From Verrucomicrobiota bacterium (GTDB taxonomy: Bacteria > Verrucomicrobiota > Verrucomicrobiia > JADLBR01): DNA of 64,000 nt. The stretch is taken from positions 1 through 64,000 of the forward strand of contig JAKQKQ010000246.1 of NCBI GenBank assembly GCA_029560585.1. The letters run 5' to 3'. Shown piece by piece: positions 1 to 64,000 of this stretch. Made by a program: the position numbers and the translations under genes. Numbering within the stretch: position 1 is the first letter of the stretch; every line of letters begins with the position of its first letter. The notes under the pieces were generated by a model. That model was given only the letters and a program-made list of their open reading frames with translations. It was not told the origin of the DNA and searched no databases.

Positions 1-1194
1 CGGATCGTTCAGCAGAAGGGCCGACTCGCATCCCATCGTGTCGAGAAGGTTGAGGGCGTAGCCCTCGTGGTCGTACCACGTCTCGGGCGGCCCGTCGGTG
101 TGATACGCGTGAAGGACCTTCGTCGAGGGCACGCCCAGCGCCCCGCTCCCCTGTAGCCCCACCGCGAAGGCGAGCACGCAGTTCCCGGGCGGCGGATCGA
201 TCACGTTCTCTGCGTAGTTGCCGTGCTGCGCCGGGATGGTCCCGGCGAAGTTAAGCTCGATGTCGAAGTGGTCATCGGCAGACCCCGGCAGCACGAACGA
301 GCGCATGAACAGGACGGGCCCAGGGCCGTCCACGTTGATCGGGCTGTATGCATTCAGCGATCGCCATGCGGGCGAATCGACCATCGACACGGGGATGCGG
401 ACGTTGTGCAGGATCGCGGAGGCCTCCGCCGCGAGATCCCCGCCAGAGATCAGGGGCTCGTCGTCCGGGTGGAGCACCACCGTCACGTCCACGTCGGCGT
501 ACTTGGAGGGGTCCGCCACCGAGCTGCACCTGATCTTGCACGCCCCCGCCCGGACGCCGATGACCACGCAGTACTGGTCGGTCTGCTGCGGCAGATCGGC
601 CAGGTTGGTGAATCCCAGCCCGGCGATGATGTCGGTCAGTTTCCCGCGCTCGATCCGGGCGACGGAGGGATTCGTGGATTTAAAATCGACCCTCTTGTCA
701 TCGAGGTCGGCGACATCTGCCGACAGTATCCTCCACGTGCCCTCTTTGACCCCGTACTGGTCGGTTTCCCGCTTCTCGTAGAGCGCCAGGGCCGCCACGC
801 TCGGCGTCACGGTGCCGACGGTGCCGTCTTTGAAGTCGAGGCTGACCTCCTGCCCCGCGTTCGCGGCGTACGACCCGGCCAGCACGAACTCGATGTGGTC
901 GGTGCTGAACGCCGTGGCGGTGACCACCTCTTTCTCGGCGAGGTTCCCGGTCAGGGTGTCCTTGACGTTGACCCTGAGGGTCGCGGGTTTCTCGGCGCTG
1001 GCCACCATCGCCTGGAACGCGCCCCGCTCGTCGTTGATGCGGTACACGTCCACGCGATTGGTGCCCTCGGCGGTGGCCGTGAGGGCGATGCCGGTGGCAG
1101 GCAGCGGCACGAACCGGTCGCCGGCCCGCTCGAACCCGTACCACTGGCCGTTCGAGGAGTTGTAGACGACCCGGACTATGTTGGTGACGGCCAT
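1..1194 (-). CDS. Phage tail protein with Ig-like segment, partial
   Basis: The frame is open from an ATG at 1194 to the window edge (398 codons), so the C-terminus is missing. The N-terminus begins MAVTNIVRVVYNSSNGQWYG. A region around residues 175-200 (DFKSTNPSVARIERGKLTDI) has the pattern of a bacterial Ig-like BIG2 fold, common in phage tail tubes and tail decorations. The later part has no recognised domain. It follows the tape measure and two further tail genes at the promoter-distal end of the leftward late operon, 19 bases after a small gene, so a tail or host-contact role is inferred. It could also be a tail-associated adhesin. Confidence 0.7.
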   Translation of the reverse strand, partial: MAVTNIVRVVYNSSNGQWYGFERAGDRFVPLPATGIALTATAEGTNRVDVYRINDERGAFQAMVASAEKPATLRVNVKDTLTGNLAEKEVVTATAFSTDHIEFVLAGSYAANAGQEVSLDFKDGTVGTVTPSVAALALYEKRETDQYGVKEGTWRILSADVADLDDKRVDFKSTNPSVARIERGKLTDIIAGLGFTNLADLPQQTDQYCVVIGVRAGACKIRCSSVADPSKYADVDVTVVLHPDDEPLISGGDLAAEASAILHNVRIPVSMVDSPAWRSLNAYSPINVDGPGPVLFMRSFVLPGSADDHFDIELNFAGTIPAQHGNYAENVIDPPPGNCVLAFAVGLQGSGALGVPSTKVLHAYHTDGPPETWYDHEGYALNLLDTMGCESALLLNDP

Positions 1195-1213
1195 TGCCAC
1201 CCTCGGCCCGCTG

Positions 1214-1390
1214 TCAATTTCCCCCCGGCTTATCCTTCCCGGCGATGTCCACGAGGATCTCGCCGTCCGATTCGGTTATGACGAATCCGGAGCCAAACTT
1301 GATCTTGGGACGCGCGATTATCGCGTCCCTGAGGGCGCGCAGAAACGGAAAGCTGAAAGCGATTTTCAGCCTCAATAGGGGGTCAGACAT
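1214..1390 (-). CDS. Small phage protein, unknown function (58 aa)
   Basis: Starts MSDPLLRLKIAFSFPF and ends GKDKPGGN. Its ATG (1390) lies inside the last codons of the upstream tail gene (ATGTCTGA, 8-base overlap), the same coupling seen throughout this operon, which supports it as a real gene. It has an amphipathic, basic N-terminal half and an acidic C-terminal half. There is no recognisable domain and no clear membrane segment. From its place after the tape measure it may be a small tail or tail-tip accessory protein, but nothing in the sequence proves this. Confidence 0.6.
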   Translation of the reverse strand: MSDPLLRLKIAFSFPFLRALRDAIIARPKIKFGSGFVITESDGEILVDIAGKDKPGGN

Positions 1391-2129
1391 ACAGGTCCTC
1401 CAGCGCGTCCTTCTGGCTGCCCCCGCCCGCCCCGCCGAAGTAGCACACGTACCACGGGTCCATCATCATGGCCCACCCCTCTTCCATCACCCAAAACCCA
1501 CCCGACTCGACATTGCGAGCGCTCGTCATCGTCCACCGGAATCGCGGGTTGATGCTGCCCACGTTGAAGCCCCATCGCGCGAGACCCGCGCCATCGCGGC
1601 CGAGATCGACCTTGAGGATCTCGACCCCCCCGAGCCTCGGCGGCGCCCCGGCGCTGCGGGTCTCGCCCGCCGGGAGTCCAGAGTAATACCGGTACGTCCT
1701 GGTCGCGGCCCTGTAGTGGACCGTCGCGGAGATCTCGCCGACGGCGTTGACCATGCCAGACCTGGCCGCCGCGCGCATCAGCACCGGGAAAGAGTTGCTC
1801 TGGAGCGAGGTGCCGGTCTCCACGAGGCCTCGCGGGAAGCGCGAGTATCGGCCCTGCCGGTAGGTCCACTCGTCGTCGTATGCCATCGTGATGCGGGCCT
1901 TCCCGATCTTGCCCTCCTCGACCCGGTTCTCCGTCAGTCGGAGTTTGGGGAACCGGCGGTTGCGGGTGCCCTCGCGGTTCAGCAATCGGTAGGGGTTGAT
2001 GTCGAAGGTCTCGTAGACCTCCTCGCGGTGGATCTTCCCGTTGGCCGACTCGACGTGGGAGGCATCGCCCGTGGCGATGAGCCCGCGGTGCTGCCCGTGG
2101 ACGACGTAGCTCTCCCGCTCCTCGCTCAC
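1383..2129 (-). CDS. Phage minor tail protein, probable (248 aa)
   Basis: The frame starts with GTG at 2129, sharing GTGA with the stop codon of the tape measure gene, so translation is probably coupled. The protein (MSEERESYVVHGQHRGLIAT) is soluble, rich in beta-prone stretches, and has no signal peptide. The position directly downstream of the tape measure is where siphophages encode distal tail or tail-tip proteins. No specific family is recognised. It overlaps the next small gene by 8 bases. Confidence 0.6.
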   Translation of the reverse strand: MSEERESYVVHGQHRGLIATGDASHVESANGKIHREEVYETFDINPYRLLNREGTRNRRFPKLRLTENRVEEGKIGKARITMAYDDEWTYRQGRYSRFPRGLVETGTSLQSNSFPVLMRAAARSGMVNAVGEISATVHYRAATRTYRYYSGLPAGETRSAGAPPRLGGVEILKVDLGRDGAGLARWGFNVGSINPRFRWTMTSARNVESGGFWVMEEGWAMMMDPWYVCYFGGAGGGSQKDALEDLYV

Positions 2130-4027
2130 GATTCACCCGTCGCCCTGGCGATGTTGGACGCCATCGTCTCAAGCGACTTCTGGATCGCCCCGAGGATGGT
2201 CGTCTGGCCCTGGCCGCTGTCGGCCGCGGCATCGCCGCCCTTGAAGCGCTCCGCGCTGTCTCGGGCCGCCCGCGCGGCGCTGCCGCTCTCCCACGCCCCC
2301 GAATCGAAGGCCCGGGCCCCGGAGACATTTTTGTGGGAGTCCATGTAGTCGCGGGTGCCCTGATCCATGATGTCCGGCGCCCCCTCCGCCCCCCTGCGGT
2401 ACGACCTGATCCTGGCCCCGGCCTTCCGGGCGTCCCGATCCTCCCCGCGGACCTTCTTCTTGGCCTCGCCCGCCGTCATGCCTTGGCCGATGTATTCCTC
2501 GATCCGCTCGCCCCTGGATTTGCCCGTGTCGCCGCCCACCGCCGCCGTGAGGTTGTTGCGCGCCTGCAGAAGCGCGACATAGGCCTCCGCCTCGCGCGTC
2601 GTGCCTTTTGCAAACCCGAGCTCTTTCTCCGCGGCCCGCACGCGGAGCCTCGCCTCCTCGACGGCGTGGTCCCTGCCGTCCTTCTTGAGTTCCGCGATGG
2701 CCGCCTCCAGCGCCAGCTCGCGCAGCTTCTGGGCGGCGTCGGCCTTCTCCTTGCGGAGCTTGTCCTCGGCCTCCTTGGCGTCTTTCTTCGCGCGCCCCTG
2801 CGCCTCGGCGATCTTCCGCTGCAGGTCCTCGATCGACTTGAGCAGCGCCTGCTCCTCGGTGCGGAGCTCGAGGCCCTCCTCCTGCGAGATATTGCCCCTC
2901 CTGATCCTGTTCTGGACCTCGGCCAGCTTGCCCAGCATCGCGGTCAGATTCTCCTCCTCGCTCCGGTTCGCCTCGTCCCTGGCCTCCTTGGCTTTCCAGT
3001 ACGCCTCGATGAGCCTGTCGATCGCCCTCTTTTTCGCGGGCGCGTCGTCGCCGCCCTCGCCAACGACACCCTTGCCCTGGTCGACGGCGCCGGCCGGCCG
3101 ATAGTTGGCGCCCTCGGTCATGAAGCCCGCGTCCTCGGCGTTGGACGCCATCCACTTGGCCATCTCCTCGCCGTGGATCTTCTTGTAGAGCGCCCTCTCC
3201 GCGGCCACGCGCCTGGCGCGGTCGGGGATCTCGCCCAGCACCGCGCCCTTCTCCGCGGCGAACCGCTTCCGGCTGGCCGCCCCCACCGTCTCGCTCGCCT
3301 CGAGGCTCGCCCTGAACTTCCGCCATCCCGCGTAGGTGCCCCACACCCAGTCCTGGAAGCGGGACTTCATGTTGCCGAGCATCAGGTTCCACTGGTCGGC
3401 GACGACCCCCATGCCCATCAGGGCCGCGTCCGAGGCGGGCTTGATGGACTCGAACAGCTCGCGCAGCTCCTCCGGGCCGCGCTGCAGGAGGTTGGCCAGC
3501 TCGGTGCCGCTTCGGGACAGCAGCGTCTGGAGCGCGAGGAACCCCCGGCCGCTCGCCTCGGCCCTCTGGTACCCCCCGGCCAGCGCGACGATCATGTCCG
3601 GCAGCCGCATCCGCGATAGCTCCGATGCCTTGAGGCCCATCGCCTCCAGCATCTCGGCCTGCTCTTTCCCGCCCTCGCCCGCCTTGGCCAGGTTCACCCG
3701 CAGTTTCACCGCGGCCTTGACCACCGCCTCCATGTCCGAGCCCATGAGCGACGCCGCGCCGCCCACCCGCACGAGGTCGGAGGGCATCTCCCGCAGCGTC
3801 TCGGCCAGGTCGCTCACCCTGTCGGCCTCGGAGAAGGCCCCGCGCACCGCGTTGCCGATCCCGTAGAGGGCGGCGGCGACCCCGCCCCCGACCGCCGCGC
3901 CGGAGAACACCTTGGAGAACTCCGAGCCGAGCTGGCGGTTGAAGTCCCGCGCCTCCTTGCGCATCCGGGCCAATCCCCGGTTGAAGTCGGAGTCGTCCAG
4001 CCGCGATCTTGTGACCAGGTCAGCCAC
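2126..4027 (-). CDS. Phage tail tape measure protein
   Basis: 633 aa. Tape measure proteins set tail length and help DNA pass into the cell. The N-terminus has short charged helices (residues 1-45), then a glycine/alanine-rich hydrophobic stretch (about 45-65, AAVGGGVAAALYGIGNAVRG), then a domain with SDLAETLREMPSDLVRV resembling the conserved tape-measure core. Residues about 330-520 are highly charged, Lys/Glu/Ala/Arg-rich coiled coil. GTG start at 4027 overlaps the upstream gene by 8 bases. It is shorter than many tape measures, which suggests a short tail. Confidence 0.85.
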   Translation of the reverse strand: MADLVTRSRLDDSDFNRGLARMRKEARDFNRQLGSEFSKVFSGAAVGGGVAAALYGIGNAVRGAFSEADRVSDLAETLREMPSDLVRVGGAASLMGSDMEAVVKAAVKLRVNLAKAGEGGKEQAEMLEAMGLKASELSRMRLPDMIVALAGGYQRAEASGRGFLALQTLLSRSGTELANLLQRGPEELRELFESIKPASDAALMGMGVVADQWNLMLGNMKSRFQDWVWGTYAGWRKFRASLEASETVGAASRKRFAAEKGAVLGEIPDRARRVAAERALYKKIHGEEMAKWMASNAEDAGFMTEGANYRPAGAVDQGKGVVGEGGDDAPAKKRAIDRLIEAYWKAKEARDEANRSEEENLTAMLGKLAEVQNRIRRGNISQEEGLELRTEEQALLKSIEDLQRKIAEAQGRAKKDAKEAEDKLRKEKADAAQKLRELALEAAIAELKKDGRDHAVEEARLRVRAAEKELGFAKGTTREAEAYVALLQARNNLTAAVGGDTGKSRGERIEEYIGQGMTAGEAKKKVRGEDRDARKAGARIRSYRRGAEGAPDIMDQGTRDYMDSHKNVSGARAFDSGAWESGSAARAARDSAERFKGGDAAADSGQGQTTILGAIQKSLETMASNIARATGES

Positions 4028-4667
4028 GGCGCTTCCTCCTCACGACCTTCGCCCCCTCGGGCAGCGCCCCCCGTCTTGTCCCGGTGATCCCGCGGGCGGC
4101 GAGGGACGCGATCTCCTCCTCCTCGGCCTCCGTCACCCAGCGGCAGCCGTACTCGCCCTCGTTGAGCGCGGCGGCGTAGTGCAGCAGTTGCCCGTAGCGC
4201 AGGAACCACGCCCACTCCGGGTCCTTGCCGAAGGCCCGCGCCACGGCGGTGACCATCCCCAGGTGAAACGGCGTCGTGCACGGCTTGCCCTCTTTCGCCC
4301 GCTCCTTCAGCTCGGGCACGACGGCGCAATCCTCGCGGTAGTCCGCCCACGCCATCCGCGCGCGGTGGACGGCCCGCGGGGAAAGCGCCATGCGGCGGAT
4401 CGCGGCGATGTCCCGCTTGTCGGGCCGCCGCCAGTCGATGGCCCACAGTTCCTCGAATGAGCCGCACGCGCAGACCTTGGCCGCGCCCACCAGCTCTGGG
4501 AGCGTCGCCGCCGAGGGCGCCCAGGGGAGCGGGCTGTCGATGGATCGCAGCGCGGCAGAGTGCGCCGCGCAGAAGGGCCTCAGCTCACGGCCGGATATGC
4601 GGTGCCCGTCGCACGGCACCAAGAACGCCGCCGCCAGCCTGCCTACCACCAGTGACGTGAGGGCCAT
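4020..4667 (-). CDS. Putative tail assembly protein (215 aa)
   Basis: Lies immediately upstream of the tape measure and overlaps it by 8 bases, the usual place for tail assembly chaperones (lambda G/GT position). The protein begins MALTSLVVGRLAAAFLVPCD, contains several cysteines (CAAH, CACG), and ends in a very basic tail (KVVRRKRRG). A mid-protein segment (MVTAVARAFGKDPEWAWFLR) looks helical. No frameshift motif was identified. The assembly role rests on position only. Confidence 0.5.
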   Translation of the reverse strand: MALTSLVVGRLAAAFLVPCDGHRISGRELRPFCAAHSAALRSIDSPLPWAPSAATLPELVGAAKVCACGSFEELWAIDWRRPDKRDIAAIRRMALSPRAVHRARMAWADYREDCAVVPELKERAKEGKPCTTPFHLGMVTAVARAFGKDPEWAWFLRYGQLLHYAAALNEGEYGCRWVTEAEEEEIASLAARGITGTRRGALPEGAKVVRRKRRG

Positions 4668-4679
4668 GGTCCATCGGGC

Positions 4680-5048
4680 TCAGGTGATCTTCTTGAACGC
4701 GACCAGGGTGCAGGAGGCCTCCTCGAAATCGCGCACCTTGTCCCCGATCTTCTTGTTGGTGACGATGTACCTGATCCCCTCGACCGTCACCGTGCCCAGC
4801 GCGTCGAACTTCGCCTCATCGGTGAGCAGGCCCTGCACGTCGTAGTTGCGCTTCCACCGGTCGGGCTTCTGGATGCCCAGCGCCGCGATCTCCCCGTCGC
4901 GGTCGGTCGCCTCCGCCTGGGCCTCGGGCTCGCGCGCCCGGTCCACCGAATTGACCTCGATGCCGATGTCGTCGGACATCGCCTTGAGGGCCGCCTTCAG
5001 GCCCATCGTCACCGCGAGGGAACCGTGCTTGTCGAACGCGTCGGCCAT
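4680..5048 (-). CDS. Phage tail-region protein, possible tail terminator or tube-associated (122 aa)
   Basis: A short soluble protein (MADAFDKHGSLAVTMGLKAA) with alternating strands toward the C-terminus, ending CTLVAFKKIT. It lies between the gp10-like gene and the tape-measure assembly gene in the late operon. The size and position fit a minor neck or tail protein. No domain is recognised with confidence. Confidence 0.5.
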   Translation of the reverse strand: MADAFDKHGSLAVTMGLKAALKAMSDDIGIEVNSVDRAREPEAQAEATDRDGEIAALGIQKPDRWKRNYDVQGLLTDEAKFDALGTVTVEGIRYIVTNKKIGDKVRDFEEASCTLVAFKKIT

Positions 5049-5063
5049 GCACGCGCGCGGATG

Positions 5064-5825
5064 TCAACGCTTGCGCGACCCGCGCGGCGGGCGGTACCCG
5101 GCCAGCTCATTGCGCATGCCCCCGATGTGCGCGCGGGCCGCCCACTGGATCGCCCGGTTCAGCCGGGCGATCATCGCGGGTTCGTACTCCGCGCCGCTGC
5201 CGGTCCAGTCGAAGTATTTGAGCGCCTTGCGCACGTCCATGACGAACCGGCCGCGTCCCGTGTGCCTCCCGAAATACGCCGCCACCGGGATGCCGAGCTT
5301 TCGCAGCGCGGGGATGAGCCCGCCCTTGAGTTTGCCCACGTCGGCCTCGATCTCCTTCACGTGCGCGTCGACCGCAGCCGGGTTGAGGACCAGCCGCAAA
5401 GGCGGCGGCGGATGGCGGTTGCCCCAGCGGCCGCGTTTGTAGCCGCGCATGGCCCGGCCCATATCGAACGCGCCGATGGTCACCTTGGCCAGCGGTGAGC
5501 CGCCCTTCGCGAGGATCTCGCGCATGCCGCGCACGTCGCCCCGGAAGTACGCGTGCCAGAAGGCGGTGCTCAAAGGCCGCTTGAGTTGCCGCAGGAATCT
5601 GTTGAGCACCGCGCCGCGCGGATAGCCACGCGAATAATCGCGCCGGATCGCTCTCCGGCCAGCGCCCGCCGTGGGCGGCGGTATCACGTCGATCACGCGC
5701 CGAAATAGGCCGCGGGTGTATTTCTCGAATGTTCGCCCGCTGAAATCGTCGTGGTGCGCCTCGATATCCCTGACCGTCCGCTCCCAGTCGGTCAGATCGA
5801 CCTCGAAAGAGACATCCGAGCCCAC
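5064..5825 (-). CDS. Phage neck/minor tail protein, HK97 gp10-like (inferred)
   Basis: 253 aa and strongly basic. It starts MGSDVSFEVDLTDWERTVRD and has many Arg/Gly residues, for example RAIRRDYSRGYPRGAV. The length and place between head-completion genes and the tape measure suggest a neck or minor tail component comparable in role to HK97 gp10. There is no diagnostic motif. It starts one base after the capsid-cement-like gene ends, so the two are co-translated. Confidence 0.45.
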   Translation of the reverse strand: MGSDVSFEVDLTDWERTVRDIEAHHDDFSGRTFEKYTRGLFRRVIDVIPPPTAGAGRRAIRRDYSRGYPRGAVLNRFLRQLKRPLSTAFWHAYFRGDVRGMREILAKGGSPLAKVTIGAFDMGRAMRGYKRGRWGNRHPPPPLRLVLNPAAVDAHVKEIEADVGKLKGGLIPALRKLGIPVAAYFGRHTGRGRFVMDVRKALKYFDWTGSGAEYEPAMIARLNRAIQWAARAHIGGMRNELAGYRPPRGSRKR

Positions 5826-5826
5826 G

Positions 5827-6240
5827 TTAAGCGATCGCCACGCCTGCAGCGATGGGTTTCAAGACCATCTTGGTAGCGCTCTTGGCCACGCCCAGTATCG
5901 TCGGGTACCAGCCCGCGGCGAGATCGGTGCTGGGTGCGATGTCTCCCGGAGCGTCCGCGCCGACCACCAAGATGTCGCCGATGCTCATTGCGCATCCGGG
6001 CGTGAAATCGTCGTCCTCATAGACCAAGAAGCCAGGCTGACCGGCCGCGCCGTCGTTGAGCGCGATTCCCTCGGCGGCGTGCGTCGCCGCATCGTTGGCG
6101 TCGGCCTTGTAATAGCGGCCATCCGCCGCCTTCCGGTACAGCGGTTGACCCGCCGTCACCGCGTCCCCGAAGATGATGTCCTTCTTGCGCCCGTTTGCCC
6201 CCGCCAGGACGTTCGCCGCAGTGATCACTTTCGCCGCCAT
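5827..6240 (-). CDS. Capsid decoration/cement-like protein, DUF2190-like
   Basis: 137 aa with the features of small phage capsid-cement proteins of the DUF2190 type: Ala/Gly-rich, short beta segments such as DIIFGDAVTAGQPLYRKA, and a central phrase AAEGIALNDGAAGQPGFLVY. Such proteins bind the capsid lattice from outside. It begins MAAKVITAANVLAGANG. It is separated from the major capsid gene by other head genes, which is a little unusual. Family assignment is by pattern recall. Confidence 0.6.
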   Translation of the reverse strand: MAAKVITAANVLAGANGRKKDIIFGDAVTAGQPLYRKAADGRYYKADANDAATHAAEGIALNDGAAGQPGFLVYEDDDFTPGCAMSIGDILVVGADAPGDIAPSTDLAAGWYPTILGVAKSATKMVLKPIAAGVAIA

Positions 6241-6262
6241 GATCGCGGCGCGATGTCAATCA

Positions 6263-6673
6263 TCACGCGTCCAGCGCCGCCGCCCAGGCCTTGAACTTGA
6301 GCGTCCGCACCCACTCGTGCCGCGTCCTGCTCCGTGCGATGTCGAAATCCCGAACACCGAAGACCTTTGCCCTAGGTCCCGAAAGCATGTCGGGCAGGGC
6401 CACATCGCGCAGCCTGCGGAGAACTTTGCCCCAGGCCCCAGCCAATGCCTCTGGGCTGTTGCTTTGCTCGGCCTCCATGATGACGTCCACTCGGCAATCC
6501 AGGAGCCACCGCCCCGGCCGCTTGTCTTCCTCGGTCGCCCCGTCCACCATCGCCACGATCCGGGTGTCGGGCGCGTCCTCGTCGGAATCCACGTTGACGA
6601 CCGGAAGTCCGGTAGCCGCCCCTTCGACCGCCGCCTTCAGCCTCTCCTCCACCGCATCGCAGGGGTCGGTCAT
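6263..6673 (-). CDS. Phage tail terminator/minor tail protein, probable (136 aa)
   Basis: The start at 6673 (MTDPCDAVEERLKAAVEGAA) is preferred over an upstream in-frame ATG because it forms ATGA with the stop of the preceding gene. The protein is an alpha/beta polypeptide with an N-terminal amphipathic helix and a central DTRIVAMVDGATEE, the layout of gpU-like tail terminator proteins. It is soluble and has no signal peptide. Placement between head completion and tail tube genes agrees. Confidence 0.55.
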   Translation of the reverse strand: MTDPCDAVEERLKAAVEGAATGLPVVNVDSDEDAPDTRIVAMVDGATEEDKRPGRWLLDCRVDVIMEAEQSNSPEALAGAWGKVLRRLRDVALPDMLSGPRAKVFGVRDFDIARSRTRHEWVRTLKFKAWAAALDA

Positions 6674-6978
6674 GTGATCATCTCCGCGTGGATCGTGATG
6701 ATCGGCCAATTCGAGTTGTCGGTCAGCCCCGTGACTTTGTAGGCCCGCCCGTCGGCCGTCAGCCGGTCCCCCCTCGACGGCAGCGGCGGCCCCACATCCG
6801 CCCGTAGCGCCCGCACCATGACTGTCGAGGACGGGTCAAAACCCCCGGCCACCAGCCCGTAATCGACCGAAGGGCTGCCGATCAGTGCCCGGAACGTCCG
6901 GCCCTTCCACTCGACCCCGACGCCGCGCTCGATGAGGAGTTCGGAGAGGTCGCCGCAAAGCGAATCAGGTAGGCTCAC
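6670..6978 (-). CDS. Head-tail joining protein, probable (102 aa)
   Basis: A small beta-rich protein (MSLPDSLCGDLSELLIERGV) with the segment SRGDRLTADGRAYKVTGL, a pattern seen in head-tail attachment (gpFII or HK97 gp9-like) proteins. It is the first gene of the tail sub-operon. It lies downstream of a strong leftward terminator-like hairpin at 7124-7147, so it may need its own promoter or antitermination. It overlaps the next gene by ATGA. Confidence 0.55.
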   Translation of the reverse strand: MSLPDSLCGDLSELLIERGVGVEWKGRTFRALIGSPSVDYGLVAGGFDPSSTVMVRALRADVGPPLPSRGDRLTADGRAYKVTGLTDNSNWPIITIHAEMIT

Positions 6979-7024
6979 AAAGGAACTCGGCTGTCAAAGA
7001 ATGAGCAATCCCAACAACCGATAA

Positions 7025-7040
7025 CCGCAATATATTGTGG
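7025..7040. promoter_or_regulatory. Near-perfect palindrome in head/tail gap
   Basis: CCGCAATA/TATTGTGG, two 8-base arms with one mismatch and no spacer, lies in an AT-rich pocket between the leftward tail genes and the rightward DUF2188 gene. It could be an operator for a moron-specific regulator. Five T residues follow on the + strand but no + strand gene ends here, so a terminator is unlikely. Confidence 0.3.
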
Positions 7041-7049
7041 TTTTTCAGT

Positions 7050-7078
7050 TTGACTATGCAACCCAATGTGGTTAATTG
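7050..7078 (+). promoter_or_regulatory. Possible rightward promoter for the DUF2188 moron
   Basis: TTGACT, 17 bases, TAATTG. The -35 box is good and the -10 weak. It is about 180 bases upstream of the DUF2188 start with no other rightward gene between. The region 6979-7256 is visibly more AT-rich than the surrounding phage genes, as is usual for moron flanks. Confidence 0.3.
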
Positions 7079-7123
7079 CTCTACTGCTCGATTCCGAGCA
7101 TTTTCGGGACTGGGCAAGAAAAA

Positions 7124-7147
7124 GGCTGGGACCGGGTGGTCCCAGCC
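7124..7147 (-). terminator. Rho-independent terminator, leftward
   Basis: GGCTGGGACC and GGTCCCAGCC form a perfect 10-bp stem around a 4-base loop. Read leftwards, the stem is followed at once by TTTTTCTT, so it should stop transcription coming from the head genes. There is no T-run on the rightward side. It lies inside the late operon, between head and tail genes. Confidence 0.75.
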
Positions 7148-7256
7148 GCAAGAACAACGGCAACCGACCGGGGAACGGTCCATTCCCGCTGTCTCGTCAA
7201 GTTAGACAGCTGTCGAGTAGCAGGAACACCGTCACTCGGTCAACTGGAGAATAGCG

Positions 7257-7481
7257 ATGGACAAATACCATCTGACCAAGAAAGAAAATGAGTGGAAGCT
7301 CACAAGGGAGGGTGCCGATCGCGCCGCCTTGAAGGCCGACACGAAGGAAGAGGCTCTTCGACAGAGCGTAGAGTTCATGAATCAGCATGGAGGATCGATG
7401 AAGGTCCACACGGAGGATGGGCAGTTCCAAGAGGAACGGACCTATCCCGGAAGTGCAGATCCTTATCCGCCCAAAGGCTGA
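7257..7481 (+). CDS. DUF2188 family protein (moron)
   Basis: 74 aa, begins MDKYHLTKKENEWKLTREGA. It matches the DUF2188 pattern: a strand with Trp, basic residues, TKEEALRQSVEFM helix, then a strand with VHTEDGQFQEERTYP and a Pro-rich end. Function of the family is unknown. GGAG sits 8 bases before the ATG. It is rightward between leftward head and tail genes and its base composition is more AT-rich, which marks it as a recently acquired moron with its own expression signals. Confidence 0.8.
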   Translation: MDKYHLTKKENEWKLTREGADRAALKADTKEEALRQSVEFMNQHGGSMKVHTEDGQFQEERTYPGSADPYPPKG

Positions 7482-7520
7482 TATCACGACGAACGCTTCT
7501 TTCGACGAGATGCTCGATCA

Positions 7521-7549
7521 GGGCCTCTTGCCATTGCGGCTTGAGGCCC
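7521..7549 (+). terminator. Possible terminator after the DUF2188 gene
   Basis: GGGCCTC and GAGGCCC form a 7-bp perfect stem with a 15-base loop, about 40 bases after the DUF2188 stop. The following sequence is pyrimidine-rich rather than a pure T-run, so termination is uncertain. Confidence 0.35.
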
Positions 7550-7609
7550 TCTCTCCCTCTCTATTTCCACAATGCCTTCGGAAGCGATGAAGATCCCACC
7601 GCAGGACCG

Positions 7610-8122
7610 TCAGACGTACTCGCCCGACACCATCTCCACCTTGCACGCGGCGGTGCCGTCGATCTCGACCAGCGCGGGGCCATCGGCAGCGAACACCGTG
7701 GGCGAGTTGATCTCCTTCGTGGCCGCACCAACCGGCACCCGACCGGCCTCGGCCATCAGGAAGACCTTGTCCCCAGGCGCCAGAGCAAAAGGCAAGTTGG
7801 CGACCATGGTGATGGTGCCCGCCTCCGCGTCCACCGATGCGACCACCGCGCGGGCGGCCTGGTTGGTGGACAGCTTCCAGAGCATGACGACGCCATCCGC
7901 CGCGAAGCCCGCCGGGGGCGCAGTGACCACCTTCTGCCCCGCCGCGCTGGCTGCGCTCACGACCGCCTCGGCCGCATGGCGCAGGAACTTGAGGATCGAG
8001 CCCGCCTTGTCGGAGGTCGCGCTCACGAATTGGAGCCGGGTCATGGACCGGGGCCATGGCGGAACCGCCGCGTAAGACAGGGTCGTGCCGTCATCACCGA
8101 TTGCAGAGAATGGTCTCATCAC
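7610..8122 (-). CDS. Phage head protein, unknown (170 aa)
   Basis: Directly downstream of the major capsid gene in the late operon, with AGGGAG just before the ATG at 8122. Begins MMRPFSAIGDDGTTLSYAAV and is rich in Ala/Val with beta-prone C-terminal half (GTITMVANLPFALAPGDKVF). The composition resembles capsid decoration or head-completion proteins. A function cannot be set apart from decoration by inspection. Confidence 0.6.
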   Translation of the reverse strand: MMRPFSAIGDDGTTLSYAAVPPWPRSMTRLQFVSATSDKAGSILKFLRHAAEAVVSAASAAGQKVVTAPPAGFAADGVVMLWKLSTNQAARAVVASVDAEAGTITMVANLPFALAPGDKVFLMAEAGRVPVGAATKEINSPTVFAADGPALVEIDGTAACKVEMVSGEYV

Positions 8123-8170
8123 TATCTCCCTTGGATGTTCGTTGTTGAGTGTTGGCTATTGGATGTTGCG

Positions 8171-9067
8171 TCAGGGTTTCACCAGCCGCTTGAGCCCATC
8201 AGCCCGTCCCACCGTGAATCCGTACAGGCACTCGACGGTGACGTAGATCTTGTTGCTCTTGGTGTCGGAGAAGCGGAGATAGCCGAAGGTCAGCCCGGTG
8301 GCCGGGTCGGTCACCGCGCCCGCCTCGTCGTAGCGGGCCGCCGGCACGAGGTAGCGCACCGCCACCGCGATGGCGCTGGGGTGGACCGCGAAACCGACCA
8401 ATTTCTCGGCGTGGCTCGGGGCGATCACGCCGGTCTCGTACAGCTCGAAGCCCGCCAGCCGCTTGATCCGGCTCTGTTCGACGGCAGGGCCGCTCAGCGA
8501 GATGTTGAACGCCTTGGCCACGACGTCGTCGGCCAAGAGGTTGGTGTAGTAGCCCGCGTCCAGGATGAGCGCCCGCCTATCAGAGGGCATCTTGGCCGCA
8601 CCACAGGCCTCGCGCACCGAGAGCACGCGCTTGTAGTCGAACGCGGTCGGGCCGATGGCGGGCACCGCGGGCGCGCCGTAGTTGGCGGCGGTCACCACCG
8701 AGAACACGTCCAGCAGCACATCGAGGGCCAACTGCCGGGCCGCGGCTTCGGCCAGCGGCTCCAGCACGCCGAAGGCGGTCTCGGCCAGCTCGCGGGCGGT
8801 CACGTGGACCGTCTTGAAGAAGTGGCGGCTGAGGGTCACCGGCACAGAGGCGACCGCCGAATCGCTGTTGGCGGTGTAGTCGCCGGCGAACTCGCCAGAC
8901 TTGGACGGCGCGCCCACCAGCGGCACGCGCACGGTGTCGCCCTTCTCCGCGGCATCGGGGGAGAAGTTGGTGCTGAAGGCCCCGAAGGGCAGCAGCTCGT
9001 CGGTGAATGCCGGCAGCGCGGTCTGCGCCACCCGGATGTCCTTGAGATTGGTCAGCGTGTTGGGCAT
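8171..9067 (-). CDS. Phage major capsid protein
   Basis: 298 aa, follows the protease-scaffold gene, with AAGGAA ahead of the ATG. The N-terminal arm (MPNTLTNLKDIRVAQTALPA) leads to a segment VTLSRHFFKTVHVTARELAE and a long helix-rich domain, then LAGFELYETGVIAP and a C-terminal beta region. This is the organisation of HK97-fold coat proteins. The adjoining protease supports maturation by cleavage of the scaffold. Some capsid subunits of this size lack a long delta domain, consistent with scaffold supplied by the upstream fusion. Confidence 0.8.
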   Translation of the reverse strand: MPNTLTNLKDIRVAQTALPAFTDELLPFGAFSTNFSPDAAEKGDTVRVPLVGAPSKSGEFAGDYTANSDSAVASVPVTLSRHFFKTVHVTARELAETAFGVLEPLAEAAARQLALDVLLDVFSVVTAANYGAPAVPAIGPTAFDYKRVLSVREACGAAKMPSDRRALILDAGYYTNLLADDVVAKAFNISLSGPAVEQSRIKRLAGFELYETGVIAPSHAEKLVGFAVHPSAIAVAVRYLVPAARYDEAGAVTDPATGLTFGYLRFSDTKSNKIYVTVECLYGFTVGRADGLKRLVKP

Positions 9068-9079
9068 GGGATCGGTTCC

Positions 9080-10396
9080 TTATCCGTTCGAGGTGGAGAG
9101 GGCCTTTTGGAGCGCGGCCTGCTGGCGCGCGGAGAGGCCCCGCCAGAAGATCGTCTGCTCGCGAGGGTCGGAGATCGCGCGGAATTTCTCGGCCAAACCC
9201 GCATCGGAATCGGCCTCGCCGGCGGCGCTCACCTTCGCGGGCGCGGAAGTCCCGGTCTCGGCGACAATGCGAGCCGCGCGGGCCGAGGCGCGTTTCTCGA
9301 GATCCTGCTCCTTGGCCTCCAGCTCGCGGTTGCGGGCGGTCAGGCCGGCAATCGAGCCACTCGCGGCCACCAGTTCGGCTCGGGACGCGTCACGCTCGGT
9401 GGTGAGGGCGGCGTTGGCCGCCTCCAGCTCCCCGACGCGTGCGTTGAGGGTTTCGGTGTTCCGCCCGGCCTCGGTCAGCAGTCCCTCGCGGGCCTGGGCG
9501 TCCGCCTCAAGTTTCGTGATGCACCCCCGCGCCTCGGCCAATTCGTCCTCGATGGTTCGGCTCATTGCCCGCGAGGGGGTGTCAACCGGCGCGGGTTTCA
9601 CATGGAGCCGGCGCAGCCGCGCCATGGCCTCGTCACGGTTTCGCACCACTCCCGCCAAGTTCAGCCGCTGCGCCATGCGGGCAGAGAAGCTCTGCCCTTC
9701 GAGGGCCTCCTCCGGGATCTTCCTTCCCCGCGCCAGCACCGCCGCCCGGAAATCCCCCGCGATCTCCTCGACCTGCGCCTGGAGCCAATCGCGCTGATCT
9801 CCCGTGAGCGGCACGCCGGGCACTCCCGCCCCCTTGAATTTGCCCGCCGCGAACACCTCGACCTTCAGGCCCTCGGCCTTGAGGCGCTCCGAGGAGTCCA
9901 CCAGGACCCGGACCACCCCGATGCTTCCCACCCGTGCGCTGGGCGTGGCATAGATCGCATCGGCCTGACTCGCGACCCAGTAGGCCGCGCTGCACATCTC
10001 GCCCGCCGTGAAGGCGTACACGTACTTGTCGCGAGAGACCTCTGCCACCGCCGCTGCCAATTCCGGCGTTCCGTTGACCGCGCCCCCCGGCGAGTCGATG
10101 TCGAGGAAAAGCGCCTGGACGTCCTCCCTCCGCCCGGCCTCCTCGACCGCCGCGATCAGATTCTCGGTGTCGGTCGCCCCAAACAGGATCGACTCGATGA
10201 TCCCAGGCCGCCGCAGCATGGGACCGCGGATCGACACCACGCCGATGCCGTCATCCAATTCGAGAAGATTGCTTGCGGGTTTGTCCGGAAACTCAGCCTG
10301 CTGGTCAAACATCCCGGCTTTCGCCGCCAACGCCCGCAGCGCGTCGGGGCAGATCAGCCAGGGGTGGCGAGAAAGCATGGCGTCGGTCGCGGGCAC
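9080..10396 (-). CDS. Phage S49-family capsid maturation protease fused to scaffold
   Basis: 438 aa. Residues about 50-250 form an SppA/ClpP-like protease: LDIDSPGG near 98-105, then CSAAYW with the probable nucleophile Ser136, then VGSIGVV. Residues about 280-370 are a charged coiled coil (ELAEAR, LEAANAALTTERD), a typical scaffold domain carried as a C-terminal fusion, as in lambda C/Nu3. The product cleaves scaffold and itself during prohead maturation. The gene is separated from the portal by a rightward moron, an inserted arrangement in an otherwise conserved head module. Confidence 0.85.
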   Translation of the reverse strand: MPATDAMLSRHPWLICPDALRALAAKAGMFDQQAEFPDKPASNLLELDDGIGVVSIRGPMLRRPGIIESILFGATDTENLIAAVEEAGRREDVQALFLDIDSPGGAVNGTPELAAAVAEVSRDKYVYAFTAGEMCSAAYWVASQADAIYATPSARVGSIGVVRVLVDSSERLKAEGLKVEVFAAGKFKGAGVPGVPLTGDQRDWLQAQVEEIAGDFRAAVLARGRKIPEEALEGQSFSARMAQRLNLAGVVRNRDEAMARLRRLHVKPAPVDTPSRAMSRTIEDELAEARGCITKLEADAQAREGLLTEAGRNTETLNARVGELEAANAALTTERDASRAELVAASGSIAGLTARNRELEAKEQDLEKRASARAARIVAETGTSAPAKVSAAGEADSDAGLAEKFRAISDPREQTIFWRGLSARQQAALQKALSTSNG

Positions 10397-10457
10397 GACC
10401 GGAATCCGCTGTCAAAGCACGATCCGGACGTGCGAGAATGGCCCACACGGTCAAGAC

Positions 10458-11366
10458 ATGACACTGCGTGACGAACTAATCCGCACCGCCCTCGAGTGGC
10501 AGCGCATCTACGGCAATGCCCCCTCGATCACGGGAGCATTAGGGGAGTACGACGCCGCAATGCTGGTGGGGTGTTCGGAGGAGGCGTACCGCAAGCAGAT
10601 GGCGCTCCGCTCTGTTGTTGCACCGGGCCACGACTTCGAGCACGACGGCAAACGCTATCAGGTGAGGGCTAACCGGCCGAGTGGGCGACCCGGCTCCCCG
10701 GTCACGCTCGTTAACAAGCCCAAGAAACTCGATTGGGATTTCTTTGTCTGGGTCCACTACTACGAGGACTTCACCCTGCGCGAAGCGTGGCTTTGGCCGA
10801 CGAGTGATTTCGTCGCGGCCTTTTCTCACAAAAACCGCCTATCTCCAGAAGACATGCGGCGTGGGAAGCGCCTTTTCGAAGCACCCGGTCCAACGAGTTC
10901 CTTCGTAAAGATCGCTGAGGAGCGCCCCGTTTTACGTCGTGTCCTGATGCCACTGCCGAAATTTCTTGGCCTCAAGCGTTATCCGGGTTTATGCACACAC
11001 CCTGATGCAGTGGACCAGTACTGGGTTCACTCACGAGGCGGCAAACGCTTCATCACGAGCGGGCAGCCGCCGGATGGGTTTCGATGGTTCGGCTTATACC
11101 TCGGCGGCAACAACGAGTATATTTTTCTGATGTGGTCAGTGGGCGGTCGCCGTTTCTGGTTCTACTGCTGCTATGCCCAAGTCCTCTCGGAAGACGGAAA
11201 TCTCTGGGGCCCCACCCTGGACACCCTCGACGAGGCGCTCCGGCGCTGGGATCGGGAAAATGGTGACGTCGTCTTCAGTAGTCCGTGGGGCTGGCTCGAC
11301 ACTCAGAGTCTGAAGTTCGATCAGGACGATCTTTTTCCAGGAACGGCCGAAGTCTGGGACAGCTGA
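10458..11366 (+). CDS. Conserved-looking accessory protein of unknown function (moron, 302 aa)
   Basis: The start at 10458 (MTLRDELIRTALEWQRIYG) is chosen because upstream in-frame codons lie over the protease gene on the other strand. The N-terminal 120 residues (APSITGALGEYDAAMLVG, RYQVRANRPSGRPGS, WDFFVWVHYYEDF, EAWLW) read as a compact alpha/beta domain of a type I recall in uncharacterised accessory proteins near restriction or defence genes. The C-terminal 170 residues are rich in aromatic residues and have several cysteines. The gene opposes the phage operon, and its last 46 bases overlap the portal gene's 3' end antiparallel. A defence or superinfection role is possible but unproven. 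Confidence 0.7.
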   Translation: MTLRDELIRTALEWQRIYGNAPSITGALGEYDAAMLVGCSEEAYRKQMALRSVVAPGHDFEHDGKRYQVRANRPSGRPGSPVTLVNKPKKLDWDFFVWVHYYEDFTLREAWLWPTSDFVAAFSHKNRLSPEDMRRGKRLFEAPGPTSSFVKIAEERPVLRRVLMPLPKFLGLKRYPGLCTHPDAVDQYWVHSRGGKRFITSGQPPDGFRWFGLYLGGNNEYIFLMWSVGGRRFWFYCCYAQVLSEDGNLWGPTLDTLDEALRRWDRENGDVVFSSPWGWLDTQSLKFDQDDLFPGTAEVWDS

Positions 11367-12832
11367 TCCGCATCTGGGACGACCGGTGCCGACTTTGCCG
11401 CACCACTTGCGGGTCGATACAGCATCTCCACCGGCACCTCCCATCGTTCCGCCGTTTCTAGGATCATCTTCGCATCGCGGGCACGGCGTTCTAACTCCTC
11501 GCCAAACTCCGCGCCGAGTTCCGCAAAGTGGTCCGATAGTGTTTTGAGCCCCATCTCCACGTCAGCTCGGTTCTGCTGCGCTTCACGCCCGGCATCCACC
11601 GAGACCCTTTTCGGACACGTACACGCGATTTTGTGCCAACCGGGAACATTCGGCAGCAATCCCCTCTCAATGGCATCCCCGATCACGTAGGCCCAGACGG
11701 GTGTGAGGAACCGCCCGATGAGGACCATCTGTCGGAACGAGAAACGCCGGTCTGCCTTGGCGACGACGAGCCGCACGCCGGCACCGCCAATGCGAGAGGA
11801 ATCGGCAGCGAATTCAAACGGAAGCACGCCAAGGGCCGAGTCGCGGCGAAGATGTTCCAGAAAACCGGTAAAGGTTGGGCTGGGGCGTCCCGATTGGAAG
11901 CTGTCGAGTTCCTCTCCCGGCTTGAGCGCGACGAGCTTGCCGCCGACGATCTTTTGAAGGGATACAGGATCGCTTGAGCCGATTTCGGCGGCCCCGATCT
12001 GGAAATCCCCGGTGTCCTCGTCGGTCAGGTCCCTCGGGCTCTTGAGCACGCGGGCGATATCGCAGTTGTCCTTGACGGCGTGCTTTTCCAGGGCGAGCAG
12101 CTCCATCTCGTCCAAGACGTTGTTGATCGAATGCTGGATGACCGGGGCCGCCCGCACCGCGCTGGCGCTCTCGGGCTCGAAGACGTGCAGCACCGAGGCT
12201 GCCGGCACATCGATGCCCTCGCCGTCGTCCTCGAGGATGCGGTAGAATTGCGGTCTCCCCGCAGCGTCCAACCCGATCCCGTCCACGGTGCCCTCGCGGT
12301 CGCCCTCCCCGACCCGGTGGGCCTCGATCAACTGGATGACCGGTTCCCCGACCGCGTCGCGGGTCTTGAGGACGAAGTATTCGCCATCGATATCGACCCC
12401 TCGGCAGACGATGGACTGGCATTCCTCGAAGCTGAAGCGGCCCGTCACCTCGCATCGCGCCGACCACGACTTGAAATACGCCTCGGCCTGGCGGTTCCAC
12501 TCGGGGTCCGGGGACTGGGCCTGCGGGCGGATGCCATCCCCCGTGGAATAGATGGCCATGTCCCCGACCAGCTCGCGCACGAAGCCGGAATTCTTGGAGA
12601 GGTATCGGGAGCGACGCACCAGCTCGGTGCGGACCGAAGGCGCGAGATCCCGCTTGGCGTCGCCAGGGGCCGCGCCGGGGACACGGCCACGCGCCTGGGA
12701 TTGATTGGCGCCCTCGTATGGGGATCCGTAGCCGCCGAACGCCCACCTCAATGCGCCGGCCATGAAACGCGAGAACCGCCCGGTCTGCGGGTGGCCGTTC
12801 ATTGCAGCAATGATCCGGTTGCGCCGAGTCAT
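11321..12832 (-). CDS. Phage portal protein, lambda family
   Basis: 503 aa from the ATG at 12832, which overlaps the gpW-like stop as ATGA (a further in-frame upstream ATG is rejected). Features of lambda gpB-type portals: RTELVRRSRYLSKNSGFVRE near the start, then DIDGEYFVLKTRD, an acidic loop, RRDSALGVLPFEFA and RIGGAGVRLVVAKADRRF. It forms the dodecameric ring for DNA entry. The C-terminal 15 codons overlap the opposing moron gene. Confidence 0.9.
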   Translation of the reverse strand: MTRRNRIIAAMNGHPQTGRFSRFMAGALRWAFGGYGSPYEGANQSQARGRVPGAAPGDAKRDLAPSVRTELVRRSRYLSKNSGFVRELVGDMAIYSTGDGIRPQAQSPDPEWNRQAEAYFKSWSARCEVTGRFSFEECQSIVCRGVDIDGEYFVLKTRDAVGEPVIQLIEAHRVGEGDREGTVDGIGLDAAGRPQFYRILEDDGEGIDVPAASVLHVFEPESASAVRAAPVIQHSINNVLDEMELLALEKHAVKDNCDIARVLKSPRDLTDEDTGDFQIGAAEIGSSDPVSLQKIVGGKLVALKPGEELDSFQSGRPSPTFTGFLEHLRRDSALGVLPFEFAADSSRIGGAGVRLVVAKADRRFSFRQMVLIGRFLTPVWAYVIGDAIERGLLPNVPGWHKIACTCPKRVSVDAGREAQQNRADVEMGLKTLSDHFAELGAEFGEELERRARDAKMILETAERWEVPVEMLYRPASGAAKSAPVVPDADQLSQTSAVPGKRSS

Positions 12833-13080
12833 AGGGCGATCCGGCTGACGCTGGATTGCGCGGCCCTCCGGGTGCGGCCGTACACCTCGGGGGCCAGCTT
12901 CCGCAGGGCATCCTGGCAGGCGGCGATGACCGTGTGGATCTCGTCCAGCCGCCGTTTGACGACCGACGTGCCCCCGTCGCCCCACTGCACGAGCGTCTTC
13001 TTGAGCTCAGCCTTGTGGATGCCAAGGATCTCCTCGACCTCCGCACGCGTGAAACCGACCGAATAATCGGGGACCGCCAT
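12829..13080 (-). CDS. gpW-like head-tail connector (83 aa)
   Basis: Small, helical and charged (MAVPDYSVGFTRAEVEEILG, VVKRRLDEIHTVIAACQDAL), encoded between terminase and portal as is lambda W. gpW-type proteins join head and tail and stabilise packaged DNA. It ends in ATGA with the portal start. The upstream NdpA-RelA/SpoT moron separates it from the terminase gene. Confidence 0.65.
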   Translation of the reverse strand: MAVPDYSVGFTRAEVEEILGIHKAELKKTLVQWGDGGTSVVKRRLDEIHTVIAACQDALRKLAPEVYGRTRRAAQSSVSRIAL

Positions 13081-13229
13081 CGAGCCGCGAGGGGTGTCAA
13101 TCGGGACGACGCCGTTTCTGCAACCATGTCTTGGTGGGCCCCGCGTCGTTTGCGGCTGCCACTTGGGTCTCCCGCGCGGCGGCCCGACGCAGCGGCTATC
13201 GGCGCCATGCCGAATCCCTTAACAAGTCC

Positions 13230-13257
13230 TTGTCCCCAGTCGCCGCCCTGCTATTGT
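13230..13257 (+). promoter_or_regulatory. Possible promoter of the NdpA-RelA/SpoT operon
   Basis: TTGTCC, 16 bases, TATTGT, 39 bases before the NdpA-like start codon; a strong ribosome site (AGGAAGGAG) lies between. This fits independent expression of the moron from the prophage. Confidence 0.4.
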
Positions 13258-13296
13258 ACTTGTAGCGCCTGATCTTCGGACAGGAAGGAGTCCCCA

Positions 13297-14379
13297 ATGC
13301 CCGACGAGCTTTCGAACCTCAAGTTGGAACGCCTCATCGTTCACGAAGCCTTTCTCAGTTCGGATCTCGAAGCCGGGCGAACCCCGCAGCAGAGCGACGC
13401 CTTCGTGACCCTCGATCCGAAGGGCGAGGCGCTTCTCGCCAAACGACTCGTCGATGCCCTGAGCTCCGATAGCCACAGCATAGAGATGCAGGTCGAAAAC
13501 GACGCAGAAGATTCCACGTTTGCCGTCGCCACTCGCCTGTTAGACCTCCCCAATCCCGAATTCATCGCGAGCACGAAGGACATCGCCGGTCGGCTCATTC
13601 GGGCTCAAGCTGCCGGCACAATCAAACCTGGCATCTGCATTGTCCTCCAGGGCACAACCGGACCGAATTCCAGCCCCTCGCGGTTCTTGGCGATACTGAA
13701 AGCCGAAGCGGATGCTGGATTCATCAAGGAAGTCTCCGATCATGCGGTGACCCTCAAGTACATCAACGAAATGGTCCTCGGCGCCCAACAGCGCCTCTAC
13801 AAGATCGGCTGCTTCATCGACGGGTCCCGACCATCAGCACCTGTCGCGGACGGAGCCGCGCGCGACCCCGACGATTTCACTGTCCTGATCTACGACCACC
13901 AGATGACGGCGACCGGCGACAATCCAGCGGCGCGCTATTTCTACTCCACATTCCTTGGCTGCAAGATCGCGGTAACATCCTCCAGGTTGACCAAGGGATT
14001 CTACGACGTGACCTCGGATTATATCGCGCGCGCGAATTTCTCCCCGCAACAACGCGTAGAAGTACAAAATCACCTGACCTCCTACCTGAAGTCCAACGAA
14101 CCGCGGATCGAGCCGAGGGTTTTTGCCGACCGCTATCTCCCAAGTCCGATGCGGGCTGCCTACCTCGATGCGCTATGGAAGTCCGCCTTCCCGCGGCGGC
14201 CCGTCCAAAAGGACACGGCACTCATCAGTGGGCGCTTGCGCATCCGCCGCATGCAGTTTTCATCCAACGTGCGTATCGTCGCTCCTTCCGATAGTTTTGC
14301 GGCGACCGTCAAAGTCGCTGGAGCGCGCGACGGATGGACGGAAGTCAAGATCAAGGGTGACATCACGCAGCAGCAGTGA
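13297..14379 (+). CDS. NdpA-like nucleoid-associated protein (NA37 family)
   Basis: 360 aa. The sequence follows the 37-kDa nucleoid-associated protein pattern: an N-terminal LERLIVHEAFLSS strand-helix, then a central FLAILKAEADAGFIKE and a long C-terminal region with DDFTVLIYDHQM, ARYFYSTFLGC and SDYIARANFSPQQRVEV. Family members bind nucleoid DNA; their exact role is unclear. It is the first gene of a two-gene rightward unit with a strong SD (AGGAAGGAG). Its stop overlaps the next start (GTGA), so the two proteins are likely made in a fixed ratio. Low-level homology of the C-terminal part was not checked. Confidence 0.75.
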   Translation: MPDELSNLKLERLIVHEAFLSSDLEAGRTPQQSDAFVTLDPKGEALLAKRLVDALSSDSHSIEMQVENDAEDSTFAVATRLLDLPNPEFIASTKDIAGRLIRAQAAGTIKPGICIVLQGTTGPNSSPSRFLAILKAEADAGFIKEVSDHAVTLKYINEMVLGAQQRLYKIGCFIDGSRPSAPVADGAARDPDDFTVLIYDHQMTATGDNPAARYFYSTFLGCKIAVTSSRLTKGFYDVTSDYIARANFSPQQRVEVQNHLTSYLKSNEPRIEPRVFADRYLPSPMRAAYLDALWKSAFPRRPVQKDTALISGRLRIRRMQFSSNVRIVAPSDSFAATVKVAGARDGWTEVKIKGDITQQQ

Positions 14380-15371
14380 ACGAGGAGGATCTCAGGGCAA
14401 AGTACGAGCAACAGCGCCCTTTCCTTCAGGCGTGGGGTGAAGCCGTTGCGCACGAGATCCTGTCCCGTCTGGTCAAGGAGATCGGACCGGACCGGTCCCT
14501 CGACGAGTTTCTCAAGATACCACCGAAACCTCGAATCAAGACGACGCGGTCCTTCCTCGCCAAGGCGGTCAGCGCGGGAAACCGATACGCCTGCCCGTTG
14601 GATGAAATCACCGACAAGGTAGGGGTGCGGTTTGTGGTTCTCCTGCGGACGGAAATTGGTATTGTCGCCCAGATCGTCGAGCGGTGCGAGCGTTGGCAAG
14701 CCGAGAAGAGCCGCGATTTTGACGCCGAGCGCTGCGAGCGCCCACATCATTTCGATTACCAATCAGTGCACTACATTGTCCGCAGCCTTAGGCCCGAAAC
14801 GATGGACGGAGTTGAGATTCCGACGGGAACGCCCTGCGAAGTTCAAATACGGACGTTGCTCCAACACGCCTATGCCGAGCTTGCCCATGATACGACGTAC
14901 AAGCCATCTCTCGCCGTGGATCACGTTGTCAGACGCGAGATCGCCAAGAGCGCAGCACTCGTTGAAGCTACCGACGATATTTTCGTCGGTGTGAAAGGAC
15001 GGATCGAATCGGTTCATCAGGAATTGCGCCGCGTCCACTCCGCCCTGATGGAAGTGTACGAGGCCAGAGTTGGCCCAGTGACGGACAGATCCCCGAGGCT
15101 GACCTATTGCTTGCTTGATCCGTATCGCGATCATCTGGCCGAAATGACCCCGGCGACACTGGCTCAGTTCCTTGACCAGCACGATTTCGTTCCAGATCGT
15201 ATCCGCCAACGTGCCTCGCTCTCCGTCCTCTACAGCGATCCTTGTGTTATTGCTCTGTACTTTTTTGTCCAGAACCACCCGGACTTGTTGCCTGAGCGTT
15301 GGCCCGTCGATCGCACGCACCTGGAGATGATTTACTGCGACCTCGGCATTTCGACTGAGGGTCGCCTGTAG
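14376..15371 (+). CDS. RelA/SpoT-type nucleotidyltransferase, alarmone synthetase-like
   Basis: 331 aa, GTG start overlapping the NdpA stop. The synthetase motifs are all visible: basic KPRIKTTRSF (51-60), D80 in DEITDKVGVRFVVLL, YQSVHY (128-133), EVQIRT (155-160), and HDTTYK (171-176). These are the nucleotide-binding and catalytic signatures of small alarmone synthetases and of toxSAS toxins, which pyrophosphorylate nucleotides or tRNA. There is no HD hydrolase domain. Residues about 200-331 form an extra C-terminal domain without recognised family. Context suggests a toxin or effector under control of the NdpA-like partner. A purely regulatory role cannot be excluded. Confidence 0.8.
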   Translation: MNEEDLRAKYEQQRPFLQAWGEAVAHEILSRLVKEIGPDRSLDEFLKIPPKPRIKTTRSFLAKAVSAGNRYACPLDEITDKVGVRFVVLLRTEIGIVAQIVERCERWQAEKSRDFDAERCERPHHFDYQSVHYIVRSLRPETMDGVEIPTGTPCEVQIRTLLQHAYAELAHDTTYKPSLAVDHVVRREIAKSAALVEATDDIFVGVKGRIESVHQELRRVHSALMEVYEARVGPVTDRSPRLTYCLLDPYRDHLAEMTPATLAQFLDQHDFVPDRIRQRASLSVLYSDPCVIALYFFVQNHPDLLPERWPVDRTHLEMIYCDLGISTEGRL

Positions 15372-15404
15372 GTTAGACGCGCCACCCCTCTGGTTCGCAG
15401 CGAT

Positions 15405-17297
15405 TCACCCAATCTCGGCATTCCGTTTGCTGTCCTCTGTCCCAGGTGCCTCCGGGTCCGCCATCGCATCCCTCCCGACCAGCTTGAGCATCACCGCCGC
15501 AACGCACTGCATGGCCTCGGCGTCCCATAGGTGCTGATCGCGGTTGCCGATCTGCTCCCAGACCGGTTTGTTGTTCTTCTTCACCCGGCGCTCGCCATCC
15601 ATCTGGCGCGCGTATTCCTCGCCCACGTCCTCGGGGACCTCCCACGTCAGTCCTTGCCCAGGGTCTTGATTCCTCCGCAGCCGCGCGAGGATATCTTTGC
15701 AGCTCAGGTTCGACCAGCGGTGGAGGAAGCATGATTGGCCCCGGCCCAGGACGATCTTCTGCCGCGGCGAGTAGAAACGATGCGCGGGCGCAGTCCCGCC
15801 GCGCCGGCGGTGGACGAATGTCGGGCGGCCGTCGCCGACCAGCGCGATCCAACCGCGCGCTGCGCACTGTCGGTAGACCTCGTAGCTGGCATAGCCGGCA
15901 TCGACGAACACGAGGCCCCGGTGGACGCCGAAGCGTTCCTGCAACGTCTCGACATCCTCCCAGGAGGGCAGCCTTTCCCACCAGAGAAGCCGCGAGGAAC
16001 CATTCGCGGCCCACGACCGCACGACCGCCCACATGTGATCCATCTGCACGTCCACGGTGAGGAAACGGAGCGGGATGGTGGCGACGCCCTCGGGGAAGGG
16101 CGGGCCGAGGATGCGGCCGTGCGCGTCGATGCCGCCCTCATCGGCCCATGGCTCGCCCATCCGATAGCCGCCCCTGCGGATCTCGACGCGGAAGTCCTCG
16201 CTATCCTCGCCCCAAGTCTGCGCGAGGCGCTTCATGCGGAATTCTTTCAATAGCGAGGCGTCGCCCCTGCGGTACGCGGCCACGGCCTTGTGCCATTCCT
16301 CGACCAGGTCGCGCCAGTCCATGTGGGCCATGGCGTTCCATCGAAAACCGACGCGGTCTTCGGGAGCATCGGGGTTACGCGGCGTGAATCGCCACTCCCG
16401 GAGTAGATCTTTTTGGAGTTCCTTCGAGTACGGCATCCGCTCGGCGCAGTGCGGGCACTCGTAGGCGACGGTCTTGCGCATATCGCGCCATTTCCAGGTG
16501 CCATCGCCATGGCGCGTGCGCTCGCTGTCCTCCCACACGATGCCACCGGGACGGTTGGGGTCCTTATCCCACTGGAGGGCGAACCAGCCCCGGCAGCACG
16601 GGCAGCGGACTTCGAGTTCCCGTTGGTCGCTGTCCTCCCAGGCCAAGTCGGCCTCGTCTCCGTCCTCGGCGCCGGTGGAGAGGTTCAGGATCACCCGCGA
16701 GGTGCGGAAGGAGGTGGTTCGCTTGCGGAGCTGCTCGAGGTGGCCCTGCGGGTAGAGCCAGACCTCGTCGTTGACCTGGATCGCGACCGAGAGGCTCTGG
16801 AGGTTGCTGGGCGTGGCCGCGCCCTGGACCACGAGAAACATGTGGTTGAAGAGGATCGTGGTCGTCCGCTTCTTGTGGCGATTGGCGGGGAAGTGGTAGC
16901 GCAGCGGCGCGCATCGCTCGAGCATCGGCATGAGCCGGAACTCGGCGAAGTCCTTGGCCTTGTCGTCGGTCTGGGCGTTCCACTGCGCGGGGCCGGGCCG
17001 ATGCTTGATCGTCCATGCGAGGAACACCTGGGCGATGAGGCTTTTCACGCTCTGGACCGAAGCCTGGATCGTCACCTCGATCCCGGTGCGGTTGCGCAGC
17101 ACATCGAGCGGCTCCTTTGCGTAGGGGTGCAGGTTGATGTCGAAGGGGCCGGGCTGGGACATCTCCTCGCCCACGGTGATGTGCTCCGCGGCCCACTCCC
17201 ATATGGGCCGGTCGTCGACCACCGGGACGCAATCGAAGAACGCGTGAAGGAGCGGGTCGGGTCCGCGCCGTTTAGCGGTAGGCGATGGAGATGTCAT
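15405..17297 (-). CDS. Terminase large subunit, lambda GpA family
   Basis: 630 aa from the ATG at 17297 (MTSPSPTAKRRGPDPLLHAF), chosen because it overlaps the small subunit gene end. The N-terminal ATPase part has VTIQASVQSVKSLIAQVFLA with the degenerate Walker A of the family and later zinc-finger-like CPCC and CPHC pairs. The C-terminal nuclease has LTVDVQMDHMWAVV and FVDAGY, with acidic metal-binding residues. It cuts and packages DNA with the small subunit. It is followed convergently by the RelA/SpoT gene with 33 bases between. Confidence 0.93.
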   Translation of the reverse strand: MTSPSPTAKRRGPDPLLHAFFDCVPVVDDRPIWEWAAEHITVGEEMSQPGPFDINLHPYAKEPLDVLRNRTGIEVTIQASVQSVKSLIAQVFLAWTIKHRPGPAQWNAQTDDKAKDFAEFRLMPMLERCAPLRYHFPANRHKKRTTTILFNHMFLVVQGAATPSNLQSLSVAIQVNDEVWLYPQGHLEQLRKRTTSFRTSRVILNLSTGAEDGDEADLAWEDSDQRELEVRCPCCRGWFALQWDKDPNRPGGIVWEDSERTRHGDGTWKWRDMRKTVAYECPHCAERMPYSKELQKDLLREWRFTPRNPDAPEDRVGFRWNAMAHMDWRDLVEEWHKAVAAYRRGDASLLKEFRMKRLAQTWGEDSEDFRVEIRRGGYRMGEPWADEGGIDAHGRILGPPFPEGVATIPLRFLTVDVQMDHMWAVVRSWAANGSSRLLWWERLPSWEDVETLQERFGVHRGLVFVDAGYASYEVYRQCAARGWIALVGDGRPTFVHRRRGGTAPAHRFYSPRQKIVLGRGQSCFLHRWSNLSCKDILARLRRNQDPGQGLTWEVPEDVGEEYARQMDGERRVKKNNKPVWEQIGNRDQHLWDAEAMQCVAAVMLKLVGRDAMADPEAPGTEDSKRNAEIG

Positions 17298-17883
17298 GGA
17301 GTTCCCCGAACGCGAGCCGGAGCGCGAGTTCCGCCCGCGCCCGCTCCTCATCGCTCTTGGCGGCATCGACCAGGTGCGCCCGGAAGATCCGCGCCGCCTC
17401 GGTCCACGCGAAGGAGACCTTCTCGACCACCTCGGCGCGCGTGACGTATTCCCGCCGGCGGATGGCGAGCTCCAATTCCGCCCGCTCGTTGCCGATCTCG
17501 TAGCGGCGCACGATCTCCGCCTCCCGGCGCGGCAGCTGTTCCTTCGCGCCGTTGCTCTCGCCCAGGCCCTTCTCCTGGATGAAGCGGCGCCACGCGGCGG
17601 CGTCCTGCTGGTTGTCGGGCCGGGCCTTTGGCGCGCCGGGGAGCTTGGCCCAGGTCCGGAAGGATTCGCGCGAGTAGGGTAACACCTCGGCCAGACCCCG
17701 GAAACCCCTGACCCAGTGCGGGGCTTCGGCGATGCCGTCCCTGCGCCGCCGCTCGATGAGCGCCCGCTCGCGCGCGGTGAGGGTCTTGCCCGCCTGGAGC
17801 CGCCTTACGATGTTGGCCAGGTCGGCGGAGAGCAGGCTCTCGGCCTCCTCGGGCCCGAGGTCCTCGATCGTGCGGGGTTTCAC
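17272..17883 (-). CDS. Terminase small subunit, probable
   Basis: 203 aa from a GTG at 17883 (VKPRTIEDLGPEEAESLLSA), chosen over a far-upstream ATG because it shares GTGA with the preceding stop. The protein has a helical N-terminus, a region AEVLPYSRESFRTWAKLPGAP that resembles a DNA-binding helix-turn-helix hinge, and a charged C-terminus that overlaps the large subunit gene. Its place immediately upstream of terminase large fits a DNA recognition subunit; the primary sequence match is modest. Confidence 0.7.
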   Translation of the reverse strand: MKPRTIEDLGPEEAESLLSADLANIVRRLQAGKTLTARERALIERRRRDGIAEAPHWVRGFRGLAEVLPYSRESFRTWAKLPGAPKARPDNQQDAAAWRRFIQEKGLGESNGAKEQLPRREAEIVRRYEIGNERAELELAIRRREYVTRAEVVEKVSFAWTEAARIFRAHLVDAAKSDEERARAELALRLAFGELHDISIAYR

Positions 17884-18599
17884 TTCACCGCGATCCAGCC
17901 GGCGAAGTTGAGCAGCCTCCAGAAGCAGTCGACGGAGCGGAACCCGCAGCCCCGGAGCATGTCCTCGTTCCACGCGGCCGTCACCGGAACGAGCACGCCC
18001 TCCAGCGAGAAGCGCTTCCTGTCGATCTCTTCGCGCGAGTAGCCGTTGCGCTCCTTGAGCGCCAGGTACTCCTCGACGAAGAGGCGGTTGGTCCCGGGAC
18101 CGGAGCCAAGGACCTTCTCGACCAGGATGAGGGCGCCGCCCGGCTCCAGCGCGTCGAAGGCGCGGCCCACGATGTCGAGGCGGTACTCGATCGGGGTGAA
18201 TTGGAGGGTGAGGACCGACATCACCACCGACGCGCGGCATTCGGGGAAGGCGCCGCGCAGATCCAGTTCCACGATCTCCACGACCCCGAATCGGATGTGG
18301 TCGGCGAAGCGCCCGCGAGCGGCGGCGAGCATGGGCTCTGAAACTTCAACGCCGATGAAGCGGTTGCGGCCACCGAGCTTCTCAACCAACGGTGCCAGCG
18401 CCTCGCCGCGCGAGCAGCCCAGGTCCACGATCGCCGTGTCGGGCCGCGCGTGGCGCAGGGCCAGCGCCGCGACCGTCTCGCGCATGACGGCGTAGCCCGG
18501 GATGCTGCGGGCGAGCATGTCATCGAAACACGCGGTCACTTTCTCATCGAAGGCCCAGCGTCCGCCGGGCAGATGGCCTAGACTGGTAGCTTCTTCCAT
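17880..18599 (-). CDS. CmoA-like SAM-dependent enzyme (carboxy-SAM synthase-like)
   Basis: 239 aa from the ATG at 18599. It aligns by eye with CmoA along its length: WAFDEKVTACFDDMLARSIP, DLGCSRG (59-65), TLQFTPIEYR, LEPGGALILVEK, KERNGYSREEIDRKR and the ending NFAGWIAVK. E. coli CmoA makes carboxy-SAM from SAM and prephenate; a basic residue there (R199 in my recollection) contacts the carboxylate, and R196 here falls at that place. CmoB, its usual partner, is not in the window. It is part of the packaging-linked ParB cassette. An ordinary methyltransferase role remains possible. Confidence 0.75.
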   Translation of the reverse strand: MEEATSLGHLPGGRWAFDEKVTACFDDMLARSIPGYAVMRETVAALALRHARPDTAIVDLGCSRGEALAPLVEKLGGRNRFIGVEVSEPMLAAARGRFADHIRFGVVEIVELDLRGAFPECRASVVMSVLTLQFTPIEYRLDIVGRAFDALEPGGALILVEKVLGSGPGTNRLFVEEYLALKERNGYSREEIDRKRFSLEGVLVPVTAAWNEDMLRGCGFRSVDCFWRLLNFAGWIAVK

Positions 18600-18997
18600 G
18601 GTCGTACTCCCACCGGCATCGCCCGGATGCCGTGGCGCGCGTACATCGCGCGCGTGTTCGGGTTGCTCTCGATGGCGAGCATCTCCTCGGGCCGGAAGCG
18701 CGGGAATAGATGCGCGCGCAGGACCAGTTCCTTCCACGGGGGCGGATTGAGGTTCCGGTCGTTGAAGTACGCCTCCTGCGGCTCCCAGCCGGTCAGGACC
18801 CGGATGCGCTCGATGGTGGCCTCTTGCCAGCGCGCGGGCCGGGCGGTCACCAGGACCACGTGATGCGGGCGCACGAGCCCCACCAGCCACAGCCGGTAGG
18901 TCTCCTCCCCGAGCCGGCGCGCCATCGGCGGCGGGCTGATTCCCCGCTGGGGAGAATTGGCCACCAGCGTGTAGTTCAGGTCCAGTAGGATGATCAC
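18578..18997 (-). CDS. HAD-like hydrolase fold protein (139 aa)
   Basis: Begins MIILLDLNYTLVANSPQRG, with a DxN/D-like motif I, then LVTAR (motif II), WKELVL (motif III lysine) and AIESNPNT (motif IV position, with weakened acidic pair). This is the outline of small HAD phosphatases such as polynucleotide 3'-phosphatases. The second catalytic acid of motif I is Asn, which may reduce or change phosphatase activity. The start shares ATGA with the ParB-fusion stop, and the CmoA-like gene overlaps its end. Confidence 0.6.
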   Translation of the reverse strand: MIILLDLNYTLVANSPQRGISPPPMARRLGEETYRLWLVGLVRPHHVVLVTARPARWQEATIERIRVLTGWEPQEAYFNDRNLNPPPWKELVLRAHLFPRFRPEEMLAIESNPNTRAMYARHGIRAMPVGVRPWKKLPV

Positions 18998-20508
18998 AGC
19001 GTTACCCCCAATCGTTTTGAGAAGGCCTCCCGCGCCTCTGCCGCAAGCCCCATGCGGCTTCCATCGGGGTAGGGGAGGTCGAATTCGAAATCGATCGCCT
19101 CGCGGAGGCGGGCGAGGTCCACCGGCAGCGGCCCGGAGCAGATCGCGGTGACGTTGTTGCTCATCTCCGTGACCTTGACCGATCGGAAATGTGGCGAGAA
19201 GAGGTCAAAGAATTCGCGCTCGGTGTGGTACTTCTGGACCTTGGGCCTGTCCTGGAAGTCACCGATGCGGATGCCGGGCTCGTAATCCAGGCGGAAGCAG
19301 ATGTTGCCGGCGTTGGACTCGTTCATGAACGCCTTGCCCCGGACCTGCCGCCAGCCGGTCTCGGTGACGCTCGATGCGCAGGCGTAGAGCCGGGTGAACG
19401 GACGGCACAGTGCGGCGCAGATCGCGACGATCTTCTGCCGGTCGGAGAGGAACGGCACCGAGTTGAGAACGCTGCTGATGAAGATCGACGTCCACTCGAC
19501 GCCCGAGGCGACCGCCCCGAGGAACCCGCGGGCCATCTCGATGCTCTCGCGGGCGCTGATCTCGTTTCCCGCGAGACGGTACGGCTCAAACGGCGTGCAC
19601 GCGATCCCCGCCTCGCGCAGGAGCAGCGTCTCGGTGAGATGGCCCGCCCCGAAATCCAGGACACAGCCGCCGTGCTCCTTGATCCACCGCGCCCTGTCGG
19701 CGGGCCGGAGGATGTCGAAGGTCCCGCAGGGCGCGGAACCGTGAACGGCGAAGGTGAAGCCGTTGCCCAGGCCCGCCCTCACGCGGCGGGCGCGCCGGAA
19801 CGAGTTGAACCGGAGCAGGTCCGCGTAGCGGGTGTGGATGTCGAAATCCATCGAGAGCAGGTTCATCATCGCGCGGGCGAACTCGGCCTCATCGTCCGTC
19901 ACGTAGACCACGGGCGCGGTCTCCTCGCCCCGCTCGGCGAGCATCTCCAGCCGCCCGATGCCGTTGACGACCGTGCCGTCGGCGCGGCAGACAACCGGCA
20001 TCTCGATCCCATGGCGGTAAAGCGTCCGGGCGAGATTGCGCGCGTAGCGGATCCATTTCCCGCTGTTGATCCGGCAGAGGTCCTCGACCTTCACCCTGGC
20101 CGGCGCGAGGCAGCGGAGGAATTCCCCGGACGACGGGGACTTGTCGGGGATCGCCTCCGCCAATGCCTTGAGGTCGATCCCATCCAGTTCGCGGGTCGCG
20201 GCGCCGGGCGTCGAGTTGATGTCGAAATCGTTGGTCGCCCGGTTGAAGACGATGTTCAGCGCCTTGCGCCGTTCCAGGGGCATGGCACCAACCCGGAACA
20301 CCGGCACGCGGGCCGCGCCCATGCGGCTCGCCACGAGGTGGCGCTGGTGGCCGGAGAGGATCTCCCCGTCGGCATCGGCGTAGATCGGGGCGAGGAAACC
20401 GAGCTTGCGCAACGAAAGCTCGATAAGATCCAGTCGCCTGGGATCGACATGACGGGGATTATAAGAACTCGCTGTAAGGGCGGTTATTGGCTCGGCGGTC
20501 ACCTTCAT
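18994..20508 (-). CDS. ParB-N domain fused to methyltransferase-like domain
   Basis: 504 aa, ATG at 20508 overlapping the previous stop. Residues 1-110 are a ParB-N/sulfiredoxin-like domain (DADGEILSGHQRHLVASRMG carries the basic box). A second ParB-like stretch follows (ADGTVVNGIGRLEML, about 190-205). Residues about 290-430 contain a Rossmann-type methyltransferase-like core, with LDFGAGHLTET as the SAM-binding loop and an acidic FEPY. No target-recognition or NPPY/DPPY motif is apparent. The fusion, with the ParB and CmoA-like neighbours, suggests DNA recognition with base modification. Catalytic competence is not shown. Confidence 0.65.
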   Translation of the reverse strand: MKVTAEPITALTASSYNPRHVDPRRLDLIELSLRKLGFLAPIYADADGEILSGHQRHLVASRMGAARVPVFRVGAMPLERRKALNIVFNRATNDFDINSTPGAATRELDGIDLKALAEAIPDKSPSSGEFLRCLAPARVKVEDLCRINSGKWIRYARNLARTLYRHGIEMPVVCRADGTVVNGIGRLEMLAERGEETAPVVYVTDDEAEFARAMMNLLSMDFDIHTRYADLLRFNSFRRARRVRAGLGNGFTFAVHGSAPCGTFDILRPADRARWIKEHGGCVLDFGAGHLTETLLLREAGIACTPFEPYRLAGNEISARESIEMARGFLGAVASGVEWTSIFISSVLNSVPFLSDRQKIVAICAALCRPFTRLYACASSVTETGWRQVRGKAFMNESNAGNICFRLDYEPGIRIGDFQDRPKVQKYHTEREFFDLFSPHFRSVKVTEMSNNVTAICSGPLPVDLARLREAIDFEFDLPYPDGSRMGLAAEAREAFSKRLGVTL

Positions 20509-21149
20509 AGCCCGAGCCTTCCGCGGATGGCGGTCAAGACCGCGTCCTTGTCGAAACCGGCCTCCTGGCGAATCAGGTCGCTCCATGTGCCAAACTCCGC
20601 CTGCGTGACCCGGAAGCGGTACATCCCGACCGCGATGGTGACATCGCCCTTCTCCAGTTCGCCCTCGCCGTCCCCCTCCTCGGGTTCCTCGATCTTCGGC
20701 TGGAGCAGCGCGTCGAGGTCCGCCGGATCGAAGCCGGCCAGGAGCGTGTCGAAATTCTCGTTGCGCCAGCCCGCCGCGATCCGCTCGAGCTCGTTGAGGT
20801 CGGTCGAGGCGAGTTCCGCCAGCCGGTTGTCGGCCACCAGGATCGCCAGCTCGTCGTCGTCACTGGCGATCTCCTGAAAATCCACCGGCACGATGCGCAG
20901 CCCGAGATGCGCGGCGGCCATGAGCCGGCCGTGGCCGGATACGATGAGCCCGCTGCGCGATGAGACGGTGATGGGGTGGCGCCAGCCGAAGTGCCGGATG
21001 TTCTTGGCGAGCAACTCGATCTGTCGGGCCGGGTGGGTGTTGGGGTTGCGCGGGTTGGGTTGGAGTTCCCCGACCGGCACGAGCTTGTCGAACGCGCACC
21101 AGACCTCCACCCCGTCGGCGAGGGCCTTGGCTTTTGGCGCGCGGGTCAT
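20505..21149 (-). CDS. ParB-N domain protein
   Basis: 214 aa. The N-terminal 110 residues match a ParB-N domain: LQPNPRNPNTHPARQIELLA, then ITVSSRSGLIVSGHGRLMAA with the basic nucleotide-binding box. The C-terminal half is acidic (PKIEEPEEGDGEGELEKGD) and ends in a helix. Phages often carry such proteins beside terminase genes or DNA methyltransferases. CTPase, nuclease and DNA-binding roles are all possible for this fold. Confidence 0.75.
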   Translation of the reverse strand: MTRAPKAKALADGVEVWCAFDKLVPVGELQPNPRNPNTHPARQIELLAKNIRHFGWRHPITVSSRSGLIVSGHGRLMAAAHLGLRIVPVDFQEIASDDDELAILVADNRLAELASTDLNELERIAAGWRNENFDTLLAGFDPADLDALLQPKIEEPEEGDGEGELEKGDVTIAVGMYRFRVTQAEFGTWSDLIRQEAGFDKDAVLTAIRGRLGL

Positions 21150-21167
21150 GCGAACCGTGCCGCATTG

Positions 21168-21815
21168 TCAAAACCCCCGCAGGTCCACGGCGCTCTCCAG
21201 GTCGGCCAGCGCCGCCCGGACGCAGCCGCCACTGCCCACCGCGATCCGCGCCGCCGTGGCCGGATCGATGTCCCACCGTGAGGACAGAAGCCCGGCGATC
21301 TCTTCGGTGTCCGGGGGCAGGAGCTTGATCGCCTGGAATCGGGTCTGGAACCGCTCGGTGAGCAGATCGAGTTGCAGGTTGCTGGTCCCGATCATTGCGC
21401 GTCCGGGCGGGAGCCCGTCGAGGTAGGAGAGCAGCAGGTCCTGGGCGTCGCGGGTACAGCGGTCCAGTTCGTTGATGATCCGCACCGACCAGGGAGAGAA
21501 CAGGTTCCCCAGTGCGAGCGATCCCATCCAGCCCTTGACCACCTCGATGGTGACGAGCTTGCCGTTGACCTCGTCCACCGCCAGCGGGCTCCCCCCCAGT
21601 TCGGCGGCCACCATGCCGGCCACCGTCGTCTTGCCCACGCCGGGCGGGCCGTAGAGCAGCACCTTCATCGTGCCCCGCTCCCCGGCCCGCAGACGTCGGG
21701 CCTTGGCGAGCAGCGCCTCCGCCGCCCGGTGGGCGGGGCCGATCAGATCATCGACCGACCCCGGCCGCCAGTTGAGCGGCGAGACTTCCCTAATCGCCGC
21801 TTCCGCCCTCACCAT
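21168..21815 (-). CDS. AAA+ ATPase, clamp-loader/RuvB-like
   Basis: 215 aa from the ATG at 21815 (7-base overlap with the upstream stop). Walker A GPPGVGKT at 56-63, Walker B-like VRIINELD at 111-118, sensor 1 GTSN at 143-146, and an arginine-rich ERFQTRF at 154-160. The short length suggests an AAA+ core plus a small lid. The Walker B has Asn-Glu instead of Asp-Glu. It may load or remodel the ParB-modification complex, or be a packaging or replication factor. Confidence 0.75.
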   Translation of the reverse strand: MVRAEAAIREVSPLNWRPGSVDDLIGPAHRAAEALLAKARRLRAGERGTMKVLLYGPPGVGKTTVAGMVAAELGGSPLAVDEVNGKLVTIEVVKGWMGSLALGNLFSPWSVRIINELDRCTRDAQDLLLSYLDGLPPGRAMIGTSNLQLDLLTERFQTRFQAIKLLPPDTEEIAGLLSSRWDIDPATAARIAVGSGGCVRAALADLESAVDLRGF

Positions 21816-22258
21816 TCCTCCCTCCGGATGCGGGCCTTGATCGTGTTCACCGAAACGCAGAAGCGCTCCGCGGTCTTCTTCGGGCTGCGGCATTCCCTGT
21901 AGAAATTCCGGATCTCCGACCAGCGGGCCTCGCCATTGACGGGTACCTCGGGCTGTTCGAATGCGTCGAACCGCACGACCTTTTCCTCGGGCGACGGCTG
22001 GGGTGCCGGCGGCGCAGTTGCAGCCGGCGTTGCGGTCGCCTGTGCCGCCACCGGCTCGCCCCTCATGATCGCCTCCACGATCTCCCGGATGATCGGCACC
22101 GGGATCTCGGTGATCGTGAACACCACCCCCGTTAGGCTCTGCCGGCCGAGCCGCTCCTTGAGGAACTTCATCGCCGCACCCCTCGTGCGGCCCTGGAACT
22201 TGCCCTCGAAGAGCGTGGCGCCCTTCTCCTCGCAGACGATGTAGTAGAGCTTGTCCAT
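21809..22258 (-). CDS. Putative DNA-binding protein with C-terminal helix-turn-helix (149 aa)
   Basis: The N-terminal 80 residues are alpha/beta (MDKLYYIVCEEKGATLFEGK). An Ala/Pro-rich linker follows (about 75-95). The C-terminus IRNFYRECRSPKKTAERFCV with SVNTIKARIRREEW reads as a helix-turn-helix. It may regulate the late operon or mark a start site for packaging. No known family was assigned. Confidence 0.55.
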   Translation of the reverse strand: MDKLYYIVCEEKGATLFEGKFQGRTRGAAMKFLKERLGRQSLTGVVFTITEIPVPIIREIVEAIMRGEPVAAQATATPAATAPPAPQPSPEEKVVRFDAFEQPEVPVNGEARWSEIRNFYRECRSPKKTAERFCVSVNTIKARIRREEW

Positions 22259-22260
22259 GG

Positions 22261-22605
22261 CTACTTGGCCTCCGGGGAAATGGCCACGGTCATGGCCTCA
22301 GCGTCGCCGATGAACCACTTCTGGATGTAGATGGTGCCGATGACCGGCGGCTTGCCGGGTTCGGTCTCCTCCTCGAAGCGGACGGTGTTCTTGGTCTCCC
22401 TGAGCCTCTTGAAGCTCAGTGTTGTGGTGGTGTTCTCAGGCATGTGTTTCTCCGATTCTGGTGCTGGCGGATGATGATTGGACCGGCCCGGACGCCAGCG
22501 GTTCGGGCGGGGAAATTGTCTCTCGATGCGGCGACATGCGCGGCGCGCGGCGATCTCATCGGCGATGACCTCGTCGTACTCCGGACATTCGTGCGAGGCG
22601 CTCAT
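22261..22605 (-). CDS. Small phage protein; two possible starts (22605 or 22443)
   Basis: The frame is open from 22605 (MSASHECPEYDEV, ATGA overlap, GGAGG ahead), but an internal ATG at 22443 (MPENTTTTLSFKRLRETKNT) has its own GGAGAA 5 bases away. The 60-aa product from 22443 looks like a self-contained small beta protein (VIGTIYIQKWFIG) of a type seen in many phages. The upstream portion has a different, basic, proline-rich composition. Two products from one frame, or two fused genes, are both possible. Confidence 0.55.
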   Translation of the reverse strand: MSASHECPEYDEVIADEIAARRACRRIERQFPRPNRWRPGRSNHHPPAPESEKHMPENTTTTLSFKRLRETKNTVRFEEETEPGKPPVIGTIYIQKWFIGDAEAMTVAISPEAK

Positions 22606-22946
22606 CCGAGCCTCCGCTCGAAGTCGCGCATGCCCTTCCACGCGGCGTAGTCGGTCTGCAGGCTCACCAGCACGGCCTGGATGAGATTGCCGTGCTGCGA
22701 GTATCCGAAGTTCGCCACCTCGTCCCGGCCCCCGGTGATCGTGGCCATGCGGCGGGCGTAGCTTTCGCCCTGCATGTACTCGGCAGGCCCCGTGACCGCG
22801 CCGGTGGCAGGATCGTAACTGAACCGCCCGCAGGTCTGTGGCCCGGTGGCATGGATCGCGCTCTTCGCCCGCTCAGCCTCCTGCCGCCTGGCCTCCGCGA
22901 TGATGGCCTCGGCTCCTATCTCGTATCCGATCGGTGCGTTGCTCAT
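22602..22946 (-). CDS. First late-operon protein, unknown (114 aa)
   Basis: Starts MSNAPIGYEIGAEAIIAEAR at 22946. A soluble alpha/beta protein with the segment CGRFSYDPATGAVTGPAEYM. It is the promoter-proximal gene of the leftward cassette leading into terminase. A 23-base element shared with the radC upstream region ends 5 bases before its start codon. Confidence 0.55.
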   Translation of the reverse strand: MSNAPIGYEIGAEAIIAEARRQEAERAKSAIHATGPQTCGRFSYDPATGAVTGPAEYMQGESYARRMATITGGRDEVANFGYSQHGNLIQAVLVSLQTDYAAWKGMRDFERRLG

Positions 22947-22951
22947 GGGTG

Positions 22952-22974
22952 AGTAGCAACAGGTTCCGTGCCAA
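22952..22974 (-). promoter_or_regulatory. Shared 23-base element before the late operon start
   Basis: Read leftwards: TTGGCACGGAACCTGTTGCT followed by ACT. It differs from the rightward copy at 23298-23320 at only 3 of 23 bases. Each copy ends 5-6 bases before an ATG. The closeness to the start codon suggests a promoter giving a near-leaderless transcript or a translational operator. Confidence 0.5.
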
Positions 22975-22995
22975 CGTGGGGCGTTGGGCGAAATA

Positions 22996-23271
22996 GATGG
23001 CAAGGCGTTGGACCGGAGGGCGGTGAGGCATGGAACGTATCGCTCCCGTTACGTTCCATGTGCCGCCAACGGCCCGTCTGTTCAGTCGAGCGACACCAGT
23101 TTCGGGCGCATCAGATGGCAAGGCGTTCGGTCGTAGGGCGGTGACGAAATCCGGCTGTTCAGCGGGGGGACAGGACTGTTCAGCGGAGGGACGGTTTACG
23201 CCCCGAGAAAGTCCCGTGCCACCTCGGGCGTCATTGCTCGCGCCATCAAGTCCCTCGCATCGAGGGCGGTG
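22996..23271. repeat. Clustered direct and inverted repeats in divergent intergenic region
   Basis: Three families are present. (1) A 31-base direct repeat, GATGGCAAGGCGTT through GGGCGGTGA, at 22996-23026 and 23114-23144 (27 of 31 identical); GGGCGGTG occurs again at 23264. (2) An inverted repeat CATGGAACGT / ACGTTCCATG at 23029-23038 and 23051-23060, perfect 10-bp arms, 12-base loop. (3) CTGTTCAGCGGGGGGACAG at 23155 and CTGTTCAGCGGAGGGACGG at 23176, spaced 21 bases, with a diverged copy at 23078. The density suggests a regulatory or replication/resolution site. Confidence 0.6.
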
Positions 23272-23297
23272 CCATCAATCGTCCGCGCACCCCCACC

Positions 23298-23320
23298 TTG
23301 GCATGGTACCTGTTGCTATT
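23298..23320 (+). promoter_or_regulatory. Shared 23-base element before radC
   Basis: TTGGCATGGTACCTGTTGCT followed by ATT, the rightward partner of the copy at 22952-22974. Both are flanked on the outside by CCCAC. It ends 6 bases before the radC ATG. No -10 hexamer with normal spacing was recognised in it. Confidence 0.5.
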
Positions 23321-23326
23321 CCCCGC

Positions 23327-24016
23327 ATGAAGCTCCACGAGATGCCCAACGAGCAACGGCCCCGCACCCGACTCTTCGAGCTGGGTCCCGGCGCCCTCCG
23401 CGATGCCGAACTGCTCGCCGTCCTCTTGCCCACCGGACCCAAGGGGGCCTGCGCCCTCCAGGTCGCCGAGGAACTCATGGCGCGGTTCCGCGATCTTCCC
23501 TCAATCGCACGCGCCCCGGTCGAGGAACTCGCGAAGGTCCCGGGGGTCGGCGATGTCAAGGCCGCGCAGATCCACGCCGCCATCGAGATCGGCATCCGCC
23601 TCGCCCGCCGCCGGGCCTCCGCGAACAAGTTCGACGACGCGTCCCGGATCGCGGAACTCGTCGGTCCCGAGATGCGGCTACTGCCAGCCGAAAGCGCCCG
23701 CGTGGTCCTGCTCAACGCCAAGCTCCACCTGATCGCCGTCGAGGAGGTATCACGTGGGCTCCTGGATCAGGCCCTCGTGGCGGCCCGTGAGGTGTTTTCC
23801 CCCGCGATCTCGAAACGCGCCTACGCCGTGGTCCTGACACATAATCACCCGAGCGGGGATTGCGCGCCGAGTGAGGCCGACATCCGCGTCACCCGGTCGC
23901 TCAAAGAGGCATCCAAGATCCTCGACATCCCCCTCCTGGACCACGTCATCATCGGCGCCCCATCCGCCGCCTACCCCGAGGGCTGGTTCAGCTTCAAGGC
24001 GGCGGGGTATCTTTAA
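23327..24016 (+). CDS. radC: RadC family JAMM protein
   Basis: 229 aa from the ATG at 23327 (MKLHEMPNEQRPRTRLFELG); the far upstream in-frame ATG is rejected because the intervening part is low-quality and repeat-rich. N-terminal helix-hairpin-helix (VEELAKVPGVGDVKAAQIHA) and a C-terminal JAB/JAMM metal motif, THNHPSGDCAPSEAD, with downstream acidic residue. RadC homologues occur often on mobile elements, but their chemistry is not settled. It is the only rightward gene at the border between the late operon and the cargo block. A second, shorter RadC-like gene lies at 44920. Confidence 0.85.
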   Translation: MKLHEMPNEQRPRTRLFELGPGALRDAELLAVLLPTGPKGACALQVAEELMARFRDLPSIARAPVEELAKVPGVGDVKAAQIHAAIEIGIRLARRRASANKFDDASRIAELVGPEMRLLPAESARVVLLNAKLHLIAVEEVSRGLLDQALVAAREVFSPAISKRAYAVVLTHNHPSGDCAPSEADIRVTRSLKEASKILDIPLLDHVIIGAPSAAYPEGWFSFKAAGYL

Positions 24017-24109
24017 TAGTTCGATTAGTACGAATAAGATTGCCCGATTTAGCTCCTGCTGCTTAGCCTGTCCGTTGTGGACGGGATGGTTTTGGTGGGT
24101 ATCCGCTCG

Positions 24110-27100
24110 ATGCGCCCGACAAGACGCATAATTACGTTCGCCGGGTCCATTTTGCTTGCCATAACGACTTTTGCTCCCCCTTCATCGGGTTTGGATCTGA
24201 ACAGCAACGGCGTCAGCGACGTCTGGGCCTGGCATTACGGCGTGACCAACATGGCGCCCTCCGATGATCTGGACTTCGACGAGCAAGACAATCTTTTGGA
24301 ATCCATCGCGGGGACCGACCCATGGGATAGGTCCTCGCGCTTTGAAACGATCGCACAGGGTGGGCCACCGGATAGCGAGGGCAGCCAGACCAATGTGGTA
24401 GTGAGTTGGTGGGGAGTGATGGGGAAACGTTACGAGGTCTGGGCCTCGCACGATCTGCTCAATTGGGAATTTTTCGACGGACCATTCCTTGGCACGAACG
24501 CGGCGCTGTCGGTCTCGGACGCCATCCCTTACCCGCCCGAGGGCGAGGGCATGATGTCCCTGCAGGAGCCATCCGGGGACAAATCCATCATCTCCCTGGG
24601 CCCGCAGCCCTCGTGGTATCCGCACGGCGCCACGACCAACTCCACCGGCGATGCGGCGACCTATAACTTCCAGTTCGTCTGCGCGTCGGTCTTCGACAAC
24701 GGGCTGTGCTCGATGACGCTGTTCGACGGGGACCGCCAGTACCGGATCCTGAGCAACCTGCCCATCGGGCGCATCCCCGGGACACAGCAGTGGCTGGACC
24801 GCAGGTCTGGCTGGGGCGCCTTCTTCCTCGAATATGGCGACTCCTGGGACAGCTACGTCCGCTACTACGAGATCGCCGACGCCGACAAGCTTGCGGCGGA
24901 ACTGCTGGGATCCAAGACGGCGGCCTATGTTTCCGAACCCTTCGATCGCTGGCCGTATTACTCTGAGCCCAAGGGCTGGGTGCTGGAGTTCTTCGAGTGG
25001 ATGCACAATTACTACGAGGCCAACCGGGATTATTTTGCGGCGGGTCAGGCCGCACTCGAAGGGGGCACCTACGATTTGTTCCTCATGCAGACCGCGCCCG
25101 CGCCCGACGCCGTCGAAGGCGGCGGGACGATGACGCTCAACGAGGGGGGTGGCACCAGCGATGAAAGCCGCCGTTTCTATCGTGTCCACACCATCGCCAG
25201 TTTGGATGAGGACGGCGATGGGTTGGACGCCTACGAGGAGCATCTTCTGGGAACGTCTGACTCGACAGCCGATGGGGATGGCGATGGGGTGCCTGACGGG
25301 GAGGAGTTCATTTACGGGCTCCATCCCACCAGTCCACAGGATCTCGACGGCGACTGGATGCCCGACGATTGGGAGATGTATCATTTCGGTACCCTGGAGC
25401 GCACCAATCCCCCGGCGGTGTTCTGGAACAGCCCGGCCGACGGCTCGACCATCGACCCAGGGGCCACGGTGTACCTTCAGGCTTCGGCGACGGAGAACGC
25501 ATCGGTCACGCTGGTGAAGTTCTTCGCCGACGGGACCAACGTGGGCGAGGATGCCGCCTCGCCCTACATCGTCGCCTGGTCCAATTCGGTCGCGGGCGCC
25601 CACTCGCTCCAGGCGCAGGCGGTCTTCGGGCGCGGCGCCACGGTCACATCGACCCCGGTGACCGTGTCGGTCGCCCCGCCCGACGCGGACGGCGACGGCA
25701 TGGCCGACGCATGGGAGATCGAATGGCTGGGCGGCACCAACGCCGCCCCAACGGCGGACGCCGACGGCGACGGGCTGAACAACCTCCAGGAGTACGGGGA
25801 CGGCACGCTGCCAAACGATTTCTACAACGGGCAGCGGCCGCTGCTCTCCATCGTTTCCGGCGACCGGCAGGCGGCCAACACGAACACCTTCCTGCCGGAG
25901 CCACTGGTGGTGCGCGTGCGCGATCAGGTCGGCATAGGACTTTCCAATGCCCCCGTGACGTTCACGATCTGGCCGGCGGGCGGGCTCTTTTCCACCAGCA
26001 CCAACGGGGCGCCGCTCTTGGCGACGAACGAGGTGCGCACGGCCCCGGACGGGCTGGCGCAGGTGTGGCTCAAGCTGCCTCCCGGCAGCGGCGGCCTCCA
26101 GTGGATCACCGCCTCGGCCTTCGACAGCAACGTTTTCTTGGAGGCTTTCGCCAAGTCTGTCACCAACAGACCCACCGTGACCGTCGAGGCCACCGACCCG
26201 GTGTCGGCCGAGCCGGGTTCCAACATCGGGGTTTTCACCATCAGCCACAACGGAAATACCTTCTCGCCCCTGTCGGTCGTCTTCGGCATGTCCGGCACCG
26301 CGACCAACGGCACCGACTACGCGACGATCGCCTCGCCCGCGGTGATCCCGGCCGGAACCAACTGGGTGCGCGTGGAGGTGCGTCCGACCGATGATTCCAG
26401 CGTCGAACCCACCGAGACGGCCATCCTGACGGTCAGCAACAGCGCGGCCTACGTCGTCGGTTCGCCCTCGGTGGCGACCAACTCGATCCTGGACAACGAG
26501 AAGGGCGGGACCACCGGCATTGATGGCGGCGAGAATTTCTCCGCCGTGCTGCTCTACGATGGCACCGTCTGGACCTTCGGGGCGGATGGATCGGGCCAAC
26601 TCGGCAACGGGACGGGCGCGGGCTCGACCAACGTGCCGGCCCAGGTGCCCGGACTTTCGAACGTCGTCCAGATCGCCTGCGGCCAGTATCATTGCCTGGC
26701 CCTCCAGATCGGGGGCCGGATCAAGAGCTGGGGCGATGGCGGCTCTGGGCGGCTCGGCAATAACGGTGACGCTAGCCAGCAGAGTCCGGTCTTTGTCGTG
26801 GACACCCGGCTGACCAATGCGATCGCCGTATCCGCCGGGCAGGAACACAGCCTGGCGCTGGCCGCAAACGGAGCCGTCTGGGCATGGGGCAACAACGGGG
26901 AGGGGGAACTGGGGATCGGCCGCTTCTCGGGCTGGGAGGATACCCCGACCAATTCGAACAATGGCTTGTCCAGCACCCAGATCAGCGCCGGGCGCCGCAA
27001 CAGCTATGCCCTCAAGACCTCGGCTCTCTATGGCTGCGGCAACAACGAGAAGGGGCAGTTGACGGAGGGCGATCCCCAGTCGTCCTTCGCATCCGTCGAG

Positions 27101-28198
27101 ACCGGGATCGACGAGGCCGCCTCCGGCTACGAGTTCGTGGTCGCCCGCAAGGGCACAAACGTCTGGACCTGGGGCGAGAACCAGGACTATCAGCTTGGCA
27201 CCAATGCCCCCTCCTACCGCGCCAGCCCCGCAAAGGTCGGAGGGGTATCGAACATCGTCGCGGTGGCCGCGGGCGAGAAGCATGCGCTGGCCCTTCGATC
27301 GGACGGCACGGTATGGGCGTGGGGCAGTGGCGCCAACGGTCGGCTCGGCAACGGTGCGACCAGTAACCGCAGCACCCCGGTCCAGGCGAGCGCAGCCGGT
27401 TTTAGCAACGCCATCGCCATTGCCGCGGGCTACGAGCACAGCATGGCCATAACAGCCGATGGTTCCGTGTGGACTTGGGGCAGGAACAACAACGGCCAAC
27501 TCGGTCTTGGAACCAATGACCAGCAACGAACCGTTCCCACCCGCATCCCCGGCTTCAATGTGTTCGACCGGCTCCCAACCGTTTCGATCGCGTGGCCGAC
27601 CAACGCGGTGGCCACCGACCAGGCCGGCGACCTCGTGATTCAGGCGAATGCCACCGACTCAGACGGCACTGTCACAAAGGTCGAGTTCTTCCGCGACGGC
27701 GAAAAGATCGGCGAATCGGTGGCGGCCCCCTTCAACTTCAACTGGACCAACGCCGTCCTCGGACCCTGCGCGCTGACGGCGGTGGCGACCGACGACAAGG
27801 GTCTCTCCGCCACCTCCGCCCCGGTCGCGGTCACTGTCTATTCCGGCGGCGATTCGGATGGCGACGGATTGAGCGACTACGAGGAGGTCGTGGTCCACGG
27901 GACCAACCCCCTCGTGAAGGATTCGAATGGCGACGGCCTGCTCGACGGGGCGGCGGTCCTCGCGGGTTTCGATCCGAAAAGCGACGATCCCGACGGCGAT
28001 GGGGTGACCACGGCGGAGGAACTGGCCGCTGGAACCAACCCCTTCCGCGCCGACACCGACGGCGATGGTCATAACGACGGCGCCGACGCGTTCCCGCTGG
28101 ACCCGAGCCGCAATGAAGCGCTCACCGACGATCCCGGTGACGACACGCCACCGACCATCATCCTCGAGCGGCCCGCCGACGCGGAGCCGGTGCCCTGA
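24110..28198 (+). CDS. Secreted multidomain protein with RCC1, Calx-beta and TSP3 repeats
   Basis: 1362 aa. The start at 24110 gives MRPTRRIITFAGSILLAITT, a Sec signal peptide. Domains seen in order: an N-terminal region with an EF-hand-like DLNSNGVSDVW; further calcium-type DxDxDG repeats (about 365-430); Ig-like domains (about 440-525); a Calx-beta domain (about 687-797); RCC1-type propeller repeats (about 802-1150, recurring WTWG, GSGANGRLGNG); a second Ig-like domain; and thrombospondin type-3 repeats (about 1243-1343). The calcium-binding C-terminus and signal peptide predict a cell-surface or secreted protein. It precedes the RHS gene by 10 bases, so they form one operon. Ligand and substrate unknown. 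Confidence 0.8.
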   Translation: MRPTRRIITFAGSILLAITTFAPPSSGLDLNSNGVSDVWAWHYGVTNMAPSDDLDFDEQDNLLESIAGTDPWDRSSRFETIAQGGPPDSEGSQTNVVVSWWGVMGKRYEVWASHDLLNWEFFDGPFLGTNAALSVSDAIPYPPEGEGMMSLQEPSGDKSIISLGPQPSWYPHGATTNSTGDAATYNFQFVCASVFDNGLCSMTLFDGDRQYRILSNLPIGRIPGTQQWLDRRSGWGAFFLEYGDSWDSYVRYYEIADADKLAAELLGSKTAAYVSEPFDRWPYYSEPKGWVLEFFEWMHNYYEANRDYFAAGQAALEGGTYDLFLMQTAPAPDAVEGGGTMTLNEGGGTSDESRRFYRVHTIASLDEDGDGLDAYEEHLLGTSDSTADGDGDGVPDGEEFIYGLHPTSPQDLDGDWMPDDWEMYHFGTLERTNPPAVFWNSPADGSTIDPGATVYLQASATENASVTLVKFFADGTNVGEDAASPYIVAWSNSVAGAHSLQAQAVFGRGATVTSTPVTVSVAPPDADGDGMADAWEIEWLGGTNAAPTADADGDGLNNLQEYGDGTLPNDFYNGQRPLLSIVSGDRQAANTNTFLPEPLVVRVRDQVGIGLSNAPVTFTIWPAGGLFSTSTNGAPLLATNEVRTAPDGLAQVWLKLPPGSGGLQWITASAFDSNVFLEAFAKSVTNRPTVTVEATDPVSAEPGSNIGVFTISHNGNTFSPLSVVFGMSGTATNGTDYATIASPAVIPAGTNWVRVEVRPTDDSSVEPTETAILTVSNSAAYVVGSPSVATNSILDNEKGGTTGIDGGENFSAVLLYDGTVWTFGADGSGQLGNGTGAGSTNVPAQVPGLSNVVQIACGQYHCLALQIGGRIKSWGDGGSGRLGNNGDASQQSPVFVVDTRLTNAIAVSAGQEHSLALAANGAVWAWGNNGEGELGIGRFSGWEDTPTNSNNGLSSTQISAGRRNSYALKTSALYGCGNNEKGQLTEGDPQSSFASVETGIDEAASGYEFVVARKGTNVWTWGENQDYQLGTNAPSYRASPAKVGGVSNIVAVAAGEKHALALRSDGTVWAWGSGANGRLGNGATSNRSTPVQASAAGFSNAIAIAAGYEHSMAITADGSVWTWGRNNNGQLGLGTNDQQRTVPTRIPGFNVFDRLPTVSIAWPTNAVATDQAGDLVIQANATDSDGTVTKVEFFRDGEKIGESVAAPFNFNWTNAVLGPCALTAVATDDKGLSATSAPVAVTVYSGGDSDGDGLSDYEEVVVHGTNPLVKDSNGDGLLDGAAVLAGFDPKSDDPDGDGVTTAEELAAGTNPFRADTDGDGHNDGADAFPLDPSRNEALTDDPGDDTPPTIILERPADAEPVP

Positions 28199-28208
28199 TT
28201 TTCAGAAG

Positions 28209-31200
28209 ATGGCCAAGCCAGCAACGAACTCCATGAATCGCGACTCCCAAACCCATCGGCCCTTCTCAGTTCATAGAAACCATTTGATACCGGTGGCCGC
28301 CGTCGCAGGCGTTCTAACCCAGGCGGCCTGGTTCTGGGACGCCCCCAAGAAAACCCCGCCGCCGGCCACGGACGCCGACATCGAACGGCTGGAGCGCTCC
28401 GATCCGCCGCACCTACGTGGGCAGCGCACCGCCCCCTACGGCGGAACCAACAGCCTCGTGAGCCTGCTCCCGGTCCGGCTGGATCGGGTTCCCACCGAGC
28501 GCGAACTGCGCATGGCCGGGCAACTCGGCGGCCCCCTGTGCCCGACCGGCCCCGCCGAGCCGCTGCTGATGCGCGACCCGTCCGCGCGCAGAAGGCAGGA
28601 GCAGGACAACCTCGGGTTCGGCAAGGCCATCAACCTCTGGAACGCGCACCGCTATAAAGAGGCGGTCGCCGCCTTCGGGGATCATCGCGCCAAATTCGCC
28701 GATGGCCCCTGGTCCGCAGAGAGCGACCTGCATTTGGGCTGCGAGGCCCAGTTCACCGGCCGCTGGAACGAGGCGGCGTCGCGTTTCGATTCGATCCTGG
28801 CGCGCACCAGACCGGGCGAGCCCATGTACCAGAAGGCGGGCCTGCGCAAGGCCACCCTGCTGGTGGAACGCGGCCGCATCCGCGATGCGCTGAAGCTGTT
28901 CTCGGACCTGCTTTCGACCGAGGATTCATGGCAGCGGCGGACGTATTTCCAGGGATGGATCCGCCGCCTCAACCACTATCAGGGATACCTGGCCGAACTC
29001 CACGACTGCGGTGCCGAGTGCGTGGCCTCGCTGCTGCGCGGCAGGGGCCGGTCCGACGAGGCGCGGGCCTTGAGGACCCGGCCCGGCGACACCGAGGAGG
29101 GCATGACCGTCGCCGCGCTCCAGGCGCTGTGCGCCCAGACCGGACTCGCGCCGCTGGCCGTCAATGTCATGGGTGTGCCCTTGGCCAGGATGCCCCGGCC
29201 CTTCATCGCGCACTACCGCGACGCGCACTTCGTCGTGGTGGGCGATGCGCTGCCCTCGGGCGAGTCGCGCGTGTTTGATCCGCGGCTCGGCCACGAGACG
29301 CTCTTGACCGAGGGAGAGATCCTCCGACAATTCAGCGGCATCGCGATCACCCTCGATGGCCGGTTTCCGCCGGGCGCCGCGCTGGCCAGCGCCGAGGAGA
29401 CATCGATGCCGGGGGGCTGCTGCGGCCTGGCCAAGCCCGAGGACAAGCTCGGCCCAAGGTGTCCGCGCTCATGCCGCGGACTGCCCGGTTGGGAGGTCAA
29501 TCCGGCCAACGTCAATCTGGTGGTCATGGACACCCCCCTCTGGCACGAGAGCGGGCTCGGCCCCGAGGTGGCGTTCGAGCTGACCTACAACAGCCTCGAT
29601 AGCCACGACGCCGGCGGCGGCATCCAGCCGGTCGGCAACAAGTGGACCCTCAATTACACATCCTATGCCACGGAGAATCCCGGCGGGGACGTCATCATCG
29701 TCATGCCCGACGGCCGGCGCGACCAGTACCGCCCGAACGGCGTCGGCGGCTACCTTCCCGCCCTAGAGCTGGCCGGCATGGACCTGCGCAAGACGGCCGA
29801 CTACACATTCGAGCTGACCCTGCCCGACGGTTCCGTTTACCTCTACGGCGTGCAGGTCGCCACAAACTCTCTCCTCCTCGAAATCCGCGACCCCCACGGC
29901 AACGCGGTGCGCGTCGACCATGACGCGAACGGCTCGATCACCAACGTGGCCGACGCGCTGGGGCGCAACTTCGCCGTCGCCTTCGCCGGTGGCCATGTCA
30001 CCAACATCTCCGACCCCTTCGGCCGCAACGCCACGTTCGCTTATGACGCGTTGGGAAACCTCACCAACCAGACCGACATGGGCGGCCAGAGCTATGGCTA
30101 CACGTACACGGGCGGGGGCTCTAACCTGTTCCTGGCGTCGATCCGCATCCCGACCGGAACCACATCCTTCTTCACCGAGCCCGCCGACGGCCTGCCCAAT
30201 GGCTCCAACGCCTACCCTCCCATTGGCGGAAAGATGTGGCAGAACTCTCGGCTCACGGTCACCGACCCGATGGGCAATAAGGAGGAATACTATTACAACG
30301 GCTACAACCGCGCGAGCTGGCACCGCGACCGCCGCCAGATGGCCTCAACCCTGCCCGCCCTATCCGCGCCCAAGACCGAGTTCCGGTACGCGGTCCGAGA
30401 GGGCAGGGCCCTGCTCTCTGAGATCCGGTACGCGGATGGCACCAAAAAGAGCTTCGGGTCCTTCGACGCCGACGGAAACGCCACCTTCGCCACCGACGAG
30501 GCCAACCTCACTACGCAGTTCACCTATAATGACCTCGGCCGATTAACCTCGATGAGCGACCCGCGCGGCCTGCTGCGGGAGTGGCAGTACGCGCCCAATG
30601 GCATGGATGTGACCAACGTGATCGAGGACGGCGCCAGCGTGGCCCGGCTCCGCTATAACGACCGCCGGCAGATCGTCGAAACCCGCGACGCCCTCGACCA
30701 CGCCACCGCCTACGCCTACGAGACGAACGGCGTCTTGCTGGCGATCACCAACGCCCTGAACGAAGTGACGGTGTTCGAACGCGACGCGCTCTTCCGCGTC
30801 ACCAACGTGGTCCACGCCGGCCAGAGCATCGCCTCCTTTACCTACGATCTCAAAGACCGGGTGGAGAGGCGCACCGATGCCTCCGGCCGCGTCCGCATTT
30901 TCACACATGACGGCCTGGACCGGGTCACCCAGCAGATGTGGGGCGACGGCAGCTTCGAGGATTACATCTGGGACTGCTGCAGCATCGGCTCGGTCCGCGA
31001 CCGGCTGGGCCGCTGGAGGTTCTTCCGCCACGACGCGAACAAGCGCCTCGTCGCGGTCGAGGAGCCCGACGCCAGCCTGGCCCAGATGGGCTATGACCCG
31101 GAGGGCAACCTCGAGTGGCTTCGCGACCCCAACGGCAAATTCACCCGTTGGGAGTACGATGCCAGAAACCGTCCACGCCGCCGCATCTTCGCCGACGATA

Positions 31201-33284
31201 GCACGATCGAGTACCTCTACGAGGCACGCGGGTTGCTCTCGGCGCAGATCAACGCCCGGGGGCAGACCAACGCCTTCGCCTATGACGGATCGGGCAACCT
31301 CACCAGCCAGACCGCCCCCGGCATCGCGCCCGTAACTTTCGCCTACGACCTGCGCGGCCGACGCACCAACATGGTGGATAGGATCGGCGCCACCGCCTAC
31401 GCCCACGACGACGCGGGCCGGCTCCTGAGCGTCGATGGCCCGTGGGAAGACGACACCATCACGTATGCTTACGACGCATTGAACCGACTCACCAACCGCG
31501 AGATCAACGGCGCCGCCATGCGGTGGCAGTTCGACGGCCAGGGCCGCGTCGAGGCCGTGGATAATCCCCTCGGGCATTTCGATCACCAGTACGAAACTGC
31601 CGCCTCTCCGCTTCTCACCCGCGTCGCCGCCCCCTCCGGCCTTGAGATTCTCTACGGCTATGAGGATGTGCTCGGCGACCGCCGACTCTCGGCCATCACG
31701 AATTTGGTGAACAGCGCCGTGGTCTCCGCTTTCGGATACAAGTACGACCAGGCGGATCGGATCAAAGAATGGGCCGTCGCCCAGGCATCCGCGGCAACCA
31801 CCATGATCGTCGGGCTGGACTCCCTCGATCGCCTCCGGTCGGTGGTCGCCCGCGATTCCGGCACCGGCACTCTCCTTCAAGACTACGCCTACACCTATGA
31901 CCCGGCAGGGAACCGCCTGACCGAGAAGATCGGCTCGTCTCTATCGAAAGCGACGCACAACGACCTGAACCAGATCACGGGCATCAGCCGGGGTTCGACC
32001 GTCGAGTTCGGCGGCTCCGTGAATGAGCCCGCGAACGTCAAGGTTAATGACCAGCCCGCCTCGGCGTGGTCAAACAACCTCTTTTCCGCAGCCGTCACCA
32101 ACCTCTCCCAGGGCAGCAACACCGTGACGATCACGGCCGCGGACGGCAGTGGAAACACGGCCACGAATTACTACAGGGTTGTCGTCGACCCCACCGCGTC
32201 CATCGCCCTGGGATATGATCCCGATGGGAACATGCTGACCAATGTCGTGGCGGGAACCACGCACATCTACTTTTGGGACTCGCGCAACCGACTTTCCCGA
32301 ATCACACGCAACAGCGATGTGACCGAGTTCGCCTATGACGGCCTGGACCGCCGCGTTGAAATCACGGAACTCACCGGCACGACTACGAATGCCGTGAGAC
32401 GATTCCTGTGGGCCGGATTCCAGATCGCTGAGGAGAGGGACTACGCCAACACCTCCCGCAAGCGATATTATCCCCAAGGCTTCCAAACAGAAAACGGACA
32501 AACGGAAACCTTCCTCCATACGAAGGATCATCTCGGCTCGATTCGCGAAGTGATCGACAGCGCTAGCACAATCCGTGCCACTTACGCCTATGACCCCTGG
32601 GGCCGAGTAACGAAGATCTCGGGGAACATCGATTCCGATTTCCTGTTCACGCAGCATTTGTACCACCCGCCCTCTGCGCTGTACCTCGCACCATACCGTG
32701 CTTATTCGACCTCACTCGGCCGATGGCTAAGCAGAGATCCAGTTCATGAACTGGGTGGTCTCAATCTCTACGCCTACGTGGCGAACAACCCACTGCTATG
32801 GTTTGACCCTCTCGGTCTTGACCGGTTTTTTGGTCGAACGCAATGTGGTAAGAGATTCGACTTTGAAGCTAACAGCCTTCGCGAACTTGAAACCGGCCTT
32901 CAGCAAAACATCGCGGGCGATCTTATAGCACAAGGCACATTACGTGCACATGGCAATTCAGTCGGATCTGATAACGTCAACGACACGCCCGATTTCCTTC
33001 CTAGGCTGGCGGATATTCTCGATCCCTATGTAGATGGCGAGTCCCACTTGACTTTGGATGGGTGCAAGACGGCGGGGGAACGCCCGGGAATGTTTGATCA
33101 GGATTATGGCATCGATCGTACCGAAGGCAGCATGGCCCGGGAACTGAGCAAGCTACTGCCAGACACAGACGTGACAGGCTATATGGGAGACAGGACAGGA
33201 TTCCGCATAACAGGCGGCGTTAACGGCCCTCATTTTGGATCTGCTGGATCGGCGACTTTCGTAAACGGCGCCCGAGTTCCATGA
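28209..33284 (+). CDS. RHS/YD-repeat toxin with C39-like domain and polymorphic C-terminal tip
   Basis: 1691 aa. Starts MAKPATNSMNRDSQTHRPFS 10 bases after the previous stop. Domains: a hydrophobic segment (about 26-40), TPR-like helices (about 140-240), a C39/papain-like segment (DCGAECVASLL with Cys, and HFVVVGD with His, about 265-380), many YD repeats (about 460-1450), and the RHS core ending NLYAYVANN..DPLGL near 1535. The last about 155 residues form a different tip. It has His1581 in LRAHGNS and Cys1619 in LDGCKTAGE, resembling clan CD cysteine peptidases. The tip is noticeably more AT-rich. It is followed with ATGA overlap by a putative immunity gene. Confidence 0.85.
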   Translation: MAKPATNSMNRDSQTHRPFSVHRNHLIPVAAVAGVLTQAAWFWDAPKKTPPPATDADIERLERSDPPHLRGQRTAPYGGTNSLVSLLPVRLDRVPTERELRMAGQLGGPLCPTGPAEPLLMRDPSARRRQEQDNLGFGKAINLWNAHRYKEAVAAFGDHRAKFADGPWSAESDLHLGCEAQFTGRWNEAASRFDSILARTRPGEPMYQKAGLRKATLLVERGRIRDALKLFSDLLSTEDSWQRRTYFQGWIRRLNHYQGYLAELHDCGAECVASLLRGRGRSDEARALRTRPGDTEEGMTVAALQALCAQTGLAPLAVNVMGVPLARMPRPFIAHYRDAHFVVVGDALPSGESRVFDPRLGHETLLTEGEILRQFSGIAITLDGRFPPGAALASAEETSMPGGCCGLAKPEDKLGPRCPRSCRGLPGWEVNPANVNLVVMDTPLWHESGLGPEVAFELTYNSLDSHDAGGGIQPVGNKWTLNYTSYATENPGGDVIIVMPDGRRDQYRPNGVGGYLPALELAGMDLRKTADYTFELTLPDGSVYLYGVQVATNSLLLEIRDPHGNAVRVDHDANGSITNVADALGRNFAVAFAGGHVTNISDPFGRNATFAYDALGNLTNQTDMGGQSYGYTYTGGGSNLFLASIRIPTGTTSFFTEPADGLPNGSNAYPPIGGKMWQNSRLTVTDPMGNKEEYYYNGYNRASWHRDRRQMASTLPALSAPKTEFRYAVREGRALLSEIRYADGTKKSFGSFDADGNATFATDEANLTTQFTYNDLGRLTSMSDPRGLLREWQYAPNGMDVTNVIEDGASVARLRYNDRRQIVETRDALDHATAYAYETNGVLLAITNALNEVTVFERDALFRVTNVVHAGQSIASFTYDLKDRVERRTDASGRVRIFTHDGLDRVTQQMWGDGSFEDYIWDCCSIGSVRDRLGRWRFFRHDANKRLVAVEEPDASLAQMGYDPEGNLEWLRDPNGKFTRWEYDARNRPRRRIFADDSTIEYLYEARGLLSAQINARGQTNAFAYDGSGNLTSQTAPGIAPVTFAYDLRGRRTNMVDRIGATAYAHDDAGRLLSVDGPWEDDTITYAYDALNRLTNREINGAAMRWQFDGQGRVEAVDNPLGHFDHQYETAASPLLTRVAAPSGLEILYGYEDVLGDRRLSAITNLVNSAVVSAFGYKYDQADRIKEWAVAQASAATTMIVGLDSLDRLRSVVARDSGTGTLLQDYAYTYDPAGNRLTEKIGSSLSKATHNDLNQITGISRGSTVEFGGSVNEPANVKVNDQPASAWSNNLFSAAVTNLSQGSNTVTITAADGSGNTATNYYRVVVDPTASIALGYDPDGNMLTNVVAGTTHIYFWDSRNRLSRITRNSDVTEFAYDGLDRRVEITELTGTTTNAVRRFLWAGFQIAEERDYANTSRKRYYPQGFQTENGQTETFLHTKDHLGSIREVIDSASTIRATYAYDPWGRVTKISGNIDSDFLFTQHLYHPPSALYLAPYRAYSTSLGRWLSRDPVHELGGLNLYAYVANNPLLWFDPLGLDRFFGRTQCGKRFDFEANSLRELETGLQQNIAGDLIAQGTLRAHGNSVGSDNVNDTPDFLPRLADILDPYVDGESHLTLDGCKTAGERPGMFDQDYGIDRTEGSMARELSKLLPDTDVTGYMGDRTGFRITGGVNGPHFGSAGSATFVNGARVP

Positions 33285-33775
33285 AGGCAAAAGCTATTCT
33301 CATCAGTCTTATCGGGGCGATATTCGCTCTCGCGGCGATTGCATGGGTTCTCGCTCGTCCAACGTTCGTTAGCGCGACGGACATGAACACCATAAGGGAA
33401 GCAATCCTGCCCACAACAGATGCATACGCTATGACGTTGACATCACCAGCGCGGCGTCCGGAAGGCCTCCGCGCAACTCTTGGGCCGAGTGATCTGTCGC
33501 GGCTCAAGGAGGTGTTTCATCGACGATTCATACTAACAGAATGGTTGAGTCTTCAAAACCTCTCTGAGGAAGCATCTCATCTAATCGTTTTGAAGCCGCG
33601 GGGAGGTGAACCTGTAAGTATTTGGGTTGACGTGAAGTCCGGCAAGATGGCGATTGATGACGGACCGTTTCGGGAAATGTCCTCATCACTCGCTCGCGAT
33701 ATTAGAGAGTTCTTACTCGATCTTGGATTGCCCATGAATCTTCGGGTTTTCGATGCTCTTAACTTGAAGCAATAA
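33281..33775 (+). CDS. Putative immunity protein with N-terminal membrane anchor (164 aa)
   Basis: Start overlaps the RHS stop (ATGA). Residues about 5-25 form one membrane segment (AILISLIGAIFALAAIAWVL). The rest is a small soluble domain with no recognised family (SHLIVLKPRGGEPVSIW). Its place directly after a toxin tip, with the same AT-rich composition, is the classic immunity position. It should face the periplasm or outside if the anchor is a signal-anchor, where the toxin tip might act. The evidence is contextual. Confidence 0.6.
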   Translation: MKAKAILISLIGAIFALAAIAWVLARPTFVSATDMNTIREAILPTTDAYAMTLTSPARRPEGLRATLGPSDLSRLKEVFHRRFILTEWLSLQNLSEEASHLIVLKPRGGEPVSIWVDVKSGKMAIDDGPFREMSSSLARDIREFLLDLGLPMNLRVFDALNLKQ

Positions 33776-34345
33776 ATACACGCCCATCCAAAGCAGCGAA
33801 CCGCTCAACCAATGACCCAACCGAGAATGTGCGAAAGATCCTGACACTACCAGGTTTCGGGGCCGCCCCGCTTCGCAGCCGGTCCTCACGCCGAGGGCCG
33901 GTGCGCCTTGGTGCGCCGAGGCTCTTGGGGCGGAATCCCGACTCTGTCTCCATCGATCGCGCATTCACTCCGACACGGCCCCATATCGAATCGCGAGGTC
34001 AAAGACGCATGCCAAGGCGCCGAGACACATGGCGATCTCCTGCTCCGATGCCGGTGGACCCACTCGATTCTCTGGCCGGTTGAACTTGCCACTTCACATC
34101 GGGTTTTTCAGGTGGGCTGCCACTGATTTTCCTGTTTTCCGGCAAGTTGGGCCCGTTTCCAGGATTTTCTCAACAGCGCACTCAATGCACAAGCCTATTG
34201 GGCTTCAGATGGTTCCGTCGGTTCTGGGTCATCCGACACGTTGAATTTTCTGGCAAGTTGAACTTGCCACCTCACATGGGTTTTCAGGGGGGTGGTCGGC
34301 GCCCCCGACCTTTGTCGAGGGCGCTAGAAGACTCCCTAGCAGCGT
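33776..34345. repeat. Non-coding stretch with two ~40-base direct repeats
   Basis: Between convergent genes. TCTGGC..GTTGAACTTGCCAC followed by TCACAT and a TTTTCAGG end occurs at 34071-34112 and again at 34249-34288, with small indels. GGCAAGTTG recurs at 34141. No convincing ORF was seen. It may be the debris of exchanged RHS tip-immunity cassettes, or a regulatory repeat. Confidence 0.5.
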
Positions 34346-36415
34346 CTACGGCCTGCCACCTATCACTCGAAAGAACTGCGGGTTCGATCCATCCGGTGTG
34401 ATACCGATGTCGATTATCCCGTTCGGTTCATCATAGGTGGGCGAGAAACCGCTCAACGGCGCCCAGGTCTTTAGATCAGATGACCTATCTACACCTATGA
34501 TCAAATGAAATTGACCGGTGGCACCGTCTCTCTCGAGCAGCGGGGCCCCAAGTGCTAAAGTCTGCATATCGCTCGCTCGATAGAGATCCAGCGCTATAGA
34601 ATTATCACGCGCCACGGTGCGCAGCGCGGTCGAGTCGACCAAAGGATCAAACCCAAGGGACTTGAGCGCAATTTCCGCCTCATTGTTTATGCCATCACCG
34701 TCATCATCCGCGTTGGGGGCAAGACCCCGTCCGGTAAGATTGATATCAAAAGGATTCTCATCACTGTCATTGCTCGCAATGTGCATTGAAGCGGCCTTCG
34801 ATCCTCCAGTCATCGGCGCGAACCGCACGGCAAATGTAGTGATTCCCGTTGGCCCGGTCACGGGTGCAGTCGGGTTCTCAAAGACTGAGAAATCCCCTGC
34901 GTTGGAGCCATCGATTGTGACGCCCAGCCCTGTGAGATTCCCGCCACGCGCGTTTCTTATGGCAAAAGTCCGGTCTGACGTTGCAGTGGTCAATGTTGGC
35001 CCGAAATCAACGCTCGCTGCACCGTCCAGCAAATCCCTCCCTGCTGGTTGTTCAACCGCGATCTCCACATCCCCTCCCCAATAGCGCACGAGTGCGAGGT
35101 GACTGTTTGCGCTGCCGGCCACCACGATATTCCCGTCACCTTGAACCACTACACTGGCGCCCCAGTCATCGTAGCTGCTGATGTGGGTCGTCACCTTGCC
35201 CGAACCGTTAAAGCTGGGGTCCAGGCTGCCATTTTGATTGTAGCGAGCTACCGCAAAGTACTCATAGTAGCCATTTGAGGCGTAACCGGCGACCAGAATC
35301 TTCCCATCACTCTGAAGCGCCAGACTTTGGCCACGGTCATCATAACCATTAAAAATCGTCGTCACCTTGCCGTTGCCATTGAAGTTGGTGTCCAAGGTGC
35401 CGTTCACATTGTAGCGAGCCAACGCAAACCGGTTACAAGAACCGTCCCAGGCATAACCGGCAACTAGAATCTTTTCGTCGCCTTGAATCGCCACCGCCTG
35501 ACCGAAATCATCGTAGCTGCTCATGGGGGTCGTCACTTTGCCCGTGCCGTTAAAGCTGGTGTCGAGGCTCCCGTTCGTCTCGTAGCGGACCAATGCGAAA
35601 TCGTACTGAGTTCCAATCATGGCATAACCCGCAACCAAGATTTTTCCGTCGCCCTGAATCGCCACGGCCTGGCCGCAATCATCATAGCTGCCCACGGGAG
35701 TCGTCACCTTGCCCGAACCGTTAAAGGTGGTGTCCAGCGTTCCGTTTGTCTTATAGCGGACCAACGCGAAGTCGTCATTAGTTCCGATCCTGGTATAACC
35801 GGCCACCAGAATCTTCCCATCGGTCTGCAAGGCCACGCTCTGGCCGTAATCGTTGTCAGTGGCCACCGGGGTGATTACCCTCCCAGTGCCATTGAAGGTC
35901 ATATCCAGATTCCCGTTCGTTTCATACCGAGCCAGCGCAAAATCTACGGAGGCGAAATACCCGGCATAACCGGCCACTAGAATCTTCCCGTCGGCCTGAA
36001 TGGCAACGGCCTGACCGTAATCGTCATAGCTGCTCATCGGGGTAGTGACCTTGCCTGTGCCGTTGAAGTTTGTGTCCAAACTTCCGTTGGCGTTGTAGCG
36101 GAGCAGCGTGAAGTCGCGATACGTGGGGATCGTGGCACTACCAGCGAGCAAAATTTTCCCGTCGCCCTGGACTGCCACGCCCCGACCGTAATCCGGGCCC
36201 AAACCCATCAAGGTAGTAACCATGCCGCTTCCATTGAAGGTCGTGTCCAGATCTCCTGGCGCCGCCAGAGAAGGACCTGATGTGAAAAAAAGAAACGACC
36301 CGGCCATGAGGCAGGCACATTGTTGGAGAGCCGGTTTGAGAGCAAACCGCAGACCTTGCCGTTGAATTCCAGAGGCGATAACGGTTGATTTGGCAGCGAG
36401 CGCAGAATATCCCAT
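34346..36415 (-). CDS. Secreted delta-60 repeat protein with Hydin-like (choice-of-anchor D) domain
   Basis: 689 aa from the ATG at 36415; MGYSALAAKSTVIASGIQRQ leads to a hydrophobic segment CLMAGSFLFFTSGPSLA that is likely a signal peptide. Eight or so delta-60 repeats follow, each with LDTTFNGSGKVTTP and GQAVAIQ(A/G)DGKILVAG, in the first about 430 residues. A domain of the ASPM/SPD-2/Hydin type lies at about 440-540 (DFGPTLTTATSDRTFAIRN), then an Asp-rich calcium-like segment (APNADDDGDGINNEAEI). Such proteins are typical of PVC and Bacteroidota surfaces. It converges with the RHS unit. No enzymatic residues were seen. Confidence 0.8.
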   Translation of the reverse strand: MGYSALAAKSTVIASGIQRQGLRFALKPALQQCACLMAGSFLFFTSGPSLAAPGDLDTTFNGSGMVTTLMGLGPDYGRGVAVQGDGKILLAGSATIPTYRDFTLLRYNANGSLDTNFNGTGKVTTPMSSYDDYGQAVAIQADGKILVAGYAGYFASVDFALARYETNGNLDMTFNGTGRVITPVATDNDYGQSVALQTDGKILVAGYTRIGTNDDFALVRYKTNGTLDTTFNGSGKVTTPVGSYDDCGQAVAIQGDGKILVAGYAMIGTQYDFALVRYETNGSLDTSFNGTGKVTTPMSSYDDFGQAVAIQGDEKILVAGYAWDGSCNRFALARYNVNGTLDTNFNGNGKVTTIFNGYDDRGQSLALQSDGKILVAGYASNGYYEYFAVARYNQNGSLDPSFNGSGKVTTHISSYDDWGASVVVQGDGNIVVAGSANSHLALVRYWGGDVEIAVEQPAGRDLLDGAASVDFGPTLTTATSDRTFAIRNARGGNLTGLGVTIDGSNAGDFSVFENPTAPVTGPTGITTFAVRFAPMTGGSKAASMHIASNDSDENPFDINLTGRGLAPNADDDGDGINNEAEIALKSLGFDPLVDSTALRTVARDNSIALDLYRASDMQTLALGAPLLERDGATGQFHLIIGVDRSSDLKTWAPLSGFSPTYDEPNGIIDIGITPDGSNPQFFRVIGGRP

Positions 36416-36710
36416 AAGGCGTCCTCTCACTCTTCGTCGCAGTCTACCATTGGAGATGAACTTCCAAAAGGGGGAAAGACCGCGTCTCACAGCCTCCCAT
36501 ACAGCTCCACCAGCGGCTGCAGGGTCTCCTTGAGCCCACAGCGACACAGGGGGAATCTGCAGGCTTGTCCGATCACAGTCAGCTGTGGCAACGTCATTCC
36601 AGCGCTTGGGGAACATCTGATCCCAAAACCACCCAGGCGTCAGGGTCGCGCGGGCTTCGTTCTTTCCCCCCTATCCCAAGCACGCTCGCGCGACCCGCTT
36701 TTTCTTCTTC
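36416..36710. other. Gap between cargo block and early operon, with hairpins
   Basis: No supported ORF. The right part has a perfect 10-bp inverted repeat (36643-36652 with 36687-36696, GGGTCGCGCG). TTGGG/CCCAA at about 36607 forms a smaller stem. Confidence 0.5.
36643..36696. terminator. Long inverted repeat after the early operon, possible terminator
   Basis: GGGTCGCGCG and CGCGCGACCC with a 34-base loop lie just beyond the last gene of the leftward early operon. A T-rich run follows only on the rightward side (GCTTTTTCTTCTTC). So it may stop rightward readthrough from the RHS block, or act as a bidirectional structure. Confidence 0.4.
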
Positions 36711-37409
36711 TCACAGCCGCCCTTTCTTCTGCTGCTCGGCCGCCTGCCGGATCTGCCCGAGGATGGTCTCGACCGGCGCGAAGTCGCGGAGCATGGCCTC
36801 GAGCTGGTCGAGCGTTCGGCGCTGCAGCCAGTCGGTGGCGGTGATCTGCCCCCACCAGGCCGAGAGGCGGTTGATGGCGGGGATGTGGTTGGGGATGCCG
36901 GGATCTGCAGGTGCGCCGAGTTCCTCGATTTCGACGACGCGACCTGCGGAGATCGAGGCGCGCAGCCGGCGGGAGGTGAGTTCTGCCTTTTCGGCCTGTT
37001 CGAGCCATCGGCCTTGTTCGGGCTCCTCGAGTTTGGCCACGGCGCGGTGGTGCTCCCATGAGAGCGATTCCCGGCGCATGGAGCGCGGGACGTTTCGGGC
37101 GACGTAGGCGTAGTTGGCGAGGACCGCCTCGTCGATGCCGGTGGCTGCGTGGGCGGCATCGTACTGCTCGCGGGAGACGGTGCGGCTGGGTCCAGGATCG
37201 ATGCCGGGGAGCAGGGGCTGGTCGCCGAAGCGCTCCTCTCCGTAGACCAGCCAGTCGCCCACGACGAACGCGCAGGAGCGCAGTGCCTGGCCGATCTTAG
37301 GGGCGAGGCGCTTCCATTCGGCGAAGCTGAGTTCCCCGCGGATCTGCAGCCCCAGCGGGCTGGCGCTGACCTTTCCCTCAACGTCCTGGATTGCGACGAC
37401 GGTTTCCAT
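36711..37409 (-). CDS. Putative LmbU-like regulator (232 aa)
   Basis: Last gene of the leftward early operon. The pattern GELSFAEWKRLAPKIGQALR, AFVVGDWLVYGEERFGD, NYAYVARNVPRSMRRESLSW, then EHHRAVAKLEEPEQGRWLEQ is that of LmbU-type DNA-binding regulators with a helix-turn-helix. The C-terminal part is helical (QLEAMLRDFAPVETILGQIR). It would suit an activator of late genes. Family assignment is from memory of the motif pattern. Confidence 0.55.
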   Translation of the reverse strand: METVVAIQDVEGKVSASPLGLQIRGELSFAEWKRLAPKIGQALRSCAFVVGDWLVYGEERFGDQPLLPGIDPGPSRTVSREQYDAAHAATGIDEAVLANYAYVARNVPRSMRRESLSWEHHRAVAKLEEPEQGRWLEQAEKAELTSRRLRASISAGRVVEIEELGAPADPGIPNHIPAINRLSAWWGQITATDWLQRRTLDQLEAMLRDFAPVETILGQIRQAAEQQKKGRL

Positions 37410-38025
37410 GTGGTTTCTCCTTTGCTCTGGGTTGTTCCTTGCGGTTGCGGATGGACAGCTGGGTCTGGCGGTACGATTGGCGGGCGGCGAGGCTGCGCAT
37501 GGCCCGCGATGGCGGCAGCCCGAGCTTGTCTGTCAACTCCACGCAGCGCTTGCTCACGGCCGCGCGGGTGACGCCGTGGCGGTGGGCGACGTCGACCATC
37601 GAGTCCCCGAGGTAGGAGAGGCCGCTGGTCATCGCCATGCACTCGACCGCGAGGCTGCGGTTGGGCTGGGAGAGCAGTTCCCCGAGGATCCGGCGCACAG
37701 CGTCCCAGACGGCCTCCTGGCGGACAAGGCCATCGGGCCCCTTCCCGAATGATACGCACGTATCAGAGGCCGAATAGACCCCATTACCAAGGCCGTCCCC
37801 ATCGTCCTCACCAAACCCTTTCGGCCACGCGGCGGCTAGGGGCGTGTCGGCGATGTCCTTGGAACCGAAGCCTCCGCCCGCGTCCTCGACCACGGGTTTG
37901 GCCAGCCCCAGGGATTCGGCGCGCTTGCGCTCCTCCGGGGTCATGGCCGCCAGCCACGCGTTGTACTCGCGCCGGTACTGCGCGTCGGCGTCGCCCTGGC
38001 GGGCGGTGTAGTGTTCATCGCTCAT
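37378..38025 (-). CDS. Phage regulator with C-terminal helix-turn-helix (215 aa)
   Basis: ATG at 38025 overlaps the preceding stop (ATGA); the 3' end overlaps the LmbU-like gene by 32 bases. Residues about 145-185 read as a sigma-region-4-type helix-turn-helix: MVDVAHRHGVTRAAVSKRCV. The N-terminal half is acidic and glycine-rich with no fold recognised. The final basic tail (RAKEKPHGNRRRNPGR) could bind DNA. Expected role: transcription control of middle or late genes. Confidence 0.6.
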   Translation of the reverse strand: MSDEHYTARQGDADAQYRREYNAWLAAMTPEERKRAESLGLAKPVVEDAGGGFGSKDIADTPLAAAWPKGFGEDDGDGLGNGVYSASDTCVSFGKGPDGLVRQEAVWDAVRRILGELLSQPNRSLAVECMAMTSGLSYLGDSMVDVAHRHGVTRAAVSKRCVELTDKLGLPPSRAMRSLAARQSYRQTQLSIRNRKEQPRAKEKPHGNRRRNPGR

Positions 38026-38291
38026 GGGTTCGCCTTTCTCTTTTTCGCCGATCGCGGGGCGGGTTTGCGGCGCAGGTACTCCTCGAGGAGGAGGCATGCC
38101 TCGTGGGCATCGAGGATGTCGTCGAAGCTGAACCGGTGGACGGGCAGCGGGATGCCGGGGATCCCGTAGCGCGGGCCCGCGGGCAGATCGCCGAGGATGG
38201 GGTGATGGGCCCAGATCTGGTGGACGGTCCTGACGAAGAGGCGCGGGCCGCCGCCGTCGGCCGCACCGGGCTTTGTGATCGGCTCACTCAT
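38022..38291 (-). CDS. Small phage protein, unknown (89 aa)
   Basis: Start at 38291 (MSEPITKPGAADGGGPRLFV) preferred to 38309 because of the tight overlap with the upstream stop. Contains a motif-like LEEYLRRKPAPRSAKKRKAN basic tail. No fold is recognised. It is co-transcribed with the HTH regulator that follows. Confidence 0.5.
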   Translation of the reverse strand: MSEPITKPGAADGGGPRLFVRTVHQIWAHHPILGDLPAGPRYGIPGIPLPVHRFSFDDILDAHEACLLLEEYLRRKPAPRSAKKRKANP

Positions 38292-38718
38292 GGCCCGATG
38301 TCCTGACATCCGGATGGCTGAGGTTGGGGATCCATCGGCCGGTCGTCGCGTCGAAGACGATCAGGCCCATGCCCCTGAGTCGGCTGACGAGGTAGTTGTG
38401 AATGGCATGCTGTTGCAACAGCCACCGGAGCAAGGGGGACTTTTCGTGGTCGAACGGCTCGTCCGGCTGGCTCCTGTGTTCCAGGGCGAGGCCGTCTTCC
38501 GGCATGGAGGCGATCATCCTCCCCAGGCCCGCACATCGGTATTTCGCGGGTCTGGCCCTGGCGTTTCGGTGGGTGGGATTTTGAGACAGTCGCAGATCAG
38601 GCAGACCCGCTGCTGTCTCAGTCTCAAACCAGATAGATATCTGGTTTTGAGACTTTTGAGACAGCTGTGTCTCTGAGACTGGGAAATAATTTTGAGATTT
38701 TGAGACTGATGCGCTCAT
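38284..38718 (-). CDS. Small early gene spanning iterated repeats (144 aa)
   Basis: Strong ribosome site AAAGGAG 8 bases before the ATG at 38718. The N-terminal 45 residues are Ser/Gln/Thr-rich (MSASVSKSQNYFPVSETQLS) and are encoded by the iterated TTTTGAGAC block described separately. The C-terminal 75 residues form a more normal small domain (LLRWLLQQHAIHNYLVSRLR, GLIVFDATTGRWIPNL). The position after the primase gene suggests a replication accessory protein or a DNA-encoded origin, as with lambda O. Confidence 0.6.
   Translation of the reverse strand: MSASVSKSQNYFPVSETQLSQKSQNQISIWFETETAAGLPDLRLSQNPTHRNARARPAKYRCAGLGRMIASMPEDGLALEHRSQPDEPFDHEKSPLLRWLLQQHAIHNYLVSRLRGMGLIVFDATTGRWIPNLSHPDVRTSGHE
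38579..38706. repeat. Iterated TTTTGAGAC motifs with hairpins; candidate replication origin
   Basis: TTTTGAGAC at 38579, 38645, 38654 and 38698, with TTTTGAGAT at 38690 and reversed GTCTCA copies at 38615 and 38621. GTCTCAAACCAGATA (38621-38635) pairs with 38638-38653 across a 2-base loop with one bulge. GAGACA-GCTG-TGTCTC (38658-38673) is a perfect palindrome. The stretch is far more AT-rich than the genes around. This is the pattern of an iteron-type origin. Confidence 0.5.
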
Positions 38719-38730
38719 TCTATAACTCCT

Positions 38731-40659
38731 TTATTGTTTTGTTCTGACGTAGAGACCGCCCTCCGACTTGCTGACCTGGTTGGTGGCGGTGAGTTTTTCG
38801 AGGATCCGATAGAAGGAGGCGCGGCTCAGCTCGTGGACCTCCTGGACCGCGGCGAGCCATGCCTTCGGCGTCATGCCGTCGGGGCTGAGGCGTTCGAGCA
38901 CCTCGGTTGCGGGCACGGCCTCGGGCCTGCCGGCCCTCTTGAGCTTGCCGGCGTCCAGAGAGACCGGCTGGAAGAGCGGGAAGTGCCAGCGCAGCACGAA
39001 GGGCTCCAGGTGCGGGAAGTTGCGCAGGGTGGCCTCGACCGTGTAGCAGAAGGGTTCCTCGTGCGGGGTGAGGGTGAGGATCGAATCCGGATCGCGGGCG
39101 AAGACGCCGGAGCCACCGATCCTGTCCATGGCTTGTTTGCCCGACTGGTTGCCCTTGGAGAAGTGGGCGCCGAAGACGACGGCGGCGCCGGTCTGGGTCG
39201 CGAGCCTCTCGACCTCGTTGAGCAGCTCGGCGACATCCCCGGCCCGGTTCTCGTCGCGCCCGCCGAGGCCCTTGTAGATCGGGTCGATGATGATGAGCCC
39301 GTAGCCGGCGTGCCGCACCCGCGCGATGATCTCCGGCATCAGCGAATCCAGCGATGCGGCGTGGCCGCGGAGGTTCCAGACGTCGAGCGTTCCGGGGATG
39401 ACCGGGCAGATCTTGGCGGTGACGACGTCGCCCAGGCGCCGGGCGTAGAAGAAGGGCTGGATCTCGAAGTTGATGTAGAGCACGCGGGCCTGGGTCGTCT
39501 CCAGGCCCCACCATGGCGAACCCGAGGCCACCGAGGCTGCGAGGTCGGTGAGCGCCCAGGTCTTGTAGCTCTTGGATCCGCCGCCGATCACCATCTTGGA
39601 TCCCTGGTGGAGCACGCCGGCCACCAGCACGGGCGGCTCTGGCTCATCGGCGTGATGGGCCAGCAGTTCGCTGGCGTCGACTATCCTCGGCAGCCGGGAA
39701 TTGGCCTCCGCCTCCCACTCAGACCATGATCTGGCCCCGATGTTCGTTGCCAGCAGGCGCTGCTGTGCCGCACCACGAGCGACGCCCGCGAGCCGGCTGA
39801 AACGCGAGGGATTCTTGTTCTTGGCGCAGGGCGCGCAATCGGCGAAGAACTCGTGCAGGGCCGCGACACGCTCGCGGTACTCTTCCGCGCCCTTCGCGTC
39901 CACGCGCACCCATGCGTGGAGCGAGCGGCCACCGGAGTTGATCACCGCCGTGCACGGAATCCTCGAGTGGCGGATGATGGGCCACTGCCTCTCGATGGGC
40001 AGGTCGTCCCACTCGAGGAGCGCGTGGCGGAAGGCGGCCACGTCCGAATCGGTCTTGCCGCCGGCGAGCATCGGGTTGATCCGCACGAATACGCCCGCGC
40101 CCGGTTCCCTGGGCCATGGGTCTATGCCGGATGCCAGCAGCGCCAGCCATTCATCGCGCGTGCGCGTCTGGCCCGCACCGGCGGGATGATCCCGGCCGTC
40201 CTCGCCCATTGAACCAACGCAGACAGCGACCTGCTCCTCGGGCCCGTATGCCGTTTCAAAATGCAGGTAGGTGGCCATGAGGCCCTCTCTTGCCTCCGGC
40301 AGAGCCGCGGCAGCGGCCGGTTCGGAGAAACGCCTTGCGATGGCCTTCGCTGGCCGGGGATGGCCATCGCCGTTTCGTTGGGGGATCGCTGGCGCGGTCA
40401 CTTGCCCGCCGCGATCCATGAAACGGTGGCGGATGGGCTCGCGGCGGCTGCCCTTGAACGCGGAACGGATCGCCTTGCGGGCCTCGGCCTCGGAGAGCCC
40501 GTCTCGCATCGCGCACGGGACCAGCGCGCGCTCCGTGTCGCCGAGCGTGGCGATCGCGTCGCGAAACTGGCAGGCGGCGGCAAAGAGCGCCGCGTTGCGC
40601 TCGCCCTCGGGCGTCCGTTCGGCGAGGTACCGCTGGGTGGATGCCGGCAGCTCAGCCAT
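38731..40659 (-). CDS. Primase/RepA-like replicative ATPase
   Basis: 642 aa from the ATG at 40659 (MAELPASTQRYLAERTPEGE), overlapping the previous gene by 8 bases. The first about 310 residues look like a primase-type N-terminal part (about 140-300 contains GIDPWPREPGAGVFVRINPM, INSGGRSLHAWVRVD and CAPCAKNKNPSRFSRLAGVA, as in phage/plasmid primases). Residues about 355-520 are a RepA/AAA_25-type RecA-like ATPase: GGGSKSYKT (Walker A), YINFE, LIIIDPIY (Walker B), FGAHFSKG. The C-terminus is a winged-helix (LSRASFYRILEKLTATNQVS). It would prime and unwind phage DNA. Confidence 0.8.
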   Translation of the reverse strand: MAELPASTQRYLAERTPEGERNAALFAAACQFRDAIATLGDTERALVPCAMRDGLSEAEARKAIRSAFKGSRREPIRHRFMDRGGQVTAPAIPQRNGDGHPRPAKAIARRFSEPAAAAALPEAREGLMATYLHFETAYGPEEQVAVCVGSMGEDGRDHPAGAGQTRTRDEWLALLASGIDPWPREPGAGVFVRINPMLAGGKTDSDVAAFRHALLEWDDLPIERQWPIIRHSRIPCTAVINSGGRSLHAWVRVDAKGAEEYRERVAALHEFFADCAPCAKNKNPSRFSRLAGVARGAAQQRLLATNIGARSWSEWEAEANSRLPRIVDASELLAHHADEPEPPVLVAGVLHQGSKMVIGGGSKSYKTWALTDLAASVASGSPWWGLETTQARVLYINFEIQPFFYARRLGDVVTAKICPVIPGTLDVWNLRGHAASLDSLMPEIIARVRHAGYGLIIIDPIYKGLGGRDENRAGDVAELLNEVERLATQTGAAVVFGAHFSKGNQSGKQAMDRIGGSGVFARDPDSILTLTPHEEPFCYTVEATLRNFPHLEPFVLRWHFPLFQPVSLDAGKLKRAGRPEAVPATEVLERLSPDGMTPKAWLAAVQEVHELSRASFYRILEKLTATNQVSKSEGGLYVRTKQ

Positions 40660-40837
40660 GCGCCTCCTCGGGCCACTGGTCCTGCCGCGCGCGATCGGCC
40701 AGGCGGGCGGCCACGGTGCGGTACTCCTCGATGAGCCGCCCGGCCTCTTCGGTGCGCTCGATTTGCGCCAGCGTGTCGCCGTCGTCATCGTCCGGGCGAC
40801 GCGTGCGCACCATGAGCAACCACTGCGCCCGCGTCAT
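40652..40837 (-). CDS. Small early phage protein (61 aa)
   Basis: A fully overlapped junction gene: ATGA with the helicase stop and an 8-base overlap with the primase start, which supports translation. MTRAQWLLMVRTRRPDDDDG leads to a helical charged tail. No known family. Confidence 0.6.
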   Translation of the reverse strand: MTRAQWLLMVRTRRPDDDDGDTLAQIERTEEAGRLIEEYRTVAARLADRARQDQWPEEAHG

Positions 40838-42375
40838 GCCGCCACCCCCGAGGTCGCGGGACGAGCGCCCCAGCGGGAGTTCAGAAATTCGTTCGCCTCT
40901 TGAAAGGTGGCGGTCTCCGGACTGGGGTGGCCGAGCTGGCGGAGGTACCGCAGCTGCCTGGGCGTGGCCAGCCCGAGCCGCCGCCGGGTCATGAGGACAT
41001 CGATGATCGCCGAGGCGTGGCCCCGGTCTCGGATCGAGCCCGCGTCGAAGCCAGCCTTGTCCAGCATCCTCGCCTGTCCCTCGGAGACCGGCTTCCCGTG
41101 CCAGCCCATCGTGGGCGCGTACTCGGCCAGGGGGATGTCGTGCAGCGAGAGGCAGAACTCGACCGCGTCGATCGTGCGGCCCTTCCGCCTAGAGTTGGCG
41201 GCCAGCTCGGCGCGGAGCCTCTCCTCGCGCTGCGCGCAGACCTCCAGGCTCAGGTCCTCGAGGTCGCGCTCTGCGGCCCCGCCGGCCTCGAGCGCCCCGA
41301 TCATCTCTTCGGCGATCTCTTCGGTCGACGCGACCAGGTGCGCGGGCCGGATGAGGCTGTGCTTCTCGTGCAGCCACAGGAAATCGAGCAAGAGCAGGTT
41401 GGTCTTTCCCGGCGCGATCCGGGTCCCGCGGCCCACCATCTGCGAGAACAGGGGCCGGGATTGCGTCGGTCGAAGGACCACCACGCAATCGATTGCCGGA
41501 TCGTCGTAGCCCTCGGTCAGAAGCATCGCGTTGCAGAGGACGTCAAATTCGCGATCCGCGAAGCGCCGCAGCACCTCGCGGCGTCCGGACATCTGGCCGT
41601 CCACGTGCTCGGCGGATAGCCCCTCGGCGCGGCAGATCTCGCGGAACATCACGCTCGTGCGGATGAGCGGCAGGAAAACCAGCGTCTTGCGCGCGGCGGC
41701 GTGCTCTCGGATGGCGCGGGCGATCTGGCGGAGGTAGGGCTCGACCGCGTCGCCCAGGTCGGCCTCGGAATAGTCCCCGGCCACCTTGCGCACCGCGGAC
41801 AGATCGATCTGCACCGGGATCGCCTTGCACGCGATGGGCGAGAGATATCCCTGGCGGATCAGTTCGAAGAGCGAGACCTCGAAGGCGATGTTCTCGAAGA
41901 AGGCACCGAGGTTCCGCGCGTCTGTGCGATCAGGCGAAGCGGTAATTCCCAGAACCTTCGCGTGCCCCTCGAAGCGGGAGAGCACCTTCCGGTAGGTGTT
42001 CGCCAGGACGTGGTGGGCCTCATCGACGATGACCAGATCGAAATGGTCCCGCGGCCAATCGTCTTTGCGGGCCACCATGGTCTGGATCGAGGCCACCACG
42101 ATCGGGGCCTGCCGCGACGCGCGGAATTGCGCCTTCTCAAGATCGGGCTCGATGCCGATCGCGGTTCGGAACTTGTCGATGGCCTGGGTGAGGAGTTCCT
42201 CGCGGTGCGCGAGGAACAGAACGCGCCCGCCCGCTTCGACGACATCCATCGAGACCTTCGCCGCGATGATCGTCTTGCCCGAACCGGTCGGAAGGACGGC
42301 CAATTGTTTGGCGAACTCCTTCCAGCCGGCGCCGATCGCCTCGCAGCTTTCGATCTGGTAGGGACGCAGCTCCAT
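40834..42375 (-). CDS. DEAD/DEAH-box (SF2) helicase
   Basis: 513 aa from 42375 (MELRPYQIESCEAIGAGWKE). Motif Q-like start, motif I PTGSGKT (29-35), Ia LAHREELLTQ, motif II DEAHH, motif III ITASPDRTD, motif V TEGYDDPAIDC and motif VI QMVGRGTR. The C-terminal 170 residues are helical and carry no clear nuclease residues. It resembles phage SF2 helicases used for replication initiation or recombination. It starts one base after the excisionase-like stop. Confidence 0.9.
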   Translation of the reverse strand: MELRPYQIESCEAIGAGWKEFAKQLAVLPTGSGKTIIAAKVSMDVVEAGGRVLFLAHREELLTQAIDKFRTAIGIEPDLEKAQFRASRQAPIVVASIQTMVARKDDWPRDHFDLVIVDEAHHVLANTYRKVLSRFEGHAKVLGITASPDRTDARNLGAFFENIAFEVSLFELIRQGYLSPIACKAIPVQIDLSAVRKVAGDYSEADLGDAVEPYLRQIARAIREHAAARKTLVFLPLIRTSVMFREICRAEGLSAEHVDGQMSGRREVLRRFADREFDVLCNAMLLTEGYDDPAIDCVVVLRPTQSRPLFSQMVGRGTRIAPGKTNLLLLDFLWLHEKHSLIRPAHLVASTEEIAEEMIGALEAGGAAERDLEDLSLEVCAQREERLRAELAANSRRKGRTIDAVEFCLSLHDIPLAEYAPTMGWHGKPVSEGQARMLDKAGFDAGSIRDRGHASAIIDVLMTRRRLGLATPRQLRYLRQLGHPSPETATFQEANEFLNSRWGARPATSGVAA

Positions 42376-42376
42376 G

Positions 42377-42574
42377 TCAGGACATCCCCCTGGCCGGCTT
42401 GAAGCAGCGGCGGATGTGCTCCCGGAGTTCGGACTCCGGGATGAAGATGCGGCTGCGCGGCCCGCCGGGGCGGACATGTCCGATCTCCCGGCGGGCGCAC
42501 ATCGCGTAGAGCTTGCTCTGGCTCAGGCCGAGCCTCTTGGCGGCCTCCTGCAAGCGCAGCAGGGGATTGTCCAT
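42377..42574 (-). CDS. Excisionase-like / AlpA-like helix-turn-helix protein (65 aa)
   Basis: MDNPLLRLQEAAKRLGLSQS then KLYAMCARREIGHVRPGGPR and RIFIPESELREHIRR. This is the MerR/HTH_17 pattern of phage excisionases. It is encoded inside the early operon, not next to integrase, so it may also control transcription. Confidence 0.75.
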   Translation of the reverse strand: MDNPLLRLQEAAKRLGLSQSKLYAMCARREIGHVRPGGPRSRIFIPESELREHIRRCFKPARGMS

Positions 42575-42585
42575 GGCTGCCTCCC

Positions 42586-42990
42586 TCAGAAGGGGATGTC
42601 GTCCCGGGCCTTGTCGGCGATCGCGATGGACTCCTTGTCGCAGAGCCAGGCATCGACGCAGTTGTAGACCTTGGACGGATCCTTGAGCCCCGGCTTCGTG
42701 CCAATGCGCACGCGCCCCACGGCGTTGAGGCACTTGTCGGCGGTGAGTTCGACGAACTCCCCCTTGGCCGGAGCCAGGCCGCAGGCCTTGAGAAACGTGT
42801 CGATCTTCCAGCCCGCGTTCTCTGTGAACACGAGTTGGTCGAAGACGATCACTTCGTTGATGTTCAGCTTTAAATCGATCTTCGGGTTGCCGGCGTTGCT
42901 CGTGCCCTCGCGGGCTTCCGCGACGATGGCGATGTAGTTGCCGGGCTCGAGCAGCTGGAAGCCGCCCCGGTCCTGGAATTGCACTCTCAT
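42586..42990 (-). CDS. DUF669-type phage protein, probable single-strand DNA-binding helper
   Basis: 134 aa from the ATG at 42990, with GGAG just ahead. Begins MRVQFQDRGGFQLLEPGNYI, with a beta-rich OB-like middle (NPKIDLKLNINEVIVFDQLV) and a helical C-terminus, as in DUF669. Phages often encode DUF669 next to a Sak4-type ATPase; the pair acts in recombination with single-strand DNA. Activity not tested here. Confidence 0.7.
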   Translation of the reverse strand: MRVQFQDRGGFQLLEPGNYIAIVAEAREGTSNAGNPKIDLKLNINEVIVFDQLVFTENAGWKIDTFLKACGLAPAKGEFVELTADKCLNAVGRVRIGTKPGLKDPSKVYNCVDAWLCDKESIAIADKARDDIPF

Positions 42991-43022
42991 TTTGATGTCT
43001 CCTCTGTTGTTGGTGGTTGGGT

Positions 43023-44009
43023 TCAGGCGGCGGACTGCTGCACCGCACGCAGGAATGCCGCCGGCCGTTTGAGCGCCTTGCGGATGTGTGTGACGTCCAT
43101 CGCGGAGATGTCCGCGCCGGGCGCGAGCCATCCCTCTTTCGTCATCCAGGCGAGCGCCTGCTCGCGGACCGGCGCCACGAGATCCTCGAACTTCTTGCGG
43201 TCGGGGGATTCATCACCCTCAGGATTCCCCGCCTCTGGGACTGCCGGCGCATGGGATTCCCCGATCCTGGAATTCCCAGCCTCGGGCGTTCCCAGCTTCG
43301 TTGGCTTGACCGCTTCCGGCGCAGCCGTTGTCGCGCCCTCGAGCCACGCGCCGACCTGGCGGCCGATGTCCTCGGTCACCTGGAAGATCCGGTCGGTGAA
43401 TATCCCGGTGCGGTCTTTGCTTACCTGCGCGGTGTGGTCGTGGGCGATGTCGAAGACGATCGTGAACTCGTACTCGCCCTCGTCCCGGAACACGGGCGCG
43501 AGCCCCACCTTGCGCGGCACCTGCTTGCCTTTCATGTCCTGTTCCAGGACGTACTCGAACTTGGACCGGAGGCAGGCGACCAGGTGGATGTCGCTCTGCA
43601 GGATCGAGCCCAGGCCGGCGTCGTACTTCTTGCCCGCCTGGTTCCAGTTGGTGAAGGAGTTGCCGCCCCGCGAATCGAGCGAGCCCTTGAATTCGAGCAC
43701 GCCCTTCCAGAAGTGGGACGCGCTATCGATGATGAGGCACCCGTAGCCGGCCGCGACCGCCGCATTGATGGCTTCGACGAACTTTTCGGCCTCGAATGGC
43801 GGCTCGATGTCCAGCACGTCGAACCGGTAGCGGTCCGAGTAGAGCGATGCGGACCGGTTCTCGGTGTCGATCACCGCGATCCTGCCCTTTGGGCCCACCA
43901 GCCCGGCGGCCAGCCGCAGGGCCGACATCGTTTTCCCGGAGCCGGGAGGGCCGGTCACGGCGAGCTTGAGTTTGGCGCGGCGCCGCTGCGCCTGTTGGAA
44001 TTGCATCAT
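43023..44009 (-). CDS. Sak4-like RecA-fold ATPase (single-strand annealing/recombination)
   Basis: 328 aa, ATG at 44009 overlapping the nuclease stop. Walker A TGPPGSGKT at 19-27, Walker B-like YGCLIIDSASHFW (about 88-100). Central ATPase resembles Sak4 annealases, which promote pairing of single strands with SSB. The linker at about 230-270 has repeated PEAGN and the C-terminal 50 residues form a helical domain. The DNA for the linker repeats GGATTCCCCG-like words. Next to it are a DUF669 protein and a nuclease, the usual Sak4 module. Confidence 0.8.
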   Translation of the reverse strand: MMQFQQAQRRRAKLKLAVTGPPGSGKTMSALRLAAGLVGPKGRIAVIDTENRSASLYSDRYRFDVLDIEPPFEAEKFVEAINAAVAAGYGCLIIDSASHFWKGVLEFKGSLDSRGGNSFTNWNQAGKKYDAGLGSILQSDIHLVACLRSKFEYVLEQDMKGKQVPRKVGLAPVFRDEGEYEFTIVFDIAHDHTAQVSKDRTGIFTDRIFQVTEDIGRQVGAWLEGATTAAPEAVKPTKLGTPEAGNSRIGESHAPAVPEAGNPEGDESPDRKKFEDLVAPVREQALAWMTKEGWLAPGADISAMDVTHIRKALKRPAAFLRAVQQSAA

Positions 44010-44470
44010 GGGGTTCTCCCTTGGGGCGTGGTTCTCCTGCGCCTCGCGCGCCCGCCCCTGCGCGCGAAACTGAAATTGATCCCCCTTGCCTCCCTGATCG
44101 CCGAGAGCATCTCCCCGAGGTACTCGATGGTCACCATCTCCCCCGTGAGCCGGAACACGCGCCAGCCAAGCGTCCCGGCCGCATTGTACTTCACGCAGTC
44201 ATCGCGGAATCCGGTCCCCCGCGTGTGCCTGCCGCCCGTCCACGTTCCGCCCTCCAGCTCGAATGCTGCTTTCGCATCGACCCAGGCCCGGTCGATCCGC
44301 CACCGTCGCCCGATCGCCGCCGCGAACCGGTGCTCGCGCTCCAGCCGCGGTCCTCCGATGGCCCGCCAGACCAGGTCGAACCGGCGCTCGAGGGCGGATC
44401 CCATCAGTCGGTTTTCCCCATCGGCAGCTGGCGCCGGCCGGAAGCTGGCCCCGATGACCGGCGCCCTCAT
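44006..44470 (-). CDS. PD-(D/E)XK-like phage endonuclease, possible Holliday-junction resolvase
   Basis: 154 aa. The core has RAWVDAKAAFELEGGTWTGG, a D then E-x-E-GG arrangement, then RHTRGTGFRDDCVKYNAAGT and GWRVFRLTG, a pattern of phage very-short-patch or DUF559-type nucleases. Such enzymes resolve replication intermediates before packaging. The first 20 residues may be disordered. Confidence 0.7.
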   Translation of the reverse strand: MRAPVIGASFRPAPAADGENRLMGSALERRFDLVWRAIGGPRLEREHRFAAAIGRRWRIDRAWVDAKAAFELEGGTWTGGRHTRGTGFRDDCVKYNAAGTLGWRVFRLTGEMVTIEYLGEMLSAIREARGINFSFARRGGRARRRRTTPQGRTP

Positions 44471-44670
44471 TTTGGGCCGCCTCCCGGGTGCCGGGAAAAC
44501 CTGTGCGCGATCCCGATCTTTCGGTGGAGGTCCCCGTTGAGGACCCGCTCGATGTATTCGGAGAGGGACCAGCCGCTCTCTTTCGCCCGCCGGATCGCCC
44601 CCCCGATGATCGCGCCCGACATGTAGAGGCTCACCGCCCTGCCTTTTCGCCCGCTCTTCGGCCGTCCCAT
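44467..44670 (-). CDS. Ribbon-helix-helix regulator A (67 aa), first gene of early operon
   Basis: Begins MGRPKSGRKGRAVSLYMSGA; the C-terminal KESGWSLSEYIERVLNGDLH is a ribbon-helix-helix second helix. Its ATG is 9 bases past a -10 box, so the mRNA has almost no leader. It faces another RHH gene (44751) across 80 bases packed with operator-like palindromes. It is the first gene of the leftward replication operon and so may act as the Cro-like half of a switch. It overlaps the nuclease start. Confidence 0.7.
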   Translation of the reverse strand: MGRPKSGRKGRAVSLYMSGAIIGGAIRRAKESGWSLSEYIERVLNGDLHRKIGIAHRFSRHPGGGPK

Positions 44671-44750
44671 GATGTCGGATAGTTATCCGATAATTATCCG
44701 CCCGTCAACCGCCGTTTGACATGGTCGGATTTTTATCGTATAAAAAACCT
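44671..44750. promoter_or_regulatory. Divergent promoters and operators between two RHH genes
   Basis: Rightward: TTGACA (44716-44721), 17 bases, TATAAA (44739-44744); the next gene's ATG is at 44751, where transcription should start. Leftward: TTGACG (complement of 44703-44708), 17 bases, TAACTA (complement of 44680-44685). Operators: CGGATA-GT-TATCCG (44676-44689), GATAATTATC (44689-44698) and the imperfect CGGATTTTTATCG (44726-44738). They cover the leftward -10 and spacer and the rightward spacer, so one protein could shut both promoters. Confidence 0.75.
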
Positions 44751-44930
44751 ATGGGCGCACCCCGAAAAAAACCCTGGGCCAGGAAGAAGAAGGTCGGCGT
44801 GACGATCCGCGCCGACATCCTCGACGCCGCTCAGGCGAACGCGGACACCGACGGCATCAGCCTCTCCCAGTACATCGAGGACCAGCTCGTCAGGGTCGCC
44901 GCCCCGAAGAAGGGCAGGATCAGGGATTGA
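44751..44930 (+). CDS. Ribbon-helix-helix regulator B (59 aa), probably leaderless
   Basis: MGAPRKKPWARKKKVGVTIR, then a helix ILDAAQANADTDGISLSQYI forming the RHH fold, then a Lys-rich tail. The ATG at 44751 lies 7 bases after a consensus -10, which predicts a leaderless transcript. An in-frame ATG at 44721 is inside the promoter and rejected. Likely the repressor-like half of the switch. Its 3' end overlaps the opposing RadC-like gene by 11 bases. Confidence 0.7.
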   Translation: MGAPRKKPWARKKKVGVTIRADILDAAQANADTDGISLSQYIEDQLVRVAAPKKGRIRD

Positions 44931-45462
44931 CCGGCCTATGCCGCCCCTCCGGCGGCGCGATTGACGACGCCCTCCACACGGTCTCCTCGCCGCGATCGAT
45001 CTGCCGGCAGACGCGGCAGAAAAATCCGCTCCAGCCGATCACCAGGTGCTCGTGGAGGCAGATCCCGAGCGACCGGCACGCCCGGCGCATCCGGCGCGTG
45101 AATTCGATGTCCTGGGGGCTGGGCCGGGGATCGCCGTGCGGATGATTGTGGATCAGGATGATGCCGCGCGAATTCGTCAGGAACGCCGGCCGCAATACCT
45201 CCGCCGGGCTCACCGAGATCCCGGCGCTGCCGCCGGTCGCCACCTGGGCGAAGTGCCGGATCCGGTTGGCGACATCCAGGCTGACCGTGAAGAGCGCCTC
45301 GTGCGGGAAATTCGCCATCCAATCGAACATCCCCGCGACGGCGGGGAATGACGTCGCCTCCGCCCCGACGATCCGCCCCTGGATCGCCGATCTCCTCAGC
45401 GTCACCTCGACCCTCGGTACCTGCGCCCCGATCTCCGAAAGCATCGCATCTGTCTGTGTCAT
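44920..45462 (-). CDS. RadC-like JAMM domain protein (180 aa)
   Basis: Start at 45462 (MTQTDAMLSEIGAQVPRVEV) with AAAGGAGAG five bases ahead. The JAMM motif HNHPHGDPRPSPQD is intact, followed by HEHLVIGWSGFFCRVC. Unlike the radC at 23327 it lacks the N-terminal helix-hairpin-helix, as in many plasmid RadC-like proteins. It sits between the switch and the third RHH gene and may act in repair or anti-restriction. That role is inferred from context. Confidence 0.8.
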   Translation of the reverse strand: MTQTDAMLSEIGAQVPRVEVTLRRSAIQGRIVGAEATSFPAVAGMFDWMANFPHEALFTVSLDVANRIRHFAQVATGGSAGISVSPAEVLRPAFLTNSRGIILIHNHPHGDPRPSPQDIEFTRRMRRACRSLGICLHEHLVIGWSGFFCRVCRQIDRGEETVWRASSIAPPEGRHRPVNP

Positions 45463-45611
45463 GTGACTCTCCTTTGTGTTGTGCTTGACCCAAGATGCTT
45501 GCAGAGCGAGACTGATACAACCGTATTGTTGCAATACATTGTGTTGCACCGAAGCCGTTGTAGAGTAGACACTTGCAGACGACAGATTTTAGAAGAAAGG
45601 GATTATTCACA
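45463..45611. promoter_or_regulatory. Divergent control region with palindrome, radC-like / RHH-3
   Basis: AT-richer, 149 bases. GTATTG-TTG-CAATAC at 45523-45537 is a perfect 6-bp inverted repeat with 3-base spacer; further TTGTTG/CAAC words flank it (GATACAACC before, ACATTGTGTTGC after). TTGCAC at about 45544 with TAGACA 16 bases later may be the rightward promoter. Confidence 0.45.
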
Positions 45612-46106
45612 ATGCCAAAAACGAGTGCGAAATCGAAGAAAACGCCACAGAAGAAGATCGGCGCCCTGAACCTGCGCTGTTCCGAGACTTTGCGGGGAGC
45701 CGTCCAGCGCGCCGCCGATGCCGAGCGGACATCGCTCGTGGATTGGGTCACCCGCGCCCTGGCCCATGCCCTCGCCGAACGCGGCATCTCCCTGCCACCC
45801 GACTGTCCGGAATATCAGCCCGAGGAGGCACCGGCAGCGACATTGAACGAGGCCCTCGAGCGAGAGGCGACCGCCCTTCTGCCCGAGGCGCGGGCCAAGA
45901 CGCGCCCTTGGGCCGATGCCATCGCCCGAGAGGAGTGGGCGATAATCGGCAAGGCCTTACAGGAGATCGACGACCCGGCGCTATGGAACGATTTCCTTCA
46001 GTCGTGGTCGATTCCCGGACGCACCGCGCGACAGAAGCTCCACGCGCTCAAATTCCGGTTGCAGGCCTATCGCGAGCGGCTCCCGCGGCAGGGGAGCGAC
46101 TATTAA
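45612..46106 (+). CDS. RHH-type DNA-binding protein C (164 aa)
   Basis: MPKTSAKSKKTPQKKIGALN is a basic tail; LRCSETLRGAVQRAADAERT with SLVDWVTRALAHAL is an RHH/MetJ-Arc helix pair. The C-terminal 90 residues are helical and acidic. An SD (AAAGGG) lies 10 bases before the ATG at 45612. It converges on the integrase gene. It may regulate integration or the radC-like gene. Confidence 0.6.
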   Translation: MPKTSAKSKKTPQKKIGALNLRCSETLRGAVQRAADAERTSLVDWVTRALAHALAERGISLPPDCPEYQPEEAPAATLNEALEREATALLPEARAKTRPWADAIAREEWAIIGKALQEIDDPALWNDFLQSWSIPGRTARQKLHALKFRLQAYRERLPRQGSDY

Positions 46107-46128
46107 ACCGAGGAGCGCGACGGGCGGA

Positions 46129-47430
46129 CTATCGGGCCCTCGATAGCGGCACCACGTTGGAGGCCGCGCCCTCCGGCCTGATCGAGAACCACGCCTTTCC
46201 TTCCTCTGGTGTGCGGAGTTCGAGATAGGAATGCCGGATGATCCGCTCGGAGTTGCCCGCCTCCAGCGCCACCTGCGAGAGATTCTGTGTCACGGCGGTG
46301 CGGTAGCTGATGAATGAATCCCGCAGCACGTCGTGGGGCCATTCCAGCCCGATGGCCTTGGCCAGGGCGGTGACGCAGCGCCAGGTGCGCGTGGTGCAGA
46401 TGTGGCCGCGCCCGGCCCGGAAGGGGGCGAGCCATTCGGCCAGGTTGGGCTGGATCGGGATCAGGCGCCGCGAGGCGGTCTTGGCCTTGTGCTTGGCCAC
46501 CTCGATCACCCCGCGCTTCCACTGGATGTCGGACCACTCGAGACGGCCGATCTCCATCGGGCGAACGCCGGCAAAACCCCCGATCGCGATGAAGGGCACG
46601 AGATCGGGCCGTGGCGCGATCGCGGGCCTGCCGCGCCTGGCGGCAACGCCGTGGGCCGCCGCATTCAATAGCCGCGACATCTCAGCGGGGGAGAAAACCC
46701 GGATGCGCTTGCCAGGGTCTTTCACCCGTTTGACGAGGGCCGCCTCGACCTCCCGGTCCCGCGGCAGATGGCCCCGCATCCGCGCGTAATGGAACAGGGT
46801 CAGGATATCGGTCCGGTAATTGTTCCATGTCTTGGGCTTGAGTTTCTTGATCCGCCCGAGCGCCTCCTCGATCATGTGCGCGGTGATGCCCTGGATCGGC
46901 GCCGGGAATCGCCCGGCGAACCACCGGAGCTTGTAGCCCAGCGAACGCAGATAGACGTCGGCGAGCCCGGCCTCCGCCCGGTCGCGCAAAATCTCCTCGA
47001 CGAGTTCGGGCACCGGCTTGGACGGAAGCTCCTGGGCGTGCTTCTCCTTCCACCACCTCGCAACCTGGATCAGCGACGCGGGCTGAACCAGTTTCCATGC
47101 CTCCGCGTATTCCTGGGAAGCGACCTCCAGCGGGATGCCGGTCGGCCGCACCGCCTCCACCGAAAGCGAGTAGCGCTCCCGGTCCGCCCCCCGGAAATCC
47201 GCCAGGCCGGCCTTCCCCGCAGAGATCTCGCGGGCGCGCTGCTTGGCGGCATCCGTGGCCTCCTCGAGCGTCGCGCGCACCAGCCGCTTTCGCTGGCCCG
47301 CCTGGCGCCACGCCGCAGTGAAATGGCGTTCGCCGGTGCGATAGATCAGCACGCGGACCGAATCGACCTTCACCTCGACCGGCCACTTGGTTCGCTTCTT
47401 CCGGGAGTTCTCGGTCTCCGGGACTTCCAT
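46129..47430 (-). CDS. int: Tyrosine recombinase / phage integrase
   Basis: 433 aa. Catalytic residues visible: Arg in FAGVRPMEIGRLEWSD, Lys in VAKHKAKT, the HxxR box WPHDVLRDSFISYR, a second His in ERIIRHSY, and Tyr in HSYLEL, in the order R-K-H-R-H-Y. The N-terminal about 210 residues hold arm-type and core-binding helices (KPKTWNNYRTDILTLFHYAR). It joins the phage and chromosome at the attachment site, expected just beyond its 5' end (about 47431-47500). It lies at the right end of the element. Confidence 0.9.
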   Translation of the reverse strand: MEVPETENSRKKRTKWPVEVKVDSVRVLIYRTGERHFTAAWRQAGQRKRLVRATLEEATDAAKQRAREISAGKAGLADFRGADRERYSLSVEAVRPTGIPLEVASQEYAEAWKLVQPASLIQVARWWKEKHAQELPSKPVPELVEEILRDRAEAGLADVYLRSLGYKLRWFAGRFPAPIQGITAHMIEEALGRIKKLKPKTWNNYRTDILTLFHYARMRGHLPRDREVEAALVKRVKDPGKRIRVFSPAEMSRLLNAAAHGVAARRGRPAIAPRPDLVPFIAIGGFAGVRPMEIGRLEWSDIQWKRGVIEVAKHKAKTASRRLIPIQPNLAEWLAPFRAGRGHICTTRTWRCVTALAKAIGLEWPHDVLRDSFISYRTAVTQNLSQVALEAGNSERIIRHSYLELRTPEEGKAWFSIRPEGAASNVVPLSRAR

Positions 47431-47752
47431 GTCCAGACTGTCACATAAGTGTCACAAAAAGTCCATGACTTTATGTAAGTAATTGTAGGTCAGCGTACAT
47501 GCTAAGGGCTTGCGCCCTTCGGCGTGGGCCATGGGCAAGATGCCCATGCCACGGTCCTGTGGCACGGGCGTCCCGCCCGTTGCGGCCGAGCGATCTCCGA
47601 AGCCAGAAAGTTGGTAATATCGCCTCTGGCGATCGGCTTCGCCACGATTTTCTGCCCCGGTGGTCCCGGAATGCCCGACGACGCGGGCATGATCCCCGAC
47701 CGCAGATTTTTCATGGTGTTTTGCAGTAAACCGTGATGCGCCCACCGCCGTG
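47431..47752. repeat. Candidate att region and cluster of palindromes
   Basis: 47438-47480 is AT-rich and close to the integrase start, the expected place for an attachment site. AAGGGC-TTGC-GCCCTT (47504-47519), ATGGGCA-AGA-TGCCCAT (47531-47547) and ACGGGCG-TCC-CGCCCGT (47564-47580) are perfect inverted repeats of the chromosome-type REP kind. No ORF is supported. Confidence 0.45.
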
Positions 47753-49150
47753 ATGGCTAGCATGGGTTTCATGTTGGCCGAACGATTGACTGTTGCGGTG
47801 TTCCTGCTGGCGGCGTTGAACGCACCGGCACAAGGCCCTCTCAAAGCCACCCCTTCACCCACGGTCACCGTTCAGGCCTACCGCTTCGTTGGCGGGAGCG
47901 AGCGCGAGGACAGCATGTGGAGCGCGCTCTATGGCGCCAAGAGCGGCAAACTCTACATCGGGCTGTCCACCCACGCCGAGGCGGCACACTTTTTCGAGTT
48001 CGACCCCGGGGCGGAGGCAATGCACCACGTCGCCGACCTGACGGCGTTCAAAGGAGAACGCGGCGAGGGTGTCCGCACGAGCGGCAAGATCCACGTTCGC
48101 ATGGGTGAGGACGAAGAGGGGCGCATCCACTTTGGCGATTTCTGCGAGGACACCGGCCCGGAATGCGTGGACCCCGCCAGCTATCGCGGCCCGCATTGGT
48201 TCCGGTATGATCCCGGCCAGCGGAAACTCGAGATCCTCGGCCAGATCAATCGCCAATGGGGCCTGCTCGGCTTCGTGCTGGAGCCGAGATATCGCCGCCT
48301 CTATGGGCTGGCCGAAGATGGGCACCTGTATGCTTTCGACCTCCGCAGGAAAGACACCACGGATCTCGGCCGCGTGGACGACTGGGATATCTGCCGGACG
48401 ATCTTCGCGGACGACGAGGGCAACGTCTACGGCTCGTTCCCCATAGGCCGCATCTGGAAATACGATCCGAAACAGGATCGCATCTTCGACCTGCGCTCCA
48501 CGCGCCTTCCGATCGACCCGCGCACGACGCCGCGCACGATGTCAAACCCGCTCATCGACCGCAAAGTCTATTGGCGCGTCATCCAATGGGACCCGCTGGA
48601 TCGCGTGGCATACGGCATCATCGTCGGCGATTCCATGCTTTTCAAATTCGACCCGCACGACGGCCCCGAGGGTTCCGTGACGCCGATCATGCGCCTTTGC
48701 GCGGAACGCTATCTCAAGGCCGACCCCAGCCTCATACCCGTCTCGACGCTCGCGCTGACGATATCGCGCGAGCACCGGATCTATTATGCGCCGGTGGTCT
48801 CGGTCGCGTTTGATTATGCGGGCACCTCGTGGGACGTGGCCGACGAGCGCAGCTTCACCGCCAAGATCACCGGCGAAACCGTGCCGCCCGAAACGGCGCT
48901 GGTGGCCTATGACATCGCCACAAAACAGCGGCGAGAGATCGGCATCATGCGCACCCAGGACGGGCGGCGCGTGTTCGGTCTCGGCGGCGCCTGCACCGGC
49001 CAGAAGGACGGCAAGATCTACTTCGTCGGCGCCGTCGAGGAACGCGATCCGGCACGGGTCGCCAACAAGATCGACGGGCGCTGGCCCTTCAGCATGGCCC
49101 TGATCTGCTACACGCCGACCAAGGGCGAAATGGAAGGAGGCGCGCGATGA
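47753..49150 (+). CDS. Secreted beta-propeller-like protein
   Basis: 465 aa from 47753; ATGs at 47762 and 47771 are also possible. MLAERLTVAVFLLAALNAPA is a signal peptide. The rest holds repeated blade-like units (KLYIGLSTHAEAAHFFEF, GHLYAFDLRRKDTTDLGRV, WKYDPKQDRIFDL, YFVGAVEERDPARV), which suggests a propeller like those around PVC glycosidases. It precedes a paralogue-like gene with ATGA overlap. Substrate unknown. Confidence 0.7.
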   Translation: MASMGFMLAERLTVAVFLLAALNAPAQGPLKATPSPTVTVQAYRFVGGSEREDSMWSALYGAKSGKLYIGLSTHAEAAHFFEFDPGAEAMHHVADLTAFKGERGEGVRTSGKIHVRMGEDEEGRIHFGDFCEDTGPECVDPASYRGPHWFRYDPGQRKLEILGQINRQWGLLGFVLEPRYRRLYGLAEDGHLYAFDLRRKDTTDLGRVDDWDICRTIFADDEGNVYGSFPIGRIWKYDPKQDRIFDLRSTRLPIDPRTTPRTMSNPLIDRKVYWRVIQWDPLDRVAYGIIVGDSMLFKFDPHDGPEGSVTPIMRLCAERYLKADPSLIPVSTLALTISREHRIYYAPVVSVAFDYAGTSWDVADERSFTAKITGETVPPETALVAYDIATKQRREIGIMRTQDGRRVFGLGGACTGQKDGKIYFVGAVEERDPARVANKIDGRWPFSMALICYTPTKGEMEGGAR

Positions 49151-50460
49151 ACCGCACCCAGATGACCACCTTGATCCTGTGGCTCGTCGCCATCGACATG
49201 GCCCCGGCCCAGAAGTGGATCAACCCGTCGTTCGACGCCCACCGCCTTGACTACCGAACCCTCGGCTACCCGGACGTGACCGAGATCGAAGCCGACAACA
49301 GCCCGATCACGGCCCTGCTAACCGCCACCAACGGTCGCGTGTATGGCGCCACCAGCGGCAAGACCGCCTCCTTCCTGTTCCTCTACGACCGGGGCATCAA
49401 CAAGGTGCGCCCCCTCGGTCGCATAGCCGACGCGCGCGGCGTATACCACGCCCTGGCCCAAGACAGCGATGGCACGCTGCTCATCGGTGGCGGCCTGAAC
49501 ATGCTGGCGCCGGTGCCCCTGACGCGGGAATTCCCCGGCGGATTCCGCGCCATCGAGAAACAGCTCTGGATCGACGTCGCCGCCACCCACACGAACTATC
49601 CCGGCGGCCACCTCTACCGCTACGATCCGGCCAAAGGTGACGCCGGCACGCGCATGCCCGGCGAACCGTGCCCCCTCGAAGACCTCGGCATCCCCGTGGG
49701 CGGCGATTCGATCTACGCCATCGCCATGGATGCCAACTCCCGCCACCTCTACGGCATCAGCTACCCGAATGCCCTGTTCTTTGCCTGGGACATCACGAAA
49801 AACAAATGCGACATCATCGGCCCCGTGGTGGAACGCCGCATCTATTCTGGGCCAGAGCGCGCGTGGCGCAGCGTCCCCCGCGCACTCCACGTCGCGCCAG
49901 ACGGGCGGGTCTACACATCCGGCGATGATGGCCGCATCGTTTTCTTCGACATCGCCTCCAAGAAACTGGTCCGGACGGCGATGCAGATCCCCGGCGAGTA
50001 TTACGAGGCGTGGAACTACAACGGCTATCCCGTGCTGGAGCAGTGGGCGACCGATGCGAAAGGCAATCTCTTCGGCACGACCAGCGATGGCTACCTCTTC
50101 CAGATCGACGTCGGACAAGGGCGCATCGCCAATCTCGGCAAGCCGCGCCTCTCGCGCCGGGTGCGCGCCATGGCGCTCGGCCAAGACGAGCGCCTCTATA
50201 TGATCTGCGGCGAGCTTCAGGAAATGTGCAAACTCATCAGTTATGACCCGGCCGGGCAGGAGGGCTTTCGTGACTGGGGCGTCTTGGCGGTGGACCGCAG
50301 CCCCTACTACGCCAGGCGCGCCTATCAGTTTGACGCGATGACTGCCGGCATCGATGGGACGATGTTCATAGGCGAGAGCGATCGCCGCGCCTGCCTCTTC
50401 CTGTTCCTTCCCGGCGGCAAAGGCTTCGATGGCGGGTTCAACCCGGCCAACCCAAGATGA
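49147..50460 (+). CDS. Second secreted beta-propeller-like protein
   Basis: 437 aa, start overlapping the preceding stop. MNRTQMTTLILWLVAIDMAP is a probable signal peptide. It has the same unit pattern as its neighbour: ALLTATNGRVYGATSGKTAS, FLFLYDRGINKVRPLGRI, HVAPDGRVYTSGDDG, and ICGELQEMCKLISYDPAG. The two are likely a divergent duplicate pair acting on the same glycan or environmental polymer. No catalytic residues were recognised. Confidence 0.7.
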   Translation: MNRTQMTTLILWLVAIDMAPAQKWINPSFDAHRLDYRTLGYPDVTEIEADNSPITALLTATNGRVYGATSGKTASFLFLYDRGINKVRPLGRIADARGVYHALAQDSDGTLLIGGGLNMLAPVPLTREFPGGFRAIEKQLWIDVAATHTNYPGGHLYRYDPAKGDAGTRMPGEPCPLEDLGIPVGGDSIYAIAMDANSRHLYGISYPNALFFAWDITKNKCDIIGPVVERRIYSGPERAWRSVPRALHVAPDGRVYTSGDDGRIVFFDIASKKLVRTAMQIPGEYYEAWNYNGYPVLEQWATDAKGNLFGTTSDGYLFQIDVGQGRIANLGKPRLSRRVRAMALGQDERLYMICGELQEMCKLISYDPAGQEGFRDWGVLAVDRSPYYARRAYQFDAMTAGIDGTMFIGESDRRACLFLFLPGGKGFDGGFNPANPR

Positions 50461-50485
50461 GGATGCCCCAACGGGAATATCTCCT

Positions 50486-52558
50486 ATGAGCTCATCGATG
50501 CATCGGCGCCAGTTCGTCAAGAGATTCAGCGGCATGTCGCTCTTTGGCGCGGCGGTTTCCTCCGGCGCCGCGCGCGCCGCGGCCACCACGCAGGACGGCA
50601 AGGGCGGCCAGAGCGCACGCCCCACGACAACCACGCCCTGCTACTGGGCCTGGTGGGGCTGGGAGCCGATCGATCATAATCGCAGGGTGGGCGGCACGGC
50701 CGGTGCCGTGGATGCGAGCGCATGGTGGCTCACGTCGTGGTATGACCGTCTCCACAGCGAGGATTTGGTCAAACTGATGGCGGACGTCGGCATAAATCTG
50801 GCCGTCACCCATTTCTTCAAGGGCTTCGGCCTGAAACACGAGCACGCCCAGCAACAGCGCACGGCCGAACTGGTCCGATATGCCCACCGGCACGGGATCC
50901 GTGTCCTCGGCTATTGCCAGTCCAACTCGCTGTATTACGAGACATTCCTTGCGGAAGAACCCGGTGCCGCCGACTGGGTCCAGCGCGACCCGGACGGCAA
51001 GCCGGGCATTTGGGGCGCAAAGTACTATCGCTGGACGCCGTGCATCCACAGTCCAGAATTCCGCGCGTACCTGAAGAAAGCCATCCGCCTGGGACTTGAG
51101 GAGGTCGGCCTCGATGGCCTGAACTTTGACAACAGCTACAGTGGGCCGTGCTACTGCGACCGGTGCGAGGGCCGCTTCCGCCGGTGGCTCGCCGAAAGGT
51201 ATCCGCAACCCATCGAAGTCTTTGGTATCGCGTCATTCGACCACGTGCGCCAGCCACCCATGCCAACCTCCACTGGCCGGATCGAGGACCCGCTGGTCCG
51301 GGCGTGGGTCCGGTGGCGATGCGAGAGCCTCGGCGAATATCTGGGCGATATTACGGGCTACGCGCGCAGCCTGCGCCCAGACACGATATTGCTGGCGAAC
51401 CCTTCCCACCCCGTCTCGGCCGGCGGGCCATTGCGCAGGAGCGTCTGGCCCACCCTGGTGGGGCGACACCTCGATCTGATGATCGCAGAGAACTCCGCTT
51501 CACCCGATATCGTCGATGGCGCGCTCATATCCCAGATTCGCGCCTACAAACAGGGCAATGCGGTGGGTTATCGTGCCGTCTCGACAACCTGGGCCGGCAG
51601 TTTGGGACGTGAGGCCTCTGATGACGCCTCGTCCGCACTTCCCCAAACACCGACGACTGTGCGCCTGCAGGTCGCCGAGGCCGCCGCCAACGGGGGCGTG
51701 CCGGGCGCAAACTGGGCCGTGCGCCCGCTCGGCGACGGCAATCGCATGCGGATTGACCGCGATGATCTGCGCGATGCCCTGCGCCAATATCTGGACTTCG
51801 TGCGCAAGGAGGAGAGCATCATCCTCGGCGCTCGGCCCGTTCGCGACGTGGCGGTGCTCCACACGTTCGCGTCTTTCGCCTTCGATGCCCAACTGGCATG
51901 GGACCGTGTCGCGGCCGCGGAGGAGATGCTGATCCGTGGCGGCTTCTCCTGGGAGGTGGCATTTGATGACAACCTGCGACTCGATGGGTTTTCCGTCCTG
52001 ATTTTGGCAGGGCAATCGCATCTCAGCGATGAGACGTGCGGCGCCCTGCGTGCCTTTGCGAAACAGGGTGGCGCCATCGTGATGCTGGGCGAAAACGGCC
52101 GCCGCGACGACGACGGACGCACGCCAGCCACTGACCGCCTCGGGGACATCCCGGCCTCAAACTTGATCCGCCTCGATGTCGGCCCCGCCCGTGGCTCCGC
52201 CGAGAAACGGCACGCCGTGTGCGTCCGATTGCCGGATAACTGGAAACAGATCGTCCAGGCGATCAAAGGGGCGGCCAAGGGGCGATTGTCGGTACATTTG
52301 CGCGACGCGAGCGAGGTGGCCATGAACACTCGCGAAACCAACGACGGTCGCCTGATCGTGCATCTGGTGAATTATGCCGCGCCGCAGCCAACGCGCCCCC
52401 TGCAAGTGCAACTCGGCACCGCGTGGGGCAAAGCGGATTCCGTCCGGCTGCGGACGCCGGGATCTCCCGAGCGAACGCTGGCGCTCCGGCGCGAGGGCGC
52501 CCAGGTAGTCATCGACGTGCCGCCACTCGATGTCTACGGCATCCTGATCGTCGCCTGA
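50486..52558 (+). CDS. Tat-exported glycosidase-like protein
   Basis: 690 aa from 50486. The start shows MHRRQFVKRFSGMSLFGAAV, a twin-arginine signal. A (beta/alpha)8-type region follows with LMADVGINLAVTHFFKGFG, HRHGIRVLGYCQSNSLYYE, LGLEEVGLDGLNFDNSYSG and CYCDRCEGRFRRWLAERYPQ. This is reminiscent of glycoside hydrolases with a beta-galactosidase-like trimerisation domain (about 440-560, VLILAGQSHLSDETCGALRA). The Asp in DGLNFDNS could be catalytic. It follows two propeller genes, so it likely acts on a shared polysaccharide. The family is not fixed. Confidence 0.65.
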   Translation: MSSSMHRRQFVKRFSGMSLFGAAVSSGAARAAATTQDGKGGQSARPTTTTPCYWAWWGWEPIDHNRRVGGTAGAVDASAWWLTSWYDRLHSEDLVKLMADVGINLAVTHFFKGFGLKHEHAQQQRTAELVRYAHRHGIRVLGYCQSNSLYYETFLAEEPGAADWVQRDPDGKPGIWGAKYYRWTPCIHSPEFRAYLKKAIRLGLEEVGLDGLNFDNSYSGPCYCDRCEGRFRRWLAERYPQPIEVFGIASFDHVRQPPMPTSTGRIEDPLVRAWVRWRCESLGEYLGDITGYARSLRPDTILLANPSHPVSAGGPLRRSVWPTLVGRHLDLMIAENSASPDIVDGALISQIRAYKQGNAVGYRAVSTTWAGSLGREASDDASSALPQTPTTVRLQVAEAAANGGVPGANWAVRPLGDGNRMRIDRDDLRDALRQYLDFVRKEESIILGARPVRDVAVLHTFASFAFDAQLAWDRVAAAEEMLIRGGFSWEVAFDDNLRLDGFSVLILAGQSHLSDETCGALRAFAKQGGAIVMLGENGRRDDDGRTPATDRLGDIPASNLIRLDVGPARGSAEKRHAVCVRLPDNWKQIVQAIKGAAKGRLSVHLRDASEVAMNTRETNDGRLIVHLVNYAAPQPTRPLQVQLGTAWGKADSVRLRTPGSPERTLALRREGAQVVIDVPPLDVYGILIVA

Positions 52559-52635
52559 CAAGTGGCGCGGTTTTCCCAAACCTGATCGAAAACGCGCCGC
52601 ATCATTCATGTGGAAACTTCTGAGGGCGGGGCCGT

Positions 52636-52789
52636 TTTTGGACTGCGGTGGCAGAGTCCGGCAACCGCCGGACGGCGACACCGCTTTTGCCTCCGGCGGA
52701 GCCGAAAACGATGGTCCCGGCTCGCGCTTCGCGCGCTTCCAAAGCGGTGGCGCCGCCCCGATCCGGAGCTCTGCCACCGCAGTCCAAAA
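52636..52789. repeat. Palindromic repeat element with 21-bp terminal inverted repeats
   Basis: TTTTGGACTGCGGTGGCAGA+G at 52636-52656 is repeated as a perfect inverse at 52769-52789. Internally GGCGACACCGCTTT (near 52673) and AAAGCGGTGGCGCC (near 52741) are near-inverse. Flanks on both sides also match the element at about 56.7-57.3 kb, so the full repeat is longer (about 52590-52860). It carries no gene and is a MITE- or REPIN-like element. Confidence 0.8.
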
Positions 52790-52856
52790 CCCTCCCGGCC
52801 CGGATCCTGGGTCGGGGCACGAGCCGCGCCCGCGAACAGTGGCCTAAAGTTTCAGG

Positions 52857-53732
52857 TCAGAAACCGATCGCTTCGATCAGAACCTGGCTTGCCTCTCCGG
52901 CGCGCCTTCGCGCATCGCGCAGCATCCGCCGCCAGCCCGGCACGAGAAACCGCGGGTGCTTCAACATGTCGAGCGCGTATCGGCCCGTGGCCTGTGACAG
53001 ATCCACCGTGGCGACCACCACGGCCTCCCCGCGATTCCCCGCCCACGCAAGCGTGCTCATGTCGGGCGCGACGATCTTGGAATCCCCTGCAGACCAGCGC
53101 CCGCCGCCCTGCGGCCCGACGGTGTTCGCAAATACGTAGTAGATGGCATTCTCGAACGCGCGCGACACGACCCCGTCGCGCCCCCCGCGCTTCGAACGAC
53201 TCACCGCGAGCGCATCCAAACCCGCGTTCGGATGGAATAGCACCCTGGCGCCCATCATGACCGGCAGGCGCACCAGCTCCGGGTAGCGTCGCTCATGGCA
53301 AATGATCGACGTCGAGGGCACGCCGTCGATTTCGAACAGGGAAACGGCGTCGCCGGGCGAGAAGCTCTCCCGGTCCCCCGCCGTCAGCTGGCACTTCGCG
53401 TACGCATGCGTCGGCCGACCGCCGCGATCAAAAACGACCATCCCATTGAACCGCTTGCGCCCAAGAATGATCGGCGCACCCAACAGCACGTGGATCCCGT
53501 GTGCTTTCGCGATCGCGCCCGCGTCGCGCAGCCCCGCACGCACGTCTCCGGGTCGCACCCCGCGCCAATCGATCGCGTAGCCCGTCAGCGCGCATTCGGG
53601 GAACAGGATCGCGTCCGCACGATTCCGCCTCGCGCGGGCAACCGCCGCCTCGATCTTTGCCAGATTGCGGGTGATCGAGCCCGCGTGATTCAATTGCGCC
53701 GAAGCGATTCGCAGCTTCTTTCCCGCCATCAT
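52857..53732 (-). CDS. Nitrilase-superfamily carbon-nitrogen hydrolase
   Basis: 291 aa. The catalytic triad is visible: Glu46 in AILFPECALTGY, Lys113 in YAKCQL, Cys145 in SIICHERRYPE. Such enzymes cleave amides or nitriles. The start overlaps the phosphoesterase stop (ATGA). No signal peptide, so cytoplasmic. The substrate is unknown. Confidence 0.85.
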   Translation of the reverse strand: MMAGKKLRIASAQLNHAGSITRNLAKIEAAVARARRNRADAILFPECALTGYAIDWRGVRPGDVRAGLRDAGAIAKAHGIHVLLGAPIILGRKRFNGMVVFDRGGRPTHAYAKCQLTAGDRESFSPGDAVSLFEIDGVPSTSIICHERRYPELVRLPVMMGARVLFHPNAGLDALAVSRSKRGGRDGVVSRAFENAIYYVFANTVGPQGGGRWSAGDSKIVAPDMSTLAWAGNRGEAVVVATVDLSQATGRYALDMLKHPRFLVPGWRRMLRDARRRAGEASQVLIEAIGF

Positions 53733-54589
53733 CTTCCAATTGCTCCTAGCGCCAACACCCGGTCCGGTTCCGCGCCAAAACCGTCTTCGATGATCCGGTC
53801 GGAAAACACCGCAAAGAGCGCGAAATCCGGGACGGCCCTCGACTCGACGAGGCCCTTGAGCGTCACGTGATGAATCCCAGCGCGCTCAAAATAGCCACCC
53901 GCATGGTCGTGCCCGGCGATCCATGCCGCGACGCACCCCGCCCCTTCGAGCACCGGCAGCACCGAATCCCCATTCTTCAACCGATGGTTTCGAGCCGCCT
54001 CTTTCAGCAAGGCATAATGGCAGAACACGATTACCCGCTCTCCCGCTTTCGCCGCCTCGGCCAGCCTCTCCCCCAACCACGCGATCTGCTCCGGCGACAT
54101 GATCTCATACCCGGCGTCGTTGCCATCCAGCACCAGAAACCGCCACCCCTTCGCGGCGGCGGAAGTGAACTCGTAATAGAAACATTCTCGCCCCAGCTCC
54201 CGCGTCACGAATTCCTTTCCCGCGCGCAGGCAGTGATTGCCCAGGACGTGGTACAGCGGCGCGCCGATACCACGCAGCACGAGCAGCACCCTCGACGCCT
54301 CGACCCGCGTCTTCTCTCGGTCCACGTCCTCGCCATTCTCCTTCTCGTAACCGTCGTACAGGTCGCCGCATTGCACAACGAACGCCGGCCGCTCCGCGTT
54401 GAACTTCTCCACGCACCGCGGCAGTAGCTCCAGCGCCTGCCTGTACTGCCGCTTGCCCTTCGTTTCCTTGTCCCCGTATTGGATGTCGCTCACCGCCCCA
54501 AAGGTGAACAGCGGTTCTCCGCCCGACGCCAGAGCCGCGGCGCACAACAGCCACACCAGGCACAAAGGGCGCACGAGGAACCAGTCCAT
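53729..54589 (-). CDS. Exported metallophosphoesterase, ADPRibase-Mn-like
   Basis: 286 aa from 54589, giving MDWFLVRPLCLVWLLCAAAL, a signal peptide or lipoprotein-like signal. Metal motifs: VSDIQYGDK, CGDLYDG, GNHC, FCHYAL and GHDHAGG. The DIQYGDK with following YRQALELLP is like ADP-ribose/CDP-alcohol diphosphatases. Upstream ATG at 54643 would remove the signal. It forms a two-gene unit with the nitrilase. Confidence 0.75.
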   Translation of the reverse strand: MDWFLVRPLCLVWLLCAAALASGGEPLFTFGAVSDIQYGDKETKGKRQYRQALELLPRCVEKFNAERPAFVVQCGDLYDGYEKENGEDVDREKTRVEASRVLLVLRGIGAPLYHVLGNHCLRAGKEFVTRELGRECFYYEFTSAAAKGWRFLVLDGNDAGYEIMSPEQIAWLGERLAEAAKAGERVIVFCHYALLKEAARNHRLKNGDSVLPVLEGAGCVAAWIAGHDHAGGYFERAGIHHVTLKGLVESRAVPDFALFAVFSDRIIEDGFGAEPDRVLALGAIGR

Positions 54590-54831
54590 GTGCGCATGCT
54601 CCCGCGCCACGGCGGCCCAAGTCAATTCGATACGATGGCGCATCGGTCATGGGCTGTGTCTTCATCTGCATGCCCAGGGCCGTGAGGCCGACGATTATGT
54701 CCGCCAGTCCACGACGCGGTCACGCCCTGTGACCACCAGCTCGAAAATGGGAAGTCCTGCAGGCCGAGCGGCAAGGCCCACGCTAGAAATTCCACGTTGT
54801 CCACCGCGGGCCGCCGCGCCAAACTGCCGCA

Positions 54832-56709
54832 ATGACGCGCACGATTCTCTGCCTGATGGGACTAGTGGGTTTGCCTTCCATTTCCATGGCCGCCGAGAAG
54901 CCCAATATCCTCTGGATCACCTGCGAGGACATCTGCCCCATGCTGGGCTGCTATGGTGACGCGTACGCGAGGACCCCCAATCTCGATGCGCTGGCGGCGC
55001 GAGGCTCCCGCTACACGCGGGCGTGCTCAACTGCCCCGGTGTGCGCCCCGGCGCGCACCGCGCTGATCACGGGCATGTATCCGCCATCGCTCGGCGCGCA
55101 ACACATGCGCAGCATGGTGCCCCTGCCACCGGGCATGAAGCTCTATCCGGGGCACCTCCGCGAGGCGGGCTACTACTGCACCAACAACAGCAAGGAAGAT
55201 TACAATGTCGCGAAACCCGAAGGCACATGGGACGAGAGTTCCAAGAAAGCCCATTGGCGCAACAGGCCCGAGGGGAAACCTTTCTTCGCCGTGTTCAATC
55301 TGGAGATCACGCACGAGAGCCAGCTCCGCAACGCGATCGATCCAAAGGACAAGATCCACGATCCGGCCAAGGCACGCGTGCCCGCGTATCACCCGGACAC
55401 CCCCGAGGTGCGCGCGAACTGGGCGCAGCACTACGACCGTATCACGATGATGGACGCCCAGGCGGGAAAACTGATCAAGGAGATCGAGGACGCCGGCCTT
55501 GCGAAGGACACGATCATTTTCTTCTACGGCGATAACGGGTGCGGGATGCCCCGCGGCAAGCGCTGGCTGTACGAGCTGGGCCTCCGGGTCCCCCTGATCA
55601 TCCACGTGCCGGAGAAATTTGCGACGCTGGCACCCGAGGGCTACCGCCCCGGCGGCACGTGCGATCGCCTGGTCGGCTTCGTGGATTTCGCCCCCACGGT
55701 CATCAGCCTCGCGGGCCAGAAACCACCCCAAAATATGCAGGGCCGAGCCTTCATGGGACCCCATGCGGCGCAGGCACGCAGCTTCAACTTCGGGTTCCGC
55801 AACCGCATGGATGAGCGCTTCGATTTCTCGCGGTCCGCGGAGGATGGTCGCTGGCTCTACATCCGCAACTTCATGCCCCAGGTACCCCAGGGACAGTATC
55901 TCGCCTACATGTTCCAGACCCAGACCACCCAGGTCTGGAAACGGCTCTTCGACGAGGGGAAACTAACGCCCGCGCAATCGTCGTTCTGGTTGCCCAAGCC
56001 GGTGGAAGAACTCTACGACCTCGCGGCCGACCGCGACCAGATCAACAACCTCGCGTCTTCGGATTCGGCAGACGCCAGGGCCGCGCTGGGGCGCATGCGC
56101 CAAGCGCTCGACGCACAACTCCGCGATACCCGCGATCTGGGTTTCGTGCCAGAGGCCGAAATGCACCGGCGCGCCGCAGCGTTCGGCAACCCCTTTGCCC
56201 TGGGCCATGACCCGAAGGGCCTCGCCTTCGACCGGATCGTGGACGCCGCCTACAGGGCCAGCGACACCTCCCAGGCAAGCGCCTCGGACATGGTCGCCCT
56301 GCTCGGCGATGCGGAACCCGTCGTCCGATACTGGGGCGTCCTCGGCCTGATCATCCGCGGCGGCGATGCCGCAAAAGCCGCAGGCCCGCAACTTCGGCCG
56401 CTGCTCAAGGACGAATCCCCCAGCGTGCAGATCCTGGCCGCGGAAGCCCTCGGCCGCTTTGGCGGTACGTCGGACCTCGCCCCCGCGATGGAGACACTAA
56501 TGACCCATGCGGACATGACATCATCCTCGGACCCCTATCGCTCCAATGAGGCGCTCAACGCCATCGATCACCTGGGCGACAAGGCCAAGCCCCTCGCCGC
56601 GCGGATCAAGGCGCTGCCGCGAAAACCACCGGGGGCCGACGGCAAAGGCCGCGCCGCAGCTTACCCCGCCCGCATGTTGGATTATTTGATCCCGCGGCTC
56701 GGCGAATGA
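54832..56709 (+). CDS. Sulfatase with C-terminal HEAT-like repeats
   Basis: 625 aa. MTRTILCLMGLVGLPSISMA is a signal peptide. Formylglycine motif CAPAR with Cys71 in STAPVCAPARTALITGMYPP. Further sulfatase marks: ILWITCEDICPMLGCYGD, FFYGDNGCGMPRGKRWLYE, TVISLAGQKPPQ. The C-terminal 160 residues (ASDMVALLGDAEPVVRYWGV, SVQILAAEALGRFG) are HEAT-like. Needs a formylglycine-generating enzyme elsewhere. Expected to release sulfate from polysaccharides. Confidence 0.88.
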   Translation: MTRTILCLMGLVGLPSISMAAEKPNILWITCEDICPMLGCYGDAYARTPNLDALAARGSRYTRACSTAPVCAPARTALITGMYPPSLGAQHMRSMVPLPPGMKLYPGHLREAGYYCTNNSKEDYNVAKPEGTWDESSKKAHWRNRPEGKPFFAVFNLEITHESQLRNAIDPKDKIHDPAKARVPAYHPDTPEVRANWAQHYDRITMMDAQAGKLIKEIEDAGLAKDTIIFFYGDNGCGMPRGKRWLYELGLRVPLIIHVPEKFATLAPEGYRPGGTCDRLVGFVDFAPTVISLAGQKPPQNMQGRAFMGPHAAQARSFNFGFRNRMDERFDFSRSAEDGRWLYIRNFMPQVPQGQYLAYMFQTQTTQVWKRLFDEGKLTPAQSSFWLPKPVEELYDLAADRDQINNLASSDSADARAALGRMRQALDAQLRDTRDLGFVPEAEMHRRAAAFGNPFALGHDPKGLAFDRIVDAAYRASDTSQASASDMVALLGDAEPVVRYWGVLGLIIRGGDAAKAAGPQLRPLLKDESPSVQILAAEALGRFGGTSDLAPAMETLMTHADMTSSSDPYRSNEALNAIDHLGDKAKPLAARIKALPRKPPGADGKGRAAAYPARMLDYLIPRLGE

Positions 56710-57370
56710 GTTCACCACTTGCCAGAAACTTCAGGCGGCGTTCGCGGGTGCCGGGCGGGCACCCGCGTCCGCAAGCCCAGCCTGCAGCAACAGCCGGTGT
56801 CAGCGGGCAAGCATCGCTGGACGGCGAGCGGATCACGCCCTGACCCAAGATCCAGGCCGGGAAGATTTCGGACTGCGGTGGCAGAGTCCGGCAACCGCCG
56901 GACGGCGCTACCGCTTTGGCAGCGCGCGAAGCGTGAGCCTGGCCATCGGCCTCGGCCTCGGCCGAGGCTAACCCGGACATTTCACAGCCTGCCGGCTGTG
57001 AAGTTCCGGGCTCTGGGAAAACCGCGCCATGAAAGCCATTTATTGGGAAAGGTCAGGCAAAGACTGGGTTTTTTCGCGGTTGCAGAGTGTGTATCGCGGA
57101 TCGATGGCCCCAGACCCTCCAAAATCGCGTTTTTCGGAGCGCGGTTTTCCTCTGAGCCTGCATATTTTACGCGGAAGCGTGAAATATGCAGGCTAAAGCG
57201 GTGGCGTCGCTTCGCTTTGCCCCCGCAGTCCAAAACGGCCCCGTCCTGGAAAGTTTCACCCTGAATGATCCGGCGCGTCCGCGCGCCGACGGCGGCGCTG
57301 ATTCGAAAATTCAGATGCCGGGCAGTAGGATCCTGCTTGCAGGCGATCCGGATCGCGCGCAAGCGCGCTC
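56710..57370. repeat. Non-coding region with split copy of palindromic element and a REP
   Basis: Left part of the 52.6-kb repeat (opposite flanks) at about 56720-56950, with GGACTGCGGTGGCAGAGTCC at 56870; its right half recurs at about 57194-57290 (AAAGCGGTGGCGTCGC, CGCAGTCCAAAACGGCC). The 245 bases between are extra sequence. A 50-base multi-stem REP at 57325-57374 (GTAGGA ... TCCTAC, with CCTGC-TT-GCAGG, GATCCGGATC and GCGCGC-AA-GCGCGC) follows at the edge of the next gene. Confidence 0.7.
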
Positions 57371-58465
57371 CTACGTCTCACTTTCAGCCCCGGTGGCGCC
57401 CCTGTCCGCGGCACGGATGCGGCGCACGATCGGGCCAAACGGCAGGCGATAGCGCGCGAGCTTGTCGACGAGGACGCGCGGCCAATCGTCGGCGAACTGC
57501 CTCGGCCTGCCTTCCTCGCGGCAGATTCGATCCACCAGATCGAACAGGTTCGCACGATGTTCGCGGAGTCGCCCCAGGGTGCGCGAGCGAATCTCCTCCG
57601 GCGGCACCGGGCAGGCGGCCATCCGACGGACACCCTCGGCCACGGCGGCGGAAACGGGCTCCACGATCGCGGTGTAGTCTGGATCGTAGAACTGGTCTCG
57701 CCCACCGGCGCTCGGCGTGGATACGACTGGCAGTCCCGCCAACAGGTATTGCATGCTGGCATACATGCCGCCCTCGATCGCAGAAAGGCATAGGCCAACC
57801 CGCGCCTCATTCAAATGACGATTGACCTCCTCGGGCTCCAACGACCTGTAGCGGGCCTCAAATGGAGAATTGCACCAGTGCGCGTGGGCCAGGCGACGAC
57901 GGATTTCCTCGGCATAGGGCGCATCGCCCGAATCCGAAACAGGTCCGGTGAGGAGGGCGAGTTTCCCCACCTTTTCGGCCAATTGGTGGCGCTTGAATGG
58001 CGACAGCCGGGCGTCGTAGATGGCGTCGTGCCGCTTCACGACACCGGGGATCGGGTGATACAGCGCCTCATCGACCAGTGCTGTATTGCTACAAAGAACA
58101 GCGGAGATGCCACGCTCGATCAGTTGCTCGCGCTGCCGGGGCGTGCACGCGAGGTAATGGATCCGGTGGCGCTCGAATCGTTTTCGTCTCCGGGAATAGA
58201 CGCGCTCAACTGCGTCGATCGCCTTGGGGGGATCCATGTCCCACGAGAAGGAGCAGATGATATGAAGAGGATGGTCGCGCAGCACCTCCTGCATCGGACT
58301 GATAAACGCCAGCGGGTCTTTCCGGTTGGTCCAATACAGGACGTGCAAGATGGGAGGATCATCCACCAGCAAATGCATCGCGCCGTCGGCGCGGCGCCAA
58401 CGGATCGCAAAATCCCTCCATCGGGGCAGGACGTATCGGGCAACGAGCTGGCGCGGAGAGGGCAT
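57371..58465 (-). CDS. Glycosyltransferase, GT4-like
   Basis: 364 aa from 58465 (MPSPRQLVARYVLPRWRDFA). A GT-B type C-terminal half is visible: EARVGLCLSAIEGGMYASMQ and LLAGLPVVSTPSAGGRDQFY, where Glu and Gly-rich loop bind the sugar nucleotide. The N-terminal half is less conserved. It is the third of a set of glycosyltransferases facing away from the divergent promoter region at 61.5 kb. It may transfer a sugar to a peptide or polysaccharide made nearby. Confidence 0.75.
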   Translation of the reverse strand: MPSPRQLVARYVLPRWRDFAIRWRRADGAMHLLVDDPPILHVLYWTNRKDPLAFISPMQEVLRDHPLHIICSFSWDMDPPKAIDAVERVYSRRRKRFERHRIHYLACTPRQREQLIERGISAVLCSNTALVDEALYHPIPGVVKRHDAIYDARLSPFKRHQLAEKVGKLALLTGPVSDSGDAPYAEEIRRRLAHAHWCNSPFEARYRSLEPEEVNRHLNEARVGLCLSAIEGGMYASMQYLLAGLPVVSTPSAGGRDQFYDPDYTAIVEPVSAAVAEGVRRMAACPVPPEEIRSRTLGRLREHRANLFDLVDRICREEGRPRQFADDWPRVLVDKLARYRLPFGPIVRRIRAADRGATGAESET

Positions 58466-58469
58466 GGAT

Positions 58470-59150
58470 CTAAACCTCGGCCGACCTTCCCCGCCGACGG
58501 TCGAGGACACCCTTGAGCAGGCGCGCGTACTCGGCGAACTCGGCCCGGCGTTCGCGGACCATGTTGCCCGAATGCACCCGCCGCCACAGCACCAGATCCG
58601 GCAAGATCCGATGCCTCAGCCCCGCATCGCGCGCCCGCGCAAACCAGTCGACGAATTCCCCTAGGCGCCGACCTGAATCGAATGGCCCGACTCGGACCAG
58701 CGAAGATCGGCGGCACAGCATGGCGGAGCATAGCACCGCCGGCCGCAGCTGGCCCAGGCGTGTCACCTCGGGCGGGTCCTCGGTGAAGCAATCGAATTGG
58801 CCAAGGGCCAAGTCAAGCGCGGGTTCTGAGGCGAGTGCCGCGGCGCGGCGCTCGAGGCTGTCCCCCGGCCAAAGATCGTCGCTGTCGAGAAAAGCGATCC
58901 ACTCGCCCGTGGCGGCGGCGACGCCCGCGTTGCGGGCCAAACTCAGCCCACCATTGCGTTGCACAATGACTCGGACCGGCGGCCCGAACGAGCGCGCCAC
59001 ATCCCCGGAACCGTCCGTCGAACCGTCGTCCACGACGACCACTTCCGATGGAACGAGGGATTGGGCGAGGGCGCTGGCGATCGCCTTGCGGAGGAGTCCG
59101 GCCCGATTGAACACGGGGACTACCACGCTGATCCGTGGCCCGTCGCTCAT
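58470..59150 (-). CDS. Family 2 glycosyltransferase
   Basis: 226 aa from 59150, ATGA overlap with the upstream stop. GT-A marks: ISVVVPVFNRAGLLRKAIAS, VVVVDDGSTDGSGD, RNGGLSLARNAGVAA, EWIAFLDSDDLW (DxD), and a C-terminal RRVHSGNM. The enzyme uses a sugar nucleotide and likely works with its neighbour at 59147. Confidence 0.85.
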   Translation of the reverse strand: MSDGPRISVVVPVFNRAGLLRKAIASALAQSLVPSEVVVVDDGSTDGSGDVARSFGPPVRVIVQRNGGLSLARNAGVAAATGEWIAFLDSDDLWPGDSLERRAAALASEPALDLALGQFDCFTEDPPEVTRLGQLRPAVLCSAMLCRRSSLVRVGPFDSGRRLGEFVDWFARARDAGLRHRILPDLVLWRRVHSGNMVRERRAEFAEYARLLKGVLDRRRGRSAEV

Positions 59151-59893
59151 CGGCGTTCCTCCCGAGATGACCCGGGTGGCAGATCCAGCTTCTGGAGGCG
59201 ATCCACGTTCCCGCCGGTGGCCGCCCTGCGGCGGGCCAGCGAGCGGTGCACCGCCTCGATGAACCCCTTGCGGGCGTGGTCCTGCCGCCGCGTCATGTTG
59301 CCCTCGTGCCGCCGATACAGGACCGCGACGCTGTCCAGCACGCGTATCGGCACGCCACATTCGCGAATGCGGTTGAACCAATCGACGTCCTCCGCGAACC
59401 GCATGTCCTCGCGCAGCGCGCCAACCCGATCGAAAACCGACCGCCGGTACAGGCCGCAGCCAAATACAAAGAGAAAGAAGGGTTCGACGATCTCCCTGCC
59501 GCCCGGGGCATCGGCCCTATCCCGAAAATATTGGAGGAGGCCAAGGACAACGTCCACCCCGCTGCCCGGTGCCATGTGCGGCCACTGGGCCGCGAGCCGA
59601 TCCGGCGTCCACAGGTCATCGGCATCGATGAACGAGAGCACTTCGCCGCGGGCAAGCTCAAGGCCGCGATTGCGCGCGGCCGCGGGTCCCGCGTTCGGCT
59701 GGCGCACGCATCGGAGATCCGGCCCGGCGAGGGATTCCAGCACCTCTGGCGTGCGGTCGGTCGAACCATCGTCCACCACGATGATCTCCATCGAAGGATG
59801 ACCCTGCGCGCGGACGCTACCGATGGCCTCGGCAATATGCCGCTCCCCATTAAAGATGGGGACAATCACGCTGAGTTGGGGGGCCGGGCTCAC
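59147..59893 (-). CDS. Family 2 glycosyltransferase
   Basis: 248 aa. SVIVPIFNGERHIAEAIGSV, IIVVDDGSTDRTPEVL, RNRGLELARGE, LSFIDADDLWTPDRL (DxD), VDWFNRIRECG (ED), RRHEGNM. Similar architecture to the next gene, a tandem duplicate pair. It follows the HPr-kinase-like gene by 46 bases. Confidence 0.87.
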   Translation of the reverse strand: MSPAPQLSVIVPIFNGERHIAEAIGSVRAQGHPSMEIIVVDDGSTDRTPEVLESLAGPDLRCVRQPNAGPAAARNRGLELARGEVLSFIDADDLWTPDRLAAQWPHMAPGSGVDVVLGLLQYFRDRADAPGGREIVEPFFLFVFGCGLYRRSVFDRVGALREDMRFAEDVDWFNRIRECGVPIRVLDSVAVLYRRHEGNMTRRQDHARKGFIEAVHRSLARRRAATGGNVDRLQKLDLPPGSSREERR

Positions 59894-59939
59894 TCCGTTG
59901 CGCCGTTTCCGATGTCTTGCCTCCGCCGACCCTGGGCGG

Positions 59940-61010
59940 TCACTGCCTCTCGCGCCTCAAGAATCCGAGGATCGCGGGCGGAATATCCTCCATTCGGGTC
60001 CCGAGGGCAAGCACCCGCGCGGGCACGCGCGCGGCCAGGGAGGCGAGTCTGCGGAAGGCCGCGGCATCGGCGCCGGGTTGTTGGGCAAGGGTGTTGGGCG
60101 CGAGGCGCCGAAGGGCCTCGGCACGCGAACAGGGCCGGACCTCCGTGTGGGGCGCCCCGGTTATCTCGGGGACAAAGATCGCGCGGATGGGACATTCGAA
60201 CAGGATGCTATCCGGCGCAACCTCCCCCACGAAAATCGTGGGCTTCTCACGATCAAGGCTATGGGGGTTTGCGACCCATTCCCGGACATGGGGCAATCGA
60301 TCCAATCCTTCCGGCCGCAGTTTTGCGGTCGAATAGAGCGCCATGACGTGCGGCTCGGGCCCGCCAGAGACGACACAGTAATCATCGGCCAGGAAACCCA
60401 GCGGCCCACCGATGCATGCCGCGGCCGTGGTGGATTTTCCAGAACCGCCCGCACCCACGACGAGAATGCCGCCGGAGGGAAGGCCGAGCGCCGCCGCATG
60501 GACGATCTGAAATCCCCGTGAGGCAAGCCACGGCCCGAGGGAGGCCCGGAGCGGGGCCGCCGTCTCGTAATAGGGAATCTCTTCGGCGTCCAGCGCGTAA
60601 ACGATCGCCTCACCATTCGGGATATCCAAGAGGCTGAGCAGGCCCCCGTCCGCCTGAAATAGCGCCGAGCATCGTCCGCCATGATAGCCCTGGATGGCCC
60701 CGTGCCGCAGGTAGGCCTCCCGCCGCCACTCGGGCGGGGGTAAAGGACGGCCGGTGGATCGCCCGTCCCAAAGCCGCACCGTCAAATCCGGCGGGGAATG
60801 TTCGGCAGTTGTCTCGAGATGCGCCAATGCCCTTGCCAGCCGGGGCACGAGCGCCCCGTTGGCAAACCGGAGAAGGATGTTCCCTCCAGCCAACCGCAAT
60901 CGTCGCTCGACCGGATCCTCCGACTTGCGCGCGACACAATCGAAGATCTCCCGCGCCAGCTGAAAATACTCGAGCACCGCCGCGGGTGCCGGCTCGCGGC
61001 CCGAAGTCAT
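59940..61010 (-). CDS. HPr-kinase-like ATPase of RiPP-associated type
   Basis: 356 aa from the ATG at 61010 (MTSGREPAPAAVLEYFQLAR). Walker A GAGGSGKST at 186-194, FLADDY (about 207-212) as Walker B-like acidic pair, and HAAALGLPSG before the loop, as in HprK-type kinases linked to lasso and related peptides. The N-terminal 160 residues have no known fold. It starts 4 bases after the PqqD-like stop. Such kinases phosphorylate peptide Ser residues or act in peptide tailoring; the substrate here is unknown. Confidence 0.7.
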   Translation of the reverse strand: MTSGREPAPAAVLEYFQLAREIFDCVARKSEDPVERRLRLAGGNILLRFANGALVPRLARALAHLETTAEHSPPDLTVRLWDGRSTGRPLPPPEWRREAYLRHGAIQGYHGGRCSALFQADGGLLSLLDIPNGEAIVYALDAEEIPYYETAAPLRASLGPWLASRGFQIVHAAALGLPSGGILVVGAGGSGKSTTAAACIGGPLGFLADDYCVVSGGPEPHVMALYSTAKLRPEGLDRLPHVREWVANPHSLDREKPTIFVGEVAPDSILFECPIRAIFVPEITGAPHTEVRPCSRAEALRRLAPNTLAQQPGADAAAFRRLASLAARVPARVLALGTRMEDIPPAILGFLRRERQ

Positions 61011-61014
61011 GGGA

Positions 61015-61443
61015 TCAGGCGACCGGATCCGGCCTGCGGCTCGGCCAGCCGAACTCATCGACGTCGTGCAAGGGATCCGCCATCAATAGCTCCTGCATGT
61101 CTGAAAACTTCTGCATGACAGGCGTGCCAAAATCCGCCGCCTCCGGCGCCTCGGCCTCGTCACCGCCCCTGACGTCCTCCTCCGTCGCTACGATCAGGCC
61201 CGCGGCAGCAAGTTCCCCGATGAAATCGGCGGCGCGCTGTCGGGCCCCGGAATCCCGGAGTCCCAGACGCGCCCAGACTTGGGCCACCGAGGCCCCCTTG
61301 GCCACCGCGGCCCAGATGAGTGCCGCGGGCCCCACCATGCTGTAGTAGTCGCCCGTGTCAAAATCGACGACCACCACCTCCCCATCGATGGTCTCGTGGC
61401 ACACCGCCGGCTCGTTCACTCGCAAAAGACAGTCCGTTCTCAT
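61015..61443 (-). CDS. PqqD-family protein with conserved C-terminal peptide-like tail
   Basis: 142 aa. Residues 1-90 have the PqqD/RRE outline: CHETIDGEVVVVDFDTGDYY, AALIWAAVAKGASVAQVWAR, ELAAAGLIVATEED. PqqD domains bind leader peptides. The C-terminal tail FSDMQELLMADPLHDVDEFG followed by WP matches a tail I recall in other PqqD-like proteins. It is not part of the fold and could itself be a modified substrate. First gene of the leftward unit. Confidence 0.75.
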   Translation of the reverse strand: MRTDCLLRVNEPAVCHETIDGEVVVVDFDTGDYYSMVGPAALIWAAVAKGASVAQVWARLGLRDSGARQRAADFIGELAAAGLIVATEEDVRGGDEAEAPEAADFGTPVMQKFSDMQELLMADPLHDVDEFGWPSRRPDPVA

Positions 61444-61603
61444 TCCGACCGATTGATTTTAGCCCACCTTTGGGATGCAGCCACTGCTTTCCCCAATTTT
61501 TCGCTATTGCCTGAGACGTCCCAGCCTCGGCCATTGCCTGGCGCCAGGGCATGGGGCTGCCGGCCTTTTCAAAGTCCGGGGCGATGCTAGAAGGCTTCAC
61601 CCC

Positions 61604-62809
61604 ATGGATTCCGCGCCAAAGCATCCCACGTTCCTGCCGGATGCGTCCCAGAAGCTGTTGCTCGAGGCCGCACTGTGGGACGGGGAGGCCGGGCTTGAGG
61701 CATGGAGGCACTGGCGCGGGAACAACCGGATCGAGACATGCGACCAAGGCTCCCAGAGGCTGGCGCCCTTGCTGTATCACAACCTTCGGCGCAACGGGTG
61801 GAACGGCCCAGAAATGGCCGTGTTGAAAGGAACTTTTCGCAAGACGTGGGTGCACAACGAGCGCCTCGCCCAGATGGTGGCGCCGCTGTTCTGGGCATGG
61901 CATGACCTCGGCACCAGCGTGGCCCTCCTCAAAGGCGCCGCCCTCGCGCTGAAGTACTATCCCCATAAGGGGGCACGGCCGATGGATGATCTGGATGTCT
62001 TGGTGCCCATCGGCCACATCAACGCTGCCATGGCGGCATTCCATCAGGGCAAGTGGACCAGCGCGAAGGGCCACCCAGTGCCAAAGGCCTTCGACACGGG
62101 CCACCTGCAACGAAAACGCACGCAGCGCCTCGCCAACCAGAATGGGCTGGAACTGGAATTGCACTGGTACCTGCTGGAACAGGGGCGCTGGGCCGGTGCC
62201 GACGAAGCCGTATGGCGCCACGCGCAGCCTATCCTGATCCGCGATGCGCCAGCCCTCGTGCCCGGCCCGGAACATCTCCTGACCCACGTCCTTGTCCATG
62301 GCGCCGAGTGGAACGCCGTGCCCCCGATCCGCTGGGTCGCCGATGCCCTGATGATCCTTCGCTCGGCCGGTGGGTCGTTCGATTGGGGCCTGCTTTTGGA
62401 GGAAATGCGCGCCCGGCGCATCGCGCTGCCGATCCGCGCCTGCCTGAGTTTTCTTCACGGGGCCATGGGCGCCGATATCCCGGGACCGGTGATCGAGGCG
62501 CTGGAGGCCGAAAAGCCCTCGCCGGCCGAGCGGCTGGAATTCCGCATGATGGATTTGCCCAAGGCAGAGCGCTCCCCCTGGCGCATGCTGTGGCTGCGCC
62601 ACCTGCGGTTGAAGGGCCTGACGGCATCCCGCTCGTGGATCGCGCGCCTCGCGACGCTCCCGGATTCGCTGCGGCTCTTCTGGCGCCTGGATAGCCACTG
62701 GAAGGTGCCCCTCGCGGCGGCGGCATTCCTGTTCGGGCCCTCGGCCGGGGCACATTTCCTGTTGATCCTGCGCCGCAAGAAACAGCGCAAAGACCGCCCT
62801 GCCCCTTGA
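61604..62809 (+). CDS. Nucleotidyltransferase-like protein (NTP_transf_5 type)
   Basis: 401 aa from the ATG at 61604 (MDSAPKHPTFLPDASQKLLL). Central GTSVALLKGAALALKYYPHK and ARPMDDLDVLVP (Gly-Ser-like loop replaced, DxD: DDLD) match uncharacterised nucleotidyltransferases of the PF14907 kind, often linked to lasso peptide operons. Then LELELHWYLLEQGRW. The divergent position from PqqD and kinase suggests a shared pathway. The upstream in-frame ATG at 61475 would extend over the divergent control region and is rejected. Confidence 0.7.
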   Translation: MDSAPKHPTFLPDASQKLLLEAALWDGEAGLEAWRHWRGNNRIETCDQGSQRLAPLLYHNLRRNGWNGPEMAVLKGTFRKTWVHNERLAQMVAPLFWAWHDLGTSVALLKGAALALKYYPHKGARPMDDLDVLVPIGHINAAMAAFHQGKWTSAKGHPVPKAFDTGHLQRKRTQRLANQNGLELELHWYLLEQGRWAGADEAVWRHAQPILIRDAPALVPGPEHLLTHVLVHGAEWNAVPPIRWVADALMILRSAGGSFDWGLLLEEMRARRIALPIRACLSFLHGAMGADIPGPVIEALEAEKPSPAERLEFRMMDLPKAERSPWRMLWLRHLRLKGLTASRSWIARLATLPDSLRLFWRLDSHWKVPLAAAAFLFGPSAGAHFLLILRRKKQRKDRPAP

Positions 62810-62856
62810 CACCGCAGCGCGTCGGCGATTACCTGTCATCGCACACAGGAGGCCCC

Positions 62857-63627
62857 ATGCAACATGAGAAACTCGAGCCCGGCCAACTGATCTTCCGAGA
62901 AGGACAAGAGGGGCACCACGCCTACCGAATCCTGTCCGGGCGCGTGCTCATATTCTTGGAAAAGGAAGGCGGCGAGCTTCCTCTCGCCGAGCTATCGCCC
63001 GGGGAAATCTTCGGCGAGATGGCCATCATGCAAGATCGACCGCGCTCGGCCAGCGCCCGCGCCCTCGAGACCACCGAGGTCGAGGTGCTCACCGACTACG
63101 CCTTCAACCATCTGATCCTCACCGAGCCCAAGAAACTGTTGCCCTACCTCGCGTCCTTCTTCGAGCGGCTCCGGCACGCCAACGAGCAACTCGCCCGTCT
63201 CGCCCGGCTCAGCCCCGCCGCCGCCCCCATCCGCCCCGCGGCCCCGGCGGGCCAAACCCCGCGCGCGCGGATCCAGACCGCCGCGGAACGAACCGCCGGT
63301 GAACCTGGCACCCTCGTCCCCAAATTCCCCTTCCGCATCGGCCGCGCCAGTCAGGGCGGCTATTTCAACGTCCTGTTCCCAAACGACTACACGATCCAAG
63401 ACAGCGAGCCCTACCAGGTCTCGCCGCACCAGTGCTCGATCGAAAGCCATGGCGGGGTCGTCGTGCTGCGCGACCGCGGCAGCCGGCACGGGACCATCGT
63501 CAACGGCAAGGCCATCGGCTCCGAGTTCGATCACTCCGACACGGACCTCCACATCGGCGACAACGAGATCATCCTCGGCAAGAAAGATAGCCCACATCGG
63601 CTCTGGGTTTCCGTCTGGCAGGAATGA
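62857..63627 (+). CDS. Cyclic-nucleotide-binding-like and FHA domain protein
   Basis: 256 aa, AGGAGG 5 bases before the ATG at 62857. Residues 1-115 are a cNMP-binding barrel (LEPGQLIFREGQEGHHAYRI, GEIFGEMAIMQDRPRSASA). A disordered Ala/Pro linker (about 120-155) joins an FHA domain (about 165-250: FRIGRASQGG, HQCSIESHGG, RDRGSRHGTIVNGK). FHA binds phosphothreonine. It may read kinase signals and second messengers. The gene follows the nucleotidyltransferase by 47 bases. Confidence 0.85.
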   Translation: MQHEKLEPGQLIFREGQEGHHAYRILSGRVLIFLEKEGGELPLAELSPGEIFGEMAIMQDRPRSASARALETTEVEVLTDYAFNHLILTEPKKLLPYLASFFERLRHANEQLARLARLSPAAAPIRPAAPAGQTPRARIQTAAERTAGEPGTLVPKFPFRIGRASQGGYFNVLFPNDYTIQDSEPYQVSPHQCSIESHGGVVVLRDRGSRHGTIVNGKAIGSEFDHSDTDLHIGDNEIILGKKDSPHRLWVSVWQE

Positions 63628-63702
63628 CGGGCCTCCGGTTCCGCCCCCAATTGGGCCAGGAGCCTGACGGAGTTCGTTTCTCGCCCCCACCCGGCGGGGA
63701 CG

Positions 63703-64000
63703 TCAGCGCGCGGCCCCCGCCTGGGGGACGGCGTCGAAAATCACGATCTGGAATGGCGCGAGCGCGCAGGAGAGCGGCCGTCCGGCCTCGGCGGTGAGCG
63801 CCGGATCGCGTGCGTCCTCGGCCCAGGGGCTCCTGAGCGAGTATTTCGTCGGCGCCCCAGTGGGCAACTCGAAGGCCGCCCCGACATCCAGCGGGAAATC
63901 ATGGGGCCGATCATCCGGGTTGCGCAGCATGACGGCGCCCTTCCTTCGCGACCACGAGGCATAGCCGTACGGCTCGAGCTTTGACGGATCGCCACCGATC
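63703..64000 (-). CDS. C-terminal fragment of secreted glycosidase/enterotoxin-like protein, partial
   Basis: The frame is open from the window edge to TGA at 63703 (99 codons). GGDPSKLEPYGYASWSRRKG, VMLRNPDDRPHDFPLDVG, FELPTGAPTKYSLRSPW and LAPFQIVIFDAVP read as the C-terminal beta-sandwich of PVC glycoside hydrolases or the enterotoxin-like family. The catalytic part lies outside the window. Confidence 0.6.
   Translation of the reverse strand, partial: IGGDPSKLEPYGYASWSRRKGAVMLRNPDDRPHDFPLDVGAAFELPTGAPTKYSLRSPWAEDARDPALTAEAGRPLSCALAPFQIVIFDAVPQAGAAR

Follow-up and report, generated by a model that had tools for sequence, protein, structure and literature searches.

The 64,000-nt window analysed here (the whole stretch of DNA examined, from contig JAKQKQ010000246.1 of the Verrucomicrobiota bacterium assembly GCA_029560585.1) contains four overlapping minus-strand genes at 17880-21149 that lead straight into genes for terminase, all within a prophage. 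These encode a ParB-N-like protein of 214 aa (20505-21149), a 504-aa protein, referred to here as ParB-MT, in which two ParB-N-like domains are joined to a class I methyltransferase domain (18994-20508), a 139-aa HAD-fold protein (18578-18997) and a 239-aa CmoA-like protein (17880-18599). The overlaps are 4 bp between ParB and ParB-MT, 4 bp between ParB-MT and HAD, 22 bp between HAD and CmoA, and 4 bp between CmoA and a minus-strand gene at 17272-17883, which we assign to the small terminase subunit (TerS) from a weak match to phrog_57 (E=0.0048) and its conserved position before the gene for the large subunit. The latter, TerL, is of the GpA type (15405-17366, minus strand; PF05876, E=1.6e-33; PF20454, E=2.4e-16; phrog_15, E=6.3e-67). 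Upstream of the cassette, a minus-strand gene for a RuvB/clamp-loader-like AAA ATPase (21168-21893; PF00004, E=9.9e-10; phrog_168 clamp loader, E=1.3e-14) is a conserved neighbour in phages of the window type. The locus was originally predicted to be a phage-encoded four-gene cassette adjoining terminase; the genes are all in place, and a tape measure, a head protease, a primase, a helicase and an integrase-like gene share the window.

We have found that the CmoA-like protein aligns with CmoA along its length, as had been proposed. The TIGR00740 model covers residues 13-239 of 239 (E=1.8e-43; 149 bits, below the curated equivalog cut-off of 193), the best PDB matches over the same residues are the CmoA structures 1im8 (E=2.7e-33) and 4gek, and the protein also matches phrog_4752 (E=8.5e-68) and shows 32% BLAST identity with its E. 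coli counterpart. In E. coli CmoA the carboxylate of carboxy-SAM is held by Arg199 (PMC3663124); K198-R199 of that protein align with K195-R196 here, so the KR pair reported at this place is present and the loss of the arginine, named as a potential refutation, did not occur. Equivalents of W18, F20, Y39, D62, G64, S66, D117 and E164 are likewise retained, and although D89 is replaced by Glu and N132 by Val, most ligand contacts are kept. Because R199 and most contacts are retained, carboxy-SAM synthesis is favoured: the protein looks catalytically intact and, by homology, would convert SAM and prephenate into carboxy-SAM. An R199 equivalent is found in 96 of 116 relatives and varies in sub-clades, and the CmoA proteins of phages SM1, HJ05 and Evaa lack it. 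We considered this as an argument against carboxy-SAM synthesis and dropped it, since SpCmoA, reported to be a proven and fast carboxy-SAM synthase (PMC12783734), carries Glu at this position in our sequence comparison. For the same reason the KR pair, while present, is a weaker criterion than the original prediction held.

ParB-MT matches phrog_5475 over its full length (E=4.5e-108, residues 4-501 of 504). PHROG lists this family as of unknown function, and the protein of Gordonia phage Evaa annotated as a ParB-N-terminal-like domain methyltransferase belongs to the same family, whereas here a specific function is predicted through the link with CmoA. The proposed fusion of ParB-N and methyltransferase parts is real, but it contains two ParB-N-like units and not one. 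Foldseek searches with a structural model (pLDDT 84.8) return Noc/ParB and generic SAM methyltransferases, a sequence search of the PDB gave no match, and motif I (DFGAG) and E308-P309 are conserved. The basic residues R233, R238, R239, R357, K423 and K426 are invariant. There is no C5 or N6/N4 Pfam match in ParB-MT, and its methyltransferase domain carries neither the PC motif of C5-cytosine methyltransferases nor the canonical (D/N/S)PP(Y/F/W), the loop after strand 4 (SVLNSVPF) being at most a degenerate SxPF. The product therefore need not be 5-carboxymethylcytosine. Fold matches of the methyltransferase domain are generic only, with no carboxylate-binding residue assignable in ParB-MT, and a search for positions that co-vary with the R199 change in CmoA gave no clear candidate. 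The separate ParB protein matches phrog_620 (E=2.1e-31) and, in its ParB part only, phrog_498 (E=9e-37), and has homologues in HJ05, SM1 and Evaa. A distant ParB-MT relative with a single ParB-N match is encoded in an Akkermansia-like genome (G231); its neighbour is a homologous terminase, and genes for CmoA and HAD are lacking nearby, so the wider ParB-MT family does not need carboxy-SAM.

The third protein matches phrog_32036 (E=5.6e-30), and its AlphaFold model (pLDDT 96.2) is closest in the PDB to 5uj0 (TM 0.72). Its HAD-like identity, also part of the original prediction, is upheld by a fold that resembles the 3'-phosphatase domain of T4 Pnkp, which has the same conserved HAD-core residues, Asp, Thr and Lys; the full signature (D, N, T, T, K, E) is conserved in 105 relatives. 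Unlike the T4 domain, with its DxDxT acylphosphatase motif, the cassette protein and nearly all of its relatives (103/105) have DxNxT. With Asn in place of the second Asp, phosphatase activity of the HAD protein is uncertain.

The gene set recurs beside terminases in other phages, as a check of the original prediction had called for. The 80 IMG/VR loci that ParB-MT retrieved each have, within a few genes downstream, one for a CmoA-like protein, most of the viral contigs compared being fragments, and ParB, ParB-MT and CmoA adjoin terminase in three unrelated GenBank phages, Gordonia phage Evaa, Pseudomonas phage SM1 and Aeromonas phage HJ05. Nearly all CmoA relatives of the window type have the fusion, the opposite of the pattern that had been put forward as a refutation. 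Given this recurrence, a chance association of the cassette genes is excluded. The loci of SM1 and HJ05 yielded no HAD gene, and those of Evaa, SM1 and HJ05 no AAA gene, for which a window-derived model only was used in scoring.

The slot before terminase is informative in itself. Laurie, MossRose, CaiB and Audrey are phages that have terminase and capsid genes in common with Evaa; in Evaa the slot is filled by ParB, ParB-MT, HAD and CmoA, in Laurie by ParB and dPreQ0 genes, in MossRose and CaiB by ParB and a predicted thymine-hypermodification set, and in Audrey by ParB and PAPS-reductase-like genes. Laurie is a congener of Rosebush, a phage with measured, genome-wide dPreQ0. Cassettes of the Rosebushvirus, Sourvirus and Pipefishvirus types likewise consist of overlapping genes directly before terminase with a ParB-like gene first, but differ in their chemistry. 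That the Evaa cassette occupies the slot of other modification genes favours a role in DNA modification.

A report of December 2025 describes a CmoA/CmoX/CmoY system that carboxymethylates phage DNA (PMC12783734). Biochemical work on a phage other than that of the window showed that phage CmoA supplies DNA carboxymethylation, and the system of Synechococcus phage S-B43 yields 5cxmC and its glycine amide (PMC12783734). The carboxymethylation chemistry of the original prediction is thus valid in principle, and it has ceased to be a novelty. As in S-B43, a phage CmoA without CmoB lies here beside DNA-modifying genes, and ParB-domain genes are often found near CmoA-CmoX-CmoY genes too (PMC12783734); CmoX and the amide ligase are absent from the window cassette, which has ParB-MT and the Pnkp-like HAD protein instead. 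The new element is probably the replacement of CmoX by ParB-MT, a protein that the sections of that report drawn on here do not describe. A search for C5 methyltransferases (PF00145) drew a blank on the contig of the window, in the three ParB-MT phages HJ05, SM1 and Evaa and in 46 viral contigs, whereas Erwinia phage Y3, which has CmoA and lacks ParB-MT, encodes one; this favours ParB-MT standing in for CmoX. A Gemmataceae prophage (L106) encodes a CmoA 61% identical to that of the window, overlapped, beside terminase, by a C5 methyltransferase with the CmoX signature (SPPC and an Arg at the R350 position), and such a swap favours carboxymethyl transfer, as does the presence in HJ05 of DAHP synthase, on the route toward prephenate, and of an Asn-synthase-like ligase resembling CmoY. 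Among the ParB-MT phages tested, HJ05 alone has a CmoY-type ligase (PF00733); none was found on the window contig, the four matches in the genome lying on other contigs. We also considered N6/N4 methyltransferases as general acceptor enzymes and rejected them, as they occur in only 3 of 38 virus records, in which they could be the true acceptor enzyme. Likewise, the authors of the CmoA/CmoX/CmoY report did not find any enzyme linked to CmoA that could be an N6-adenine or N4-cytosine carboxymethyltransferase (PMC12783734).

We think it probable, if well short of certain, that the cassette is a phage DNA hypermodification set that runs on carboxy-SAM, with ParB-MT in the place that CmoX holds in the published system. 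The association of ParB-MT with CmoA, in 80 of 80 loci and three phages, argues for this. The two ParB-N-like domains of ParB-MT would serve in DNA binding, perhaps with help from the separate ParB protein, and the class I methyltransferase domain would pass the carboxymethyl group on to an acceptor in the DNA; the HAD protein might act in this pathway by trimming, or holding on to, a phosphorylated group of nucleic acid. The position as late genes beside terminase would then allow the packaging of modified DNA that resists host nucleases. Of the originally predicted carboxymethylation module, the intact-looking CmoA, the lack of CmoB, the recurrence beside terminases and the DNA-modification slot stand, while transfer by ParB-MT is inferred only. 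Whether ParB-MT represents a second, independently evolved family of carboxy-SAM-dependent DNA-modifying enzymes, distinct from C5-cytosine methyltransferases, carboxymethylating a different position on DNA, spread widely among prophages of Verrucomicrobia and further phyla, and swapping with CmoX beside terminase, we consider an even bet.

An alternative that we regard as unlikely is that ParB-MT is an ordinary SAM-dependent DNA methyltransferase and that the main effect of the CmoA-like protein is to use up SAM or divert it, weakening SAM-dependent host defences, in which case no carboxymethylated DNA would be made. The distant ParB-MT without CmoA and the variation of R199, a ligand-contact residue, in CmoA sub-clades are consistent with this, and depletion of SAM by phage CmoA has been raised as a possibility (PMC12783734). 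Nevertheless, most members, that of the window included, keep the CmoA residues, the Glu-bearing SpCmoA makes carboxy-SAM rapidly (PMC12783734), and the CmoX swap together with the DAHP synthase and ligase of HJ05 points to carboxymethyl transfer. It might also be that the cassette marks or processes the DNA at packaging sites or ends and not over the whole genome, ParB proteins binding a packaging site and readying it for terminase together with the AAA protein and the Pnkp-like HAD protein. Such a role would account for genes that overlap into TerS and TerL in a position kept across unrelated phages, for the likeness of the HAD fold to an end-processing phosphatase, and for ParB domains, which suggest site-specific loading; we nevertheless think it quite unlikely, as the same slot in the relatives of Evaa holds modification genes and Rosebush carries genome-wide dPreQ0, and as no HAD gene was found in the loci of SM1 and HJ05 and no AAA gene, scored with the window-derived model only, in those of all three phages.

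A role in tRNA, with phage CmoA serving wobble modification (cmo5U) as in bacteria, we reject as very improbable. PHROG names the family tRNA methyltransferase, and the protein shares homology and Arg199 with CmoA of the bacterial CmoA/CmoB pathway. However, its setting is a phage one, with terminase and ParB genes, and searches for CmoB (PF08003) gave no match in the phages tested and, in the genome of the window, matches that are weak and generic only, in line with the absence of CmoB noted originally. The genome also has no CmoA outside prophage copies, and the lack of both favours DNA over tRNA as the substrate of the carboxy-SAM pathway that we prefer.

Carboxymethyl DNA bases were termed unnatural until late 2025. 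If our reading is right, there are at least two unrelated natural routes to carboxymethyl groups on DNA, the second of which uses a ParB-guided enzyme from a family previously without an assigned function. DNA mass spectrometry would then have a named target in the culturable phages SM1, Evaa and HJ05, and ParB-MT might become a new tool enzyme for tagging DNA with carboxyl groups. There would also be a hint at the function of ParB-N domains, the leading element of several chemically different phage modification cassettes.

Lastly, we looked for other enzymes that might belong to the pathway. We took thymidylate synthase as a potential pointer to a hydroxymethylated base; HJ05 encodes it whereas SM1 and Evaa do not, so this feature is not general. 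In the viral loci, the interval between the CmoA and TerS genes was searched for a conserved extra enzyme and contains only occasional, non-conserved genes. We note that one of these appears HNH-like by eye.

The four genes of the original prediction are all present on the minus strand at 17880-21149, where ParB (20505-21149), ParB-MT (18994-20508), HAD (18578-18997) and CmoA (17880-18599) succeed one another with start-stop overlaps of 4 bp, 4 bp and 22 bp, respectively, and are preceded by a gene for an AAA protein (21168-21893). CmoA in turn overlaps by 4 bp a probable small terminase gene (TerS; 17272-17883), after which comes a GpA-type large terminase gene (TerL; 15405-17366), and the cassette does adjoin terminase as proposed. 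Its surroundings are a prophage, since genes for a tape measure protein and a head protease (2126-4027 and 9080-10396) are also in the window, together with those for a primase and a helicase and one integrase-like gene (38731-47430). Three further versions of the cassette lie elsewhere in the same genome: a complete one on contig 61, which shares 85% identity with the window's across 3.3 kb, an incomplete one on contig 151 and a remnant on contig 17. A Verrucomicrobiia assembly contains a CmoA end nearly identical to that of the window (57 residues, 100%), which makes a host from this group probable. We note that the contig 17 remnant (10345-14464 of locus L014) is a decayed prophage relative that retains the AAA and HAD genes and has lost ParB, ParB-MT and CmoA; a 1166-aa ORF right after its HAD gene has, by eye, the look of a restriction-modification-type methyltransferase.

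Phage CmoA is known to supply carboxy-SAM to CmoX, a C5-cytosine carboxymethyltransferase, after which CmoY ligates glycine, and ParB-domain genes are common near these three (Yang et al., Nat Commun, December 2025, PMC12783734). Although the window cassette follows the same cofactor logic, it lacks CmoX and CmoY and therefore does not belong to this system. When Yang et al. made a preliminary search for an N6-adenine or N4-cytosine carboxymethyltransferase next to CmoA in phages, they found none (PMC12783734). The window CmoA matches its family over the full length in profile and structure-sequence comparisons, as had been claimed, and in the alignment its R196 falls at the position of Arg199 in E. 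coli CmoA, the residue that holds the carboxylate of carboxy-SAM (PMC3663124). In a set of 116 CmoA proteins, drawn from ParB-MT loci and from relatives, the ligand contacts are mostly retained, R199 being kept in 96; in sub-clades that include the proteins of phages SM1, HJ05 and Evaa the position is Glu, Ala, Thr or Asn. Loss of R199 does not disprove carboxy-SAM synthesis, because SpCmoA of phage S-B43, a fast carboxy-SAM synthase in vitro (PMC12783734), has a Glu aligned there. The sequence argues strongly that the window CmoA would synthesise carboxy-SAM. No CmoB is present in the window's genome, in keeping with the original prediction, nor is any CmoA beyond the prophage copies.

The gene set recurs among IMG/VR loci, and it is present in three phages that have terminases of families other than the window's, namely Aeromonas phage HJ05, Pseudomonas phage SM1 and Gordonia phage Evaa. 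Of the IMG/VR loci, 80 were recovered with a ParB-MT alignment, and in every one of them a CmoA-like protein is encoded downstream of ParB-MT (about nine matches are divergent, at 79-88 bits vs about 290), and ParB, HAD, TerS and TerL are usually present too, ordered as in the window. Leptolyngbya, Anaerolineae, Victivallales and Clostridium assemblies also contain the set. Within the window's phylum, full-length ParB-MT occurs in 5 of 289 sampled genomes and a distant relative in one more. At 12751-14841 of locus L157, in an Akkermansia-like genome (G231), ParB and a distant relative of ParB-MT come after a homologous terminase; this relative has one ParB-N match by Pfam, and neither CmoA nor HAD is nearby. 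The broader enzyme family can therefore exist without carboxy-SAM, and the CmoA link holds for the ParB-MT subfamily with two ParB units; the Akkermansia-like form may be ancestral and of a plain methyltransferase type.

Four independent lines agree in pointing to DNA carboxymethylation. PF00145 (C5-methyltransferases) has no match in HJ05, SM1, Evaa or 46 viral contigs, and the known acceptor enzyme is thus missing from the ParB-MT phages, although such absence counts are lower-grade evidence because most of the viral contigs are fragments; Erwinia phage Y3 has CmoA and PF00145 and lacks ParB-MT. A swap is seen in a Gemmataceae prophage (1155-3334 of locus L106), where a C5-methyltransferase bearing the marks of CmoX (the motif SPPC, and Arg at the place of R350) overlaps a CmoA that shares 61% identity with that of the window, with terminase directly after the pair. 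Evaa is related through its terminase to Mycobacterium phage Audrey (65%) and through its capsid protein to Gordonia phage MossRose (75%); the phages of this group have a short pre-terminase stretch, which is led by a ParB-like gene in every case read. In Laurie, a congener of Rosebush, in which dPreQ0 was measured (PMC6884629), that stretch holds dPreQ0 genes. In MossRose it holds a predicted set for thymine hypermodification, of the kind described for CaiB (PMC9302106), in Audrey PAPS-reductase-like genes, and in Evaa ParB, ParB-MT, HAD and CmoA. From genome start to terminase, Evaa and related phages of Mycobacterium and Gordonia have what looks like a swappable DNA-modification slot. Lastly, HJ05 carries genes for a DAHP synthase (PF00793, E=1.2e-49) and for an Asn-synthase-like ligase that shows weak similarity to CmoY (regions 6257-7420 and 10287-11504 of locus L005). 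DAHP synthase is the entry to the pathway making prephenate, and the two enzymes possibly boost prephenate supply and add a further modification step.

ParB-MT (phrog_5475, listed by PHROG with no function) is indeed a fusion to a class I methyltransferase domain, but two ParB-N-like units, not one, precede that domain, as judged from self-similarity in the HJ05 member and from the predicted structure (mean pLDDT 84.8). By Foldseek, the ParB units resemble Noc and ParB, whereas the remainder resembles assorted small-molecule SAM methyltransferases, and the top 50 matches include no DNA methyltransferase. Because motif I (DFGAG) and an acidic E-P vary little or not at all, SAM-type binding is likely. 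With SVLNSVPF in its loop after strand 4, the protein fits neither the C5-cytosine motif nor that of canonical amino-methyltransferases, and no residue tied to carboxylate binding could be assigned from positions changing with CmoA R199. We infer, with moderate confidence, that ParB-MT carries out the transfer to DNA. Roles for ParB and HAD can be proposed only tentatively. The HAD model (pLDDT 96.2) is closest in fold to the T4 Pnkp 3'-phosphatase domain (TM 0.72), and because DxNxT replaces the usual DxDxT in 103 of 105 relatives, HAD may have weak or altered phosphatase activity, or may instead serve in binding. The position of the genes suggests that modification would precede packaging.

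We also note two plus-strand regions in the window. At 13297-15371, adjoining TerL and opposite to the phage-gene strand, a nucleoid-associated NA37-like gene overlaps a RelA/SpoT-domain gene, which are possibly carried by the prophage as cargo, for instance as a pair for defence or a toxin pair. At 24077-33284, ORFs of very large size lie between phage-like minus-strand blocks; the first of them has RCC1 repeats and Ig-like and TSP3 domains, and the region may be either cargo encoding host-type surface proteins or a chimeric junction.

Follow-up and report, generated by a model that had tools for sequence, protein, structure and literature searches.

Two divergent RHH genes as a candidate CI/Cro-like switch in a verrucomicrobial prophage

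Can two small RHH-type proteins, encoded on both sides of an 80-bp region, control the decision of a temperate phage, and do their messages begin at the start codon? The question is raised by a window of 64,000 nt, the whole stretch of DNA that we have analyzed, which corresponds to C278 of a 7.06-Mb genome. Most of what is known about lysis/lysogeny control comes from HTH repressors. In the window, two small RHH-type genes, RHH1 and RHH2, diverge from an 80-bp intergenic region (starts at 44670 on the minus strand and 44751 on the plus strand), as a preliminary description of the sequence had indicated. With a probability of about two in three, we consider this region to be the CI/Cro-like control switch of a temperate phage, with paralogous RHH repressors and a leaderless RHH2 mRNA. 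The coordinates of the features are given in Table 1.

Table 1. Positions of genes, predicted promoters and candidate operators in the window.
Feature	Position	Strand	Remarks
Early operon	38731..44009	-	Sak4-like ATPase 43023-44009, DUF669/SSB-like 42586-43131
Early operon, further genes		-	Excisionase-like HTH_17 42377-42574, helicase 40834-42477, primase-like 38731-40788
Next early-operon gene after RHH1	44006..44470	-	phrog_503; VSR-like by our reading
RHH1	44467..44670	-	67 aa, MGRPKSGRKG...; heads the leftward early operon; Cro-like partner in our proposal
Candidate operator cluster	44674..44700	.	GTCGGATA, TTATCCGA, TTATCCG; over the RHH1 promoter
RHH1 promoter, candidate A	44679..44708	-	TTGACG-18-AACTAT; ends 8 nt before ATG; score 6.4
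RHH1 promoter, candidate B	44693..44722	-	ATGTCA-18-GATAAT; ends 22 nt before ATG; score 6.6
RHH2 promoter	44716..44744	+	TTGACA-17-TATAAA; ends 6 nt before ATG; predicted leaderless
Candidate partial operator	44724..44738	.	GTCGGATTTTTATCG; in the spacer of the RHH2 promoter
RHH2	44751..44930	+	59 aa, MGAPRKKPWARKKK...; proposed CI-like partner
RadC-like JAB protein	44920..45462	-	Convergent with RHH2; has a Shine-Dalgarno site
RHH3, larger RHH-type protein	45612..46106	+	Weak HicB-like match
Integrase	46129..47430	-	

The window holds a prophage of a Verrucomicrobiia host. The phage setting proposed earlier is borne out by genes for terminase, portal, protease, capsid and tape measure, which lie on the minus strand, and by the integrase; the layout of the RHH pair also recurs in other prophages. 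RHH1 and the next gene of the early operon share an ATGA overlap. This second gene, whose PHROG family has no assigned function, carries a Shine-Dalgarno site. The third RHH-type gene, RHH3, has its own divergent region, 0.7 kb from the RHH1/RHH2 pair. Between the structural and the early genes (24077-33284), the plus strand, opposite to the main strand of the prophage, carries two very long ORFs of 1373 and 1739 aa; the first of them contains RCC1, Ig-like and TSP3 repeats.

Membership of the pair in the RHH (MetJ/Arc) superfamily is likely rather than proven, since RHH1 has no family match and the structure models are of medium confidence. By itself, RHH1 has no match in Pfam or PHROG. RHH2 has weak Pfam matches to DUF6364/CcdA, and the closest solved sequence relative of its profile is CopG (E 0.0024). 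Both proteins are paralogues: The profile-profile comparison of RHH1 with RHH2 gives P 1.5e-9. Their models have a mean pLDDT of 68-69, without any assigned strand, and the AF2 model of RHH1 has two helices. RHH proteins prevail among their top Foldseek matches, with a probability of 0.9-1.0 for the first ones but E above 0.05; those of RHH1 are RHH antitoxins and Arc, also with E above 0.05. No HTH repressor domain, as in lambda-type CI/Cro, was found in RHH1 or RHH2. The start of RHH1 cannot lie further out, because its reading frame is closed by a stop five codons before the ATG. The RHH2 start at 44751 is backed by C68, another prophage of this genome, where the homologue begins with MGRPKKKP.

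Searches of phages, plasmids and IMG/VR with RHH1 alone gave no homologues; with RHH3 or RadC as the query, there was either no match or one to unrelated loci. Further members of the RHH1 family came from the same genome, from the sister genome G001 of the genus and from a degenerate pattern for the conserved tail, for which three of the 24 loci were real. Homologues with the same tail (L.RK.G.AH) are found in C68, in G001 and in three IMG/VR contigs. This C-terminal tail, L.RK.G.AH...R in its longer form, is conserved in RHH1 and absent from RHH2, and it stays constant while the DNA-facing strand varies (window 44467-44530; L010 10088-10150; L041 5841-5900).

As antitoxins are among the nearest folds, and the similarity to CcdA, DUF6364 and CopG is weak, RHH1 and RHH2 might be antitoxin-type or plasmid-partition-type regulators, with autoregulation only and no decision function. 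Three divergent pairs in other genomes (L077, L112 and L115), around which no phage genes were recognized, would fit such a role. We consider it very unlikely, because no toxin partner was recognized beside either gene and the pair persists among loci while its neighbours differ. A toxin-antitoxin identity was dropped: There is no adjacent toxin gene in the operon.

The gene order of the window is repeated in C68 and in G001 (JADLBR010000562.1, a Verrucomicrobiia MAG), and the divergent RHH pair is also present in three near-identical IMG/VR contigs. The intergenic region has practically the same length in the three loci of the genus: 80 bp in the window, 79 bp in C68 and 78 bp in G001. Its sequences are unalignable beyond chance (P 0.16-0.92). 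On the other hand, a stretch of 110 bp upstream of RadC, at a distance of 0.7 kb, has 80-88% identity among the three loci (z 14-22). Unalignable operators on a constant layout suggest the behaviour of an immunity region, in which the scaffold would be kept and the specificity replaced.

For the promoter search, 100 nt upstream of each start were scored for pairs of -35 and -10 boxes. Lambda cI, lambda cro, P22 arc and P22 mnt served as controls, and the scan recovered the expected promoter for each of them (4/4). The lambda promoters agree with the known ones, and the lambda cI mRNA is leaderless. The P22 promoters agree with the annotation of the record (X01916.1). The RHH2 promoter, with TTGACA at 44716-44721 and TATAAA at 44739-44744, has 11 of the 12 consensus bases, a score reached by 0.3% of dinucleotide shuffles. 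With a standard 6-nt discriminator after TATAAA, its +1 would fall on the A of the ATG; the earlier claim that a consensus promoter fires into the RHH2 ATG holds in this geometry. The RHH1 promoter is ambiguous, with a predicted leader of about 2 or about 16 nt. The "about 2-9 bases" first proposed for RHH1 fit candidate A, and candidate B, with its 22-nt gap, is equally good. No Shine-Dalgarno site was found before RHH1 or RHH2 in the window. The idea of leaderless transcripts for both genes is thus retained for RHH2, whose geometry recurs in the three loci of the genus, and stays ambiguous for RHH1: At least one of the two switch mRNAs probably begins directly at the start codon.

The gap between the -10 box and the ATG, for RHH1 and RHH2 respectively, is 22 (with a nearly equal runner-up at 8) and 6 nt in the window, 5 and 6 nt in C68, and 6 and 8 nt in G001. 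The top promoter therefore lies 5-8 nt before the ATG in five of the six starts, which gives P 3.2e-6 against dinucleotide shuffles and about 3e-4 by hand from the host rate of 15/105, for a range of 5-8 chosen after the first scan results were seen. When 150 nt upstream are scanned, the top promoter of RHH2 in C68 shifts to one 72 nt away. All six RHH starts lack a Shine-Dalgarno site (duplex energies from -3.5 to +2.8 kcal/mol), and RadC has one in all three loci (-9.0, -7.3 and -12.9 kcal/mol).

We have compared these starts with 446 kb of the host, including the window, where genes were called crudely, without a gene finder, and the choice of starts favours Shine-Dalgarno matches. In this sample, 183 of 288 starts match Shine-Dalgarno at 4 bases or more, and 25 of 288 have the leaderless geometry. 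This geometry is seen in 15 of the 105 starts without a Shine-Dalgarno match and in 10 of the 183 with one. This host may thus use leaderless genes with moderate frequency; given the 15 of 105, the geometry is maybe not special to the switch. Outside the genus, no start in L041, L076, L077 and L078 (0/8) has its top promoter at 5-8 nt, while eight pairs found later have 4/16 (counting the first-listed start where two are given); 6/16 starts of these later loci have a Shine-Dalgarno duplex energy below -3.5. The leaderless geometry is thus a trait of the phages of this genus, sporadic elsewhere. We have dropped the idea that divergent RHH pairs are leaderless in general, given 4/24 such starts outside the genus.

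The switch might be real and its mRNAs leadered, the -10-like boxes near the ATG being by-products of an AT-rich operator. This alternative bears only on the leaderless part and is compatible with a switch. The equal RHH1 candidate with a leader of about 16 nt and the 25 host starts with the same geometry speak for it. We consider it unlikely, since the RHH2 promoter is near consensus, the geometry is found in five of six starts whose sequences are unalignable, and there is no Shine-Dalgarno site to use.

CGGATA/TATCCG is found exactly three times in the 80-bp region, at 44676 (+), 44684 (-) and 44695 (-). The preliminary description placed three such sites over both promoters: The three exact copies exist, all of them on the RHH1 promoter, and that of RHH2 holds only one partial copy, GTCGGAT at 44724-44730, inside GTCGGATTTTTATCG. 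The candidate operators TTATCCGA and TTATCCG are 11 bp apart. The region is the densest cluster of this hexamer in the 64 kb, where it is not rare (25 copies, 20.4 expected). Three copies of some hexamer in 80 bp have P=0.03 by shuffling, 53 of 1598 real 80-bp segments hold as many, and the repeats of the window alone give P 0.013 at six bases. By themselves, these repeats are modest evidence; comparison with other loci makes them convincing.

Hexamers repeated at 11 bp are found in the first four loci (window, C68, G001 and L041), with different hexamers in each, and in five of the 14 divergent RHH loci in all. No other lag from 6 to 30 is found in more than one locus, and none of 1000 shuffled sets reaches five loci at any lag. 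The repeat is absent from the other nine loci: L076-L078 among the first seven and six of the seven later ones. The repeats of G001 alone are not significant (P 0.16). In C68, G001 and L041, the cluster is on the RHH1 side with a further copy nearer RHH2, as in the window. The fifth locus, L110, has an 11-base tandem: in 4171-4301 (G483), GCGTTATACAT is present twice, directly before the plus-strand RHH gene of the divergent pair. Adjacent RHH dimers would be expected to lie one helical turn apart, and Arc half-sites are spaced by 11 bp. PMC2812701, on RHH half-sites, concerns RelB.

Do the two proteins of a pair recognize related DNA? A first search of the phylum gave matches in four of 387 genomes, one of them that of the window; the three genomes outside the genus all hold a divergent RHH pair at the match. 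In seven pairs, 13 of the 21 DNA-facing strand residues (three per pair) match within pairs, against 0.45 of 3 between pairs. This is reached by 3 of 5040 permutations, as compared with 268 of 5040 for core-facing residues, in tests which, here and below, take no account of kinship among pairs. An earlier test with four pairs was weak (DNA-facing rank 1-2 of 24) and became clear with seven. For helix residues, in six pairs, the figure is 28 of 720 permutations.

A search of the class covered 384 genomes. RHH proteins as such are common there, since 223 genomes have a match at E 0.01. A divergent RHH partner is present in 14 of the 30 loci returned; among these 14 are four seeds and a further five loci of the L077 genus. 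Seven new pairs lie outside that genus (L081, L091, L095, L097, L104, L109 and L110); L109 and L110 were chosen because both of their members were among the matches, and one L110 residue is missing. In these seven pairs, 11 of 21 DNA-facing residues match (7 of 5040 permutations; core-facing, 1316 of 5040). The pair in the window has 0 of 3 such residues in common, so its two proteins may read different sites. Arc and Mnt serve different operators, and the contact roles of their strand residues are known. These P22 partners match in 2 of 3 strand residues (Q-N-R and H-N-R) despite their different operators, so residue sharing suggests related sites, not identical ones. Among the wider pairs, L113 (G079) has the same order as the window: exonuclease and RecT on one side, then RHH pair, larger RHH-like gene, integrase. 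Integrases are found at L076 and L078, RecT and exonuclease at L110, and a helicase at L111.

The proposed switch would work as follows. RHH1, Cro-like at the head of the early operon, and RHH2, its divergent CI-like partner, would be transcribed from back-to-back promoters, whose -35 boxes are 7 bp apart, so that two polymerases would hardly fit at once. Over the early promoter, RHH dimers would bind half-sites, of which two are separated by one helical turn (11 bp); in the RHH2 promoter they would bind one weaker site. Once occupied, these sites would shut off the early operon and adjust RHH2. A leaderless mRNA with AUG as its 5' end would be translated into RHH2, and perhaps another one into RHH1; a leaderless RHH2 mRNA would need no Shine-Dalgarno site, and the operator could therefore reach the start codon. 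This scheme is read from gene order, promoter boxes, the lack of Shine-Dalgarno sites, half-site periodicity, recurrence and operator divergence, all of them sequence features, together with the sharing of DNA-facing residues within pairs of other loci. From these we infer binding, mutual repression, the protein which keeps lysogeny and the leaderless 5' ends. Another phage gene in the prophage could hold a further repressor.

The P22 immI region is the nearest known layout: Two homologous RHH genes, mnt and arc, diverge from overlapping promoters (X01916.1). The statement in the preliminary description that the arrangement differs from the HTH switches of model phages overlooks this region, and also PY54. 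The parts of PMC8022706 and PMC7549136 which deal with the mnt/arc module describe it as secondary. RHH1 and RHH2 might likewise form a secondary module, with the true lysogeny repressor elsewhere, for example RHH3, which has its own divergent region so near. This is rather improbable, as RHH1 is followed by a recombination/replication operon and not by an antirepressor gene, no HTH_3 match was found in a 35.8-kb IMG/VR phage record (0/3 records, two of them short fragments), and the RHH3 region is conserved among phages, unlike an immunity region. P22 also differs in other features: Its two mRNAs have leaders of about 20 and 33 nt, each with an annotated ribosome binding site, whereas the window has no Shine-Dalgarno sites and the -10 boxes are mostly 5-8 nt from the ATG. 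In P22, arc is followed by the antirepressor gene ant, while phrog_503 and replication genes follow RHH1. The P22 module concerns secondary immunity, and the pair in the window has an integrase nearby. Membership of the pair in P22 immI was dropped, as there is no ant.

Other systems share part of the features of the primary switch that we propose. CopG, a plasmid copy-number repressor, is related in sequence to RHH2; it is a single repressor and is not known to have a divergent paralogue, unlike the pair described here. The PY54 repressors belong to the HTH family, and the proteins of the window are RHH-type. In the part of PMC4488713 on PY54 cI/cro, both divergent repressor mRNAs are leaderless, as mapped by RACE; here this is predicted from promoter geometry. 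The mRNAs of lambda cI (PRM) and of the prophage regulator paaR2 start at the AUG, according to the part of PMC8630535 on these genes. In our promoter scan, lambda cI has a gap of 6, the same as RHH2; these regulators are HTH proteins, however, and the opposing lambda gene, cro, is leadered (gap 24).

In the open literature searched, we have found no report of an RHH pair as a primary phage switch, nor of leaderless RHH pairs; such absence is weak, since only an open library was covered. The combination of an RHH pair with leaderless messages, its placement at the head of a replication operon and co-varying pairs were not found in the papers searched either. The layout is known in outline from other phages, and this combination appears to be new. 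More tentatively, and at somewhat less than even odds, there may be a distinct class of switches, common to verrucomicrobial temperate phages and related elements. In it, the genes of two paralogous RHH repressors would diverge from a region of about 76-200 bp, and the DNA-reading strand residues of both proteins would co-vary as the operator is replaced, so that a single scaffold could serve many immunity specificities. In one genus, neither mRNA would have a leader, and operator, promoter and start codon would be fused.

If the proposal is true, the switch, made only of two RHH proteins of 60-70 residues with leaderless messages, would belong to the smallest decision circuits. As a natural series, the 14 divergent pairs may show by which strand residues RHH proteins specify DNA, and in what way an operator continues to be shared by two repressors. 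The switch would also give first handles on phage regulation in a little-studied bacterial phylum.

The conserved region between RadC and RHH3 (45463-45572 in the window, 11152-11261 in L010 and 6707-6816 in L019) is shared by prophages which are otherwise diverged. It is perhaps an operator, a promoter or an attachment region, and it carries TGATACAACCGTATTGTTGCAATACATTG-like elements.
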